Shown here in pieces: positions 1-64,000 of a stretch of 64,000 nt of DNA. Origin of the DNA: Taiwanofungus camphoratus. Its lineage: Eukaryota > Basidiomycota > Agaricomycetes > Polyporales > Taiwanofungaceae. The stretch lies in NCBI GenBank assembly GCA_003999685.1, contig CP021221.1, forward strand, positions 2,666,001-2,730,000. The letters are read 5' to 3'. The first letter of the stretch is position 1. Every line of letters starts with the position of its first letter. The notes under the pieces were generated by a model. The model worked only from the letters and a program-made list of their open reading frames with translations, was not told where the DNA came from and did no database searches. Both the position numbers and the translations under genes were made by a program.

Positions 1-1502
1 TATAGAATAGGATGTATGCATTCTTCATACTAGTAGGAGCGCCCGCGTGTCGTGTGACGGAATCGTCATTCATCTCGAACCACCCACCATTCGCGCCCTT
101 CACGTGTGCATAGTAATGACCTGAATTAGGTCCGCCTCCTGCGTGCGAGATGACACCATATAGCGAATACGTTGGTCCGTAATGCTCCTCGCTCATGACG
201 GGCTGCAGAGATAGCTGTTCATCATACTTGATGAGATGTCCAATTTTACGGCCCATCGGAGAGAATCGCTTCAGATGAATAGTGAGCACCAGTGGTGCCT
301 CATGCACGGTAAACTGCTTATCGGCGGTGACCGGTTTCTTGCACCTGCGGACTCAATTAGTTCATGTATGTGGCGCAGACGAATTCACTTACTTTTCGCA
401 TTTGTACTTGTCGGCACCCTTCAGGTGGTCGATTGCAACAAACTTTCGAAGCGCCTCCTTCAGACCGGACACTCCATAGATATCGATACTTAGGTCAAGG
501 ATGCTGTCGAACGTGTCACTATTGTGCCCGCATTCCAAACAAGTCACTCTTGATCGTAGCCGACCTCCAAATATTTTGTGAACCCATGTCGTCTCTGCAA
601 TTTTAGGATCTATTTTACTGTACCTTGCATCGTAAGTGTCCGCTGTTCACTCATTAGAAAACAACTTACGGCGGGTAGCCTGCTAGACAAGACTTTTGCA
701 ATGCATCAACGGCATAGCGGAGGAATTCGTGCGAGTCTTCCTGTCTGCCCCGGCGCATATGCTTCGCTATCACTACCGGAGGCACGTTATTGGGAGTTGG
801 GAATGGCTACGACATTGACATACCTTGTAATTTAATGGTGATAGGATATGGCGTGAATGAATGTTGTTTCTGATGGGACTCCATCATGACTTGTCGAAGG
901 CTGCAAGACATGCAAAATGCGCCTTTAGGCACTCGACCTAGGATACGAGCGTCTGCATCAGATACCGCCAAACACCGAGCCACAAGAAAGCCTTACATGG
1001 ATCATTCTTGGCATGGATCAAGAGTATATGAAGTAATGGAGGTGTGTGCAAAAGGCATTGCAGAGCACTATTGAGGAAGCAAGTATTCCCAGTGTTATGC
1101 AGCCCAGCACCTACAACCGTCCCCGATGGCCACGCTGTGCTCAAGGAGCCTGCGTAGAGAGATTTTTCTTGTTTGGACTGCGCATGGATGGCTTTCGGTG
1201 ACTTGTGAGGGGTCGACTGCACTCCCTTCCTTACTTCGTAGGTCTAAGCCACCAGCAGATTGGCACCAAAACTTCACAGCCTAGTCTGCATCAACACTGA
1301 CCTCTACTTTAGGCGTCTTAGGAGCAGTATTTATAGGCTGATATTTGCCCTCTGCTGTGGCCAAAGCTCCAGAAGAGGATCCCTCAACAAACTCGATGGG
1401 GGGAGGCAGCAGGCTGTTGAACGCGTCTAGGTCCTTAGCGGGGCGATACTGGGCCGCATCTTCTGGAAAACCAGGCGACGGAAGTAGCGGCGAAGCAAGC
1501 AT
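1..1502 (-). CDS. USP-family ubiquitin carboxyl-terminal hydrolase, USP36/Ubp10-like (3' end cut by window edge)
   Basis: A cysteine protease that removes ubiquitin from proteins; USP36/Ubp10 relatives act mainly in the nucleus and nucleolus (family knowledge). The N-terminal exon (start ATG at 1502) has the fungal linker motif [11 protein letters not shown]. The Cys box [18 protein letters not shown] lies near 1090-1130. A Cys-rich stretch GAFCMSC, the box [16 protein letters not shown] near 670-740, the zinc-ribbon-like CLECGHN near 520-540 and a KYKCEK/CKKPV pair follow. The His box [17 protein letters not shown] is near 85-150. Five or six short introns with GT..AG ends link these, for example a donor after the VEV region near 1300 and an acceptor near 1235. 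The catalytic Cys, His and downstream NDDSV Asp are all present. Translation still runs open at base 1, so the C-terminal tail is outside the window. Confidence 0.9.
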
Positions 1503-1943
1503 TTTATGATTTCTGTGAAGTGCAAGTGTCCTGCTGCAGAATCGAGTAAAATAAAGCAGGGACCCACGATAAAAGGACGACAGTATGAGTACGATTCGGG
1601 TGTGGGGTCTAGTGGCGGGAAGGACTCCTCGGTCTGCTTCACAAAGTGGCGATGATTTCTTTGTTTCTCATCACGTGATATCAATACTTTTCACCGCGAC
1701 GCGTCGGACCTCTGCGTCGAGGACAGCTTCAAACTGGGTTTCTTTCGCGTTCTCCCTTAAGAAATTCGATTGAAGCCCATGAAGAGCCCAGAAAAAGGTT
1801 GTAGAGCAGAAATTTTTCAATACAAGTCATGATTGGTAGATACACTGGCAGTGGCAGGCACTAATTAAAAGTCCATTAACAGACTACCGTATCATAATAG
1901 AAATAAGATTAGAGTAAGCGTGGCCGACGTGAACTGTGGATCA
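1503..1943. other. intergenic, shared promoter/terminator space
   Basis: About 440 bases between the start of the deubiquitinase gene and the stop of the zinc-finger gene, both on the minus strand. Short open frames occur on both strands but none has a recognisable motif or convincing splice structure. It probably holds the deubiquitinase promoter. Confidence 0.5.
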
Positions 1944-3478
1944 TTATACCATGAATCGCCAGGTCCCAGATGCTTGACCGAAGTCAAATTTGAAAGCACC
2001 CGTCAAAGGGGGCGGCTCCTCACGTGACACTCGATAGAAGGTAGAAGATCCATGCACTCCCAGCGGATATTCCACGGAAGGGATTGATTGAGGAGATCCT
2101 GACTGAGGAGAGCCTGACTGGGGAGATCCTGACTGAGGAGAGCCTGACTGGGGAGAGCCTGACTGGGGAGAACTAGACGCAGAACTCCACATGTAGTTCG
2201 TGAAGTCTGTGTCGATGGGCAAGGCGTAAGGGATGTCTGCGTTATACTGAGTTCTCGTAGCACCGAACATGGTTGGAAAACTCGGGTGGATGTCGAACGG
2301 CAGGGGCTCAAGTGGAGGGTCGAGCAGGCAAGTTGAACGAGTGTTAGACATCCCTGCAGGTGTTGCATAAGCATGTTGATATCAAGTGTGTTCGCGAACA
2401 TTGTACGCACCAATACCTGGTACGAAGTTCGGCATACTAAGCTCCGGAACATGCACAGCGTTGTCTTCAGGTTGCCGCCACATCGTTGCGTAAGGGTTTG
2501 CTGCACTTCCTACGAATTGCTTGGGTGTTTGTTGCGGAGATTGTAGACTCGAATGCATCCTCAACGACCCCGAATCTGACGAAGTATACATCGGGGTAGA
2601 TCGGTACCGGTGTCTTGCAGAACGGGAGGGACCACACCCAAGACGTTCTATCGCCGCATCAATAGAAGAGGATGACGACCTGGACGAGCTTTCTCTGGAG
2701 CCACCACTATCTGAATTCATGGCAGATGAGAGCCCGCTTCGGACACTCGCGCCAAACGAATCGGCTTCTCCGTCAGACGACTCGTATTTCGGCGCATTGA
2801 TGCGTAGATCTTCCACGTTGATTGCGGTGGGGTCAATCTCGTGCCGCCTTAGGTGAGCGACGAATGGAGACCGACGTTTGATACTGTGAGATTGAAATCC
2901 AAGTCATGAGTCGACGTTTCTAGTCATGTTGACAAGGCAACATACCGAGTCTTGCAAGTGGGGCACTCATACCCCTTGAAATCGCCATGGGTCTCACGAC
3001 GGTGGCGTGCGGCAGAGGAGGGATCACCAAAGGTCGCTCTGCAGATACCCACACCACATGGAAATGGTCTGCGCTTGGTGCTGGAGGAAATATTAAAATG
3101 AGTCTACGTTGTTTCAGGAGAGCAGTAAAAGACTGGATAGCGGAAGGTATAAGAACGGCAGTTGACAACATACTGAGTATTCATGTGCGTGTCCAAGGCA
3201 CCACGCTGGGCAAACGCTTTGTGGCATTTTCCGCACTTGTGCGGTCTGTTTGAAACGCTCCGTTCAAAAGATCATTTATTGCAGGAACGCAGAGACTTAC
3301 TTATCACTGCTATGAATAATTTCGTGACGCGTCAAGTCGCCCTTACGCTTGAAAGCTTTATCGCAAACCGGGCAGGCATACGGCTGGTGATCAAAGTAAG
3401 TATGGCTTCGCAACAATGGGACCCAAAAGGTCTGCGAAGGCAACCTGAACGCACCTTTTCATCAGAATCAGTAGTCAT
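1944..3478 (-). CDS. C2H2 zinc-finger transcription factor
   Basis: A likely nuclear DNA-binding regulator. The first exon is tiny and encodes MTTDSDEK (ATG at 3478). Spliced exons then give four fingers in a row: CPVCDKAFKRKGDLTRHEIIH, CGKCHKAFAQRGALDTHMNTH, CGVGICRATF with H-x4-H, and CPTCKTR ending in HLRRHE. Finger 2 is completed only after splicing, because its last His is in the next exon; this supports the intron model. A Ser-rich acidic middle (2400-2820) and a C-terminal region with PQSGS repeats follow, ending at a TAA at 1944. Four introns are inferred with acceptors such as ATCACCAG and TTTCAAACAG. The target genes cannot be told from the sequence. The tail repeat is listed separately. 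Confidence 0.85.
2086..2171 (-). repeat. 15-bp coding minisatellite in the zinc-finger gene
   Basis: Five to six head-to-tail 15-bp units encode the peptide SPQSG repeated near the C-terminus of the zinc-finger protein. Two unit variants alternate (gactgaggag and gactggggag), which gives a 30-bp higher-order period. The array keeps the reading frame. Confidence 0.9.
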
Positions 3479-4643
3479 AATGATAAGTTTAATGGTGGTG
3501 ATTCGTGACAAGGTAAGTTGAGAGGGTGGACTTCGTGAAGAAGGTTATAGTGGAATTGAAGTGGATGGGGGGGAAGAAGGAGCGGAAGGGAGTGTCCAGC
3601 ACTTATGAATAAGTCGGAGAATTAAACAAATTCGCCAGCCACGGATCGCGCACAATGGGCCAGCACTGTCAGCGAGTCAACCGCTGACACCAACAATGCC
3701 TCGACTTGAAGCCCTCAGTGGCACACAATGAGGTGGAAGGCAGGGGGGAGGGGACGAATATGGGGGGCAAAGGGAACATCCCACGTGTAGTGACCATCTC
3801 TTATACCTGCCTCAATGCATTCAGAGGTTAGCACTAATCTTAGGATCTGAAGCAGCAGCGACGTACCCATTATTGTCTCGCTCGCTCCGCACAATCGGCG
3901 CGAGCGGGAAGAAGAGGGAGGGAAAGGAGTGGCAGGTAACAATTATCGGCTGAGCCGCTGACGCGCTGACGGCTTGCCTGGTGGCGAGAGACAAGGCGGG
4001 ATCGAGATATAGTCAAAGCATTTCCTGATCGGCTTACCATATAAGTCAATGTCGGTCTGAACAAAGCGTTAGAGAGCCTCATGGTCTCCTCAAGGTCTTA
4101 TGCTTCATTCTCAGCAGGAAGTCTTCGAGAAGAGAAAGTACCGGAAACTTTACAAGAGAGAGATGAGATTGGCTGCATTGACTAAGCAAACTGATGGACT
4201 GATTGTCTTTCCAAAATATGACCTGCATCAGAAGAGGTACAAGTAGCACTAGTCAATGGTTATGCAAGCGTATAGTGGCACCATCAGCGATAAGAATCAA
4301 TGGCTCAGGATTACCGGGTCGGATGTTACAGTGAAATCTTGCAATCATAAATGGTCTGCGGAGTTGATCAAAAATACTACACTCCCTCATCCCAATGTTT
4401 AGTGGCCCAAACCTGGGCCCTCGATTTGCATAGTAATGTCTAGCCATGGCGCAATCGCCGTTAAATCCACAAACGTTAGTGATGCGTATTGATTTCTACC
4501 CGGACCGTTCACGAGGTCTAGGTCTTGCAGTGGCAACCGATCCTCGATCGTTTCTTTTGTGTGTGGACCAATCAGCTGCGCAGTGAGCCTTGTACATTAT
4601 GTGCGTATTGAGCAGAAAGCGGTATAGGAATGCACGAGGGTTC
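3479..4643. other. intergenic, no convincing gene
   Basis: About 1.16 kb upstream of the zinc-finger gene and downstream of the F-box gene. Open frames of 60-75 codons on the minus strand (3715-4082, 4253-4447) lack recognisable domains and have no consistent exon structure. It may hold the zinc-finger gene promoter and long untranslated regions. Confidence 0.5.
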
Positions 4644-5893
4644 TCACATCATACTGCCAACCCAGTGCATCCCATTTTCTTCTAGCTCGCCTGAGCCGAG
4701 CCAGCGCTTGTCCTCGTCACTAGGAGTATAGAATGGGTAATTCTCATGCGATTGAACGGGCAAGGGATGCGTAAGACGCCGATACGAGTCTCTCAAGCCT
4801 TCGGAGAGCCAGCTGAGTAGAGGCTGTATAGCATAACGGGAGACGTCCTGCCTACCTCGATTCCTCACGCCAGAAACGTGGTCAGGAGTCTGAATAACCC
4901 TATCTTCAGATGACTGACCACAGCCGTCTGGTGTGAGAGCGTCGATGTCCGGGATATCTGGATCTTCGACTTTCTCAATGCCAGGGGGATGCAGGATGGC
5001 TTGGGCGTTGGAATTTGCAAAAAACTGATTTGTGTCCAACACTCCTATCGCAAGAACTCGTACATCGGCGAACTCAACAAGGACCTGCAGGGCTGCGTCA
5101 AGTCAAGGAACGGAAGGGCTCTAAAGACGCAATAACAGACTCTGATGCTAGGTTGAAATTGAATTAGATTATTCTGCAGCCTGATTACACATGAGTAGGC
5201 GTGTCGTAAGCGAAGGAAGATGTTTTTACCTCATCTGCTCGAAAATCGTAAGTGGATTATAACCTCGTGAGACGCCTTCCAGCAGATTGGCAGTTCCATT
5301 ACGATTAAGAACGATGTACCTAGAATTTTGATTAGCAAAGAGACGTTCACAAATATGAACGAAGCTGTTATACTTTGTCCAAGCTTCATCCGAGGTGCAG
5401 GAAGTGTTAGTGCGATGCCAAACACGGTGCAGGACTCTGGATGGAAATAGGGTAAGCACAAATACGAGCTAATCTAAAACAGCACACACTTGAGAAATGC
5501 CGTCCTCCACGACGAATCTTTCCTGACTTTTGTCCAGCCGGGTAGAAATCGTCTTCTAAAGCATTCCTCCCACTCACGCTCAGATAAGTTCGGCAGCGAA
5601 GCTTCAAACAACAAATAGTGTGCTCTCGCAAGGCTCAGGACTCCGACAAAATTCTGACGGGGAACTATTGAGCGCACCGAGAGGTGCTTAAGACAAGGAT
5701 CGTAGTTGCCTTCCTGACTAAGGAGTGTGCGCAGGATAGGTGGACGCCACGGGTTCAGCGATGGCTCGGAGGCGACAGCGCGTAGACGATGAGACAAGTA
5801 AGAGACAGTAACGAGCGACGTCAAGTCGAGCTCACTGAGAATGTCGGCAATCAGTTCAACGGGGAGAGACTCGAAGGAGTTGTTCGAAGGCAT
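4644..5893 (-). CDS. F-box protein
   Basis: Probably a substrate receptor of an SCF ubiquitin ligase: the F-box binds Skp1 (family knowledge). The N-terminus carries the F-box core FESLPVELIADILSEL followed by YLSHRLRAVASEP. A conserved fungal region follows with EEWEECFRRRFLPGW and, in exon 2 (5226-5456), SDEAWTKY and LNRNGTANLLE. The last exons hold LVEFADVRVLAIGVLDTNQF, AILHPPGIE and the C-terminal PFYTPSDEDKRWLG. The ATG at 5893 is chosen because MPSNNSFESLP resembles relatives; an upstream in-frame ATG at 5962 would add 23 residues. At least three introns (near 5460, 5225-5110 and within 5340-5390) are needed. It belongs to a conserved, mostly uncharacterised basidiomycete F-box family as I recall it; the substrate is unknown. 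Confidence 0.8.
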
Positions 5894-6114
5894 GTTCGCG
5901 GGCGCACTATGCCCATCCTGTGCAGAAGCGCAACAGACCCGCTCGAACACGTGGGACACCAAGAAAGGCAGGCGAAGTAATAGGAGGGCTACAGATCCGA
6001 AATGCAGGCGTACTCAGTGCGACGGAACCCATATAACACATAAACCAAGCTAGTCCGTACACAAATCTCGTATCACATAAACAGCAGCACTTGCAAGTGC
6101 ACACGAGAATGCAG

Positions 6115-7614
6115 TTAGAAGTCCTTCCACTCATCCCAGTCGTCCTGCTTCTTTGACGGGGCTTTTGTGGTGGCTGGGGACGACAGGTTTCCAGTCTGTC
6201 CCAAATCACCGCTGAAACTCTCGAAGAAATCATCCTCGTCCTCATAGTCGTGGTTGAGCGCCGATGTTTCTCCCTCATATCCCGGGTTCACCCGCCCGTA
6301 GCCATTCTTCTCCGGACCACCAGCCACCTTGTCCTTCACGGTACCCACCACACCTCCCACCTGCTGGGCAACGTCTACGCCAAGTGTATTCTTTCCCCAC
6401 ATATTCGCACTGCGGCCAGCCTCCCCTATACGTTTGCCAGCCTCCGACATGTAGCCCTTCACGCCCGCCTGGAAAGTTGGGTCCATGACCTTCTCCATGC
6501 CTGGCTTCACCACGTTCTCAGAGACAGCGCGGGTCGCGCCGGCGATCGCCGCGGAGAACAATGACCATCCTTTACTGAGTGCGGCCGTAGGGTTCTCTTG
6601 AATTTCCGATAGAGAAGGGGCTGCCTTTGAAGATAAGCCGTAAGAGGGATGCTGGCCCCCTGGCGGCGGTGAAGGGGTATTGCCGAAGCCTTGATACCGA
6701 CCGCCTTGAGAAGGAGGCAGGTCTGCGGAACGAGATGCGTTTGCCTGTCCCAGGCTTGTGAAGAAGGACTCGTTGGCTGCCTTGTGGTCTTGGAATGAGG
6801 GTGAATTAGGAGTTGGGCTGGTTGGCGCAGGTGAATCCCTATTATTGAAAGATGCAGGGGAGGAAGAGTCGCTGCGGAGTGGACGACCCGAACTGTTACG
6901 CGTTGAAGCTCGAGACTTGCGAAGTCCTTGTGCAGAGGACGGACGCCCTGGAGGGCTGGCAGAATTGTTGGGAGAGACTGCGCCTTCGGCAGGTGGAGAA
7001 GGTGACCAAGGTTTACTGGCTAATTCGGCGTCTAGCTATTGCCGTATTCGAGTTAGGCGGAAATGCGATGGAAGTATGACCCGTACCTTCTCTCGATATT
7101 GTGAAGCCGCCCAGCAATGATAAGTTTCGGATGGGTTCATACCTTGCTTAAACCCGCCCTGCTCGGCTGGATATGACTGCATGAACTCCCGGAACGGAGC
7201 GTTGCCTCCAAGCTGTTTGGGAAATCGCTGCCATGAGTTGACCAAACCGTAGGATTAAATTTACCGACCTGCATCCGCTTTATTTGATCCTCCTGCCATG
7301 TATCCATCGATACAGACCTAACGAAACTACAGAATTTATGAATGCTATCCGCATTAAATAGACTAATGGTTGGTGGTACTCACCTAATGTGTACGCCAAA
7401 TCCTCGGTGAACTCCCGCGCACTGTAAGCAAAGGAATACTGCAAAGCTAATGCAGCAGTTTGGAAAATAGACTAGATGATCCTGGGCACACGTAGCCTAA
7501 CCTCAGGGAAGCCCATTGGGGATTCGGATTTGAACAGTCAATGCACTTCTTGTTATCGAGACCGTCTCGCTTGATGAGCTCTTGCAATGTTTTCCTTGCA
7601 ACGGCTTGGTCCAT
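6115..7614 (-). CDS. Arf GTPase-activating protein, ArfGAP1/Gcs1 type
   Basis: Stimulates GTP hydrolysis on Arf1 and drives COPI coat cycling at the Golgi (family knowledge). The zinc finger is assembled across an intron: CIDCSNPNPQWAS then VFLCLQCAGVHRGFGVHI, giving the C-x2-C-x16-C-x2-C spacing and the catalytic Arg of the HRG..GVH motif. Further exons give VRSVSMDTW, LGGNAPFREFMQ and ETYHCWAASQYREK. A Ser/Pro-rich linker follows. The C-terminal part (6115-6561) is amphipathic and Gly/Ala-rich, like ALPS/BoCCS regions, and ends in the acidic, Trp-containing DDWDEWKDF, typical of coatomer-binding tails. The start ATG at 7614 gives MDQAVARKTLQELI, the usual beginning. Five or so introns are present. 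The gene is transcribed toward the F-box gene, 221 bp upstream of its start. Confidence 0.9.
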
Positions 7615-8446
7615 GGCTAGACTATGGAGTGCAGCAGTGAATTGAATAGCCGCAGTTGCGCTGTCACCCCGAGTCGCTCTTGGTGAGGAGGCTGGTCACG
7701 ATTTGGCTGAGAATTGTAGGACTCGATTCTCACGGCAATTAGTTCCGATCTTCATAATTATCTTATCGCGTCTATGTAAGTCGGTCTACTTATAAGGCTG
7801 AACAGCAGATCAATCAGATTATCTGAACAAGGCGGTATATGGTGCATTACACAGAACATGGACAAGTGTCTGCTTTCTTGTGCTCATGTAAACCCAGTTA
7901 TTTAATTCAGGCATGGTTCGTGATTGTAGTCGTGCCTGAGGACCGGAGGGTTCTCGCACTGAACGAGATGGGCGCTGTGCAGGGCGCGCAATTCACACCT
8001 TGAACTTCCATCTTCGTGAACATTGCGCTTCCAAGTTTTGGCTGGCGAAGGAGAAGGCCTCGGTTGCAGCTAAAGAAAGTGATAGATTTTCTTGCGTCAA
8101 GAATCGTCCCCACACTTCGCAACGCCTATTTGACCCGACTAGCGTTCTCTATTGTGTTACCCGTCATATCCTTGGACCAAGTCCGACGTGAGAAGTCATC
8201 TTGACAATACAACGGCCTGGTTCACTAGCCGCCATCTTTAGTGGTCCTGAACGCTTCTGTCGACCAGTTGTCTAATCCTCCATTTGTCACTGAGCTGGAG
8301 GCGCCACAGGTTGTCGATGATACAGAAGACGAACGCGCGGGCAAGCAGCACAGCTGTTGCTCCGATGAGACAGGCCTCTACCGGTAATAGTCCTGAATCG
8401 TGGGGTCAGTGGGTTGGGCGCAAGTTAGTTCCATGACTACTTCAAT
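7615..8446. other. divergent intergenic region between ArfGAP and velvet genes
   Basis: About 830 bp between two divergently transcribed genes. It is AT-richer than its neighbours near 7740-7900 and probably contains both promoters. The open frames seen (7907-8122 minus, 8000-8204 plus) overlap one another and show no domain. Confidence 0.5.
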
Positions 8447-10465
8447 ATGGACGCTGCTGTTTACAATGCCATTACAAACATTAGGCACTACTCCTTGGAG
8501 GTCGTGCAGAATCCTCTTCGCGCGCGTATGTGCGGCTTTGGTGACAAAGTGCGCGATTTGCTGTGCAAAACCTCTATGGCAGCTGATGAACGGCCATGTC
8601 TGCAGGATAGACGGCCGTTAGCTCCTGCAGCGGTAGCTAAAATGGTTGTTCGTGGAGATGATAATAGCATAGTGGACGTTGAGTGAGCATAGTATTGTGT
8701 GTGCTGTCTCCAGCCTTACTGTTATCATCTCCAGTGAGATAGATTGTTCCTTCTTTCTTGTGACAGTCGATCTATGGTCGTCCGATGGCAAACATGAGAT
8801 GAACCTTGTTTTACATCCTACATCGGCTGACCGATACGTTCCTACCAGCACACCCAAGGCAAAACGGCGCGCAATGAATCCTACTACCCCATCGACCTCT
8901 GTCAATCGTTCTGGTCGGCATAGCCCTGGGCCACCTGCATCAGCCCCTAGCTCATCACAGTATCAGCAGGTATATTTTTGGTTAAGACGTGTTGCTGCTG
9001 GCTGAATCGGACATCTCGAACTAAAGCAGCCAACTGGAATGGCGCCATTCATGGCACCTTCAAGCCCAGCCTATCCTGCTCAAGTCTATCCTTATCCTGC
9101 CCAACAAGCTCCAATGTCAGATTCCTCCGGGTTTCAGCCCATGAGCCCTTACGGTCCTCAGCCGGATCCTCCGCCTGCGTGGGTTTATCCTCCGCCGCCG
9201 ACCTCGATGGAGCGCTCTTCCTATACCGCGCCCGTTCTTCCTCCAATTCACTCCATAGAGCGCAGCTCGTCTTCTGGGGGGGCTGCCGCGGCAGGTTTTG
9301 GCTCCGCAGCAGCAGTGACAGGCACGGCCTCTGGGGAAAACTGGCCCCTCGAGAACACAGGGCGGGAAGACGCGGAACCAATGTCATACCGCACATGGCC
9401 ACAGGGTGCTTCGTATTCTCCTATTGACAACAATAGCGTATCACACACGTCAGGCGCCATTGACCCGTCGCTCCGTGTTCCGCACCCTTCCTCATCCAAT
9501 CCGGAGTTGCGTGAAAGTTCTTATGCACAGATGGCACCGACACCAACTACGGACACGTACTCGCAGAGCCGATACTCTCAGGAACCTTTCACTCCGATTG
9601 GCCAGAACACCACTGTACAGCAATTGGAAAACTCAATGTATGCGTCAGCATCTTACGCTCAGCAGCAGCATCAACCACCATCACAGTATCAACAAGGTCC
9701 GTACACTCAAGATCCTACACCGCCCTCGACCATTCCTCCTTTACCTCGGCACACTTACACACGGACGCTCGTCGGGCCATTATCCGCAAATGCGTGTCGT
9801 CTCCTCGACGAGCACCGCAAGCCCGGAATCTTCTTTCTGTTTCAAGACCTCTCCATCCGGACAGAAGGTTTGTCACTGTGCAAATCTTTCTGACACACGT
9901 TGGAGTGGCTTATCATAACCCGGGATGCTAACCACAATGCGTGCAGGTACTTTCCGTCTAAGGCTACGTCTCATGAACGTTGGCGCGTAAGCAAGCCTCG
10001 ATCGTTCTGATAACCGCGCATGACCAGTGGAACTGACGCGCTCGTTCTCAATTGTAATTTCTAATACAGACCGCCAGCACCTGAGGTGGGAGCGCTCCGC
10101 ATCCATACAGACGTGTCGCCTGTGCTCGCTCAGACATTCACTGAACCATTCGTCGTATACTCCGCTAAACGCTTTCCCGGCGTCCCCGGTGAGCGCCTAT
10201 CGTTACATATCATTTACTATGAGGGCTCATGATCCTGTGACCCAGACACCACTGCCCTCTCCATTGCCTTGGGAAACCAGGGCCAGAAACTACCACTAGT
10301 AAGTCGGGCATACCTCCTCCAGTATATGGGTAGTCTAAGTTGCACTCGACGCTGATGTCCCGCAATTGATTTGTCTAGCGCAATCGAAATGGCTCCACCA
10401 AACAAAGTCGAAAACGACAGCGTAGCGGTTCCGACGGATCTGGAGAAGACTCTGATGAAGCATGA
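8447..10465 (+). CDS. Velvet-domain regulator, VelB-like
   Basis: Velvet proteins are fungal nuclear regulators of development and secondary metabolism with an NF-kB-like DNA-binding fold (family knowledge). The domain begins with YSLEVVQNPLRARMCGFGDK, continues after a spliced intron (8549-8605) with DRRPLAPAAVAKM, and then EIDCSFFLVTVDLW. A long Pro/Gln/Ser-rich insertion of roughly 250 residues (about 8850-9730) interrupts the domain. It resumes with LVGPLSANACRLLDE, GIFFLFQDLSIRTEG, FRLRLRLMNVG, EPFVVYSAKRFPGVP and TTALSIALGNQGQKLPL. The last exon is short and basic (RNRNG, KRQRSGSDG) and ends at TGA 10463-10465. An insertion inside the velvet domain is the hallmark of VelB; VosA and VeA differ. 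About seven introns are present. The start at 8447 (MDAAVYNAI) is a best guess. Confidence 0.85.
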
Positions 10466-10571
10466 GCTCCACGTAGAGACGGGCTTCCTGCCCTAGTCGC
10501 GATATTTATCCGCACTCGTATGCCCTGATTGACTGATCTTGGCACTGCAAAGCTATCACACGTATGTTCTA

Positions 10572-13500
10572 TTATGAACGCTTGTATTTGAATCGCTCTA
10601 AACGAGGGCGCTTCACGAGCTCGAACTGACGAAGTAACTGTACCGTCTCTGGATAATTGTTATAGATCCTACTCAGTATCTCCCCTGAGAGAGTTCTTCT
10701 TTGCCGCAGTGTCTTCACATCGGTAGCAGCTTGTTCGAAATCAATGTCTGCACCAGGCCGTATCGGCTGAATAAGCCTGCCAGACTCGAGATGATGAAGT
10801 GCATCGCCAAGCACTCTCAGAGTGACCTCGTGGGGACGCCAGATCCTCCAAAGAGGGGATATTTGACGGAGGATATGTAGAGGATGTGCGAAGTCTTCCG
10901 GTCTAGCTTCCTCCATAGTAGGTTTCGACCTTTTGGTAGCAACGTTGACTGAGGAAACTCTCCGATCTCGAGTATGCAACGGCGATTCTGGTGGCGCAGG
11001 GGGCAAGTCTATACTTTCTGCAGATTGCATGCTGAGGGGTGAATCTGGCTTCTCATCTCTTGTTATTGAGATGGATTGAAGTTTGCGCTTGTATGGAAGG
11101 ATGACTTTCTCTATGACCTCACAAGCGCGTTCAAGATTTCCGGCTCGCACGAGTGCGACTGCGAGGTGATTCCAGTTGTGAGAGTCGAAGGCAAGACCTG
11201 CCGTCTTAAGCATATTCCAAACTTGCGCAATCTCGAGATGGTGACCAGTCTTGGATAGCACGTCAATGTATATGGAAAGAGGGATGCACATGACGATATC
11301 ATGGCCACGTAAATTCGGTTGAGTTTCCTCGTCCACAGCCGTGAAAAGAGAGTTTACTTGTGCGTGTCGCAAGCCAAGCTCGTAGATTTGAGGCCATATT
11401 TTACGGGCAGCTTCAACGTTGCTTGTCCGGCGATGAGCGTCAAGTAACGCCGTCAACGTACCTATGGTCGGTTCGCCACCAGCATCCAACATCTCCTGGA
11501 AGAGGAGCTCCACGCGATCCGGTCTCAGTCTGCGCGTGTATGCGCTCATAAGCGGGGCGTATATGGTTTCCAGTGCCAAACCACGGCCACCGATAGGCTT
11601 CATCCAGGGCCGTTGACTTGGATCAGCAGCGACCAGTGAACGTATAAATTCTTCCGCCACTTGCAAACCAGCGCCGGTCTTCTCAGTCCCATACGCCTTG
11701 ACGATTGCACCGTATGTGATTGCAGTAGGCTGAAGACCTCGTTTCTTCATGTCATCGAATACGGCCTTCGCTCTGCCCCTGTGACCTTTCCGCAGATAAC
11801 CAATCATAAGGATGGTGAGGACATATACATTGATATGGAGACTTGACTGCCAGCTTTCTGCCAGTCGTTCCATCTCCGCAAATAGATCGGATGCTATCTC
11901 CATCAATCCAGAGTCACATGCGGATTGAATTAATAACGCGAAAGTATACGCGTCAGGACGCACTTTCGCACTATCGAGTTTCTGAAAGAGGTTGGCGACG
12001 ACACGAAATGGCGCACCGATAAGCACATACGCTTTGAGAAGGGTGTTATAGACCTCGATAGAAAGTCGAATGCCACGGTGTGTAGACGACTTCATATAGT
12101 CGAAGGCGCGGATGACACCCTTCCACTCGCCAGCCTCTACAAAAGCATGCATCAACGCAGTGATCATTCTGCGGTCAGGAATGATCCCTTCCCCTATTGC
12201 TCGCTTGTAGATCTCCTCGGCCGCGATGGGGTCTTTACGGTGAGCAAGGAGAGTTAGGACGGTTGTGTATGACTCGCGTGTTGGTGGAATACCAGCGGTA
12301 CGCATCTGCTGCAGAAGGGTGGCGATGTATTGCACTTCGCCTCGCATGGCAAAACTGTGTAGGATAGAGGTATACACGTAGATGTCTGGACGAATTCCCG
12401 CATGAAGCATCTTCTCCAACCACACGTTGATTCCATTGAAATCGCTACGTTGAGCAAAAGCGAAGATAACGGCACTGTAATGGTATATATTTGGGGGGTC
12501 TGTTGGTGGTCGGTCTGGACTTGAGTCTGGAAAGAAATGGTGAAACAGCTCAACGGTACGATGGGCGTTTCCGTTGACAGCATGTGCATGCAGTAGCAGA
12601 TGTTTTTCTGCAGCGGTAACCCATTCACGCTGAGCGAGACGCTCGAAATACTCTTCAGCGCGTGGTACATCACCCTGATGAGCGAAGAGGTACAAGCCTA
12701 ATAGCTGATAATTTTTGAAAGGAAGGCCCGACGTCGTCCATTGGGAAAGAGACGCAAACAAAGTATTGGCAAGTTCGAACGAATCCGCTTTAACAAGAGC
12801 TTTGACGACCTTAAGTTGCAGCTCGATGTTAACGGATAGCGACTGTTTGTGCATGACTTCCAGTACATCGAGTGCATCGCTTGCCATACCTTCGACACAC
12901 AGAACGTCGATGAGAAACTTCCCCGCCAATTGCCGTTGTTCAAGAGACCAGAGCTTCTGAATATCCAGCATGAATCCGACAGGCTTCTCTATGCACGCCA
13001 CGATTTCGTACGCAAACCGCCGGAAAGTTCGTGCGCAGCGAGATAGGTCGTCCCCAGGCCAAACCATAGTCACTAGGTAGGTGCCAACGGTATTCCATTC
13101 CCGTACCAGGAATTCAAGGACGGCCATAGGATGGTGATGACGGCGCAGCGACAATATCAGCGTTGTATACATCTGTATAACGAAGATCCTTATATGCTGC
13201 TTCATAGGCATCACTTTCAATTCGTTGGCACCGACAAAGGCCTTGTCAAAATCACCTGCCATAGCCAAGCCACGAACCATTAAACAGCGCCAACGGACAT
13301 GTGTCTCGTGGAGAGGGTTGTCTTCTAATCGAGGGGCAATATCACGCAATAAGTCTTGCAGCCGTGTTCCCCAGAGACGTATGGATTCCAAGGACCCGTT
13401 TTCGGTATACACCTCTCCTGCAATGGCAGCGATCCGGTTTCCGATGTTCAAGAGCTTGAGCACCTCCATGTCGGCACACCCGTCAGAATGTCTCAGGGAC

Positions 13501-13778
13501 TGGTATGCGCCCCAAACGTCTTCAGGGTCCAGGGACTTGGCCTTTGAGCTGAAGGTCGCTATCAGATTCCTCCATTGATCTTGCTGAGTTACTGCGGGCG
13601 AAGAGCTTGGAGCGGAAAGTGGATCTGGAACACTGGAGGCATGGCGTCTCTGCAGCACGTCAGCCTTCCCGGTCCACTCGCGACGTGATGGTAGGTCACT
13701 ACGACCCGAAGCATCCATCCACCTTCGACTAGGTAGTCTCCGCCCCCGCTGACACAATGATGTAACGTCACGCAACAT
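10572..13778 (-). CDS. Pentatricopeptide-repeat (PPR) protein, predicted mitochondrial
   Basis: PPR proteins bind organellar RNA and control its processing, stability or translation (family knowledge). The protein is about 1,070 residues from the ATG at 13778, almost all in one exon. The N-terminus MLRDVTSLCQRGRRLPSRR is basic, Ser/Thr-rich and without acids at first, as in mitochondrial targeting peptides. Ten or more 35-residue helical repeats can be read, for example IYVYTSILHSFAMRGEVQ, ESYTTVLTLLAHRKD, EVYNTLLKAYVLIG, YTFALLIQSACDSG and ITYGAIVKAYG. The same frame stays open upstream to 13928, but that part overlaps what looks like a 5' leader or intron. The stop lies about 107 bp from the velvet gene stop (convergent). 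The exact RNA target is unknown. Confidence 0.85.
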   Translation of the reverse strand: MLRDVTSLCQRGRRLPSRRWMDASGRSDLPSRREWTGKADVLQRRHASSVPDPLSAPSSSPAVTQQDQWRNLIATFSSKAKSLDPEDVWGAYQSLRHSDGCADMEVLKLLNIGNRIAAIAGEVYTENGSLESIRLWGTRLQDLLRDIAPRLEDNPLHETHVRWRCLMVRGLAMAGDFDKAFVGANELKVMPMKQHIRIFVIQMYTTLILSLRRHHHPMAVLEFLVREWNTVGTYLVTMVWPGDDLSRCARTFRRFAYEIVACIEKPVGFMLDIQKLWSLEQRQLAGKFLIDVLCVEGMASDALDVLEVMHKQSLSVNIELQLKVVKALVKADSFELANTLFASLSQWTTSGLPFKNYQLLGLYLFAHQGDVPRAEEYFERLAQREWVTAAEKHLLLHAHAVNGNAHRTVELFHHFFPDSSPDRPPTDPPNIYHYSAVIFAFAQRSDFNGINVWLEKMLHAGIRPDIYVYTSILHSFAMRGEVQYIATLLQQMRTAGIPPTRESYTTVLTLLAHRKDPIAAEEIYKRAIGEGIIPDRRMITALMHAFVEAGEWKGVIRAFDYMKSSTHRGIRLSIEVYNTLLKAYVLIGAPFRVVANLFQKLDSAKVRPDAYTFALLIQSACDSGLMEIASDLFAEMERLAESWQSSLHINVYVLTILMIGYLRKGHRGRAKAVFDDMKKRGLQPTAITYGAIVKAYGTEKTGAGLQVAEEFIRSLVAADPSQRPWMKPIGGRGLALETIYAPLMSAYTRRLRPDRVELLFQEMLDAGGEPTIGTLTALLDAHRRTSNVEAARKIWPQIYELGLRHAQVNSLFTAVDEETQPNLRGHDIVMCIPLSIYIDVLSKTGHHLEIAQVWNMLKTAGLAFDSHNWNHLAVALVRAGNLERACEVIEKVILPYKRKLQSISITRDEKPDSPLSMQSAESIDLPPAPPESPLHTRDRRVSSVNVATKRSKPTMEEARPEDFAHPLHILRQISPLWRIWRPHEVTLRVLGDALHHLESGRLIQPIRPGADIDFEQAATDVKTLRQRRTLSGEILSRIYNNYPETVQLLRQFELVKRPRLERFKYKRS

Positions 13779-13837
13779 GGCGAATTGGCTGGTGTCTGCA
13801 ATATCGACATTGGTAAACTTACAGAATGTGAAGCAGC

Positions 13838-14380
13838 ATGGAGATAGAAGAATATTTACCCATACAAGACGAGGAGAACGAGCTAAGACCTGGTCTGGGT
13901 ACATCCCGACATACACCGCACTCCTCATCAGGCAGCGCTCTTTCTTTACCCTTGGAACGTCTGGGGTAAGGAGTGAAGAAATCCTGCGGAAAAGCGGAGC
14001 TCGTGGCGCGCGACACCATCCTCAATACAGGCTGAGAGGTGGAACAATGTCCTATGAGTGGTCTTCCGGAAAGAAGGGAGTTGAAGACGGTCGCGGCCAG
14101 AGGCTCCAGCATTACAGACCTCGCCTAGACGAGCGAATTTTGACGACCTGATGGTATCTAGCTTAAGCCTGCATCCCAAACATGCTAGATTTCATGTACA
14201 TACCTGACTAAACAGGACCTGGAGAACGCGGAAAGCTTGCACCGCGACATGCAAAAGATGAGAAAATGGGTAAGTCGAGCGGAAGGGCAGCCCGGCAACT
14301 GCCGAGCTGGCGCATCACCGCCAACGTCCGCGCCGAGCCTAGGTCGGCTTCGACTAGGAACTCGTACGAGTCGTACGTGA
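13838..14380 (+). CDS. possible small gene with helical C-terminus (uncertain)
   Basis: No family recognised. An ATG at 13838 opens an acidic exon (MEIEEYLPIQDEENELRPG) rich in Ser and His, ending at a good donor GTAAGG near 13967. A plausible acceptor near 14130 leads to RANFDDLM and another 62-nt intron to DLENAESLHRDMQKMRKW, followed by an open run to TGA at 14378-14380 or another donor GTAAGT. The phases fit, and the head-to-head position with the PPR gene (59 bp) is natural for a gene, but no homology is known to me. A minus-strand frame over the right part (14208-14534) is also open and competes with this reading. Confidence 0.3.
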
Positions 14381-14426
14381 TCTCGTTCGCTCTGGTAGTC
14401 GTCCACCGCCGTCGTTCGTCCGCAAA

Positions 14427-15127
14427 ATGACCGCCCCTCCTGAGCATGAAATAGTGGTGGTGCCCAGTGTCGGGCAGGCCGGCCGCGAGGAACTGCGGCA
14501 GCAGTGCTATGATGTTCGGATCGACGTCTTCCACCGCGAACAGAAATTCCCTCTGGAGACCGAAATCGATGAGTCCGTGTTTTGCTCAAGCTAGAATGCA
14601 CACCGTCACCGGCCAACTTGCATTTCACGATGTGCTAGCCTGGACGCAACCGCTACTCATATTTTACTGCGCCTCATCCCTTCGCTGACACCTGTCGGAA
14701 CTATACGGTGCACGAAACACAAGGACTATTGGAAGCTGAGCCGTCTGGCCGTCTTAAAGGACTACCGCCAGTTCCGGTACGGCCGTGAACTGGTGCTCGC
14801 CCTGCATGACTTCGTGAAGAAATGTGCAACACAGGCTGGAAGGCGTGATATGGCTAAGGTCATCGCCCACTCCCAAATACCGGTGAAAGCGTTCTATGCA
14901 AAGTAAGCGCCCCTTCGTTTCACCAGCAGATTGATGAACTGAGATGAGATTTCTGTGACATCCATAGATTTGGATATGTTCCAGAGGTGAGCCATCTTAT
15001 CTTCATTTCCGCCGACGGATCTGGAATCGTTCTGATTTTTTTTATCCGCACTCGACAGGGACAGGAATTCGATGAAGATGGTGCTCCTCATCAGCTGATG
15101 GTCGCTCGCTTGTCATTATCAGATTAA
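14427..15127 (+). CDS. GNAT-family N-acetyltransferase
   Basis: Transfers an acetyl group from acetyl-CoA to an amine; the substrate is unknown. Four exons fit by splice sites and phase. Exon 1 (14427 to about 14571) gives CYDVRIDVFHREQKFPLE then TEIDE. Exon 2 (14639-14902) gives LDATATHILLRLIPSLTPVG and the acetyl-CoA-binding motif A region RLAVLKDYRQFRYGREL. Exon 3 is only 19 nt (14968-14986). Exon 4 (15059-15127) gives GQEFDEDGAPHQLM and ends at TAA. HSQIPVKAFYAKFGYVPEG, typical of the family's motif B, is reconstructed exactly across exons 2-4, which supports the tiny exon. The size, about 160 residues, is normal for a single GNAT domain. Confidence 0.85.
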
Positions 15128-15440
15128 AGGAGCGTGCGTGTATTTGACATCGTAAGAGGGTCGTTAAGTATGCAACATACGAAGCGGAGGGGAGTCTAGC
15201 AATACAGCATAGGGGAGTGGTATACATCGATACAATGTACAAGTCCGTTGTTGTTCGAACTTCGAAGGTCATAAAGTATTGCGAAGCAAGCAAAAGGCAT
15301 AGCAGAATGAAGCATACTCTAGCTCCTACACTCCAATCACAAGATGGTATATAGGAAGATCATCCGTAAGCATGCAACCCTCCGCCCAGCTGAAATGAAT
15401 GAGAGATGAGCAAGAAAGAAAGGCAATCTTTGAGAATTGT
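15128..15440. other. convergent 3' region, no gene seen
   Basis: 313 bases between the stops of the GNAT gene (+) and the HMG-box gene (-). Only untranslated-region-like sequence is seen. Confidence 0.6.
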
Positions 15441-17631
15441 TCAAGAACGGGTTGGGAGATCGGCGCCATCATCTGTGGTAAACCCTTCGCTGTCGCTCTC
15501 GGAGCTAAGTGCCTCTTGCTTCAACGGTCGCAAGGCACTCTTCGGGAACGGCATGGCATTGATAGAACTACTGGGCAGGATACTGAAGTTGATACTTGAA
15601 CCGTATCCAGTAGTACCCTCTTCGTATAATTTCCTCGCAGCTTCGTATTCAAGTTTTTCCTGTTCGGCTTGTGCGAGGAAAGGCTACATCACATCAGCCC
15701 GATTTGATGCCGAGATCAGTAAACTGGCGTGACCATGAATGGACAAATGATCCATACCTTCCTCTCCTCATCGGTCATTGAGCGCCATTTACCGGCGGCT
15801 AGGACGCTTTGCTTTGTAGTTTCGGTCTCGTCACCGAAAACCTCCTTGACCAAATCGGGATCCGACCGAATCCGCTGGAGGAACATGAAATACGCGCTCA
15901 AGGGCTTCTTTGGGGCATTAGGGTCCTTGATGTTGCCTTTGCGAGACTTGCCAGCTTTGCGCTGCGCAGTCCGGAACGCGTTCTCGCGCTTGATGTCCTC
16001 CGGCGTCAACGTGCGCATGTAAGCCGCCAGCTCGCGCTCGCGTGCCTCCTTGGCAGCCTGCGAGCGCCGTTTGTAAGGCTGCAAGGGGCGCATGCTCGAG
16101 ATGAGTAAAGACAATCACCAGTACCTATCAGGAGTGCCGTACCTCCTTCTCCTCGGAGCTCAGCTTCGCGTACTCTTGGCCAGCTTCCTTCGCTGCTTGT
16201 GCGACGTTGAGCTTCTTGCTGCTGGAAGCCTGGTGGCGCGCTATCCAATCGGTGAAATACAACTGCCAAGCCGAGGGCGCGAGCTTAGGGGGTCGAAGCG
16301 TCGACTTGAGCGGAGCTGAGTTTACGTGACACACCCCAAGATTAGATATGCGAACATATGACAGCGCAAAAGAATATGAAAAACTCACGGGTCTCCGGCC
16401 CCTTTTCCACGGGTCGCATCTCTTCCTCCTCCGTTTCGGCGCGCTTCTTCTTTCGGATAGTGGCGTCATGATCATCGTGCTCGCTGATAGAGCCGGCGCG
16501 ACGGCTGTACGACCTCGCCAGAGGCGGGGGACGAGTGTGGGAGGCCGTGGGCGCACTCGACGACTGGAATACCTGCGTCACCGGCGTGAGTCCCCGCCGC
16601 GCAGTAACGCGTTGCCTTTGGGTTGCGTAAGCGTCCTCGGATAAGGGTGGGAACGACAGCGGCGACGACGTGTGTGGGACGTTCTGCACGTTGGACGGCT
16701 CCCACAGCTGCGCGGCCCATGCAGGTGTCAGCGACGCGTCCGGAGGCGACAAGGACGCCTGCGCGTCTGCCCGTAATGCGTCCGTCATGATCGTGTCCTC
16801 TTCTGGGGTGTACGATCGAGGCAGCGGCTGCAGTGCGGCGTAGGCGGTAAGCGGAGAGAACGCCGTGACATCAGGGAAGACTGAAGAGCTGTCGCTGTAA
16901 GCGACAAAGGACGGCTGCGACTGCGCCTGCGCTTGTGCCTGTGCCTGCGTCTGGGGAGATAGGGAGTGGCTCGCAGGGATTGGGATCGGTGCCGACGAGC
17001 TGTATGACAATGACGGCTCCGGATCGGTGAGCCAGTGAGAGTAGAGGTTGAGATCGTTAAAGTCAGATGGCGGGGGTAGAATATCGCCCTGGCCACTGAG
17101 GAATCCAGGGCTGTGGTTTCGATCGCTCGGAAGCAAAAAGGGGCTGTTGGTATCTAACTGGCTGGAGGCTGATTCTGGTGAGCCGGGGAATGGTATCGGC
17201 AGGTTGTAGTCGGGTGCAGGGTCCCAGCCAAAGGGTGACTTGGGCTGACCATCGTCAAAGTCGAAGATCATGTGGTCTGTCTCGAGGGCGGAGTCAAAAT
17301 GGATGGGATCGTCAAAGGAAAAGATGGGGGACGGGTCTCTGATGGACATGTCAGAGGTTGCGAGCGCGATGGCTACGGCGTCGTGCTCGTAGTCGCGTCG
17401 TTGGACGGGGCTGGGGGGCATGGGGGGAGTGGAAGGGGGGGAGGAGAAGCGGGAGAGAGGGAAGTGACGCGTCCTTTTAAGGTACGGCGCAGCAGCGGGG
17501 GCGGCGCGAGTATGACAGAGCAATGAAGTAGTGGAAACGACGGAAGCATATGGGCGACTGGCCGAGGATTTAAATGCTTGATGCAGTGGGTCTCGGCAGA
17601 GAAGCGCGAGCGGCCTTCGAATGAGGGCCAT
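15441..17631 (-). CDS. Protein with two HMG boxes
   Basis: HMG boxes bend DNA; proteins of this type act as transcriptional or architectural factors. Exon 1 (about 16395-17631) encodes roughly 410 residues, Ser/Pro-rich and acidic, with an alternating Gln-Ala run near 16940, then a basic cluster IRKKKRAE. Later exons hold box A (PPKLAPSAWQLYFTDW, then AQAAKEAGQEYAKLSSEE) and box B (DPNAPKKPLSAYFMFLQRIR, then KWRSMTDEERK), joined by a basic coiled segment. The tail KLYEEGTTGYGSS ends at TGA 15441-15443. The first residues MALIRRPLALLCRDPLH look like a mitochondrial presequence, whereas an internal ATG giving MPPSPVQRRDYEHD would make a nuclear protein. Coprinopsis exp1, needed for cap expansion, is a two-HMG-box protein and could be related (not verified). 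Confidence 0.8.
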
Positions 17632-18372
17632 AAATGATTGCGGTACCTCAACTGACTCGGGCGAATCTGAATCAGCGGCAGGGAACTGAGCGGGCGAGCG
17701 TATACAGGACCTCGGAGAGTTTGCGCCTGTCCTGCCTTTCTGGGAGAGTGTATGGGCCTATTTTAGTTTTCGAGGATTCGTGGCAGTCCGATAGAAGGAT
17801 GGATCGCCGGCAGATAGCAGCAGCAGCAGCGGCGGCGGCAGCGGCAGCAGCAACAGCAATAGCAATAGCAATAGCAATAGCAGCAGCGGGAACAGCAACA
17901 GCAGCCTCTAGCCCCGTGATGGGATCCCGATGTTCCAGGACCTCCGAGTCTATGGACGCGCGCTCGATGGCATATGTGTCGCCCAGAGACGCTGCGCTAT
18001 CGCACATGCGGCCTGTCACACTCAGCCCGCCGCCGCCACCAGTCACCACCGTGCCGCACACCCCGAGACTTGCCCTAAACAGACCGCTCGAGCGTCGGGA
18101 CTAACCGTGGGATACTCCCATATCCGGAAATTGCGCTCCGGAGGTCGGTCTCCAGCTCCCATTGTCCCCCGTGCTGCCGCCCAATTGGCCAGCCAATCAC
18201 CGCTCGGCGGAACGCTTCTCACCTGCGCTCCGGTGTGATGCCTCTCGTGAGCGTAGACACACACACACACACAACACAGCTGATGATGATGATGATGATG
18301 TATGGCTATAACGGAAGCGTATTATCGCCTGACTCGATTCCTCAAGAAGCGCATACAAAGAGACAACTACCA
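17632..18372. other. intergenic with simple repeats
   Basis: About 740 bases upstream of the HMG-box gene and downstream of NDUFA13. It holds a GCA/GCAATA microsatellite (17815-17905), a short CA run (18255-18275) and a GAT run (18280-18300). Both strands show low-complexity open frames (poly-Ala/Ile or poly-Ser), caused by the repeats. No gene is supported. Confidence 0.6.
17815..17905. repeat. GCA / GCAATA microsatellite
   Basis: A tract of GCA and GCG triplets runs into about four GCAATA hexamers and back to GCA triplets. It lies roughly 200 bp upstream of the annotated start of the HMG-box gene. Confidence 0.95.
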
Positions 18373-19164
18373 TCACAGAACCACAACCGACTCCGCAGGC
18401 CGGTATCTTGGGTTGTTGTAGACACTTTTGCCCGCCTGTCAGGCATTCGTCGTGGACAGGGGCCAGCAGAAAGAAGCACCACAAGATAACCATCAGCAAA
18501 CAGCACCAAGCCGCCATCTCTTCATCAAATGATCCACTGACCTCCCATCCCTTCACGTCCTTCATGATCTCCTTCTCCCTTTCTAGTGCCGCCTGCTCGC
18601 GTCTGTACGCATCCCGGTCGCCCTCGGCCAGCAGGATAGGGACTAGGTGAATCCGGGACCACACCTTCTCTCTCTGCAACTCTCTGCAAAACATATCCCA
18701 TATCAGCATGCAGCCCCTTTCGCACCCGTCAGGCTCTCATGTAACCACATTCGGATTTGTCAATGATAAGAAGTATCGGTATCGTGCGGTCGGATCCAAA
18801 CGCGGCCACGTTCCGCGGCGAGCGGGCCCATGTCAGCACACGTTTAACGTCCGCCTGACCTTTTTCCATCCAAATGATTGTGTTCAGATTTCCACGTACC
18901 TCTTCTCCAAGTTGCCCTTTCCAACGCGATAGAAGCCGAACGCGCACAGCGCCGTCACGCCGCCGAGGATAACGAGGCCGCTCGGTCCACGGAACGGCAA
19001 ATTGCGTTTGTACTTTATCGCGTCAAAACCCCCGGGAGGGGGCATATCTCTACATAGCGCGAAGCACAGGATGAGTGCCAGGCAGTTGACATATGCGTCG
19101 GACAATGGACGTACTGTCTGTAGGGCGCAGACACTGGCAACGGTCGCCCTGTCAGCGCTTCCAT
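18373..19164 (-). CDS. NDUFA13: NADH:ubiquinone oxidoreductase subunit NDUFA13 (GRIM-19 / B16.6)
   Basis: An accessory subunit of mitochondrial respiratory complex I, with a single membrane helix in the inner membrane (family knowledge). Exon 1 starts at ATG 19164 and ends in SAPYRQ. Splicing gives RQDMPPPGGFDAIKYKRN, the family signature, then FRGPSGLVILGGVTALCAFG, the membrane helix, and FYRVGKGNLEKR. The next exon has ELQREKVWSRIHLVPILLAE and GDRDAYRREQAA, then EKEIMKDVKGWE. A last short exon gives AGKSVYNNPRYRP, ending at TGA 18373-18375. Each junction keeps phase and restores the known sequence pattern. The length, about 145 residues, is normal. Confidence 0.93.
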
Positions 19165-19806
19165 TGCTGCGAAAGACGTGTACTACTACTCACTGACTGA
19201 GGCTGTTCTCGATGCGAGTCAGATGCTCCTGGTGCTACGGCGGACGTAGCGGGTTAGTCGATGGCGATGACGGTCAAGGGCAGAGTATGGTCGCGTACGA
19301 GCACGAAATGACAGCATGCCCTGCCCTGATGCAGCCGGCCACGTGGCCAGACCTTGGCGGGCCCTTGGGCTTACGATCTGGATTGGCACAGCGTCAGTCT
19401 GAGTGTCTACGTGAATTCACACTTGTCCAATGTGGAGAGAGTTTGCCATCCCCCCTATGTTTTGTAAACTTTGAATTCACATATCAAAAATGGACAATGA
19501 GTCTCGCGTCGCGGGGAAAGAACGCCTGCCTGTTTCGGACAGTGCCATCGCGCTGTCTGCGGCAATTGCAATGCCATTCCCTTTCGCTGCAATAAAAGGC
19601 AGCGACATGTGTGCACAACGCAGCATAAATGTGCAGGCAGTAAGATCATTTCGTGCTGGCATGGAGGAGCGACGGTTCCCCGCAAACGGCCGAAGGGCGT
19701 CTCAGTATGGGAAGTTTATTGAAACCACTCAACGCCGGCACAAACATGACAGCGTAGCTCGAAAAGAAAGGCCTGCTGCCGGGCCTCGGTCTTCTCTCGC
19801 CACATC
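19165..19806. other. divergent promoter region NDUFA13 / INO80F-like
   Basis: About 640 bases between two divergently transcribed genes. A 148-codon plus-strand frame from 19490 overlaps the start of the INO80F-like gene in another phase and has no recognisable domain, so I treat it as non-coding. Confidence 0.5.
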
Positions 19807-21631
19807 ATGTCCCGCCAACCGTCTCCCGGCCCATCCCACCAGCACATCCATTCCAATGCTTCCCTCTACCATCCCCCCGGTCTTGTTGCGAGTCCGCAAT
19901 TCAACCAGAAGCAGCAGAAGAACAGATCTTACGTAGCAGGCATCACGGCCGGTGTCGAGGATGTCAAGTATCAGGCCAAGTACAAGGAGCTGAAAAAGAA
20001 AGTCAAGGAGATTGAGAACGTGAGTCACCGTGTCCGCCGCAGCAATACGCTTGATCGCACACCTGCTCTTTCAGGACAATGACAGATTGTACTTTAAGCT
20101 GCTATTAGCCAAGAAAAACATCCGTCGCATGAACCTTGAGAGGGCGTAAGTTGTCGCGTGTCTCGGTATAGATGTCCTTGTGACGGCTGTCTATTCTAAC
20201 AGCATCCTCTATGAGCGGCTGGCCGCAGTTCCGCCTACCCCAGGCAGGCACACGCAGGACCTGCCTCCGGAACAAGACCCTCTCTTCCACCAACAGCCCC
20301 CCATCCCTCCCGAACATGCACTCGTCATAGACCCCAACGACCGCGCCCTCGTCGAATACATGCGGAGTCATCCAAATGCCCGACTCGTCCAAGGCCCCGA
20401 TGGCAGAGTAGTTGCCGTAGAAGACACACCGCCAACCGCAGGACCCGGTGGTGCGATCATGCCACAGCCGCCACCACATGGGCTGCCTCTTGTGCACGGT
20501 TTTCGCCATGACTCAGGTCCTGGGTACGACCCGAACAGGCAGCTCCCCCCGCTTCCACCGATGATTCCTCTGATTCATGCGCAGCCCGAACCGCACCCAG
20601 ATATGCCCCCCATCAACGACCATCATGGCCCCTCATACCCACCGGCGCAGCCTCACGCGTACCCACACTCTCACAGCAGCTCTTCGCATCAGTCGCGCTC
20701 AAACTCGGCTCGCCCGGATCTAGATCCCCTGCCAGGAGGGACTCGCATCGACACGCTGCCGCCCGCGCATGCGGTTCGCAGTCGCAGTCCTAGCATGCCG
20801 GGGGACGTGCAGGGCGACAGGCCGAGGAGGCATGACATTCACGAGCTGACCCACCCGCATGGACACCAGCTTCCGCATCCTCATATCCAGATACCCCCTC
20901 AGAACATGCCCGCATCGCCCTCCACGCGCTCGCCGTCGTCCACGCGTGGATCTGTTCCCGGACGCATACACAACCACCAGCGCGTCGGGCCTGGCGCGAA
21001 CATCAACCGGGACGTCCGGGAGATGTCGCGGTCCGAGCTGGAGGCTCTGCGCGAGCGTGAGCGGGAGGTGGAACGGGACCACCATCGCCCGAGGGAGCTC
21101 GCGCGCCTCGGAATGGAAGAACAGGAGGAAGCCGGGGCTTGGTTGTACAGGGACAGCGAAATGGTTGATCCTAGGATGTCACACAGCGCGTCGCGCTCCG
21201 GCTCGCCGGCGTCAGGCCCAGGAAATGGAGGAAGCAGGGTGCCTTCGCGTCCCTCGTCTGGCCAGGCTTTGGCTTACGAGGTCGAGCGGGCGCGGCCCAA
21301 GCAGCGCGTAGCCGACCTCCTCGGCTCCAGCCGCGAACCTGGGTTCGACAGCCAAGACGACCGTGGCGCTGCTGCTGCGCGTACGTCGACAGCGGAGATG
21401 GCCGCGCTGCCATTGGCCATGGACTCTAGGAGGAGATCCCGCGGAGACGGGGACTTGGGTGACGAGTATGGTGGTGGGATGCGTTCCCCAATCGAAGGTG
21501 CGGCCAGCCGGGCTTCCTCTGGTTCGGGCAACGCGTTGCCAGAGAGCCGGGGCGTGAAGAGACTACATCCTGAAGATCACGATGAGACCCCAAGCCCGGC
21601 CCGCGACGAGAGGATGGACGAGGATGTTTAG
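19807..21631 (+). CDS. INO80F-domain protein (putative INO80 chromatin-remodelling subunit)
   Basis: The N-terminal region matches the INO80 complex subunit F (TFPT) domain as I know it: KYQAKYKELKKKVKEIE, then DNDRLYFKLLLAKKNIRRM and ERAILYERLA, a helical coiled coil. Exon 1 (19807 to about 20019) and a short exon 2 (about 20076-20146) are followed by a long exon 3 to TAG-type termination at 21631. The rest, some 450 residues, is Pro/His/Ser-rich and looks disordered, with an Arg/Glu helix (SELEALREREREVERD) near 21030-21080 and an acidic end. The likely role is nuclear, as an accessory subunit in nucleosome remodelling (inference). Total length is about 580 residues. Confidence 0.75.
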
Positions 21632-22147
21632 AAAATGCACAGCCTGGCTGTATAATTGGATTTGGTAACCGTATGCCTATTGTGTCTATTTTTCCCATTG
21701 TCGCTCATGGCAAGGGGTGTGCTATTGTCTCGGAGATCTCAGTGTCAGCCTTGTATTGCCTCCTTCGATCTTGATGCACTCTATGTTACAGCTACGTGGA
21801 TCCGCATATGCGTTTGTATAGTAACCAGGTGTCTACGTGTTTCCGCAACCTCGGTGTTTCGACTTAGAGCAACGTCCTCCATTTTCCGGAATCTCGAATC
21901 TTCAGTACAGGAACCAAAGGCGCATGCGGACTAAGATGCGCGCATCTAAGACGAGGATGCACATTCGGAGAAATTAAACATAAGATCTGAAATTCGGGCC
22001 ATCGGCGGCCTACGTAGAACACTGTGAGAGTGAACAGCCTGCAAAGGCATCGAAAACAAATATGATTTTGTATGGAATTTCCAGATATTCGCTCTAGGCT
22101 GACAGCGCAGTCGATCGGCACCCATCGAACTTCCGCCATCCAGTCAA
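21632..22147. other. convergent 3' region, no gene seen
   Basis: About 515 bases between the stops of the INO80F-like gene (+) and the unrecognised minus-strand gene. Short overlapping open frames show no domain. Confidence 0.5.
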
Positions 22148-22849
22148 TCAGATATTTGACGGAGGCAGGGTAGCGCCTGCCGATATGCAATAGCGTCCGT
22201 CATCGAGCTGCGACGAGTTTCCCTCAGTGTCCGTAGTCCAGGATGCTGTGGAGCGTTCCGCAGAGACTTGGTATCTCTTCGAAGAGGGATAGTGCGCCGG
22301 CTGCACCGCTACTCCGCGCCACAGTGCTGCATGGTCAGCCCAGTACCTTTCCAAGCTTTCTTGGTCGTCGAAGACATAGTCGTCTCTCGGAAAGACAGCC
22401 TGGCTCCGTTCAAGGGCTTCCATAACGATGTCTTCGCTGTATTCGGACACGGGCGGCATGGCATTGAGTATGACGTCCATGACACACGGCCGGCGGCCAA
22501 GCCAGTCTGTGTCCACCTCTGCGGTCTGTTGCGCCCTTCTCAGTAGCTCTCGGGCGGGTGACGATGGTGGCAATGCGGACGCTAAGGCCATGGACGACGG
22601 CATGGAATGGTGATCACTAGATCGAAGCTGCGCACGAGGCCCGCGTCGGTGGCGACGGCGAGTAGGCTCAGGTACGACCGGATGGGGCTCTACGTCGGCA
22701 GACGCTTTGATACGAAGATGACGACGTTTGCCCAGGTCGCTTTTGTATGGTGAAACTGTAGAAGCCTTCTTGCGGTTCGCTGGAAGGCGTATTGCGGAAG
22801 GTCGCACGCGAGCGCTCCGTCGTGCACCCACTGGAGGCTCTTCGGTCAT
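22148..22849 (-). CDS. hypothetical basic protein
   Basis: I do not recognise this protein. From the ATG at 22849 (MTEEPPVGARRSARVRPS) it is about 233 residues. The first 90 residues are strongly basic (Arg/Lys clusters such as NRKKAS, GKRRHLRIK and TRRRHRRGPRAQ), which suggests nuclear location or nucleic-acid binding. The second half has amphipathic helices (ARELLRRAQQTAEVDTDW, then VMEALERSQAVFPRDDYVF) and aromatic residues (YWADHAALW). A start 10 codons upstream (22879) is in frame. An upstream exon between 22880 and 23100 is possible, because a donor GTAAGC follows a short open stretch there. It ends at 22148. Confidence 0.55.
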   Translation of the reverse strand: MTEEPPVGARRSARVRPSAIRLPANRKKASTVSPYKSDLGKRRHLRIKASADVEPHPVVPEPTRRRHRRGPRAQLRSSDHHSMPSSMALASALPPSSPARELLRRAQQTAEVDTDWLGRRPCVMDVILNAMPPVSEYSEDIVMEALERSQAVFPRDDYVFDDQESLERYWADHAALWRGVAVQPAHYPSSKRYQVSAERSTASWTTDTEGNSSQLDDGRYCISAGATLPPSNI

Positions 22850-24136
22850 CCTTGGCGGTGTATGTACATATAACAACACGGATTACACATGAGAAAATGC
22901 TTACGAATATCTGATGCCTGCGGAGGGGTGAAACTTGTCTGCGCCTCCACTGCTGGCGATGACTCTGAAATTCAGGCTAAAAAGATGGGAATCTCGCCAT
23001 TTCCGGAGGCTGGTGACATACGCTGGAAATTGCAATTCGAGCCGACTTGTCTACCACCCCGACAGGACACGGATCAGGCATGGTCGGTCTTGAAGCTTGA
23101 TCTATGCGATAAGTTGATCGATGATCGGTGACCTGGGGTATTTGAAGCATAGTTCGGAATCAAAAGGTCAGTGCACCATGTATTCCCTTCTTCAAGCTGG
23201 CGCCTGCAGAGTACAAGGCGATGTCAGCGTCAACCCTCGCAGGTGACCAAAGATACCATGTCGGGGCCTCCGGGTCAGTCAGGATTGGAATCCAGATGCG
23301 AATAGGGGTTGAATTCAATGGGGTTATGAATTGGTGCGGACCGACCTGCCACAGGCACTCGGAGGTAGATAAGACGACAGGGACCACAATGAGACAAATG
23401 AAAAACGAACGGGTGTTGCTTACCCCCTGACACATTCCGAGGCGTTACGCGGGATAATGGCCATGAATCAACACTATCATACCTCGAGGATTTGCGACGT
23501 CAAGTCGGGCGCCTTACCCGCGCCGAGGATTCACGTCCTCATAGAGTCGTCCTCGGAGCGCCCGAGTCTGGTGCGGGGGCTCGGGGATGGTTGGTAGCAC
23601 GCCTCACTGCAAGCGTCGATCCAGCGCGTCATCGGGTGATCAGAGAGGTCCATTAGAGTTCATGAATCTATCTCTGTCCGGTCATCAATCTTCGCTAGAA
23701 TCGCTGGGCACCAAGAATCGGGCTGGACACACAGCATGCAGAGGAAAACCACAGCCAGCTCGAAATGGCCATGATCACGGAAGAGCATCCTGCAGCCAAA
23801 ATGCAGCCAAACATACACATGCCGGCCGAGTGCTCAGCCGCTCGCCCTCTGCATGGCGCAATTCTAGCTTCATACCATACGCAGGTCTTGTGCCCTGAGC
23901 GCATCCTGACAGTGCGACCAGAAGCATACTCAATACATACCTGCTCTACAAGGCCGGCGGTCAAGGCTGGCCCACAGGACCAGGGCCGGATCTAATTTTA
24001 GGCAGGTGAGAAGAAATAGGGCTTTCCGCGACGGAGTATATACACCACAACACAAAGATACCCCTTCGAATTCCTCTTTGTGGCGGTTCGCTTACAATAC
24101 TTCGTGTGCTCTACGCACGCCAGCCTCTCATGCCCG
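22850..24136. other. region with unresolved coding potential
   Basis: About 1.29 kb. Open stretches occur on the plus strand at 22889-23131, 23221-23430 and 23587-23898, and in a frame around 23436-23650 that reads LSYLEDLRRQVGRL and HRVVLGAPESGAG. On the minus strand, 23160-23435 and 23695-23964 are open. None has a domain I know, and no single exon chain explains them. A small lineage-specific gene, or remnants of one, is possible. Confidence 0.35.
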
Positions 24137-25238
24137 TCACCGATAAACGTGGTCCGCTGCGACAGGCGCGCCTTATCAGCCCAAAGTTTCTCACATGATT
24201 AACGGGATGGGCAGGACTCACCGTGCAAGTTGGCAGCGATCTCGGCTTCGGCCCTGTCTCCGTTGGCAAGAAGCTTCTCCTTGTTATACATAAGCTCCTC
24301 GCGCGTCTCTGTCGAGAACTCCTGGTTTTGTGCTACGCGGCAGAATCAATGTCGGAGGAACACGGCGGAACAACAACATATTGACACCGGGCATGGAAGG
24401 CATCAGAGAAAGAAGATAGCGGAGAGTCTGACGGAACGCACTCTCAACAATCGCGTCCACTGGACAGGCCTCCTGACAGAATCCACAATAGATACACTTG
24501 GTCATGTCGATGTCTAGATTGGAAATTTGAGCAATTGAGACAGCGCCCAAAGGTAAGCAGGAACTATGACACACCGTAGCGCGTGGTCCGCCTTGAGCCA
24601 TCCATGCGGGCTTCACTCTCTATAGTGATGGCTTGAGCGGGACAGATCGCTTCACACAGCTTGCAAGCTGGAAGTAGCGAGACGTGAATGTTAAAGCATA
24701 AAATACATCGCACGGACATACCAATGCAGCGCTCCTCCCCGCTTGGGTATCTTCTCAGAGCATGCTCACCACGGAAGCGAGGGGACAATGGTCCCTTCTC
24801 AAATGGGTACATGATAGTATACGGAGGCCTGAAATATTGTTCAAGCACAATCCACATTCCTGGAAACTTGTTGAGCTATTACCGTCAAGAGTAAGTCACG
24901 AGAGACCTACCCCTGACGATTTCCGTGAAGAAGAATTTGTGTACCGCCTTGTCAATAGCACCCGGCCCGTCCTTGTACGGGTCGTAGTTCTTGCCGGGCT
25001 CGTCCGCAGCGGTGAACGAAGCGGTCTTCGAGTTGGGTGAGCGAGGTTTGACAGGATTGAGGAGGTTGTCGTGTGGATTAGATTCTTTCAGGATGTGATC
25101 CTGCAATGAAGAATGGCAGCGACGAGGAGTGGTGGACAGCATTCGCGCAGCCTGCAGCGATGCACGCGGGGTCGCAACACGAGTCGCGATCAGCCGTGAA
25201 GACGGCCCAGCGACTAGAATTGCACGAACGAGCGACAT
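24137..25238 (-). CDS. NDUFS8: NADH:ubiquinone oxidoreductase 23 kDa iron-sulfur subunit (NDUFS8 / TYKY)
   Basis: A core subunit of complex I that carries two 4Fe-4S clusters (N6a, N6b) in the electron path to ubiquinone; mitochondrial matrix arm (family knowledge). The start ATG at 25238 gives [20 protein letters not shown], a mitochondrial presequence. Exons then give [10 protein letters not shown], the family's [20 protein letters not shown] and [18 protein letters not shown]. The two ferredoxin motifs follow: [13 protein letters not shown] after the spliced CIG, and [18 protein letters not shown]. All eight cluster Cys are present. The tail has [16 protein letters not shown] and ends NLHADHVYR with TGA at 24137-24139. 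Five or six short introns. Confidence 0.93.
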
Positions 25239-25431
25239 GGTGGTAGTGGTCGACGTGGTCAACAGCGAACGACACCGCTCCAAGATTGTCGGAGACGCTG
25301 ACGGGACAACTCGACGCCATCCTGCAACGAGCCGGGGAATGCCGGGACATGTTACCAGCCAATCATGTTGCACAGATCTGATACTCCCTTTGACGCGCTG
25401 CTTCAAACTCGTTCACTGCGAGCTCTGCAGT

Positions 25432-25981
25432 ATGTCTACTTCGAAAGCGAAATCGAAGTCCTCTAAGGCGAAGCCCGCACAGTTGACAGCGCAGGGTACG
25501 TTTTTAAAGGAACGTCACTATGCATTCAGTTGATAGACGGCTAGCCAGAGATACAACAGAACTACAATCGTTTCCAGAGCGATTTACAGAGTCTTGCCAG
25601 TAAAATTGGCGAACTAGAACAAGAAGCAGAAGAGCACGGGTAGGTTCACGGTCTCCCACGAAGTTTGAATTTGATCTGATTCATGCAGCCTAGTGTTGTC
25701 CACTTTGGATGAGGCGCTTGTGCAAGAACCTGACCGAAAGTGCTTCCGATTGGTGGGTGGTGTCCTTGTCGAGCGAACGGTCAAAGATGTGGTTCCTGCG
25801 TTGAAAACAAACCAAGAAGGGGTGCGTGTTCATCACAGTCTTCTGAGTTGTCAGCATAGTTGATCCTACTCGGTAGATCTTGAAGGTAATATCAAGCCTT
25901 GCAGATCAATATAAAGGCAAGGAAGAGGAGTTCGAGACATTCAAGCGAGACTACAACATACGGCCAGCTGCAGCGGCTTAG
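25432..25981 (+). CDS. Prefoldin subunit 2 (beta-type)
   Basis: Prefoldin is a hexameric chaperone that passes unfolded actin and tubulin to the CCT chaperonin (family knowledge). Exon 1 from ATG 25432 is Lys/Ser-rich. The next exons give EIQQNYNRFQSDLQSLA, KIGELEQEAEEHG, then LVLSTLDEALVQ, then CFRLVGGVLVERTVKDVVP, the strand hairpin typical of beta subunits, and ADQYKGKEEFETFKRDYNIR as the second coiled-coil arm. It ends at TAG 25979-25981. About 115 residues, the usual size, with four exons. It is divergent from NDUFS8, with 193 bp between the two starts, so the two share a promoter region. Confidence 0.88.
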
Positions 25982-26549
25982 TAAGTTGTGGACATCATTG
26001 TATATCCGAGTAAGGTTCGTGGAGTGCCCATGCTGTTAGGTGAGTATTTGCAGCGTCAGTTCTGTTGCACCATTCCTCAAGCCTCATATGTTCGTATTCT
26101 TAGAAATCCGATGATTCTAACTCATTTTTCAAAACGACCGCTCATCTTGCGATTCAGTCGTGACAAAATCGTGCTGTGTTTATAAGGCGCACAACTCCAG
26201 CCTGACTCTGTACATTATCAAAGTTGACGGCGGCTCAGTAGAGTTCCGTACTATGTTGCTACATTTGAATGATTATACATTTTTCTCCTGGTCTGGCTGT
26301 GCACACTGTGGACATAAGTGATCAAGCCGTGTGCCAGCCATATCTGATTAGATGGTCGTTCGACTACCCTCATCAATCACGTGCTGCATGCTACTACGAT
26401 CACAACGCCTTGCATCGGTACCGGCGTTAGTAGTTTCCACACTTTTCGCTGTTCTCTTATTCTTGCTCGCGGGCGATTTCTCATTGAACTGTAATTATCC
26501 CCGCGAGGCTCATCAACATTCGTTAAACCTATGACATTCGCGCTCTACA
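25982..26549. other. intergenic, promoter of the CAP gene
   Basis: About 570 bases between two plus-strand genes. A 60-codon frame at 26352-26534 has a hydrophobic stretch but no supporting context. It probably contains the PFD2 3' end and the CAP-gene promoter. Confidence 0.5.
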
Positions 26550-28772
26550 ATGCTTTTTGACAGAATCTCATTCGTTTTAGGGCTGGCAGTGCTCGCGGTT
26601 GCTGCGCCTACGCCTCATAGTACGCGATTTTTTGATAAACTGTATGCAAATAGAGCGACTGAGGAAGTTATAGTTATTCCGCTCGACCTCGTGCAAGGGT
26701 CTAATGGAGCCATTGTCGAGCAGGCACCACCGGTACCTGCGCCGTCAGAGGTGCCGAGTCAGTCGTTTGCACCTGCTCCTTTGCCGGACTCGCAGTCATC
26801 GTCAAACAGGGAGGATTCCTCGGGCCTGAGGCCCTTCCCATCGAGACTGTCCAAATATGCCTCACCGAGCATAGTGGCCTCTAATTTTGCTGCGTTTCCT
26901 GCGCCCTTCAGTGGCTCACCCGTCGGTCCGTCGTCCAATCTATTCGGGAGCTCCGTGGCACTCAGTCAGAGTGCTCCTGCTTTCAAGCCGAGCGCATTCA
27001 CGAGCGAGACGCCAACGCTACCTTCTTCTTTGACATTTTCGGACCCTGTCCAACCGTCTGTTAGCTCAGCCGGTCCATTCACATCCGTCCCATCGAGTTT
27101 CAATCTGCCTTCCCACGGCTCGAGCACGGTGCCATCGATCACTTCGTCCGGTGGAACCTCTATCTCGGCATCGAGCCCGGTACCATCCTCGTCTAGCTCA
27201 GTGGCCCCGGTGTCGCCGTCTGCCATATCAAGCTCGAGTCCCTCGACACCTTCGTCTGTTAGTGCGGACCCGGTATCATCCAGTAACTTGAGCTCGGTGG
27301 CGCTGGTTTCATCTTCGGGCGCTCCAGGCTCTGTGCCGTCGACTTCGTCTGCCATCGCTACTTCAAGTGTGCCGACCTCGTCCATTCTCACAACTACGTC
27401 GATACCCGTGTCGTCTCCAGTTGCAAGTTCGGATGCGTCCTCGGATTCTTTTACTGCTTCAGGCTCAGTAGCTTCTGACTCGTCATCCTCTGTCGCAAGT
27501 TCAACTGCGTCGCTTTCCCCATCCGCCATCTCAAGCTCGGTGGAATCGACATCTGCGTCCGTTGTTCCAAGCTCGGTATCTTTGGTCTCCTCGTCTGCAC
27601 TGTCATCATCATCTGCCTCGGTGGGGTCCACCCAGTCGTCTGTTACACAACTTTCATCACCATTGGTCACCTCGTCTGCGGCATCGACGGCTTCTTATTC
27701 ATCTGCCCCGAGCTCGGCATCGGGCTCTGTTCAGGCTGGTCCAAGTTCTATCCCTATTACTTCTTCATCTAGTGCACCGTCCTCGATTTTGATCTCATCA
27801 TTAAACCCTACATCTGTTGTACCATCTGTATCATCTAGTGCAGTCATATCTTCTCAGAGCTCTCCCTTCACATCTGGTCTAACGACCTTCCCATCTACCG
27901 CATCTTCCGAGTCTAGTACAGCCACAGGTAGCTCAGTCTCGACTTCGTCAGGCAACTTCTCTATCTCATCATCATCTCCCGCCACTTCTGCCTCAGCTGT
28001 GCCGTCGCTCTCGTCTTCGCAATCCGCCTCTGCCAACATCTCCACATCTCTTTTTCCATCGGGAACGGCGGCCTCGTCTTCATTCTCGACTGGCTCGTCG
28101 AATGTCAGTTCTACGCCCTTCGCGTCTAGCACGTTTACAGTATCCCCGTCTTCCGCTTCCTCTGCTTTCTCGTCTGTCTCTGCGTCATCACCGGCTGCTG
28201 CACCCACCACTGGGCCCACACAGGTTTCTGCTTATCTTGATGCACATAACTCCGCGCGCGCCGCACACGGTGCTGCGCCTCTGACATGGTCGAACGACCT
28301 GCAGGAGAAGGCACAGAATTATGCTGATGGCTGCCAATTTCAAAACTCCAATGGTACATTGGGACAAGTGGGTGAAAACCTAGCAGCTGGTACCGGGTCG
28401 TTCTCGCCTGAAGCCGCGGTCAATCTGTTCATGAATGATGCTTGTGAGCATTCTTGATATGTTATGAGTCACAAGATATGTGCTAATGTTTTTCCATGAA
28501 GCGCAATATAATCCCGCCAATCCCACCTTCTCGCATTTCACACAGGTCGTTTGGAAGAACTCGACTCAGCTGGGGTGTGCTGCCGCTCAATGCAATAATA
28601 TATTCGATGCTAGCTATGGCCCTGCGACGTACCACGTCTGCTTATACAACCCAGCCGGGAACGTCATTGGGCAAGAACAGTTAGTCCTCTACTTCATTGA
28701 CTTTTGACTTACAACTTCGCATTTCTGACCTATCTTTGTCGTTAATGTACCAGGCAAAATGTGCAGGTTTGA
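26550..28772 (+). CDS. Secreted Ser/Thr-rich CAP-domain (PR-1-like) protein
   Basis: The N-terminus MLFDRISFVLGLAVLAVAA is a clear signal peptide with an Ala-x-Ala end. Residues about 30-550 are extremely Ser-rich with Ala, Thr, Val and Pro, a probable heavily O-glycosylated stalk for the cell surface or wall. The C-terminal CAP domain has HNSARAAHGAAPLTW, GENLAAGTG, then after a spliced intron (about 28445-28500) FSHFTQVVWKNSTQLGCA and YHVCLYNPAGNV. The last exon adds QNVQV and ends at TGA 28770-28772. His and Glu of the CAP cavity are present. Yeast relatives (Pry proteins) bind sterols and are secreted (family knowledge). The CAP domain is about 140 residues, normal; the stalk is unusually long. 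Confidence 0.88.
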
Positions 28773-30183
28773 TCAGCATTCACCTTCATAAAATCAGTGC
28801 TCGGCTGGACCAATTTATGTCCTCAAGAAGGTGTTTCTTGCTAGAAACCGTTCCAATTCTCTTCATCCCTTTCTCTGTTCAAGTCTCCACTCCACTCTAG
28901 AAGAGACGGATGTTCCTTTGACTCACGCAAGCCAACTAGATGGTTTTCGATTTTCCTTGGTCCGGTACCATATTCTAAGTTGGATCGCCACCGGTTGTGT
29001 CATCCGCTAATGTTATCAACATTTGTGTCGTTTACGTCTTTTCAATGGTTATAAATATTTTGACTTTGAATGAGCACGCCATTATTTCCACCACACGATG
29101 GTGCAAAGCGCCACTTAGGCCGGCTTCGTAGAACATTCGTCGCACAGCCTTCCAGGTCTAGTTGTTTGAGAACCAGACCTTTCGTCGCCCAGAAGATTTC
29201 TTGCAGCCACTAATCAACTTGTTCTGCGCTAGAAGCCTGCGGCGGACGTGTAGCCAAAAATCTCTAAGCGTTAGTACTCTATTGTGTGTCCATGACTCAC
29301 CTGACACAGCATATACCGTCGCTCCAATGACGATAGACTCGTGAACGTACATACGTGACCTGAAATGGTGGTCACGATGAGCACTCCCCATACTTTCTTG
29401 ACACTAAGGATTCTATCGCTGTAAATCAACCCTTTTGTCTGCCTGTATAGCCTCCTTCATGCATTGGATCTGCGCCAGAATGACCAGCAGTGATGCATAT
29501 CTGACCATCCGCATTGTCTTAGTAGACTTCATACTTCCGACCGTGTCCTGGTCGCATAACCATACATATTGTGTACCTGCTCTGGCTCCCTTATTAAGAG
29601 CAGTCCTCGTCATGAAATGCATCTCGTATTTCGTGTAGAAGCAGCGCACGGTCGACGAATACAGGGCCTTCGGACAATAGCTGAGGCACTGTCGCTATGC
29701 TCTTCTAAAACGTCATGGCACAAGTCCTAGGCGGCTTAGAATAGCGGCTCTGACGGTAGGACCCAGCATAATCGCTGTCTCTGACAAAATTAGAAGGTAG
29801 AGATGTGGGGATTGACACTGAATGAGATATCTCTTGAATGTTCAATGTTCAACTTCTATTCGTATTGTAACCTAGTGTACTGTCATACTCATGTTTGGCG
29901 TTGAGAAGCGGATGGAAAGGGGAAATGCTCGGGCGAACGTACTCACCGTAAAATGCAAGTGCAACCTTGACTTCAGCTCGCGTGGCTGATAGGGTGTTGG
30001 CTTCAGCTAAATCCTGTAGCATATATGTGACGTGAAGGCTCAGCGCTCAGGATTCGGAGAAGTATTCTGTGACCAAATACCGGTAAAGGACAATGAGAGA
30101 ACCTAAGTAGCAATGCAAGGCGGAATAGGCCCAGAAAATATGACTCTCATATCGACACACATATGTATATACCACGTCGTATA
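28773..30183. other. intergenic, AT-richer, no convincing gene
   Basis: About 1.4 kb. On the minus strand, short open pieces near 29230-29650 contain hydrophobic stretches (for example VRYASLLVILAQIQ and VKKVWGVLIVTTISG) and good splice-like sites, which hints at a decayed multi-pass membrane protein gene. The frames do not form a complete gene by eye, so I make no call. Confidence 0.4.
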
Positions 30184-30197
30184 CATCCTATCGAGTC
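30184..30197. repeat. target-site duplication of the LINE, left copy
   Basis: The 14-mer CATCCTATCGAGTC sits directly before the T-rich tract that is the element's poly(A) tail read on the plus strand. An identical copy lies at 37714-37727. Confidence 0.95.
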
Positions 30198-30222
30198 TTT
30201 TTTTTTATTTTTTTTTATTTAA
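30198..30222 (-). other. poly(A) tail of the LINE
   Basis: The plus strand reads a run of T broken by single A bases, directly adjoining the target duplication at 30197. This is the 3' poly(A)-like tail of the minus-strand element. Confidence 0.9.
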
Positions 30223-30515
30223 TTCTTCGAGTTTATACTCCATACGACGTAGGTACATGTAGAGTAATAATGATAATAAGTGGGCATCCGCGCCCGCATG
30301 AGCGGCACACCTACAGTTTTCAGTGGCCTCGTTATGTGGCGTGGGCATATGATCCAGCAAAGCCTGCAAAAGGAGGGGTACAGTCATCCATAGGAAGCCA
30401 TACCCGACCCCCGCCTGACCCACTTTTCACGCTCTGTGTGTTTACTCGGCCCGGTAATCCCGTTCCGTCAGTAAGTCACGTAAGGAACTGAGTGTAGCCC
30501 TACAGGTTTCAGGCC

Positions 30516-33500
30516 TCAGTTATCGTTCGGATAGACGTGGGGGTCGTCGCGGATACTGGGTTCCGCTATCCCCTCGTCTATCCAGTTATGGTACATTTCA
30601 AACGCCTTTGCTTCGGCGTCGTACCACTCACAGAAATCCCGGTACTTTCCACCCAGGGCAGTGGTCATACCGGGATCTAAATGTCGGTCCGCATGGAACC
30701 GTTGCCAGGCCGCTTGTCTTCCGACAGTGTGGCACATAAGACGAGCACGAGTGAACGTTCTCGTGCGCGCAGCTTCAGCTTCAAGCAGAGATTCTGCCAG
30801 AATCTCTGCCCAATCAAAGGTGGATACCATCGGGTTGAGCCGAAGGAACTCCATTATGTCATCTGGGGTCCATCCCTTTTGTTCAGGGGGCCCCATCAGA
30901 AGCGGATCACGAGGACCCTGTTGACGCTTCATCCTGATCCAGAACAGACAGTTGAAGAGCACATGTTCCCTGGTTTCCTCCGCTCCGCATATGCAGAGGT
31001 GAGGGCCTGGGATGTTGAACCTAGAGCGGTATTCACCGCCAGGGAAATGGTTGGTGAGCACACGGCATACGCGTGCCACCTCCTTGTTGGACTTGCCAGC
31101 TGCCTTCAAGACCCACGTACCCTTGGCCGTAGTCCCGTGCAGCGGTAGGGCGTCCTCGGTTACTTTCCATAACCGTCGACTGTGATAATTGGGGTTGTCT
31201 ACTAATGTCCCCCAACGCTTTTTGACCCTTGCCTTGACACGAGCGAGGGCCATTGATTGTGAGATGAATTCCGGTTGGGGATCATCCAATGCCTTCTTCG
31301 CGAGACCATCGACGAACTCGTTCTGAAATATGCCTTTATGGGATGGAACCCAAAAAAGGACTATGCGTCGGCGTTCATCTGCATCGAGGAATGCTTTTAC
31401 GTGTTGAGAAGCCATGACCGCCACCATCTGCGACGGTCCGACTTCCGGCTTGAATATTCGATCAAGTGCCGATTGGTTATCGGAACAGACTATGAGGGTG
31501 GTGATGTGGGCAGGGACGTCACGGACTGCTTCACGCAGCCCGTGCGTCAATGCCAGCATCTCCGCATCAAAGCTCTGGACCTTGCCGGCCCCAAACTTTC
31601 CATGGGCTACATGGTCTTCCCCGTCAATGACGAGCCACGCGCTACCAGATCTCACTGTGGGCGCATTTGCATACGACCCATCAGTGAACAACATTTGCCC
31701 TTCTGGCTGGGCCAGCTGGCGCCGGAATTCCGGCCACCAGGTGAACTCCAACCAGTCGGCGAATTCAGGAGAGCGTTTGTTTGGACCCTTTTCGTCCAAG
31801 AATACCCGCTCGAAGTGATCAATGTACCGGTCCACGACCCGATCACCGGGCCGTGCCTCCGGGTGAAGGGGTGCAAAGTCTTCTGATGACTGCCTCCCAA
31901 TGCAATCTATGAACGTCATGGGGGTGACAGCCTGTTTTTTGCCACGACACGAGTTAAGCGGCCATGGCGCAGTGATATTGGTGACGTTGGTCGCCCAGTA
32001 AGGTGGAAGAGCTGCCCTCATTGGGTGCCCTTCATGAATTCGCCGCGCTCTAAGCGCAGCTTTTTCCATGTACCGGTCGACCTGGATGCGGATGGGGACC
32101 AACCCACCCAACATCTCCATCGCCCCGATCGGTGTGGTCTTAAAACAGCCGGTGATCCACCTAGCTGCTTTCGACTGGGCGGTCTGTAATTCTTTTGCAG
32201 CCCATTTGAGGCCTTTCCACTGTGGATTCCACCACAATTGAGCGCCATATAGCATCAGCGGAACGACGTGCGCTATATAGAGCCGCCGTTTGTTGATGGG
32301 ATGGAATCCGCGTGCCGAATTACCGAGCATGCGGAGTGCATTGCACGTGCTGGCCGCCTTATTAGCGTAGAACCGCACGTGTGCATGGAAGCTAAGCTTG
32401 GGGTCTAAAAAGAACCCAAGATAACGCATCGTGTCCTTTGCTCGCAAAGTGACATCATGTCCATCGGTTCGAATGGTTAGGTCCGGACCAAGGGGTCGGG
32501 AAGTCAAATACCCCTTCTGGCGCTTCCAGAAGTGCATCAACTCCAGCTTGTCTCCTTCGACGCCTAAACCTAACCGGTTCAGATCACCTACGAGATTGTG
32601 GAAGACATCCGTCAGGATGGCGTTGTTCTTCAGGACAAGGGCTTGCGGGCTGTCATCTACAGCCTTCGGTGAAGCCGCCATGATGAGACCGTCGTCCACA
32701 TAGAACTGAGTCCCGGTTCAGCCTGGTTGTACCAAATGGACTGGCGCCCACTTGTGTATGACCGGTGCAATGTAAACTCCAGATAGAATCGGAGATAAAC
32801 TCGACCCTTGACCAACTCCGACATCAAAGTCAGATGGATCAGTCAAGGTGCCATTGAACAAGAACCGGGTTTTTCGCCCGATCAGGTAATTTGCCATGAA
32901 ATTGCAAAGCTTGCTATTGAAGCCCTGCTTTCGCATGATTCCTACCAGTGCATCATGATTGATGGATGGGTAGAACTGTGACACATCAAGCAATAGTGCC
33001 GATGGGATAAGGTTGCGTGCCCATGCCTCTTTGACATTGTGTACTAATTGAATGCCAGCGTCAGTAGTGCTATGCTGCATAGCCCCACCAAATTGGCATG
33101 GGTGTAGGATTCCCCACTTCTGGGCATCCCACTGCATTCGTTTGGCAATGATCTTTTCGAACAGTTTGCCAAAACAATTCAGCAAGCAGATAGGCCTATA
33201 GGCCTTCGCTAGCGTATAGTCCGGTTTGTTCGGTTTGGGTAAAACCACCGTAACAGACCGCTTAAAAACGCTCAGATAGACCTCAAAATCGAGGCAAGTG
33301 TTATAGTACGCGCGCAGCCACTGCCGCACGTGTATACCGAGATCGGTCTCGATGCCCTCCTCAGAGCGCTCGATCCTGTCCACCATCCATTTAATCCACA
33401 TCCAGTTCACGTGATCTGGACCGGGTGCGGACGTATTGCTAGTGGATTTGAGATTCTCACGAATCTCAAACTCACTAATGTCTGGTAGAGTCAATTCCTC

Positions 33501-35009
33501 CCTTTGGGGAATTTCATCCACAAACGACAGATCCACTGGTCGTGGGTTGGCAGGCGTGAACTGAGCTTGAAAGGCATGACTGAGATCAGCCGCACTTTTG
33601 GACTGGCGCACCATCAACTTGCCGCAGCTGAATAGTGGCCTCTTGTCGTCTCGGCTTTGTCCATGCGACAAAGTCTGAAATTAATTGGGGATTGAATTCA
33701 TCCATGATCCGATCAAAGTGTGCGCGCTTTGCCCGCTTCGTGGCAAGGCGAAGTGTTGCACGTTGTTTATGCCGTTCAGACCGAAGTTCAGCGGCAACAT
33801 CATATGCGTCTGCAGTGGCCTGAGTGCCAGGTCCCAACTGATGACGTGTGTAGCGATATTGCTCAGACGCCGCACTAAGGCGGTGCTGGGTGTTCGCCAG
33901 CTTAGTGGCCGCACGGGAGCATGCAGCATCCCACCACGACTTTGAGCGTTTGGATGGTCGTTTTACCGCCGAAAATTCCATCCATAGTCGTTGGAGGTCT
34001 CGCTCAAGGCGATCCCCCATTCTTTCAACGCCTTGGGCGCTGCTGAAGTGTGTGGGGTAATCAGCGAACAGTTTCACCGTTGCCGTCACGAATTGTTGGG
34101 CTGTGTCGCCGGTACGAGGAATACCCCGTACCGGTTCTGGCTCAACCTCAATCGGCATTTCCCACCGCAGGACCGCGTGGTCGCTGTTGTGGTGATGTGT
34201 CATGAATACATGAAGGTCTTGGCCTTCATAGTACACTGGGTCGATCCACACCAAGTCAATGACTCCAGGCATGAGAGCGATATTGTGGGAACGCCAAGTG
34301 ACTGGACCGTCCTGGGCGTTCACAGATCGAGTTCAGCCTGGGCCAACTCAATGAGGCGATTGGAATCAGCGTAGTGCGGAGGCCGCACCCGAGATCCTGC
34401 AGCTCGTGCATCCCACAATGGGTGGCGAAGATTGAAATCCCCGCACATGCACGCAATGGGTGGAAGCGCGTGTACACGTGTTTCCAAGTATCGGACAGCA
34501 TCAAAAGTGTTGCTGTCGTTGTACACGTTCAGGACATTAAAGTCTCCGGACGGGAGCTTGAGCGCTACCATAAGGCAATCCTTATGGGAGATGCTGTGAG
34601 TGACAACTTGCGGGGAAGCCGAAGCCCACCGCTTGTTGACATAAACTGCTACCCGGGAATCTTTCGATGCCCCGAGGCACTTGAACGAGGCATGGGCAGA
34701 CGTATTCTCATACACCTCCCCATCCCGTGACTTGGCTGAGGCCACATCTTTGATGCGTCCCCAATATATTTCTTGGATGCATATTATGTCAGCATCCCTG
34801 TGTCTTTCCAGCAAAATATCAGTGTTTTCCGCCGATTTCTGGACATTTGCGCTAATAATGGTGAGGGTATGCCGATTATTCGGTCCGCTCTCAATTTGTT
34901 CGTCTCCAGCCAGTGGGCTGGGTGTGCGGTTGAGGTCTGGCGTCTCACCTGGAGACTCAGATCTATTTTGCGTAATATTTACAGCCAATCTTTGTGGTGT
35001 ATTATACAT
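30516..35009 (-). pseudogene. LINE ORF2: endonuclease, reverse transcriptase, RNase H (inactive)
   Basis: The endonuclease (about 34.9-34.1 kb) has ISANVQKSAENTD, ICIQEIYW, CGDFNLRHPLW and the SDHAVLRW motif. The reverse transcriptase (about 33.6-32.3 kb) has YRPICLLNCFGKLFEKII, ALLLDVSQFYPSINHD, GVGQGSSLSPILSG and the catalytic YVDDGL. The RNase H (about 31.7-31.2 kb) has LFTDGSYANAP, SFDAEMLALTHGL, CSDNQSALDR and VPSHKGIFQNEFVDGLAK. The C-terminal zinc-like motif is CICGAEETREHVLFNC near 30.96 kb. Reading is broken by a frameshift near 34320, another between 33586 and 33671, and a TGA at 32718-32720, seven codons before the YVDD box. The first ATG of the open frame is at 35009. Confidence 0.9.
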
Positions 35010-35031
35010 AGGCAACTATAAAATTGTCTGC

Positions 35032-37652
35032 TTATGCAGCAGATCCACCCGCACCTCGAGGCCTGGGCGTGCTCGAGTCACTGGAATGGATCTCACCGCT
35101 TTCATGTCCGGATACGCCTTCTCCATCAGAAGGGTCCGTGATTTCAAATGACTCGCCCGAGGGTCCGGGCCGAGCTGGCTGTTTGCCTCGTGCCTTTTCA
35201 GAAAGGCCACACAACTTTCCTCTGGTGGCAGCTTTCGCTGCTGCCATCCTTCCTTTGGCAACCAATACCACCGGCGGGTGGGCCTTATGCCATTGTTGGT
35301 CACGTCGTTTTTTCGCCCACTGGCACTTGGGCGAATCAGCTTGGTGTCCATCTTCGCCAGATTTGCCACAATTGGGGCAACTAGCGTGTTCAGGTGGGCA
35401 TGCGATTGTTGTCACCGACATCGCTGCCCTGCGTTGTGCGCAACATGAAGCCTTTTCTTCGTGTAACGCCAATATGTGAGGTTCGCCGCATTTGACACAA
35501 CACTCATGAGCAGATTGGCATAATGGGGCAATATGACCCCATCGCCAACATCTGAGGCAGAGCGGGACAGTTGATGTCTCGGTCCACGGTTGTAAGCGGT
35601 ACGTCTTGCCGAAGAGACGGACCGGTTTCTTCATAATCCGGATGGCCGTAGAACCAGATCGGGTGTTGAAAATGGCAAATATGAATAAGCCGCTGCCGCC
35701 TGAGGCTGATTGGTATCTAGCCTTGGGCGAATGGTGTGGGTGTAGGACACTTTCCTCCGCCCACTCGTTGTTGCGCACTAGTTCTTGGAAGACTTCGAGC
35801 GTTGTGTATTCGACCCTAGATCCCTCCCGGTACAACGGGAGCGCCTTGATCGCCATCTGAGTGATTATATGAGCCCAATCGAGCGAAAGCCCAACCAGGT
35901 TCATTCCATCTGGTGCTACATGGGGGGCGACTAATCGTCCCATGCCAGCTCTCAGGGCGCCCAATTCCGTAGTGGTTGGGCGTTCGCTGCATACCAAATG
36001 TACCTCCCCGTTTCCAGGTGGCATGATGGCATTGACGAGGTAGTTGACTGAGTTTCCTGCTCCAGCCAACAATTGCTGTACGACCACCTTAAGGCTGTCG
36101 AGGTCTAGGAGATCGCCAAGTTCTAGAGCTCGGTCAAATCTTAGAACTACGGTCTTGGAGCTAGAGCCCCGGGCCGGTTGTGTCGCGTGTTTGATCACGG
36201 GAGGGGGGCGAGCCATCGAAGTTGCGCCAATTGTGATGAAGGAACGGGTAGGGTCCCGTGCCTGCATCGTAGGTCCAATCCCACGCCCACTTCCTATTCC
36301 AGGATGTGGCCGAGGATCACGTGTTCTGCTATCGCCTTGTCTGAGTGACACTTGGGCGGGAGCTGCCATTCCTTGCGCGATACGTAAAGCATCGGACAAT
36401 GAGATGTTGGGGCGATTTGTGCGATCTCTGTCGCTCCCCATATGTCGTCCCAATTAGGGCCATCGTCAGCTGTAAGGTCGATTACCTGTGCTGTATTCGT
36501 CTTTTTTGCTGCGGGTGAAGCCGCTCTGCTCCTCGTGGGAGAAGGTGGCGCTGCACGCTTCTTACCCTTGTCTACTGATGCAGATTTGGGTCCTTCTTTA
36601 GGTGGCGATTGGATTCGCACCTGTTTGGGTGTCTGTTTAGCAGACGATGAGGCCGTAACAGCGGCATAACCTGGTGCTGCGGCAGCTATACCCTCCACTC
36701 TCTTCGATAACGCTCGTAGAGTAGACGTGTTCGTAGTGACAGCTTGGAGGAGCTTGCCACTGTCGTTGGTGGTTGAGGTCGCAATGGCCCCAAGCGTTGT
36801 GCGTGCTCCCTCAAACCATTGATCCGATGGTTTGGGAAGTACCGAAGTGAGTGCCGTCGACATCTCGCTGATGGTTCTACGTTGTTCGGCAATAGTGGCT
36901 TCCAACTCCGCCCTAATGTCCACTAGTTCGCGTACACGGGTAGCCAGATGGCCAATCCCGTTAAGATCCGCGATATGTTCCGCTCCAATCAGGGTGACCA
37001 TTTGATTGGCCACCTGCAGAGCGGCTTGTGCCGTGTCCCTCCACTCAAGTCCATAGGCTTCAGCGTGGTACTTGTTTACATCCCTCCGTATGATGCGTGA
37101 ATACGCATCCCGGTCGACGTGCAGAGTGTACGAGATGTGTTGCAACGATTCCCTGATGGCCGCTAGCAGGGAGTCTGGAGTCTCATCTTGTGACGAACAG
37201 GTGCCTTGGAAGACCTGCACTTTGGGGGCCGTTGCATACATCGTGGCCTCAGGTGTAGCCGAGACATGCGGTGCAGGCCCCCCCTGTGGGAAATCGATAA
37301 ACGTGTTGTCCTCGATGTCCCTCTGGGGGTTGCTCACCTCTGGTGTAGGGGTGGGCATGTAGGGCTGAGTTGGCATGAAAGCCTCTGCAGCAGATGAAGG
37401 AGGTGGAATCGACTCTGGGATCGTTTCCATCTCAAAGGAAGCTCCACGAGCAAGTCGTAGAGCCTCAACTTGGGCTTGGGTTTGGGATCCCCGTACATCA
37501 GGCGCGGGATATGGGGCAGGTCACCCTGAAGGTGTACCGCCGGACACCCTCAAAGACGAAGTGCCAGTCGAGGGCGTCCCAGTGACTTGAGAGTCACCAG
37601 CGGTATATTGGGAGCCAGTTGGGTGGGAAGTGGGAGTGAAAGCAGGAGCCAT
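35032..37652 (-). pseudogene. LINE ORF1: nucleic-acid-binding protein with CCHC knuckles (inactive)
   Basis: It starts at ATG 37652 with a Pro/Thr-rich region, followed by helical segments (about 36.8-37.2 kb) and a Lys/Pro/Ser-rich linker. A central domain lies near 35.8-36.2 kb, and Cys/His knuckles lie near 35.35-35.56 kb: CLRCWRWGHIAPLC, CCVKCGEPHILALH and CPNCGKSGEDGH. A basic tail ends at TAA 35032. ORF1 of this kind coats element RNA. A TGA at 37521-37523 interrupts the first 50 codons, and the frame shifts between 36294 and 36453. ORF2 starts about 23 nt downstream. Confidence 0.85.
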
Positions 37653-37713
37653 TTCGACGACTAAGCTAGGGCGCCTAATGGAGATGGTGGTGGTACTGGT
37701 TCAAGAAGCGGTG

Positions 37714-37727
37714 CATCCTATCGAGTC
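37714..37727. repeat. target-site duplication of the LINE, right copy
   Basis: CATCCTATCGAGTC, identical to 30184-30197, marks the 5' boundary of the minus-strand LINE. Confidence 0.95.
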
Positions 37728-37939
37728 GACGGGCGAAGGATTGACTCGGAATCGGTAACTCCGCCAATAACTTCTACGTATTGAACACATAATTCGTCAA
37801 TCACCCATTCAAGTACGGCTTCCGCAGCCTCACAATGTTGGCTGCGGTGATGCGGGCTGCTTGACAGTGCCTCAATCCAAATGCATAGAGTCTCAATCAG
37901 TGGACGTCGGCAGGCCGTAGAATTGACACAGAAACTCAT
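37718..37939 (-). CDS. possible small hypothetical protein
   Basis: An open frame of 73 codons from ATG 37939 (MSFCVNSTACRRPLIETLC) with a helical centre (HCEAAEAVLEWVIDELC) and the end ESILRPSTR. Its TAG stop lies inside the LINE target duplication, so the insertion left the frame and stop unchanged. No family recognised. It is about 200 bp from the divergent MLH3 start, so it could equally be the 3' exon of a larger decayed gene or chance. Confidence 0.3.
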   Translation of the reverse strand: MSFCVNSTACRRPLIETLCIWIEALSSSPHHRSQHCEAAEAVLEWVIDELCVQYVEVIGGVTDSESILRPSTR

Positions 37940-38146
37940 TCAGGTTCAAACGATCATACTGGAACAAGCTGAGTCGCGGAGTTGCATATAGTGAGGTTAG
38001 GGTTTCATCTCTTCACTGGGTCGTTTCGTCTAATGGTCCTCGAGCAGGCTATTAACCCAACCACGATTTGCTCGGTTTGTGAATAAGCCATGCGTCCTCT
38101 GACGACACGTTCGTAATCTTGACCGCGAAACTTATTATTCCATACC

Positions 38147-41100
38147 ATGAATACGGCCGGACCCTCGCACACAATCGAACATCTTCCTTCATCGACTCGG
38201 TCTAAACTGCGCTCCACGCAAATCCTGACCTCACTTACTCAAATCATATCAGAGCTGGTGCAAAACTCTCTAGACGCTGGCGCCCGGCAAGTAGACATCG
38301 GCATAGACTGTGAAGAATGGTCTTGCTGGGTTCGAGACGACGGCATAGGCATTGACAGGGATGGACTCGCGCTGCTCGCGGATGGGTCTGACTCGGGACG
38401 ATATGGTAGACTTGATATTGCTTTGAAACGTTATGAGAGCATTTGAACTGTGATACTATGAAAGGTACATCGAAGGCATATACTTCAGCTTCGTTAGGTG
38501 AAGTGTCGACCTTCGGATTCCGAGGTGAAGGTACGGTCTATAATTATCATTTGATGATAGTGAGCTTTGACGTGGTCTTTTTTTACTGGAAAGCTCTGGC
38601 GTCTGCTGCGGATCTATCCTGCCTAGAAATCTCGACTCGGACGGCTAGGTCGCGAGAAAGTTGGTCTGTTATCCTCAAGGTGGGCGACTGCCTTGGCGTT
38701 ATAGATGATGTAGCTCATTCTGAATCGCTATACCAGGGAGGCAGAAGTATTTACAACGGTCCATCAATTCGGTGGCGCAGAGAGTATCCAGGGACAGTTG
38801 TCTCGATACGCGATGCATTCTACAACGTATGTGCAAATCTAAGAATCGCATTGCCTGGGCAGTTCTGATGCGCATGTCCTTGGTGTAGCTTCCAATCCGT
38901 CGCCTCTCTCATACATCGCCTGCCAGAACAATTGAGCTTATTCGGAAGGACATAGAAGCCTTCGCCTTGGTTTTTCCGCATGTTTCACTAACACTCGAGA
39001 ATACCCACAAGACGAAAGAAGGATCAGATAGAGGCCGGATTATGACAGTGCCGAAAGTAATGATGTCGTCATGATGTGCCATCTTTTACTGACTCTGTTG
39101 TGTTGGTCCAGACAATTTCGAGTCTCGCAGCGTTTCGTCACCTGTACGGCAGGGCTTTAGCGGAGGTGACTGCCTTACTTGATAGTGTGGCGTGTGTGAA
39201 ATACTCATTGCCGTAATTTACAGCACGTCGAAGAACTCGATGAATCCTTCGAAGAGATGAAGCTACAAGGATTTATCAGCCTTGAGGGCGCTCACTCTAA
39301 GGTCTGTGTTACATATTTCCGACATTATTTCAGTGAAAGTGAATCAACTAAGCATGATTATACTAGACCTATCAGTTCTTGTGTACGTGCTTTCCTCAAG
39401 AACAATCCACTTTACTAGATATGAAATACGATGGGGGTGCTTACCACTGACAGACATCAATCGACATCTGCTCACAACATGCGATCTACACCGCGTTATC
39501 GATGCCAAGTTCTCTATGAGCTCCTTTATGAAACATGTAAGCGCCAGCTGTCTTCCCATGGTTGTCCTTTTCATTCTTGACCGTTAGGCATATGATGAAT
39601 CGGGGGAGACCAGTATACCACGATCTAGTATGTTTTCTGCGCACGGCTAGTACTGGACTTAGCTATTCTCCTCCAGCGACCCGCCGCTCGCCGCGCAGGA
39701 TGGAGAAGAAGCCCGTTTACGTTCTCAATCTGATAATTCCCCCACAGACCGTCGACAACTGTCTCGAGCCTGCCAAGGCCGCTGTGCAACTACAGGTATA
39801 CTCGTGTACGATCTCGTCGACCAGTTCTAATATACTACATGGAGTAGAACTCTGAAGCTGTTTCCGCTTTTCTCTCCTCGGTTGTTGAGGCGTTCCTCGT
39901 AAGGCACGGCTTTCTGGCACAGAGGGTACCGCGACGGCGTCCACGTACTAGTGCGCTACCGGAGTATGGTGATATACCTTCTCCGAGGAAGAAGAGAAAG
40001 ATCGCAACCACACAGTTGAATAGCGAAGACCTTGACCACAGGCGACCGTTGCCTCCAAGTTTCTTGAAAAGGAACGCTTGTCCTTCACTCGTCGCTCATC
40101 TAGTTTGTTCTTCGCGTTGCTAGCATCATCTCATCACTTCACTGAAACATGAACCTGATCAGCCGCATGAGGACAATGGTACAGAATATGACATGGATGC
40201 GTGCAAAGAGACGCTATGGACCGATCCAGTTACTGGTGAGACTTTCGTGGTCGACACACGAACAGGAAATTCCTATCTTCTGCATGCACCTCTTGCTACC
40301 AACGACGAAGGTACCTCGAAACGTAGTAGGCGGTCGCTGGCTGCTGGTGTGATACCGATGACAGCTGACACTGTGGGAAAGAGGGGGGATGAAGAGAAGG
40401 TTGTGCCGAATTGGATCCGAGACGCTTTGGGAGTAAGCCCACTCTACTGTATCTCTGCGAAACGTAACTGATGTTAGTACACAGGAAAACTCGACATACG
40501 CACTTCCGGAATCTCACATCCCTTCTGTGTCTCTCTCGTCTGCCTTGGCAACTGATGTGGCGCTCGATTCTTACGCTTTTGGCAACAAGGCAAACCAAAC
40601 ACGAAGAAACAAAAGCTCCGGATTTTTTTCATGTGCAACACCGGTTTATGAGGGAACCGCACAACCTGGAAGGTTCAGCAAGGAAGATCTACCTGTAGCG
40701 AAGGTGCTAGGACAGGTGGACAGGAAGTTCATCGCGTGCATACTTGATACCCACATAAATGACAGCGAACGGGATGGAGTTGAGATTGGGAAGGTGCCCA
40801 AATTGGGAGCAAAGACGACAAGAGGGAAACTGCTCGTGTTGATAGATCAGCATGCTGCAGACGAGCGCGTACGCGTCGAGCGTTTCTTGAAGGAACTCTG
40901 TCTTGGTTTCTTGCACCACCGTTCCTGCAATCAGCTCTCAGTACCTGTTGAAAACGCAGGAGTGCAAACAAGAGAGCTTGACCCCCCCTGGCCTATACTG
41001 TTGACGCCCCACGAGGCGTCACGACTTGTCGATGAAGATGTTCGGATGGCATTTGAACGATGGGGTGTAAGTTTTGTTGACCTCGACCGGCATGTGACAT

Positions 41101-41862
41101 CCAACCGGGATATGATTAGGATAGGCCAGGAAATAGATGAGGGGTTGCAGGATGCACAGAGGTACTCACAAGTCCTTGTTGGAAGTGTGCCGGAGCTTGT
41201 AGGAGATAAGGTACTTGTGCGGCCTCCTTTTGCTCTTTCTCCATGTTAAAGAACTTTTCTTCCTTCAGCTTCTCGTAGGCGACGAGCTCAGAGATATCGT
41301 GAAAGGATACTTGGCAAAGTTAGACTCGGAAGGGCCATTGTCCCTTCCGCAGTTTCCACTGCAAGCTGCATCGGGATCACCGAGCGATAGCCAGGAGGAT
41401 GATATGATGTGGCAGAAGGCTCTGCGGTGGTGTCCTCGCGAGCTCCTCGAGCTGGTCAACTCTAAGGCTTGTCGAGGTGGGTATGATAGTCGTCTTTTCA
41501 CCCTCCGCAGGGTAGTGTTATCTGGAATGGAGCAACAGAAAGATCAGACTGATATCGACCGATTATCCTAGGCGCAATCATGTTCAACGACTCATTGACT
41601 CTGGATCAATGTAACCGCTTGGTCCAACAGCTTGCCGAGACGTCAAACCCTTTCCAATGCGCTCATGGCAGGTAAGCTGCAGTATTAGCGAACCCCTTTT
41701 TTCTTTACCTTGTGAACCTTTTACGTTGACACTTGTCGTAGGCCATCTCTTGTACCTCTTGTAGATATTGGCTTCGACGAAGTTGCCAGTGGACTGGGTC
41801 ATCGACAAATCCGTATGTCTAAGTTGAACAACGTCAATTGGTCCAAGTGGTCGAGGAAATGA
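38147..41862 (+). CDS. MLH3: DNA mismatch repair / meiotic crossover protein MLH3 (MutL homologue)
   Basis: Partners with MLH1 as the MutL-gamma endonuclease in meiotic crossover resolution and mismatch repair, in the nucleus (family knowledge). The N-terminal GHKL ATPase starts at ATG 38147 and shows ISELVQNSLDAGARQVDIG, with the catalytic Glu, then DDGIGID, then TFGFRGE and VSIRDAFYN over several exons. A variable linker has a basic cluster SPRKKRKI near 39.98 kb. The C-terminal domain has the nuclease motif DQHAADERVRVE, matching DQHA-x2-E-x4-E, then ACRG, AIMFNDSLTLDQCNRL and the zinc-site CAHGRPSLVPL. It ends at TGA 41860-41862. I see a dozen or more short introns and no clear break. Confidence 0.9.
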
Positions 41863-43105
41863 CGTTTTCCTATATTTATCATATCATGTCCTCATCATGT
41901 CATACTGGTACGTGGACAACTCCAGGCCCAATTCTATTTACGTTCGATTTGAAAACAGTAGCACGTAGATTGCTGACGGGCCTGTTTTGCTAGGATAAAC
42001 GAACGTGAGATATCCTGAGCGTGGTTGAAACTAGATTCTGGCATCCGCAACTAACACATCCTGCTACCATGTGCCAGACTGCCGATAAAGTTTCTCACTC
42101 TCTGCACCGCAAATCATCGCTCACTCAAATGATATATACGTACTATGGACGTGATAATAGCATTTTGACTTGTTCCAGACGAGATGCTGCTCATCGTCAA
42201 GGACTCGCTCTCACATCGTCTGACAACCCGTCTGCTTCAGTCACAGGTATCATATTCTTTCGCTCGACGGCGGTGGGGAAGATGAGTTCTTTTTGAAATT
42301 GTGGTTGCTAGTATTCGGGGCTGAGCCTTGGCGGAGATGAGTCGCGTCACGAGGCTCATTGTAAGAGAGGTTGCCCTTAGCCGTATAGGATGATAGCTGA
42401 AGTCGACATGAAGAAATCGACATGTGTGGAGATCGAGGATGGCACCGCGTTTGTTGCACGCCATTGGCTCCGATATGTACCTATGATCATGTCTAACCGA
42501 AGTGGTGATGCTCGTGCGACTCGGATGGGGCCCATCGAGCATGCGACAGAGGCAAGTATTCTCGGTCTTCGAAACCTTGTCTGGACTGATGGTGCACAAT
42601 TCACTGGCCTAGGAGTTCATCTCGCAGTGCGTAGCGCAATCGTAATATGCTCGACGGGCCCAATAATTATATACCCGAGTACTGGGATATGCTACACCAG
42701 CCTTAGTAGCCTGGACTTGCCGCAGTGCCATTCCTTCGAGCATATTGCTCTCGCAAACTTGCCGATGGTCGGTTGACAGATTTTTCAAAAATGACGAGAC
42801 TTGCAGGGAAAGGACGACAGCAGGATCTCGTGGCAGAACATAATGCGCTCCTGGTGTCTACAAGGAATGCACCGCGGATCGTCGCGTATATGCCTTCAGC
42901 GTGTTTTATATATTTATAGGTATACAAGCTCTGCAAGTCAGTAAGCTAGCAGGCACAAATGCCTCCGAGAACTACAATTGGTACATTGTTACTCAACATC
43001 CATGTCATAGAAGTTGATATAAACACAGCCACCATTTTATCTGGGATAAGACCGTGTAAACTCGGAGTGTTCAGCTGCTCAACACATGTTACTTAACAAT
43101 CACCA
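41863..43105. other. intergenic with possible gene remnants
   Basis: About 1.24 kb between MLH3 and the short-chain dehydrogenase gene. Apart from the frame at 42390-42776 (listed separately) it holds overlapping open frames on both strands (42021-42296 plus, 42237-42604 minus, 42725-42919 plus) with no recognised domain. Confidence 0.4.
42390..42776 (+). CDS. hypothetical ORF, low confidence
   Basis: A 128-codon open frame with coding-like composition in its first two thirds (DMKKSTCVEIEDGTAF, ILGLRNLVWTDGAQFTG). No family recognised. A minus-strand frame (42237-42599) overlaps it. It may be a remnant of a larger gene. Confidence 0.25.
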   Translation: MIAEVDMKKSTCVEIEDGTAFVARHWLRYVPMIMSNRSGDARATRMGPIEHATEASILGLRNLVWTDGAQFTGLGVHLAVRSAIVICSTGPIIIYPSTGICYTSLSSLDLPQCHSFEHIALANLPMVG

Positions 43106-44085
43106 TCATGCCCTCTTCTCGCGAGCAGCGAGTAACTCCCCAATAGCCTCCTCAGAATACTTATCCACTGTGCTCTCGCCCATCAGCTCCATCGCCCACT
43201 GCATCACCGCATGCGGCATCCACGGGGCGTATCTTCTCCACCCACACCCGATCCTAGCAACCAGTGCCTTGGCAAAGCGCTCCGAGCTGGGCGACGCCAG
43301 CGTGGCCTGCACGGGCATGCTGTTCGACTGCACTGGGCCCACGACGAGGTATGCGAAACGCACGCCGGTGGGTGCGCCCCACACGTGTTCGTCCGTGTCG
43401 AGTCCGCGGGCGAGCGCCTGTATGAGGGCCTTGGAGCCGGCGTAGAGCGCGAAGCGCGGTGGGGAGATGTCGCCCGCTTGCGAGCCTACGAATTGGACCA
43501 TGACGGGTCCATTTTTAGCTGTGAGACGAAGTTTGGGGAGAAGAGCGCGAGTAAGGAGAAGAGGGAAGATAGAATTCCAGTGCACAACGCTAACAAGGTC
43601 AGACTCGCTGAAGCCATCGATTCTGGGAAGCACGCTCAGCAATTCTCGTGTGCGAAACATAGGCCGACGTACCTCTCTCGTCTAAAGTACGAGCCACCGA
43701 CATTATGGATGACAAGGGTGATGTTCAAATCCTTGTAAGGTTCCACCATACCCGCAAAATCATGTCCAGAAGCGGCAGCGTCCGCTAGGAAATAGCGTAC
43801 ATCTCCTGGGCGACGCGCTCGAATTTCTTCGACAACCTTGCGCACTTTCTCCTCATTACGGCCGTGCAAAATCAAATTGAAACCCTTATCGTAGAGCTCT
43901 TGTGCAACAGCCTTGCCTATGCCATCGGAAGCCCCAGTCACGAGGGCGTACGCTGGTGGACTGTGAAGATACCGATGTACAGAAGAGGGTCGGAGGACGT
44001 AAAGCCAAATGAAATTGAGGAATCGGTAGACTTGAGGTATCAGGAGTGCGACCCCAATCATGGCGAGCACTTCGAGGACGGACAT
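43106..44085 (-). CDS. Membrane-anchored short-chain dehydrogenase/reductase, HSD17B12/3-ketoacyl-CoA-reductase-like
   Basis: An NAD(P)H-dependent oxidoreductase with a Rossmann fold. The start ATG at 44085 opens a hydrophobic N-terminus (VLAMIGVALLIPQVYRFLNF), a likely ER membrane anchor. The cofactor motif is ALVTGASDGIGKAVAQEL, followed by GRNEEKVRKVVEEIRA and the NVGGS segment. After a short intron near 43640-43690, WNSIFPLLLTRALLP leads to the catalytic Ser (VGSQAG) and Y-x3-K (LYAGSKALIQALARGL). The C-terminus ends EEAIGELLAAREKRA at 43106. The layout matches very-long-chain 3-oxoacyl-CoA reductases and steroid dehydrogenases of the HSD17B12 group; the substrate is uncertain. About 310 residues, normal. 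Confidence 0.85.
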
Positions 44086-44303
44086 TGTCGTCGTGGTAGG
44101 CTGAGAAGACGATGCAAAGCAGTTGGCATGCTATCCCAGGCCATGATGGTTCTGGGACTTCTTGACAGTGTGAGCCCATCCTGTTGTGCAAGTATAGTAG
44201 TCACGTGCGAACAACGCGTGTACTCCGCGACGGTCTCCCAGTCGCCGCTGCTGTTCGTCGAAACAGCAAACTCAGCTAAACTGCACGTTCAATAGACCTT
44301 GTT

Positions 44304-45548
44304 ATGAACAACAACGGCGACGACCAGTCTACACCACAGTCACAGCCAAAAAATGAGCCCTCAAACATTGGAAATCCTCAGGCAATGAGCGAGAATGCTG
44401 ATCGAACAGAACTATTGCGCAAAGCTCGAGCCTTCCTCGGCTCTCCGCAGGTCCGGCGTGAAGATGATGTTGCAAAGCGCAGGTTCCTCACGGAGAAGGG
44501 TCTGACCGATATAGAGATTGACAGGCTGCTTCAGGAGATTGTACGTTATGGTTAATATACAAGCTCATCCGCGCAGGTCTTATTGTGATGAGATCAGCCG
44601 CCCCAAACCCCTCTTGTACCGCCGCGGACATACCCGCAACCACCGCCTTCAAACCTTCCCAACCTCCTGATTGGTCTTGCTAGGATAGTGAGCTGGATAG
44701 CAGGTGGTTCTGCTGCTCTCCTGTTACTTTATTTCGTACGTCATACCTCATCAGTATACATAGCGTGCTCATCCTCCGCTTCAGAGACTTATCTATCCCA
44801 AAATTGCGCACACATTCCAAGCACGGCGCTCACTGCAGACCCACCAGAGGGATCTCCTCACGCGACTCACAACTCGGTTACGGGCACTCAAGACCACCCA
44901 GGAAGCAACATTTGCAGTCCTCCCGAAAGCAGAGCCCTTCACGGATACTCGCTATGGCCACTGTCGCACCCTCGACGAGGTTGTGTCTGCAAGTGAGGAT
45001 AAGCGAGATGTGCCGGAATCCACCCTTCTGCGGTGCGCCATCGAAGATCTTACCTCGCAGGGTCGGAAGGCAACAACCGAGGAGATCGTTCTCGCACTAG
45101 AGACTAAGCTGCCATGGCTCAAGTCTGAGGAAGACACTGAATACCGAGTGAGTGCGTTGCAGCATGTGATGCGAGGTCCGAGCTGAGTCGCGACTTGCAG
45201 GAGAAGCTCTGGCAGACCCTATCCGCTAGCTCTTTGTTTAGCCATGAAGATGTGGACGGCACTTCAGTCTGGTCCTACACCGCCCCTGTTCCGCCTCCAC
45301 CACCTCCCCTTCTAGCCTCTCTCAACGCTCTTAGGGGAGCGCTCCCAGAGACACCTCCACAACAAACGAGCCATTTCCAGCACGCATTGAAAGCACTCAG
45401 TGACCTTACCGGATACATCACGGCGCAGACCTACCTGCCTTCGGGCATTCGCACACCCGGGATCCTCTTCGGTACGCCCCTGGACCCTGAGGAGGAGGAG
45501 GTCCGGAGGGAGATCAGGGCGCTGAAGGGGCTTCTGCTCAACCGGTAA
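44304..45548 (+). CDS. Peroxisomal membrane anchor protein Pex14-like
   Basis: Docks the receptor Pex5 at the peroxisome for matrix-protein import (family knowledge). The start ATG is at 44304. The Pex14 N-terminal domain reads LLRKARAFLGSPQVRRED, then AKRRFLTEKGLTDIEIDRLL. After an intron near 44540-44600 a Pro-rich stretch (PPRTYPQPPPSN) leads to a hydrophobic segment (LLIGLARIVSWIAGGSAALL), probably the membrane association. A Gln/Arg helix follows (AHTFQARRSLQTHQRDLL) and an Ile/Leu-rich acidic part (STLLRCAIEDLTSQGRKA). The last exon is helical and ends ALKGLLLNR with TAA at 45546-45548. It is a compact, basidiomycete-style Pex14 and could also be called Pex14/17. It is divergent from the dehydrogenase gene (218 bp). 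Confidence 0.8.
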
Positions 45549-46663
45549 GCACTTGACCTTTTTTCAATTTTACCGCGCAAGTACAGCCGCCGATATGATC
45601 ACGTTCAGGAGGTCGTTCATGCCGCCAACGGCTCCCAAGCCCTGGCCAAAACCACATATCGCCCCAAGTTCCAGCTCCAGTCCCGGTCCCATCGTTCCTA
45701 TTATGTTTTGACATGGCCCTTTGATGACGTCCTGGTTTACTCGGACAGGAGATGTCGTAACCAGCCGATCCTCTATCTGCCTGCGTCGATCATGAATTGT
45801 GCTAAAGCATGAATTGTGTGCCTTCCTCGGCTCCGCTCTAGCAGTACGACATGCATTGTAGCTTTTAAAATGTTGGAACCGAAACCTTCGTTCATCTCTC
45901 GCTGTCGCTTTTGATTCTATCCATGTATGATAGCGTACGCGATTGGTACAAGGTACGACTTCCATGTATCATACACACGCCTTGTCGTATCTTCCACATT
46001 CAGAATTTTCAAATGGTTTGGCACACCGTCTACCTACAGAATTGCCGTGGCCCTTCAAGCACACTTCGGGAGCTTACGTCTTCTCCAACAATCATGTACA
46101 ACTATGCGCTACGCACGCACATTTGATTACACGACAAAGTTGTAGTTACACGAATGTGAGCGAGCACGGTACGTAAAGAGAAGACGGGGTCAAGTATGTG
46201 GCTGAGTACGGCGAGAATGCGGGCGTGATAGTGATGCGAGGATTGTCATGACGAGAACGCGACGGGCCAGGTACATAAATTACTTGAGAAAGTCCTTGCA
46301 CGAGCAGCCGCGCAGATTCAGAGTCAGAGTCCGAGTCCGCGCGCTCCTACAGCTAGCGGCGTGGACACGTGCAGAGCGGCGCACGCGTGTGGACAGAGGA
46401 AGCCGTCTGCGAGATGGCAGGGGCGTGCGCGCTGGAGGGCGCCAATGCGTATGCGTAGCCCGCCGGGCGCCTGCGCGGGGGTATCACGGTGTGGGTTTTG
46501 GTGCAGTCGGCAGCAGCACCAACGCCTCCAAGCGGAGCGCTGGGCCGGGCAAAGGAAGGTGGGGTCGGGCGATCGTCCTGCAATGGGGGGCCTGGCGCAG
46601 GGCGCAGGGTATCCGGAGTCTGGTATCCTATCCAAATCGTTAGCGTCCGGCGGGCCGGCGCGC
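45549..46663. other. convergent 3' region, no gene seen
   Basis: About 1.1 kb between the stops of the Pex14-like gene (+) and the Kre6-like gene (-). The right part (46250-46660) is very GC-rich, so all six frames stay open by composition. A minus frame at 45570-45965 ends GAVGGMNDLLNVIISAAVLAR but has no start or partner exon that I trust. Confidence 0.5.
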
Positions 46664-49603
46664 TCAGCATTGGCCGAGGAAGGAGTTCTTGGGCCACTCC
46701 TGGCCAAAGTCGCCCCGCCACGTCGTGAGGTTCGGGTCCGTGTACGCCTCGATGTACCTGCAAGGCAAGGTGCGTTCGTCAGTCTCTCCGTTCCCCGCAG
46801 ACATGCATGCCAGGTGAAGGGCCCACTCGTCGATGTACGCCGCGGTCGGGAAGTCGGGCGGGTCGCACCCGATGTTGATCGCGCCCTTCGGCTGGTACAC
46901 GCGGATGTAGTCCACGCGCAGGTGCACCGGGAACGGCATGCTCCCGAGGTCGATTTGCCCAAAGTTGTACGACATGCCGAGGTTCATGATGATGTACTGA
47001 CGATACACGTCACGGTCAGCATTAAGGCTGTTGCGGATAGCAAACGAGAGGGCAAAGTCAAGGCGCCGGGACCTACCATGGGCTCCTGCGAGACTGGCCG
47101 GGACGAGATCTCCACGATAGGGTCCGCAACCATGCCCGCGACGTTGAGCGTCCACGAAATCTTGTTATTCGAGATCCACGTAATATACTATCACCGCATC
47201 ATCTCGTCAGTCTCCCCCTCTCCACCGCAAGAAAGCAAGACGCACCGCGTCGTCGAACCCGGGCTGGTACTGGAACCCATAGATCGAGTAGCACCCGGCC
47301 TCGTACTCGTAGCAGTCCGGGTCCGTGTCCGTCACGACGCTCGTCGCCTGCTGCTCGACGCCGCCCGTGTACGTGTTCTGCACCGAGATCGACGCGTCCG
47401 CGATCTGCTCGTTCGCGCTTGTGTTCAGCCAGATGTACGCGTGGTTGAACGGCTGTGCGCGCCGACCCACACCCGCGTCCACAGCCCGTCAGCCGCCGGT
47501 CACTCCCCGCGAGAACGGAGACGGGACACTCACCGCCCATTGCGCGGACTGCGAGACCTGCGCGGTCAGGGGCGTGCCCGTGATCTGCGCCTCGAACATG
47601 TCGATCTCGGGCGCCGCGCGTCCAACGAACGTCCCGTCGCTGTGCTTCGGGCCCGGGTGGCGCTCGCCCGGGCACGTGCAGCGCGAGAGCTTCTGCCCGG
47701 GCAGGTACGAGAGCACGCCGTCGTGCCCCGCGTCGCCGTTCTCCGTCGCGGCGACGGGCTGCCCGTTCAGCGTCTGATTCGGCGCGGTCCCGACGTCGCA
47801 CGCGTCGTACGTGTACGGCCACTGGGTGGGATGCGTGGCGTCGGCGGGGATGGGGCGAGGAGAAGAGCTCTGAGTCAGGGGGATCAAGGCGAGGGGAGGA
47901 ACACGCGCACCATGCCCTCGAGCGTCGCGCCGTAGCCTGCGCGGCCGAGGTTGCCCATTGTCCAGATGGCGGGCCAGAGCCCGACGACGTTGTTCATGCC
48001 AGGGAGGGAGACGTTCGCCTCGATGTAGCCGCCGGTGAAGCAGAACTTGTTCCACGTCGACATCATGCCTGGGCGGCCACGGCGTCAGCTCCAGCTCTCC
48101 TCCCGCTGCCCGCGGCGCACTCACCGCCCTGGTACTGCAGATTATGCGTGTCCTTCTGGCTGAGCGTGATGACGAGGTCGCCGCCCTGGGTGGTGATCGC
48201 CGACGGGTCGTACCACTCCAGGTTGTTCGTCGCCCAGTAGTGGAGGTCGACGGCCTCCCAGTACGGGTCGTCGCCGGGCCAGAACGTGCGGCCATCGGTA
48301 TTGAACTCGTCTGAGAAGACGAGCGTCCAGTCGGCGCCGTCACGCCAGTTCGGCTTGGTGTGCGCGGCGGCGGGCGTCGCGTCGTCGATGAGCCCAAAGT
48401 TGCCGGGGATCTTGGGCACCTGGCCCGACGCGTTGATCCCGCCGAGGTTGTACGCGCCGAGCGTCGAGTAGCGTACGGACGTGAAGTACGTGATGATCGG
48501 GTAGCCGGCACTGTGCGGGCGCGGGCGCGGGCCGCGGAGCACGGCGTTAGCGGCGATCTCCTCGCAGGCGACAGAACAGGAATCGGATTACGTATGCGAT
48601 GTGCGTGTCCGCCTCACCGATGGCAGGCTGCGATCGGCGCGCCGGAAGTGGCAGCGAGAATCGCGGCCGGCACGGGGCTATTTCTAGAACGGGCGGGCAC
48701 CCCGGACGTGCTACCAAAGGCTTCTGAGGCAGTTCTCCGTGCTAGAAGCGTCTCTTGGCACGTTCCCGACCTATCGCCCTGCGCAAGCCGTCGTGATAGC
48801 TGCTGCTGCGGGCACCTTCCAGGCGAGTGGCGTGGGCCTCGCGTCTCGAGGCGTATTCAGACAGTCGAGAGGCTCTCTAAACACGCCTCTAGATCCGGAG
48901 CCCCAGGCGTCGCCGTCACGTAAAGCAGTCAGCACAACAAGGATCGTGCCGAAATAGCCTTGGGTGGCACGGTCCATGGGAACCATCCTGCTGTGACTAC
49001 TGCCGCAGCACGGGTGCCCAAGCAAGAGCCCTCTGGGCGATTGTTCTGGGAAAAAAAAGTCAAGGATGGAGACTCACAAGAACGCCAGGAGGACTACGAT
49101 GAGCAGCACGAGGCCGCCGAGGTTGACGAAGCCGCGCCACGAGAGGACATGGCCGCCGCGCTCGATAAGCCGCGGTTTCTCGTCCGGGTCGGGCGCGTGA
49201 AGGTCGTCGTCGGGCTCGTTCATGCCTGGCGAGAAGGCGGCGCCCCATTCCTCTGGGTCTGCAGAGAGCGGGTACTGTCGCGCGGGCTGTGAGGGAGACA
49301 CGGACCAGATGCAGCGCGCGACTCACTTCGTGCCCGAGAGAGAGCGGCCGGCCTGCGCCCAGGTACGGCGAGTCGAGCTGCAGAGCATTGGATGTCATGT
49401 TTTTTTCTCGAGATGGAGCAGACGAAAAGACGGACCGCAGAAGAGGAGGGGGTGCTGCCGACGCTGGCGAAGCTGTGTATGCGGGCTGCGCCGGCGAGGA
49501 GGGGGGAGGTGAGGAGGCTGGAGGAGGAGGTGCGGGGGCGGTAGCGGTCGAATGTCTTCTGGCGACGGAGGTCGGGGAGGGACATGGCGGAGGAGGTGGC
49601 CAT
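46664..49603 (-). CDS. Kre6/Skn1-type beta-1,6-glucan synthesis protein (GH16 fold)
   Basis: A type II membrane glycoside hydrolase/transglycosylase of the secretory pathway, needed for cell-wall beta-1,6-glucan (family knowledge). The start is ATG 49603 ([16 protein letters not shown]); this frame has the coding-like third-base GC, unlike the overlapping frame from ATG 49680. Cytosolic Ser-rich region, then [34 protein letters not shown] and the membrane helix [17 protein letters not shown]. After a 567-nt intron come [30 protein letters not shown], the GH16 active site [12 protein letters not shown] (E-x-D-x-x-E), [38 protein letters not shown] and [10 protein letters not shown]. It ends [15 protein letters not shown] at 46664. 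About ten exons, about 690 residues in total. Confidence 0.9.
48511..49077 (-). other. 567-nt intron of the Kre6-like gene
   Basis: Donor GTGAGTC follows the membrane helix, and acceptor CGCACAG precedes AGYPII. Splicing restores the family's LLAFFAGYP junction exactly. It is about ten times longer than most introns in the window. Confidence 0.75.
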
Positions 49604-50518
49604 GGCGGAGGGAGGAGCGATGGCGCAGAGGCAGCAGCAGGACGCGTCCAAGTCGAGCGTCTAGAATAGGGAATCGCCATTTCTCGGGATCCGGCGTGCT
49701 GCAGAAAAATGAAAAAGGGCGGAGGATGGGTTTCGCTGCCAATGGGAAGCACACATGACGTCAGTGTGTGCCCTGCAAAGCTGAGTGCCCCCTCGCTAGC
49801 TAGCAATGACGCCGCGCACTGCAGCTGTTGCTAGCGACGTGCACCCTGTTACCGCACAACGCTGCCCTGCGTAACGACTCGCCAGTCCCTTCACGGCGGC
49901 TGCCCCGCCTGCTGCAGAAAGTGGGAGCATGGTGGGTAAGGTTTGATAGAAGGCCGGCTGAATGTGTTCCTCAGAATCATTCCCTTATCGGGACAAGGGC
50001 CAAGGTATCTCACCGTATCTCGCGGACACCCGTCCTATTTTTGGACAAGGCCTAGACCGTGCCCGTGCCTGCCCATGTGTGCTTGTCTTCATGTTGCGGA
50101 ATGCACCTATCCACAGTATTAGCCTGGTCTCGACTTGCAACACAATCTCAACATGGAGATGCTTGCTGTGCAAGACTGTCATTGACTCATACCAGTGTTT
50201 CCCAATACTGTTGCTTGAATAGCTTCACATCAATGTCACAATAATTGTGCCCAGTTGAAATAGACCATCATTTGTTATTTCTTGGTCCTGGCACTCCTGT
50301 CATTGTTGCTATCAAGCTTGGGTCCTGCTTCCAGCATCCTCCATTGTTGTTGCTGAAATTGCTTGTGCTTGGAAAGCTTGATATACTCTGTTTACATTAC
50401 TTAAACCCAAACAACTCAGTGTGCTTGTAGCCTATTATTTCCATATGCAAGCACATCTTCACTGCCTTCAGTTGTCCAGCAGCTGCTTTGCCTATTGAGC
50501 ATGTCATAATGGGTCATA
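49604..50518. other. upstream region of the Kre6-like gene, no gene seen
   Basis: About 900 bases. Near the Kre6-like start the DNA is GC-rich and polypyrimidine/polypurine biased. From about 50000 it becomes AT-richer and borders the repeat block. Short open frames have no domain. Confidence 0.5.
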
Positions 50519-50650
50519 CTGATAGAAATTGGTATCCTATATTCTATTGCCTAATGAGGGCCTGACTCCAATAAAAAGGAGTGATGATGAGTTTTACGGT
50601 GATGAGTCCTATAGTCTCTTGAGCTCTAAATCACGATTTTAGGAGCTTTC
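50519..50650 (+). repeat. decayed LTR fragment related to the element A LTR (virus-like fossil)
   Basis: The sequence from 50519 begins like the element A LTR at 52817 and shares the same words (AAATTGGTATC, CCTATAT, GGGCCTGAC) in the same order for about 60-100 bases, then fades. Differences are mostly C-to-T or G-to-A. Probably an old solo or truncated LTR. Confidence 0.55.
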
Positions 50651-50929
50651 TAATCCTCTCACAGACCATCCTATGACTCTTCTACAGCCTGTGACAAGTG
50701 GGATAGGTTCCTATGATGCTCCTAACATCTACCTTGCCTTCTAAACCCTTCTAACATCCTATGAAGTCCTGCAAAGTCACATGAGGTGCTATGAAGCTTT
50801 GAACGCTAGCTACAAAGTCTCTAACTCTTGCTAAGTCCACTATTGGACACTGCTGGCCCTCTCATATTGTTCTATTGGGTCCAGGTCCCAGCTACTACAT
50901 CATCCATCCTGGGATTAGCTAGGAAGGCT

Positions 50930-51400
50930 TAGCTAAGTCTCTTCAATCCCTTGTGACTGCAGGCATCTCTGATAGTCTCCAAAATGGTCTGAAGTGCCAA
51001 AGGCTGGACTTAGGAAGCCTTGAGCACCCTCTGAATCTCAATCCTATGCCACAAGGTCCTTCTATGGTGCATCCATATGATCCCCTACCTATTTAGGATG
51101 TCTCCTACTTTGATTTGGACAAGTCCTGCTGGTAGAAACTTTATACACCATTAGCCCACTATGACAGTTGATCACGGTGTGTGGCTGCTCTCTGATAGCC
51201 ATCCCGCTCTCATGGGTGATCTTGGTCACCTTTCTACCAGTCAATGCACATTAGTACACATTTTGGACTTGTAGGGACCACTTCACGCAAGAATAGTTTA
51301 CCTCACCCTCTTCTATTTAGTCAGAGATAGTTGACTATGTAAGACAAAGATCCCTCAGTGCATGCTTTCCCCTTTAGAATACAAGTTCTCCTGTAGCTCT
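50930..51400 (+). repeat. inverted repeat X, copy 1 (CpG-poor)
   Basis: This stretch matches the reverse complement of 52330-52800 almost continuously, for example TCCATATG, CACCTTTCTACCA, GCAAGAATAGTT, CTATTTAGTCAGAG and GAATACAAGTTC shared in order. Where the other copy has CpG, this one usually has TpG or CpA. The family is unknown; no coding motif is seen. Confidence 0.8.
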
Positions 51401-52329
51401 GATGATACACTGATACGACCTAGGGAGTCCTGGACTGTGGGGATAAACCTAGGGAGTAGGTCTGATGCGCTGATACGACCTAGGGGACCCTGGTACCTAG
51501 GGAGTGCTCTGCAACGTGGCTGTGGGATAGTGTGATAACTGTGAGGATGTGAGGGTAGGAGCTACAACCTGTATGATACCGGGAAACCTGTATGTCTTGT
51601 TTTTGTAAGTAGGGGAGTAAGGGGTCAAGGGTCCTGCACAACAGGATCTTGTTCCTAAGTGCTATACTATCCCTAAGGCCTTGCGAGGCCCTCCGAAGTA
51701 CGCAAAGTCCTTCGCAATTCTGCGAAGTCCTTCGAAGTTTTTAGCTAAGTCGCATGAGCTGACTTCGTAGATGCTGCAAAGTCCTTTTAGCTAGAGTTAG
51801 CTAAAGGGCGTAAGGCTTAGAGGTTTGTTAGAGCAAGGTTTGGCTAGCGTAGGGGACCTGTAGGAGAGGTCGGAGAGTTCGGCGAGCTAATACTTGAAAT
51901 AGAAATTGGAGAACGAGGTTGCTGGAAGCTCTGAAGTGCCTGATGACCTCGGGGTGTAGGTCAGAGAGTTTGAGGGCGTAGAGAGATGTACTATAGCCTG
52001 TAACGAAGGCTATGAGGGAGTCATAGGGTTATTCGTAGGACGTAGGAATGACGCAACGTGAGCCTAAGGGTATAACTAAGGCGGAGGCCCATCGGATAGG
52101 TGCTATAAGAGGTGCTGAAGGGCGCGAAGTCACGGCGACTTCGTAGATCGTAGTGCGTAGTTCGGGAAGCGTAGACATGGTTCGTAGATATATCGCGAGC
52201 GTAGATGTAGTTCAAAGGTACTGAAACGGAGCTGGGGTGGAGACTTAGGGGCCTTAGGACCATTCCTAAGGTTGTACTCGTGACGCTTTCCTGAGATCGG
52301 AGCTACAGGGGAACTTGTATTCCGAAGAG
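51400..52329. other. spacer between repeat arms with short internal repeats
   Basis: It contains two copies of CTGATACGACCTAGGG (51405 and 51469 region) and, near 51680-51830, several words built on AAGTCCTTCGAAG and TTAGCTA. Much of it looks like non-coding transposon sequence. An 80-codon minus frame at 52021-52263 has no domain. Confidence 0.5.
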
Positions 52330-52800
52330 AGAAGCGTGCACTGAGGGGTCTCTCTCGTACATAGTAAACTACCTCTGACTAAATAGGGGAGCGTGAGGTG
52401 AACTATTCTTGCGCGAAGTGAACCTTACGAGTCCGAAATGTGTACTAAAGCGCATGGGCTCCGAAGTGAACACGAGGAGGATAGGAACTAAATAGGAACT
52501 GAAACAGGGGAACTACGTATGGTAGAAAGGTGACCAAGTTCATTCACGAGGGTGGGATGACTATCCGAGAGCAGCCATGCGTCGTGATCACCCATCTTAG
52601 TGGGCTAAGAGCGCACAAAGTTCTTAGCAGCGGGACTTGGCCTAATCGGGGTAGGAGGTGTCCTAACTGGGTGGAGGGCCATATGGATACGCCCTAGGAT
52701 GACCTTATGGCATAGGATCGAGACCCATGGGGTGCGCAAGGCTTTCTAAGTCCAACTTCCGGAACTTCGGACCGTTTCGGAGCCTATCGGAGGTAGCTGC
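52330..52800 (-). repeat. inverted repeat X, copy 2 (CpG-rich)
   Basis: Inverted relative to 50930-51400 with the same order of shared words. It keeps more CpG sites than copy 1. Its edge lies within about 20 bases of the element A LTR at 52817, so A probably landed in or next to this repeat. Confidence 0.8.
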
Positions 52801-52816
52801 AATCACAAGAGCTAGG

Positions 52817-53292
52817 TGATACAAATTGGTATCTAGGATCCTATATGTTGCCTCACACGTAAGGGCCTGACCACGATAGAAGGTGGCGAGGTCTTATGGT
52901 CGATATAGACCGGGTGTCGTGAAGTCTGTAGACTCGAGCGAGTATCACTCAGATGTGAGCGAGAGGATACAAGACACAAATATAATGGTAACAAGATCAG
53001 ACTTAAGGTCTGAGCTAAGCTAAGTACATGCTATAAATACTAGTACGTATCGTGAGCACGGACCAAGAACTACTCCAGGGCAGGAGGTCCGTAATATGGT
53101 ACGACTATAGATAAATGCGAAGTGGTACGATCCGGGCGTATTAGCAATACGTATGAGTGATGAGGAATGTGGTAAGCGGCCCGGATATGAGTCAGAGTCC
53201 TATGCGTAAGCGGGGCCGATCCGGGGCCCGTATAGTAATAGTCCATGTGTAAGCAATGACTGTGGTAATGACAAGAAATAGAAATTGTATCA
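52817..53292 (-). repeat. 3' LTR of element A (Ty3-type chromovirus fossil)
   Basis: A 476-bp block beginning TGATACAA and ending TTGTATCA on the plus strand, perfect 8-bp inverted ends of the TG..CA type. On the minus strand it is preceded by a purine tract (GTAAGGGGGTAA), as expected for the 3' LTR of a minus-strand element. The partner LTR would lie beyond the right edge of the window. Confidence 0.75.
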
Positions 53293-53560
53293 TTACCCCC
53301 TTACTAAGGTCGATCTCCGAACGACCCTACTTGATTTTCCGTTAAATAAAATGTTCGTCAGCCATGCGGGTGTTTCACCGCGTACCATGAGGGTGTTCCA
53401 CCTCGAACCTGGAGAGTGTTTCATCTCGTACCTTGTGAAACTAACAACGACCGGGTAAGGACCCACGACATCGTGTTAGCTTCGTGCAATGTAGGCATGT
53501 GGGCGGCTGGGTAAGGACCCAGCACCGCTTGCAACCTACCGCCTCAAGCAAACAGCACCC

Positions 53561-54970
53561 CTACTGTTCACCATCACCGTAATCCTCAAACCCATAGTCG
53601 TCCCACTCATTGTCGTTCATATAGGAGTTTGAGGGCGGGTCGTAAGTCCCGCGGCGGTAAACAGGTGGTGGAGAAATGATAGGGGGGACGTGATAACTGG
53701 ACGGGGGGGGTGGGATAGCTGGGGGAGGAGTGAATCGGCCATCAGGGCCACGAGTGAAGGGGCCAGTACTTGCCCCGGGTTCTGTGAGGTGCTGGTTGGG
53801 CGGTATGCCCGGTCCTGACAAATGGTTGTGTGATGGCTGGGGTGCGCGTGCGTGAGGGTAAGGCGTTTCGGTCCGTGATGGACCGGCTGTTGCATTGGTG
53901 CGAGGGGCGGATGGCCCGTTGCCTCTGGGACGGGACGGAACGGGGGGGAGGAGTTGCTCCCTTCTAGACATAAGCACGCGTGGAGGATTGGTGGCGGACA
54001 TGACGGGGATGGGTGTTTGTGTGGGGCGGTGAATCGAGTCGACCAGCTCGCGGCGACGACCCTCTCCTGGGGCAGGTAAGATGGGCGGGGCAGAGGCGTG
54101 GCGTGCCATAGTGCATTCTCGGGATAGATGTCCCGGGGCAGTGCGATGGCACCTCGCACAGGTATAATCCAGACAGTCACGTACCCAGTGCATCATACTG
54201 CCGCAAGCGTGGCAGCGTCCCCGAGGTCTCCAGTTGGGTCCAGGGCGCATATAGTTCGGGAGGGAGTCGATTCTACTAGGTACGGCCCCAATGGATTCTT
54301 GTCCGGCCTGTGTGTCGATGAAGGTTTGCAAAGGGTCCTCGGGTTCGGGTGGCGGGGTAGGTCCGCGTATAACGATATCAGGCTGAGATCGTCGTATAAA
54401 CCTGGCGTGACTGGTTCGTCGGTGCGGAGAAATCATGTCCTGGAGGTGACGAGCCATGGACATATCGTCCATCCTTCGTAGGGTGCGGACCACCTTGAAG
54501 TCTAACTGCCGTATTTTGTTCTTCCATATGGCGAGCTGCTCGGTTGCGTCGTCCACCGCTCCTAAATACTGTAGTCTAGCGTCGATGTATTCCCCGAATG
54601 CCTCCTGTTCGTCCTGGTTGTTTCGTGTATTTGGTAAGGACCCCAGTAGTCGTGCAATGTCTCTCGAGTGTCGAATTAGGATGTCGAGGAGGGTTGGGTC
54701 CACGTCGTAGATGCAGCGCGGGTAGTAAATGACATCGGCTTGTCGGGGTAGAGCGCCTTCTCCTGGTGCGGGATTGTGGAAGTGTGCGGCGGTTTGGAAC
54801 CCAAAGAGTGGACCATTCCCATTGGATGCCGAGGATCCCGATGACGAGGACGTTATAGCCATGGGAGATGTGGCTGTCTGAGGTGTGCGAGTAGCGCGTC
54901 GGGTAGCAAGGAAGGCGCGGGCTCGGCCACGAGCGGCAGCTTGAGCGTAGGTGTTGGACTGACGAGGCAT
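53561..54970 (-). CDS. Element A post-pol ORF with two CCHC zinc knuckles
   Basis: An open frame of 469 codons between the pol end and the 3' LTR. The N-terminus is Ala/Arg-rich (AQAAARGRARAFLATRR). A helical region follows (DPTLLDILIRHSRDIARLL and AVDDATEQLAIWKNKIRQLD). Two knuckles lie near 54.10-54.22 kb: CHACGSMMHWVRDC (C-x2-C-x4-H-x4-C) and CARCHRTAPGHLSREC (C-x2-C-x6-H-x4-C). A long Pro-rich tail ends in an acidic, aromatic stretch. It resembles a Gag-like nucleocapsid in layout, but its place after pol is unusual. The function is unknown. Confidence 0.7.
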   Translation of the reverse strand: MPRQSNTYAQAAARGRARAFLATRRATRTPQTATSPMAITSSSSGSSASNGNGPLFGFQTAAHFHNPAPGEGALPRQADVIYYPRCIYDVDPTLLDILIRHSRDIARLLGSLPNTRNNQDEQEAFGEYIDARLQYLGAVDDATEQLAIWKNKIRQLDFKVVRTLRRMDDMSMARHLQDMISPHRRTSHARFIRRSQPDIVIRGPTPPPEPEDPLQTFIDTQAGQESIGAVPSRIDSLPNYMRPGPNWRPRGRCHACGSMMHWVRDCLDYTCARCHRTAPGHLSRECTMARHASAPPILPAPGEGRRRELVDSIHRPTQTPIPVMSATNPPRVLMSRREQLLPPVPSRPRGNGPSAPRTNATAGPSRTETPYPHARAPQPSHNHLSGPGIPPNQHLTEPGASTGPFTRGPDGRFTPPPAIPPPPSSYHVPPIISPPPVYRRGTYDPPSNSYMNDNEWDDYGFEDYGDGEQ

Positions 54971-55012
54971 GTTGCGAGTGGGTGGTAGTTCGTCTGAAGG
55001 AGTGAACTGGTC

Positions 55013-55618
55013 TTAGCCCGAGTTCTTTCTTCCCTTATATGCTCCTAGGAGCTCCTCCGCAGTACCGGCTAAATTCGCTTCCGGTTCCCATGAGTCGTCG
55101 GCCGAAGAGTATCCTTTCCACCTGACCCTATACTCACGGCGTTTTGTCCGTTGATTTTCCCGATGTCCGATGATGGCTTCGACTTCGTAGTTATCTTCGC
55201 CTTCGATAAGTTCCGGGGGTGGCCTCGTGTAGTTCTGGCCATGGATCTCCGTCTCTGTATATGGTGATAGAAGGGCGGCGTGGAAAACTGGATGTACTCG
55301 CCATGTCTTCGGGAGTTTCAGCTTGTATGAGACCGGGCCTAGGACTTCAATGATTTCGAAGGGGCCCTCTCTCTTGGGTGCCAACTTCCTGGAAGGGTAG
55401 GGTAGCTTTAGATTCCGAGAGTCGAGCCAAACCTGTTGTCCTTTGCGAAAACCTTTCCCTCGTGGTTTGATCCGTTTTGCCAATACCGCCTGGGCTAACT
55501 CCATCGCCGCGTGTGCTTGTTCTCTTATCTTCTGGAGGTTCTTCAGGCGATAAGCCGCGCCGGGTGTGTCCGATCCCTTGTGTACGACGGGGATTCCTCG
55601 CGGTTCGAAGCCCATCAT
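55013..55618 (-). other. Element A pol 3' part: integrase C-terminus and chromodomain
   Basis: The minus-strand reading includes KGFRKGQQVWLDSRNLKL, the GPFEIIEVLGPVSYKLKLP segment common in Ty3 integrases, HPVFHAALLSPYTE, and a chromodomain with YEVEAIIGHRENQR and RVRWKGYSSADDSWEPEANL. The chromodomain suggests targeting to modified chromatin (family knowledge). It is interrupted at its upstream side by the LTR of element B. Confidence 0.9.
55614..55618. repeat. target-site duplication of element B, left copy
   Basis: ATCAT directly before the LTR; the same five bases follow the other LTR at 63343-63347. Confidence 0.9.
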
Positions 55619-56118
55619 TGTTACCGGGGGGTTCACCCTGATAATGCTGCAGAAGCTTGGAGCGGTGTGCAGCGAAGGGTCGAAGAGGAGCGACGGTGAC
55701 GACAAGTCACGATCCTCGGTAGTCTTCAACTACAAGCCCTATGTAGTCGCGATAGTCTTTCACGGGCTTCTTGCGGTGCAAGGAGATGTGTGAAGACTAG
55801 CGTGTATTGGTACTAATGCGTAGTACACTTTAGGAAGGATGAACGAAGAGAATACGACTAGGGGAACCTCCAACAGTGGGACTCCCCTTTATACTGCCAC
55901 CATCAGCCCCCAGGTATACTAGCAGCCCCCCAGAGACCGCATAAGGTGAGAGGAGTCAGCGGCCCGAAAGTACATAACTACCATGGCGTAAGCGGGGACG
56001 GTCGGCCCGTCAGTCAATCTGGGTAAATAAGGTGTGGAAGGGATGCCGCGCGTCCATGGTGTGACAAACAAAGGGAAAGAAAAAACGAACACGTCTCTGG
56101 TCCTATCCGACAGTAACA
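55619..56118 (-). repeat. LTR of element B, left copy (3' LTR)
   Basis: 500 bp beginning TGTTAC and ending GTAACA (plus strand), nearly identical to 62843-63342 with about one difference seen. A polypurine tract (minus strand GAGAGGAGACGGGGGTAG) adjoins at 56119-56136, which makes this the 3' LTR of a minus-strand element. Confidence 0.95.
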
Positions 56119-56159
56119 CTACCCCCGTCTCCTCTCAGGTGTCGCCCCGACACCTACCT

Positions 56160-56966
56160 TCATGACCTGGTAGCTTCCTCGTCAGGCTGCTTCGACCCAC
56201 TGATTTCCGACCAGGCAGCCCCTGCCTTGGGGCATTGGTCGGTGTCGTGATCGTCAGCGAAACAATCCAGACAGCGAGGCGGGACGAAGGGCTCAACAGC
56301 CGGCTCCCCCAGTCGTGGCCGGTGGATGCAATCAGCAGCAACGTGATCGAGGCCCATGCAGAATTCACAGGCCCCAGCCCATCAGTCCAGGGGGCGGCAC
56401 TCGGGGTGGAGACAAACTGTCCACTCGTCCTGCGTGGAGGGGGCTGGGCGCGTGATGACGGAGGAGGGTGGTAGGAGATGCTCGAGGGCGGAGACGACGT
56501 CGGTGCGAAGGAGGAAATTCAGATGGGAGCGCGTAGCATTACAGGCCTGCCAGTACGATATACCAATTTCCCGGATGGGGCTGGCCCACCATTTGGCTTC
56601 GTCATGCTCTCCCTTCTCCCTCTCCCCTCTGTACCCCCTTATTACCTGATCGAGGTGTAAGACGACCTCGGCCTGATGTCGAAAAATGGCAACCTGGGCC
56701 GCAAGATCGGGCCAGACAACGAGGGTGGTGTCCACCGCCGGGCGTAGTCGTTCGTTGGCCAGCACCCATCCGAGACGGTCGGCGGGGGTCAGAAAGTCGG
56801 CGGCGAGGCCAGATGTTGCTTGGCGAGGTAGGGGGACGACAATCCCCTCGGTGAAGTTGGGGAGGTTCTGCGGTCCCCGAAGAAAGGGATTCAGTGTGCG
56901 GGCATTCCCTGCGGTGAGGATGGAGGCGGCAAGGTGGGCTCGGGCGGCGTTGGTTCGATGGGACAT
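56160..56966 (-). other. Element B post-pol region with two CCHC knuckles
   Basis: Between the chromodomain end of pol and the 3' LTR there is coding-like sequence. A helical part comes first (RTNAARAHLAASILTAG, LDQVIRGYRGEREKGEHD), then two knuckles near 56.2-56.35 kb: CEFCMGLDHVAADC and CLDCFADDHDTDQC, both C-x2-C-x4-H-x4-C. It parallels the post-pol ORF of element A in position and layout. Function unknown. Confidence 0.7.
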
Positions 56967-59900
56967 GGTGGGAGGCGGCTTTGAAGTGCTGCGGAATGGC
57001 TCCTTGCAGGGCAGTTGAACGGTTGTTGACTGGGTTGATGCCTAGGTGGTTTGCCTTCTTATAACGCCTCAGCAGGTCAGGGGAATGCCGTAGATCATCT
57101 TCCTTCTGCCAGGTGCTGGCAGAGACCGGCCATCCCTTCCATTTGATGAGAAACTCCCATTTCCCACGTCGGGCACGATGCCCGCGGAGGGCCTCGACTT
57201 CGTACTCTTCTTCCCCCTCGACCAGATCAGGTGGTGGTTTCAGAAAGTTGGGTCCGTGTTCCGCTGTTTCCCTGTATGGGGTGAGCAGCGATGCATGAAA
57301 CACCGGGTGAATCTTCCAGGTTCTCGGGAGCTGTAGCTTGTACGTCAGTGGCCCCTTGACTTCCGTGATCTTGAAGGGTCCAAGCCGCTTTGGGTCAAAT
57401 TTCCGACTTATTGTCCTTAGCCGGAGGTTCGTGGCTTCTAGCCAAACCTTGTCGCCTTCCTGGAAAGGTTTCCAGGGAAAAGGGGTTCGTTCCTCCATCA
57501 GCTTCTGGGCTAGCTCTTGCGCTGCAAGAGCCTCTTTGCGGGATTCGGAGATCTGGGTCAGGCGGTCTTGGAGCGTGGGGTATTTGTCGGAGGGTCGTGG
57601 AGATCCGATGGCCTTCGGGTCGTACCCCATGGTGAGCTTGAATGGCGATTCCTTCCTTCCAGCATGCGGCACCTGGTTGTGTGCGAATTCGAACTCGGGG
57701 ATGTGTTTGACCCAGGTGTGGGGGTCATTTGCGCATAAGATTCTCCAGGCCGCCTCCAGTTCCTGGTTGACCCGTTCTGTACTCCCATCTGATTGGGGGT
57801 GGTAGGCAGTGGACATTGCCGCCTTGACTCCTGTCAGCTTACACCATTCTCGAAATGCAGCCGCTGCGAACTGTGGTCCTCGGTCGGATATCATCCGGTC
57901 AGGTAGGCCATATCGCCTGTATACATTGAGGTGTAGGGCCTCTGCCGTCCCTACCGCATCTATGTTCTTGGTGCAGGGTATGAGCACAATGCCCTTGGTG
58001 AGTTCTCTGTCAACCACTACCATGAGCGCATTGAAGCCCTGTGACTCTGGTAGGTCAGTGATGAAGTCTACTGATATGTGCGAGAATGGCCTTGAGTTTG
58101 GCTCTGTGGGGATGGCCATCAGGGGGGGTTTCGTTGGGTGTGTGTTGATCTTGCTCTCCTGGCATTTGGCGCACCCCTCAACATATTTCTCGATGAATGA
58201 AGACATTCCATGCCAGAACCAGTCCCTTCGGGCGATGGCCATTGTACCTTGTGCCCCTGGGTGTGCCATTGCTGGTGTGTCATGACAGAGTTGAATGACT
58301 TCTCGGCGCAGATCATCATCAGGGGGTACGTAAACTCTGTTTTTGTATAAAATTAGTCCCTCCTGAATGTCCCAGTCTGCCAGCTTTGTGTGCGCAAAGC
58401 CTGTGCCCTTGAATGGCGGTACCTTCCCCCGTTTTAAAGCGTCAATCGTCTCGATGACCATCCTGTCACGGGTACGACATTCACGTATCTTTTCGATGAT
58501 TGCAGTGTTGGTGGCGTTGACAAAGAGGTCTGTTGGTAACAGGATGACATCTTCGTTGTCATGTTTCCCTCCTGGGTGGTCAGGTCGCCGGGAGAGTGCA
58601 TCGGCGACTATGAGTCGACTGCCTTTTTTGTTTAATAGTTGCAGGTCAAATTGTGACAGGAATAACTGCCATCGGGCCTGGCGTCGGTTGAGTCGTTGTG
58701 CTTCTCGGAAATAGGTGAGGTTCTTGTGGTCGGTGATCACCGTGACCGGATGTCCACTTCCCTCAAGGTGGTGGCGCCATTCCTCAAGTGCTCGGACAAT
58801 GGCCAGCAGCTCTCTGTCATATACTTGATAATTCCGCTCCGCTTCTTTCAGGCTCTTCGAGAGGAAAGCTATAGGGTGTAGCCGCCCTTCTTCATCAAGT
58901 TGTTGAAGCACTGCACCAGTGGCTACCAGAGAGGCGTCGGCCTCAATGGTGAATGGTTTGGACGGGTCGGGCATGCGAAGGATAGGCATGCTCTGGAAAC
59001 ACCGTTTGAGCTCGTCAAAGGCCTCCTGGCAGGCTTTGGTCCAGTTCCACTCCGCGCGTTTCTTCTTGATGACATTCAAGGGGTGAGCGATGTGGGAGAA
59101 GTTGTGGATGAAGCGTCGGTAGTAGTTGGCGAGACCCATGAATCGTTCCACATCCTTGACCCTAGTAGGAATGGGCCAATCTGCGATTCCTGCCAGTTTG
59201 TCCTTGTCCATGTGCACCTGTCCAGGTGAGATGGTCATTCCCAAGAAGTCAACTTCGACGACATCGAACGCGCATTTCTCTGGCTTTACAAATAGATCCC
59301 ATTCCTGCAGCCGTTGTAGGACGCGTCTGGTTCGTTCTCGGTGGGCTTCCATATTGTCGGAGAAAATGAGGATGTCGTCCATATAGATCGCGATCCACCC
59401 CTCGGCCAGCATGTCCTGGAACGCGTCATTCATCATTCGCTGAAACGTGGCCGGCGAGTTGCACATCCCAAAGAACATGACAGTGGGTTCGACGATCTTG
59501 TCCTGATTCCCATGTTTGACCATGAATGCTCCTTTCCATTGATCGCCCTCTCTGATCCGGACGTTGTTGTACCCGTTTCGGAGGTCTAATTTAGTGAACA
59601 CAGTGGCCCTTTGGAGCCTGTCGATTAGCTCTCCTATGAGGGGTAAGGGGTAGGCATCTTTGATCGTGCCCTTGTTCAGGTATCAGTAGTCCTGGCACGG
59701 GCGCAAGGTACCATCCTTTTTTTTGACAAAAAAGGCTGGTGACGCCATTGGTGAGTTCGATTCTCGGAGATAGCCCTTGGCCAGGTTTTCTTCCAAAAAT
59801 TTGTCCATCGCTGCCTGTTCATTTGGAGACAAAGGAATTACGGCGCATTTTCTGGGGACAAAGTCTGGCCTTAATTCGATGGCATGGTCCCAGGGCTTGG

Positions 59901-60720
59901 ATTCTGGGAACCGGTTGGCAGCCTCCTTTTCAAACAACCGTTTATAGTCCCACAGGTATTCTGGGACAAGGTCTTCTACGGATGGGGGTGGGTCCTTGGG
60001 GATCACCAATTCCGTAAACTCTGGGACATCCCATACCATACGTGGGGAGTCAGAGAAGCGTGTTAGTCGATTGAGCCCTAGTTGTGTGGGCTTTAGGGCC
60101 TGCAGTAGCCCGTCTTCACGTATGAGCGGCTGCCCTTTCTGTTGGAAGATCCCCAGAACCCCTTCTCCTTGTGTGTAAGCACACATTATGTCCGAAAGCT
60201 CCTCATCGTCTTCATGAATGGAAGCTCGACACAGGGGAATTCCGTCTGTCGTGGGTTGGCTCATGATCCAGGCATAGTATCCTTGCCATTCTGTGAGTCG
60301 AGCTTGGTCAATCTCGAGCGTTCCTTCTACCCAGTCGATGCGTGGGTTGACTTGTGCGAGCCAGGGGTTGCCGAGTACTACATCGAGCGTTCCAATGTTT
60401 GAGACATAAAAGTTGGTTGGGATGTCATTCCCCTCTAATCGTATGCTCCCTTCGACTCTGTGGGTAATCGGTCCCCCTTTGTTTGTAGAGCCATCAATGG
60501 TGGTTGAGGTTACTGTCCTGGGAAGCGGTCGAGTGGGGAGTCCCCACTTCCTTACAAAGTCGGGGTGAATTAGGTTGGCGTCAGCCCCACTATCCAATAA
60601 GGGGCATGCAGCGACGGCTTTCTCTCCTACAACGATGTAACCCGGTAGATAAAGTGTATTGCGCTTGCGCGTTCCGGTAATTACATTTCGTACAGAGAGT
60701 TTAGGCGACTCGTGCGTCAC
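56602..60720 (-). other. Element B pol region: protease, RT, RNase H, integrase, chromodomain
   Basis: The protease motif is LLDSGADANLIHP near 60.58 kb. The reverse transcriptase has FTKLDLRNGYNNVRI and the catalytic IAIYMDDILIFS near 59.38 kb. The RNase H has FTIEADASLVATGAVL and TDHKNLTYFREA. The integrase has the HHCC zinc part (HPGAQGTMAIARRDWFWHG, CAKCQESK), [25 protein letters not shown] and [36 protein letters not shown] region and a chromodomain (YEVEALRGHRARRGKWEF, LIKWKGWPVSASTWQ) follow. The order is the standard Ty3 one. Confidence 0.93.
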
Positions 60721-60731
60721 GTCGGGTCGCC

Positions 60732-62226
60732 TTACAGAAAATCCACAAAGTCGTGGTGCTGAGAGAAGTGGGGGAATCTTACTCCTTTCGTTTCTTGCCC
60801 CTGCTCCTCCTGCTCAGAGGCTTCATCATCCGCCTCGTTTTCATCTTTCATGTTGGCCCTTCGGTTTGGGGGTCCTGTTCCCCGACCTGAGGTTCGCTCT
60901 GGGCAGTCTTTGGCCAGGTGCCCCTTATTGTGGCATTTGTAGCAGGAGCCCGTCCTTCGGTCTTGCAAGCGCTGATGGTCTGGCTTCCCACTGTCAAATG
61001 CCCTTGCTGCGACTCGTGGAGGGGTTTTCGAAGTTCTTTGAGCAGCATCGATGGCCTTGTTGTTTCGATAGGCCCGGTCCCGTTGGGCAGCAGCTTCCTT
61101 CCATCCTTCTAGGGTTGTGGGGTTCTACATCTCGTTCCATGATTCGGACTCGCATGGTGCTGGGTAGTTTTTCTCGGTACCAGGCCATAAGGGCACTTTC
61201 TTCGGTGATTTCTGCCCTGTGGGCCAGTCGGTCGAACTCCTCGTTGAAATCGGCAATGGGTTTGTCGTAGGTGTAGACCAAGTTCCGTAGTTCGATGGCT
61301 GCAGAGACCTCCTCCTCTATTACCCCGAACCTTTTGATGAACTCGAGAGCGACATTCCTGAAAGTGCCGTACCCCCGGCTCACCCCTCGGATGAGGGGGT
61401 GGGGTTCGAGTGCCTTTTCGGTGAGAGTATCGGCCCAGGCACCAGCATGGCCTTCGAGGTGGCCAAGGAAATTGCCGACCTTTTCTCGTTCGGAAGCAGA
61501 GGCCCATCGCTCGGTGTCAAATCTTCGGGCAAATTGGATGAGGAAGTGTCGGGCATCCTCTCGCTTTCCAGAGAACTTAGTAATTTCTGGCTCTTTTCGG
61601 TCCGGTACCCGTGCAGCTCCCTGTGGGAGGGGCGTTCCTCCAGACGGCTGCCCTCCCCCAGGGGGTCCTCCTCCCCCAGGTGGTCCTCCTCTACCGGGTA
61701 GTCCTCCTCCACCGGGCACTCCTCCGCCAGGTGTTCCTCCTCCGCCAGGTGGTCCTCCTCCACCAGGTGGTCCTCCTGGGGGTCCTCCACTCTCGTCATA
61801 AGGTGGTCCTCCCTCGAGGGGGCCTTCCTCCCCCAGCCCATCGTCAGGCGGTGGCCCTGATTCCCCTATTCCTGATCGGAAAGAGCTCAAGCCACGGGGT
61901 GTTTCCGGGGTGGAAGGGGATGTTTTTCCTGTCCCTTCAGTCTCCATTTGTCGTTCTGTCTGTTCAATGTCAGGATCGGTTAGTTCTGAGCTGGAGCCTT
62001 CGTCGGAGGGTGGGTCGGTTTCGTCAAAGGTTGTCCAGCGGGCCTGGATGAGGGCACGATTGGTTGGAGTACAAGGTTCGAAATCACTTCCCCTGTAGAG
62101 TGCAGAGTCGTAGCGGTGAGGGCACGGTTGCGTTGAGCAGACCCTCCAGTTAGAAGTCTTCGTGTAATGTCGGTGTACGTCCCGATTGTTCTCCGCTTGA
62201 TAGCGATGAGCCTTCCCGGCGCACAT
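60732..62226 (-). other. Element B gag region
   Basis: The reading starts with a variable acidic region, then a Gly/Pro repeat-rich stretch (GGGGPPGGG-type, about 61.63-61.80 kb) and the capsid-like part KITKFSGKREDARHFLIQF-type segment, with NLVYTYDKPIADFNEEFDRL. The nucleocapsid knuckle CYKCHNKGHLAKDC lies near 60.92 kb. This is the usual Ty3/gypsy gag layout. Confidence 0.85.
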
Positions 62227-62842
62227 CAGGGTCGACCTCCGCCTCGTTTTGGAGGATGGATCCAGCTTGCCACCGGCGATAGAAATCTCGGGCGCTCAGT
62301 AGCCTTTGATATAGGTTCACGATTATGGGAACGGCCAACTGAAATGAGAAACGTGGGTTTGAGAGCACCTTCTGAGCAGTGAGGATACGGTGGTCAAGGA
62401 CTTCGTCAAAATCTTCAGAGGGAGTGGGAGGTAGTGGTCGGCTCCCTTCCCTACTTGCCAGCCTGTCGTGATTTTCTAATACAGCTTGCCAAGCGTCGCT
62501 GGCTCTGGAGATGCGGGAGCGGGTGTAAAGGATCAGCTCCCTCTGTTCAGCTGGGAGGAAGCTGGTGGAACTATCGGCATGGAGAATGGCTCTGAGGTTG
62601 CGCTCAGCTCGATCCAGGACCTCTTCTAAAGTCGGGAGAGTAGGGTCAAATGCTGCGTGATCCAGCTCTTCTTCTTGTTCGTAGTCGATATCAAAAGGTC
62701 GTTGATAATCCGTGGTGATCAGTACTAATCTTATGAGTACGCTGACCTCGCCTTCTTCGAGACCGGTACGGGTCTTTTAGGCACTGTCTTCTTGTGACCT
62801 CTCGAACCAGGACGGGTTCGGGTTTGTGGAGTCGTATTCTAG

Positions 62843-63342
62843 TGTTACCGGGGGGTTCACCCTGATAATGCTGCAGAAGCTTGGAGCGGTGTGCAGCGAA
62901 GGGTCGAAGAGGAGCGACGGTGATGACAAGTCACGATCCTCGGTAGTCTTCAACTACAAGCCCTATGTAGTCGCGATAGTCTTTCACGGGCTTCTTGCGG
63001 TGCAAGGAGATGTGTGAAGACTAGCGTGTATTGGTACTAATGCGTAGTACACTTTAGGAAGGATGAACGAAGAGAATACGACTAGGGGAACCTCCAACAG
63101 TGGGACTCCCCTTTATACTGCCACCATCAGCCCCCAGGTATACTAGCAGCCCCCCAGAGACCGCATAAGGTGAGAGGAGTCAGCGGCCCGAAAGTACATA
63201 ACTACCATGGCGTAAGCGGGGACGGTCGGCCCGTCAGTCAATCTGGGTAAATAAGGTGTGGAAGGGATGCCGCGCGTCCATGGTGTGACAAACAAAGGGA
63301 AAGAAAAAACGAACACGTCTCTGGTCCTATCCGACAGTAACA
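62843..63342 (-). repeat. LTR of element B, right copy (5' LTR)
   Basis: 500 bp, TG..CA ends, nearly identical to 55619-56118. Gag begins inward from it on the minus strand. Confidence 0.95.
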
Positions 63343-63347
63343 ATCAT
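63343..63347. repeat. target-site duplication of element B, right copy
   Basis: ATCAT directly after the LTR end, matching 55614-55618. Confidence 0.9.
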
Positions 63348-64000
63348 GACTTTAAATGGCGACGCCTTGATCGTCGAATGTTCCCTGGAGTTGTGAGCAA
63401 ATTGTGCTGCGCCGAGTAAAGAAGACCACCTATCCGGACTGTTACTTGTGAAACACCGAAGGTATACTTCGAGCTCTTGATTTACCCGTTCCGTTTCTCC
63501 GTCCGTCTGAGGGTGGAAAGCCGTGCTCATGGCAGACTGCACTCCTGTCATGCGGCAAAGTTCTTGGAATACCTTTGACGCGAATTGTGGTCCTCGATCG
63601 CTGATTATCTTGTCTGGGAGTCCAAACCATTTGTAGACCTCGTTGTAAAGAAGTTCCGCCGTTCCTTGCGCGTCAATGGTTTTGTTGCATGGAATGAAAA
63701 TTACCCCCTTACTAAGGTTGTGGTCCACTACGACCAAAATCGAATCGTAGCCGTTGGAAAGGGGTAAGTCCATGATGAAATCGCAACAGAAAGTGCTGAA
63801 TGGTGTAGCGTGAGCAGCGGCTCGGATAGGGACGAGGGCGGGACGGTCCGGGTGAGTGTTGACCTTCATTTGTTGACAAGTAGCGCAGCCGTGAACATAT
63901 CGTGCGACGAAGTCGGCCATTCCAGGCCACCAATAGTCCCTTCGTAGAGAGCTTAGGGTTTTGGTAATTCCAGGATGGCCGGCGTGTGGGAGGTCGTGAT
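63348..64000 (-). other. Element A integrase core (continues beyond the window)
   Basis: The minus-strand reading shows the zinc-part end [18 protein letters not shown], the core [17 protein letters not shown], the [17 protein letters not shown] motif and [16 protein letters not shown], with the three acidic catalytic positions of the DDE core in place. It runs into the element B insertion at the FKVM motif on its lower side, and beyond base 64000 on its upper side. Confidence 0.9.

What the first reader, a model, noticed from the sequence alone, without database searches (positions are those of the whole stretch)
53561..56966. Two different chromoviruses both carry a post-pol region with paired CCHC knuckles
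In element A an intact 469-codon frame, and in element B a coding-like region, sit between the chromodomain end of pol and the 3' LTR, on the element's own strand. Each has a helical first part and two C-x2-C-x4/6-H-x4-C knuckles. Element B also has an ordinary gag with its own knuckle at the usual place, so this is an additional nucleic-acid-binding product, not a moved gag. The sequences of the two regions are not obviously similar, so it is either an old shared feature or repeated gain. Ty3-type elements normally end soon after integrase. An accessory RNA-binding protein made from a 3' gene would be a little-described feature.
Basis: partly seen in the sequence, partly recalled or inferred. 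Interest (0 to 1): 0.75.

Follow-up and report, generated by a model that had tools for sequence, protein, structure and literature searches.

The report
Third gene in fungal jumping elements
Several families of fungal "copy-and-paste" mobile elements carry, after their usual two genes, a third gene that natural selection has preserved and that encodes a small protein with zinc-binding motifs typical of RNA-binding proteins, which looks like a genuine but little-described accessory gene.

Summary
Both chromovirus (Ty3/Gypsy) elements in the window carry an extra ORF ("ORF3") with two CCHC knuckles between the chromodomain end of pol and the 3' LTR. The window's ORF3-A is intact; its ORF3-B has a stop before the knuckles, but 33 other genomic matches are open. 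In this genome 45 of 45 scored A-type pol ends, 84 of 88 of A's relatives and 114 of 118 B/C-type ends are followed by an ORF3. ORF3-A is under purifying selection as strong as gag and pol (dN/dS 0.11; knuckles 0.045; other sense frames 1.8-2.4); ORF3-B gives 0.15-0.22. Sister family A2 keeps an 84-codon ORF3, little more than the knuckle pair. A third family, C, has an ORF3 homologous to B's, with one knuckle. A and B ORF3 are not detectably related. Gag, with its own knuckle, is in its normal place, so ORF3 is not a moved gag. Best reading: an accessory nucleic-acid-binding protein with its own start codon. RNA binding, expression and function are inferred. Other fungi could not be searched.

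The parts
53561..54970 (-). ORF3-A: intact 469-codon post-pol gene of element A (N part, two CCHC knuckles, Pro-rich tail with acidic end)
54173..54214 (-). ORF3-A knuckle 1, C-x2-C-x4-H-x4-C
54113..54160 (-). ORF3-A knuckle 2, C-x2-C-x6-H-x4-C
55013..55618 (-). 3' end of element A pol (SH3-like and chromodomain), downstream of the B insertion
52817..53292 (-). 3' LTR of element A
63343..64000 (-). integrase part of element A pol, upstream of the B insertion (rest of A lies beyond the window)
55619..63342 (-). element B, whole insertion inside element A's integrase; 5-bp target duplication ATGAT on both sides
55619..56118 (-). 3' LTR of element B (500 nt)
62843..63342 (-). 5' LTR of element B (500 nt, one mismatch to the 3' LTR)
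56160..56966 (-). ORF3-B: post-pol gene of element B, overlapping the pol frame; window copy broken by a stop at codon 195, before both knuckles
56328..56369 (-). ORF3-B knuckle 1 (after the stop in this copy)
56232..56273 (-). ORF3-B knuckle 2 (after the stop in this copy)
56602..59601 (-). element B pol (RT, RNase H, integrase, SH3, chromodomain); its last ~120 codons overlap ORF3-B in another frame
59683..60720 (-). element B protease and start of RT
60994..62226 (-). element B gag (Retrotrans_gag)
60903..60944 (-). element B gag-side knuckle, at the usual place

Best explanation
ORF3 is a genuine third gene of several chromovirus families in this genome: an accessory zinc-knuckle protein used in the element's own life cycle. 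Shown: its fixed place after pol, its conservation, its purifying selection, its own start codon in variable frame relation to pol (family A), and the survival in family A2 of little more than the knuckle pair. Inferred: the knuckles bind the element's RNA or cDNA, and the protein acts in trans beside Gag on genomic RNA (export, packaging, protection or chaperoning of reverse transcription), with the N-terminal part as an oligomerisation or partner-binding module that one lineage could do without. It is probably made from its own or a spliced mRNA in the common B type and in C, where the ORF3 ATG lies inside the pol frame; termination-reinitiation is possible in A and A2, where an ATG follows or overlaps the pol stop.
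For: Copies (lower bounds): ORF3-A 37 full-length matches, 23 without stops; ORF3-B 33 matches with uninterrupted open frames of 277-314 codons; ORF3-C 41 full-length, 29 without stops; mini-ORF3 of A2 78 matches at 61-100% identity, 64 without stops. Place: 45 of 45, 84 of 88 and 114 of 118 pol ends followed by an ORF3 match within 2 kb (A side) or 1.5 kb (B/C side). Selection (Nei-Gojobori, pairs not independent): ORF3-A median dN/dS 0.115 over 91 pairs of 14 copies, knuckles pooled 0.045; in the same six copies gag 0.106, last 480 codons of pol 0.097, ORF3 0.109; the other two sense frames of ORF3 1.76 and 2.35. ORF3-B against four diverged copies 0.15-0.22; the overlapping pol-tail frame 2.1-2.5, with stops in three of the four. 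A2 mini-ORF3 pooled ratio 0.127, six copies. Recent activity: A LTR pairs 96.7-100% identical in eight of ten copies, though ORF3 copies differ by about 0.5 synonymous changes per site, so constraint acted over many rounds of transposition. Own start: pol stop to ATG 44-47 nt, all three frame relations. Both knuckles kept in 14 of 14 A, 6 of 6 A2 and 7 of 8 B copies aligned (the eighth B copy, L046, ends before them).
Against: No expression, splicing or biochemical data. Structure prediction from single window sequences failed (mean pLDDT 41 and 40), so the N-terminal fold is unknown. ORF3-B as a whole is acidic (pI 5.8) and C near neutral (7.2), unlike a typical basic nucleocapsid. Family C has only one knuckle. 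Not all B-type copies have the ATG well inside the pol frame: in diverged L046 the other frame stops 14 nt after the start (whose codon is not ATG there) and in L044 both other frames stop 71-76 nt before it. No relatives were found outside this genome in the collections offered, which are viral and prokaryotic. Whether this genome also has chromovirus families without ORF3 was not settled: the pol and chromodomain searches scored only 150 candidates each, and one chromodomain hit (C4:1112775) belongs to none of the families described.
Confidence: 0.66

Rival explanations
1. ORF3 is a second, minor Gag: a nucleocapsid-like structural protein co-assembled into the particle, perhaps from an ancient gag duplication.
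For: A long N part followed by knuckles is the layout of CA-NC in Gag; A2 retains only the knuckle (NC-like) part.
Against: No convincing sequence match between ORF3-A or ORF3-B and the gags compared (best E 2e-4, ORF3-A 283-429 against B gag, mostly Pro-rich sequence; low-complexity filter off); N-terminal folds not predicted with confidence.
Confidence: 0.2
2. ORF3 is a counter-defence protein, for example a suppressor of RNA silencing or of transcriptional silencing of the element.
For: Accessory genes of retroelements often act against the host (general knowledge); 13 of the 14 full-length ORF3-A matches with stops have TGA only, compatible with C-to-T mutation pressure on these repeats.
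Against: No domain evidence. The protein evolves slowly, most of all in the knuckles, which fits a role on the element's own RNA better than an arms race.
Confidence: 0.1
3. ORF3 is part of Pol, made by read-through or frameshifting, not a separate gene.
For: In 9 of 15 A copies, the window's among them, ORF3 is in the same frame as pol (45 nt from stop to ATG), so read-through of one stop would fuse them.
Against: Six other A copies have ORF3 in the other two frames (44, 46, 47 nt). In the common B type and in C the ATG lies inside the pol frame, and the pol tail there is unconstrained.
Confidence: 0.05
4. ORF3 is an envelope-like gene, as in many ORF3-bearing LTR elements.
For: Same place as env.
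Against: No hydrophobic stretch long enough for a membrane span: maximal 19-residue Kyte-Doolittle means 0.70 (A), 1.42 (B), 1.37 (C), 0.01 (mini); zinc knuckles instead.
Confidence: 0.01
5. ORF3 is a captured host gene fragment or passenger without use to the element.
For: None found; some orphan matches exist (2 of 60 ORF3-A, 3 of 78 mini, 6 of 70 B and 10 of 60 C without a scored pol end upstream).
Against: Purifying selection equal to gag and pol, tight linkage to pol, and a short form kept in A2 rather than lost.
Confidence: 0.02

Closest known systems
Cer1 CERV of C. elegans (PMC10309623; abstract and passages seen)
   Same: [quoted passage not shown] it acts on genomic RNA (nuclear export).
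   Different: CERV is made from a spliced five-exon mRNA, and its N-terminal half shares some peptide sequence with GAG. In the passages seen, CCHC is mentioned for GAG, not CERV. Homology was not tested.
ORF3s of bdelloid rotifer LTR retrotransposons (PMC5408684; passages seen)
   Same: Family-specific third ORFs after pol, several non-envelope, one type gained at least twice.
   Different: GDSL esterase, DEDDy exonuclease, transmembrane, coiled-coil or env types; in the passages seen no zinc-knuckle ORF3, though an extra Zn knuckle is mentioned inside the pol region of Juno.
'add. ORF' of unknown function in fungal chromoviruses, Novikova et al. 2010 (PMC2864245; passages and section 5 seen)
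   Same: A survey of fungal Gypsy elements, mostly chromoviruses, with an additional ORF of unknown function listed in the legend of Figure 3.
   Different: Only the legend was seen; the figure and supplementary table were not available, so neither place nor sequence of that ORF could be compared. The text describes CCHC in Gag, and dUTPase as the extra domain.
Additional ORFs in plant LTR retrotransposons (PMC7264820; search listing and one passage seen)
   Same: Extra ORFs beyond gag and pol in LTR retrotransposons.
   Different: The words CCHC, zinc, chromovirus and fungi do not occur in its main text.
Retroviral/retrotransposon nucleocapsid (Gag C-terminus; general knowledge)
   Same: CCHC knuckles, paired in A, A2 and B.
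   Different: Separate gene after pol, in elements that already have a Gag knuckle.

Membership tests
Ty3/Gypsy chromovirus (elements A, A2, B, C) | RT-RNase H-integrase order with C-terminal chromodomain | tested here: met
   Pfam RVT_1, RNase H, H2C2, rve, Chromo in B, C and A2; chromodomain and integrase in the window part of A (RT of A not scanned with Pfam)
Ty3/Gypsy chromovirus (elements A, A2, B, C) | Flanking LTRs and 5-bp target duplication | tested here: met
   A LTR pairs; B LTRs and duplication ATGAT; C LTRs 571 nt identical. Target duplication formally examined for B only
Accessory ORF3 of LTR retrotransposons | Separate ORF between pol and 3' LTR conserved in copies | tested here: met
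Accessory ORF3 of LTR retrotransposons | Purifying selection on the ORF | tested here: met
Accessory ORF3 of LTR retrotransposons | Own mRNA (spliced or subgenomic) or own translation start | tested here: inconclusive
   Own ATG supported by variable frame relation; no RNA data
Gag (moved or duplicated) | Sequence homology to Gag of the same or sister family | tested here: not met
   blastp of ORF3-A and ORF3-B against gag of A, A2, B and the start of C gag-pol: best E 2e-4 in Pro-rich sequence, others 0.008 or worse
Gag (moved or duplicated) | Capsid-like fold of the N-terminal part | tested here: inconclusive
   AlphaFold2 without alignment, mean pLDDT 41 and 40
Env | Transmembrane or fusion segment | tested here: not met
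   hydropathy only
Rev/CERV-type RNA export factor | Binds genomic RNA and is needed for its nuclear export | not testable with these tools
   needs experiment
One ORF3 family shared by A and B | Detectable homology outside the knuckles | tested here: not met
   hhalign A against B and C, and N parts alone: no match; with one A' row added, only the knuckle aligns to C, at 20% probability. The A profile is shallow
One ORF3 family shared by B and C | Detectable homology outside the knuckles | tested here: met
   hhalign of N parts 97.1% probability, E 1.3e-10 for the one comparison; genome searches find C-type with B (best 6e-11) and B-type with C (best 5e-10)

The most novel reading that the evidence does not exclude
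Post-pol zinc-knuckle genes are a standing, modular part of a large group of fungal chromoviruses: a retroelement regulator of the Rev/CERV kind whose essential core is the knuckle pair, as family A2, which has shed nearly everything else, suggests, and gained at least twice (A type and B/C type).
Probability: 0.35. Interest if true: 0.75.

Novelty: new variant of a known kind. Interest (0 to 1): 0.62.

Why it matters
[quoted passage not shown] A selected third gene in four high-copy families of one genome, with a natural short form that is little more than its knuckle core, gives a ready system for asking what a retrotransposon needs beyond Gag and Pol, and a handle for naming CCHC proteins annotated in fungal genomes.

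Tried and rejected
Pol read-through or frameshift: argued against by the three frame relations among A copies. Displaced gag: argued against by gag in place in seven of ten A copies and no convincing homology. Env: argued against by hydropathy. Homology of A with B/C: not found. Structure prediction: both models too weak to use; no fold search made. Solved structures: only ORF3-A was searched, one hit at E 0.89. Relatives in viral and prokaryote collections: none confirmed. Rfam on 50000-64000: nothing. A splice-acceptor-like CAG between pol stop and ORF3-A is lost in some copies, so no claim is made. In A2 an ATG overlaps the pol stop in seven of seven places printed, but by my reading of the printed letters it is in frame with mini-ORF3 in four of the seven, so reinitiation is left open. 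A, A2 and the older A' are each supported pol clades but their order is open, so 'A2 is the reduced form' rests on parsimony and on the similar start of the two proteins. For C one distant pair is saturated at synonymous sites. L037, fetched for a weak knuckle hit, is a copia-like element by reading and was set aside.

Rows dropped before counts: the script had all 150 rows (itself 150 scored of 290 candidates), 60 of 94 rows and 78 of 131 rows; left out were second fragments, knuckle-only matches and matches to the other family. The script had 118 of 150 rows (150 scored of 326 candidates; the last 32, 46-48% identical A/A2-type pol ends, were left out), 70 of 118 rows and 60 of 111 rows (left out: fragments and matches to the other family). 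One search compared only copies whose gag (7) or pol end (8) could be read. In one search the LTR pair was unclear in two of the ten A copies: L027 gave one 2.4 kb repeat at 87%, L030 a pair at 85% plus a 112-nt stretch at 98%. Copy numbers are lower bounds.
Full report
WHAT IS THERE. The window lies in a 33.2 Mb, 15-contig genome whose organism was not identified; a SKN1/KRE6-type gene fits a fungus. On the minus strand, element A (Ty3/Gypsy, chromodomain) is split by element B (also a chromovirus), which sits in A's integrase at 55619-63342 with a 5-bp target duplication and LTRs of 500 nt differing at one site. Between the chromodomain end of each pol and its 3' LTR is an extra ORF, called ORF3 here. 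ORF3-A is intact at 53561-54970 with two CCHC knuckles. ORF3-B is at 56160-56966; the window copy has a stop before the knuckles, and intact copies exist elsewhere.

IT IS ADDITIONAL TO GAG. Of ten A copies fetched with their 5' side, seven (L021-L027) show an open gag frame with its own knuckle (CFYCHNRGHS[AS]RDC) near the 5' LTR, then pol (whole or in pieces), then ORF3 with the knuckle pair. In the other three, L030's gag frame stops within the knuckle, and L028 and L029 have lost or rearranged the gag region; all ten have ORF3. Gag and ORF3 share no convincing similarity (the best match, E 2e-4 to B gag with the low-complexity filter off, is mostly Pro-rich sequence). Element B in the window also has gag and a gag-side knuckle.

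IT IS A FAMILY TIED TO POL. ORF3-A: 37 matches cover the whole protein at 85-100% identity, 23 of them without a stop. All 45 A-type pol ends (89% identity or more) among the 150 scored are followed by ORF3-A, 41 of them at 72-75 nt from the end of the query match. Of 88 more distant A-like pol ends (63-85% identical), 84 have an ORF3 match within 2 kb downstream: 75 the short form, 10 the long form, one both (a few long-form matches lie over 1 kb away and may be coincidence). Family A2 carries the short form: about 84 codons, the two knuckles with short flanks; 78 matches, 64 without a stop. Of 118 B/C-type pol ends, 64 are followed by ORF3-B and 50 by ORF3-C, none by both, 4 by neither. Orphans without a scored pol end upstream: 2 of 60 ORF3-A, 3 of 78 mini, 6 of 70 B and 10 of 60 C matches. 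Family C (L041) has a fused gag-pol frame of 1667 codons with a gag-side knuckle, a chromodomain, identical LTRs of 571 nt, and an ORF3 with one knuckle; 41 full-length ORF3-C matches, 29 without a stop. Whether other chromovirus families here lack ORF3 was not settled: searches were capped at 150 scored candidates, and one chromodomain hit, C4:1112775, belongs to none of these families.

IT IS UNDER SELECTION. For 14 ORF3-A copies (91 pairs), median dN 0.063, dS 0.529, dN/dS 0.115, range 0.070-0.186; pooled pN/pS 0.222 for residues 1-75, 0.119 for 76-200, 0.082 for 201-248, 0.045 for the knuckles (249-295) and 0.229 for the tail. In six copies where all three genes could be compared, gag gives 0.106, the last 480 codons of pol 0.097 and ORF3 0.109; reading ORF3 in the two other sense frames gives 1.76 and 2.35. 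Of the three antisense frames two give 1.39 and 3.07 and one gives 0.189; I read the low one as the frame whose third positions coincide with those of ORF3, so that it follows from ORF3's own constraint. For ORF3-B, the high-copy type against four diverged copies gives 0.15-0.22 at dS about 1.0-1.4 (dS this high is rough). The first 121 codons overlap the pol frame; there ORF3 gives 0.15-0.16, while the pol-tail frame gives 2.1-2.5 and has stops in three of the four diverged copies. So ORF3, not the pol tail, is the constrained frame. The A2 mini-ORF3 gives a pooled ratio of 0.127 in six copies. LTR pairs of eight of ten A copies are 96.7-100% identical, so those copies are young while the ORF3 lineages are old; constraint was exerted during the elements' life. 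The estimates are Nei-Gojobori on non-independent pairs.

HOW IT MAY BE MADE. In 15 A copies the distance from the first base of the pol stop codon to the ORF3 ATG is 44 (1), 45 (9), 46 (4) or 47 nt (1), giving all three frame relations, which argues against read-through or frameshifting and for an independent start. In A2 an ATG overlaps the pol stop. In the common B type and in C the ORF3 ATG lies inside the pol frame: pol runs on 362 nt in L010, 116 and 425 nt in diverged L042 and L043, and 521 nt in C. That argues against simple termination-reinitiation there and favours a separate mRNA. Against a general rule: in diverged L046 the frame stops 14 nt after the start, and in L044 both other frames stop 71-76 nt before it. 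No RNA evidence was available.

RELATIONS. A, A2 and A' (older copies, pol about 77% and ORF3 about 50% identical to A) form three supported pol clades of unresolved order, far from B and C. ORF3-B and ORF3-C are homologous over the N-terminal part (hhalign 97.1%, E 1.3e-10; shared LRPxxDTxLxxWPDL). ORF3-A is not detectably related to them, though its profile is shallow. So either the feature was gained at least twice, or one gene has diverged beyond recognition. A2 most simply arose by loss of the N part and the tail; the start of its protein resembles that of A (my reading).

FUNCTION. CCHC knuckles of this kind bind nucleic acid in Gag nucleocapsids (established knowledge). That ORF3 does so, and acts on the element's own RNA, is inference; the knuckles being the slowest part, and the part that A2 keeps, supports it. 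Structure predictions were too weak to use.

LITERATURE. Ten searches of the open-access library turned up no description of a post-pol zinc-knuckle gene in fungal chromoviruses; I saw listings, and passages of the papers named here. Novikova et al. 2010 (PMC2864245) list 'add. ORF, unknown function' in a figure legend, so part of this may already have been drawn; the figure was not available. Llorens et al. 2009 (PMC2774666, passages) mention additional genes in one clade of fungal chromoviruses; of the two references given there, the one I saw is a dUTPase paper. In Muszewska et al. 2011 (PMC3248453) the words zinc, knuckle and additional ORF do not occur in the main text. Subscription journals were not searchable. 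CERV of Cer1 (PMC10309623, passages) is the closest functional analogue found.

VERDICT. A real, selected accessory gene; a new variant of a known kind (ORF3 of LTR retrotransposons). The lack of any fungal genome beyond this one is the main limit.

Noticed in passing
window 55619-63342 within 52817-64000: Nested insertion: element B sits in the integrase of element A with a perfect 5-bp target duplication; B's LTRs differ at one of 500 sites, so the insertion is recent.
   Followed up: yes
G000, ORF3 copies of the families described: Internal stops in ORF3 matches are mostly TGA, with few TAA and TAG, as C-to-T change at CGA codons would give; a repeat-directed or methylation-linked mutation process was not tested.
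   Followed up: no
window 50937-52822: Large imperfect inverted repeat (arms 303 nt at 76% and 165 nt at 83% complementary, about 0.9-1.3 kb apart) reaching the outer end of the 3' LTR of element A; nature unknown.
   Followed up: no
window 46667-48542 (-): Pieces of a SKN1/KRE6-type beta-glucan synthesis gene (Pfam PF03935) in separate frames, perhaps because of introns.
   Followed up: partly
L038:1-1824 and 6539-8342: Two A2 copies share a 1.8 kb direct repeat at 97.5%, as a tandem pair sharing an LTR would.
   Followed up: no
L034, after mini-ORF3: Short tandem repeats follow the end of the A2 mini-ORF3 in L034, so its 3' flank may be built from repeat units.
   Followed up: no
L037:1443-5717: A copia-like single-frame element (1424 codons) with identical 415-nt repeats on both sides, likely a recent insertion (class judged by reading).
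   Followed up: no
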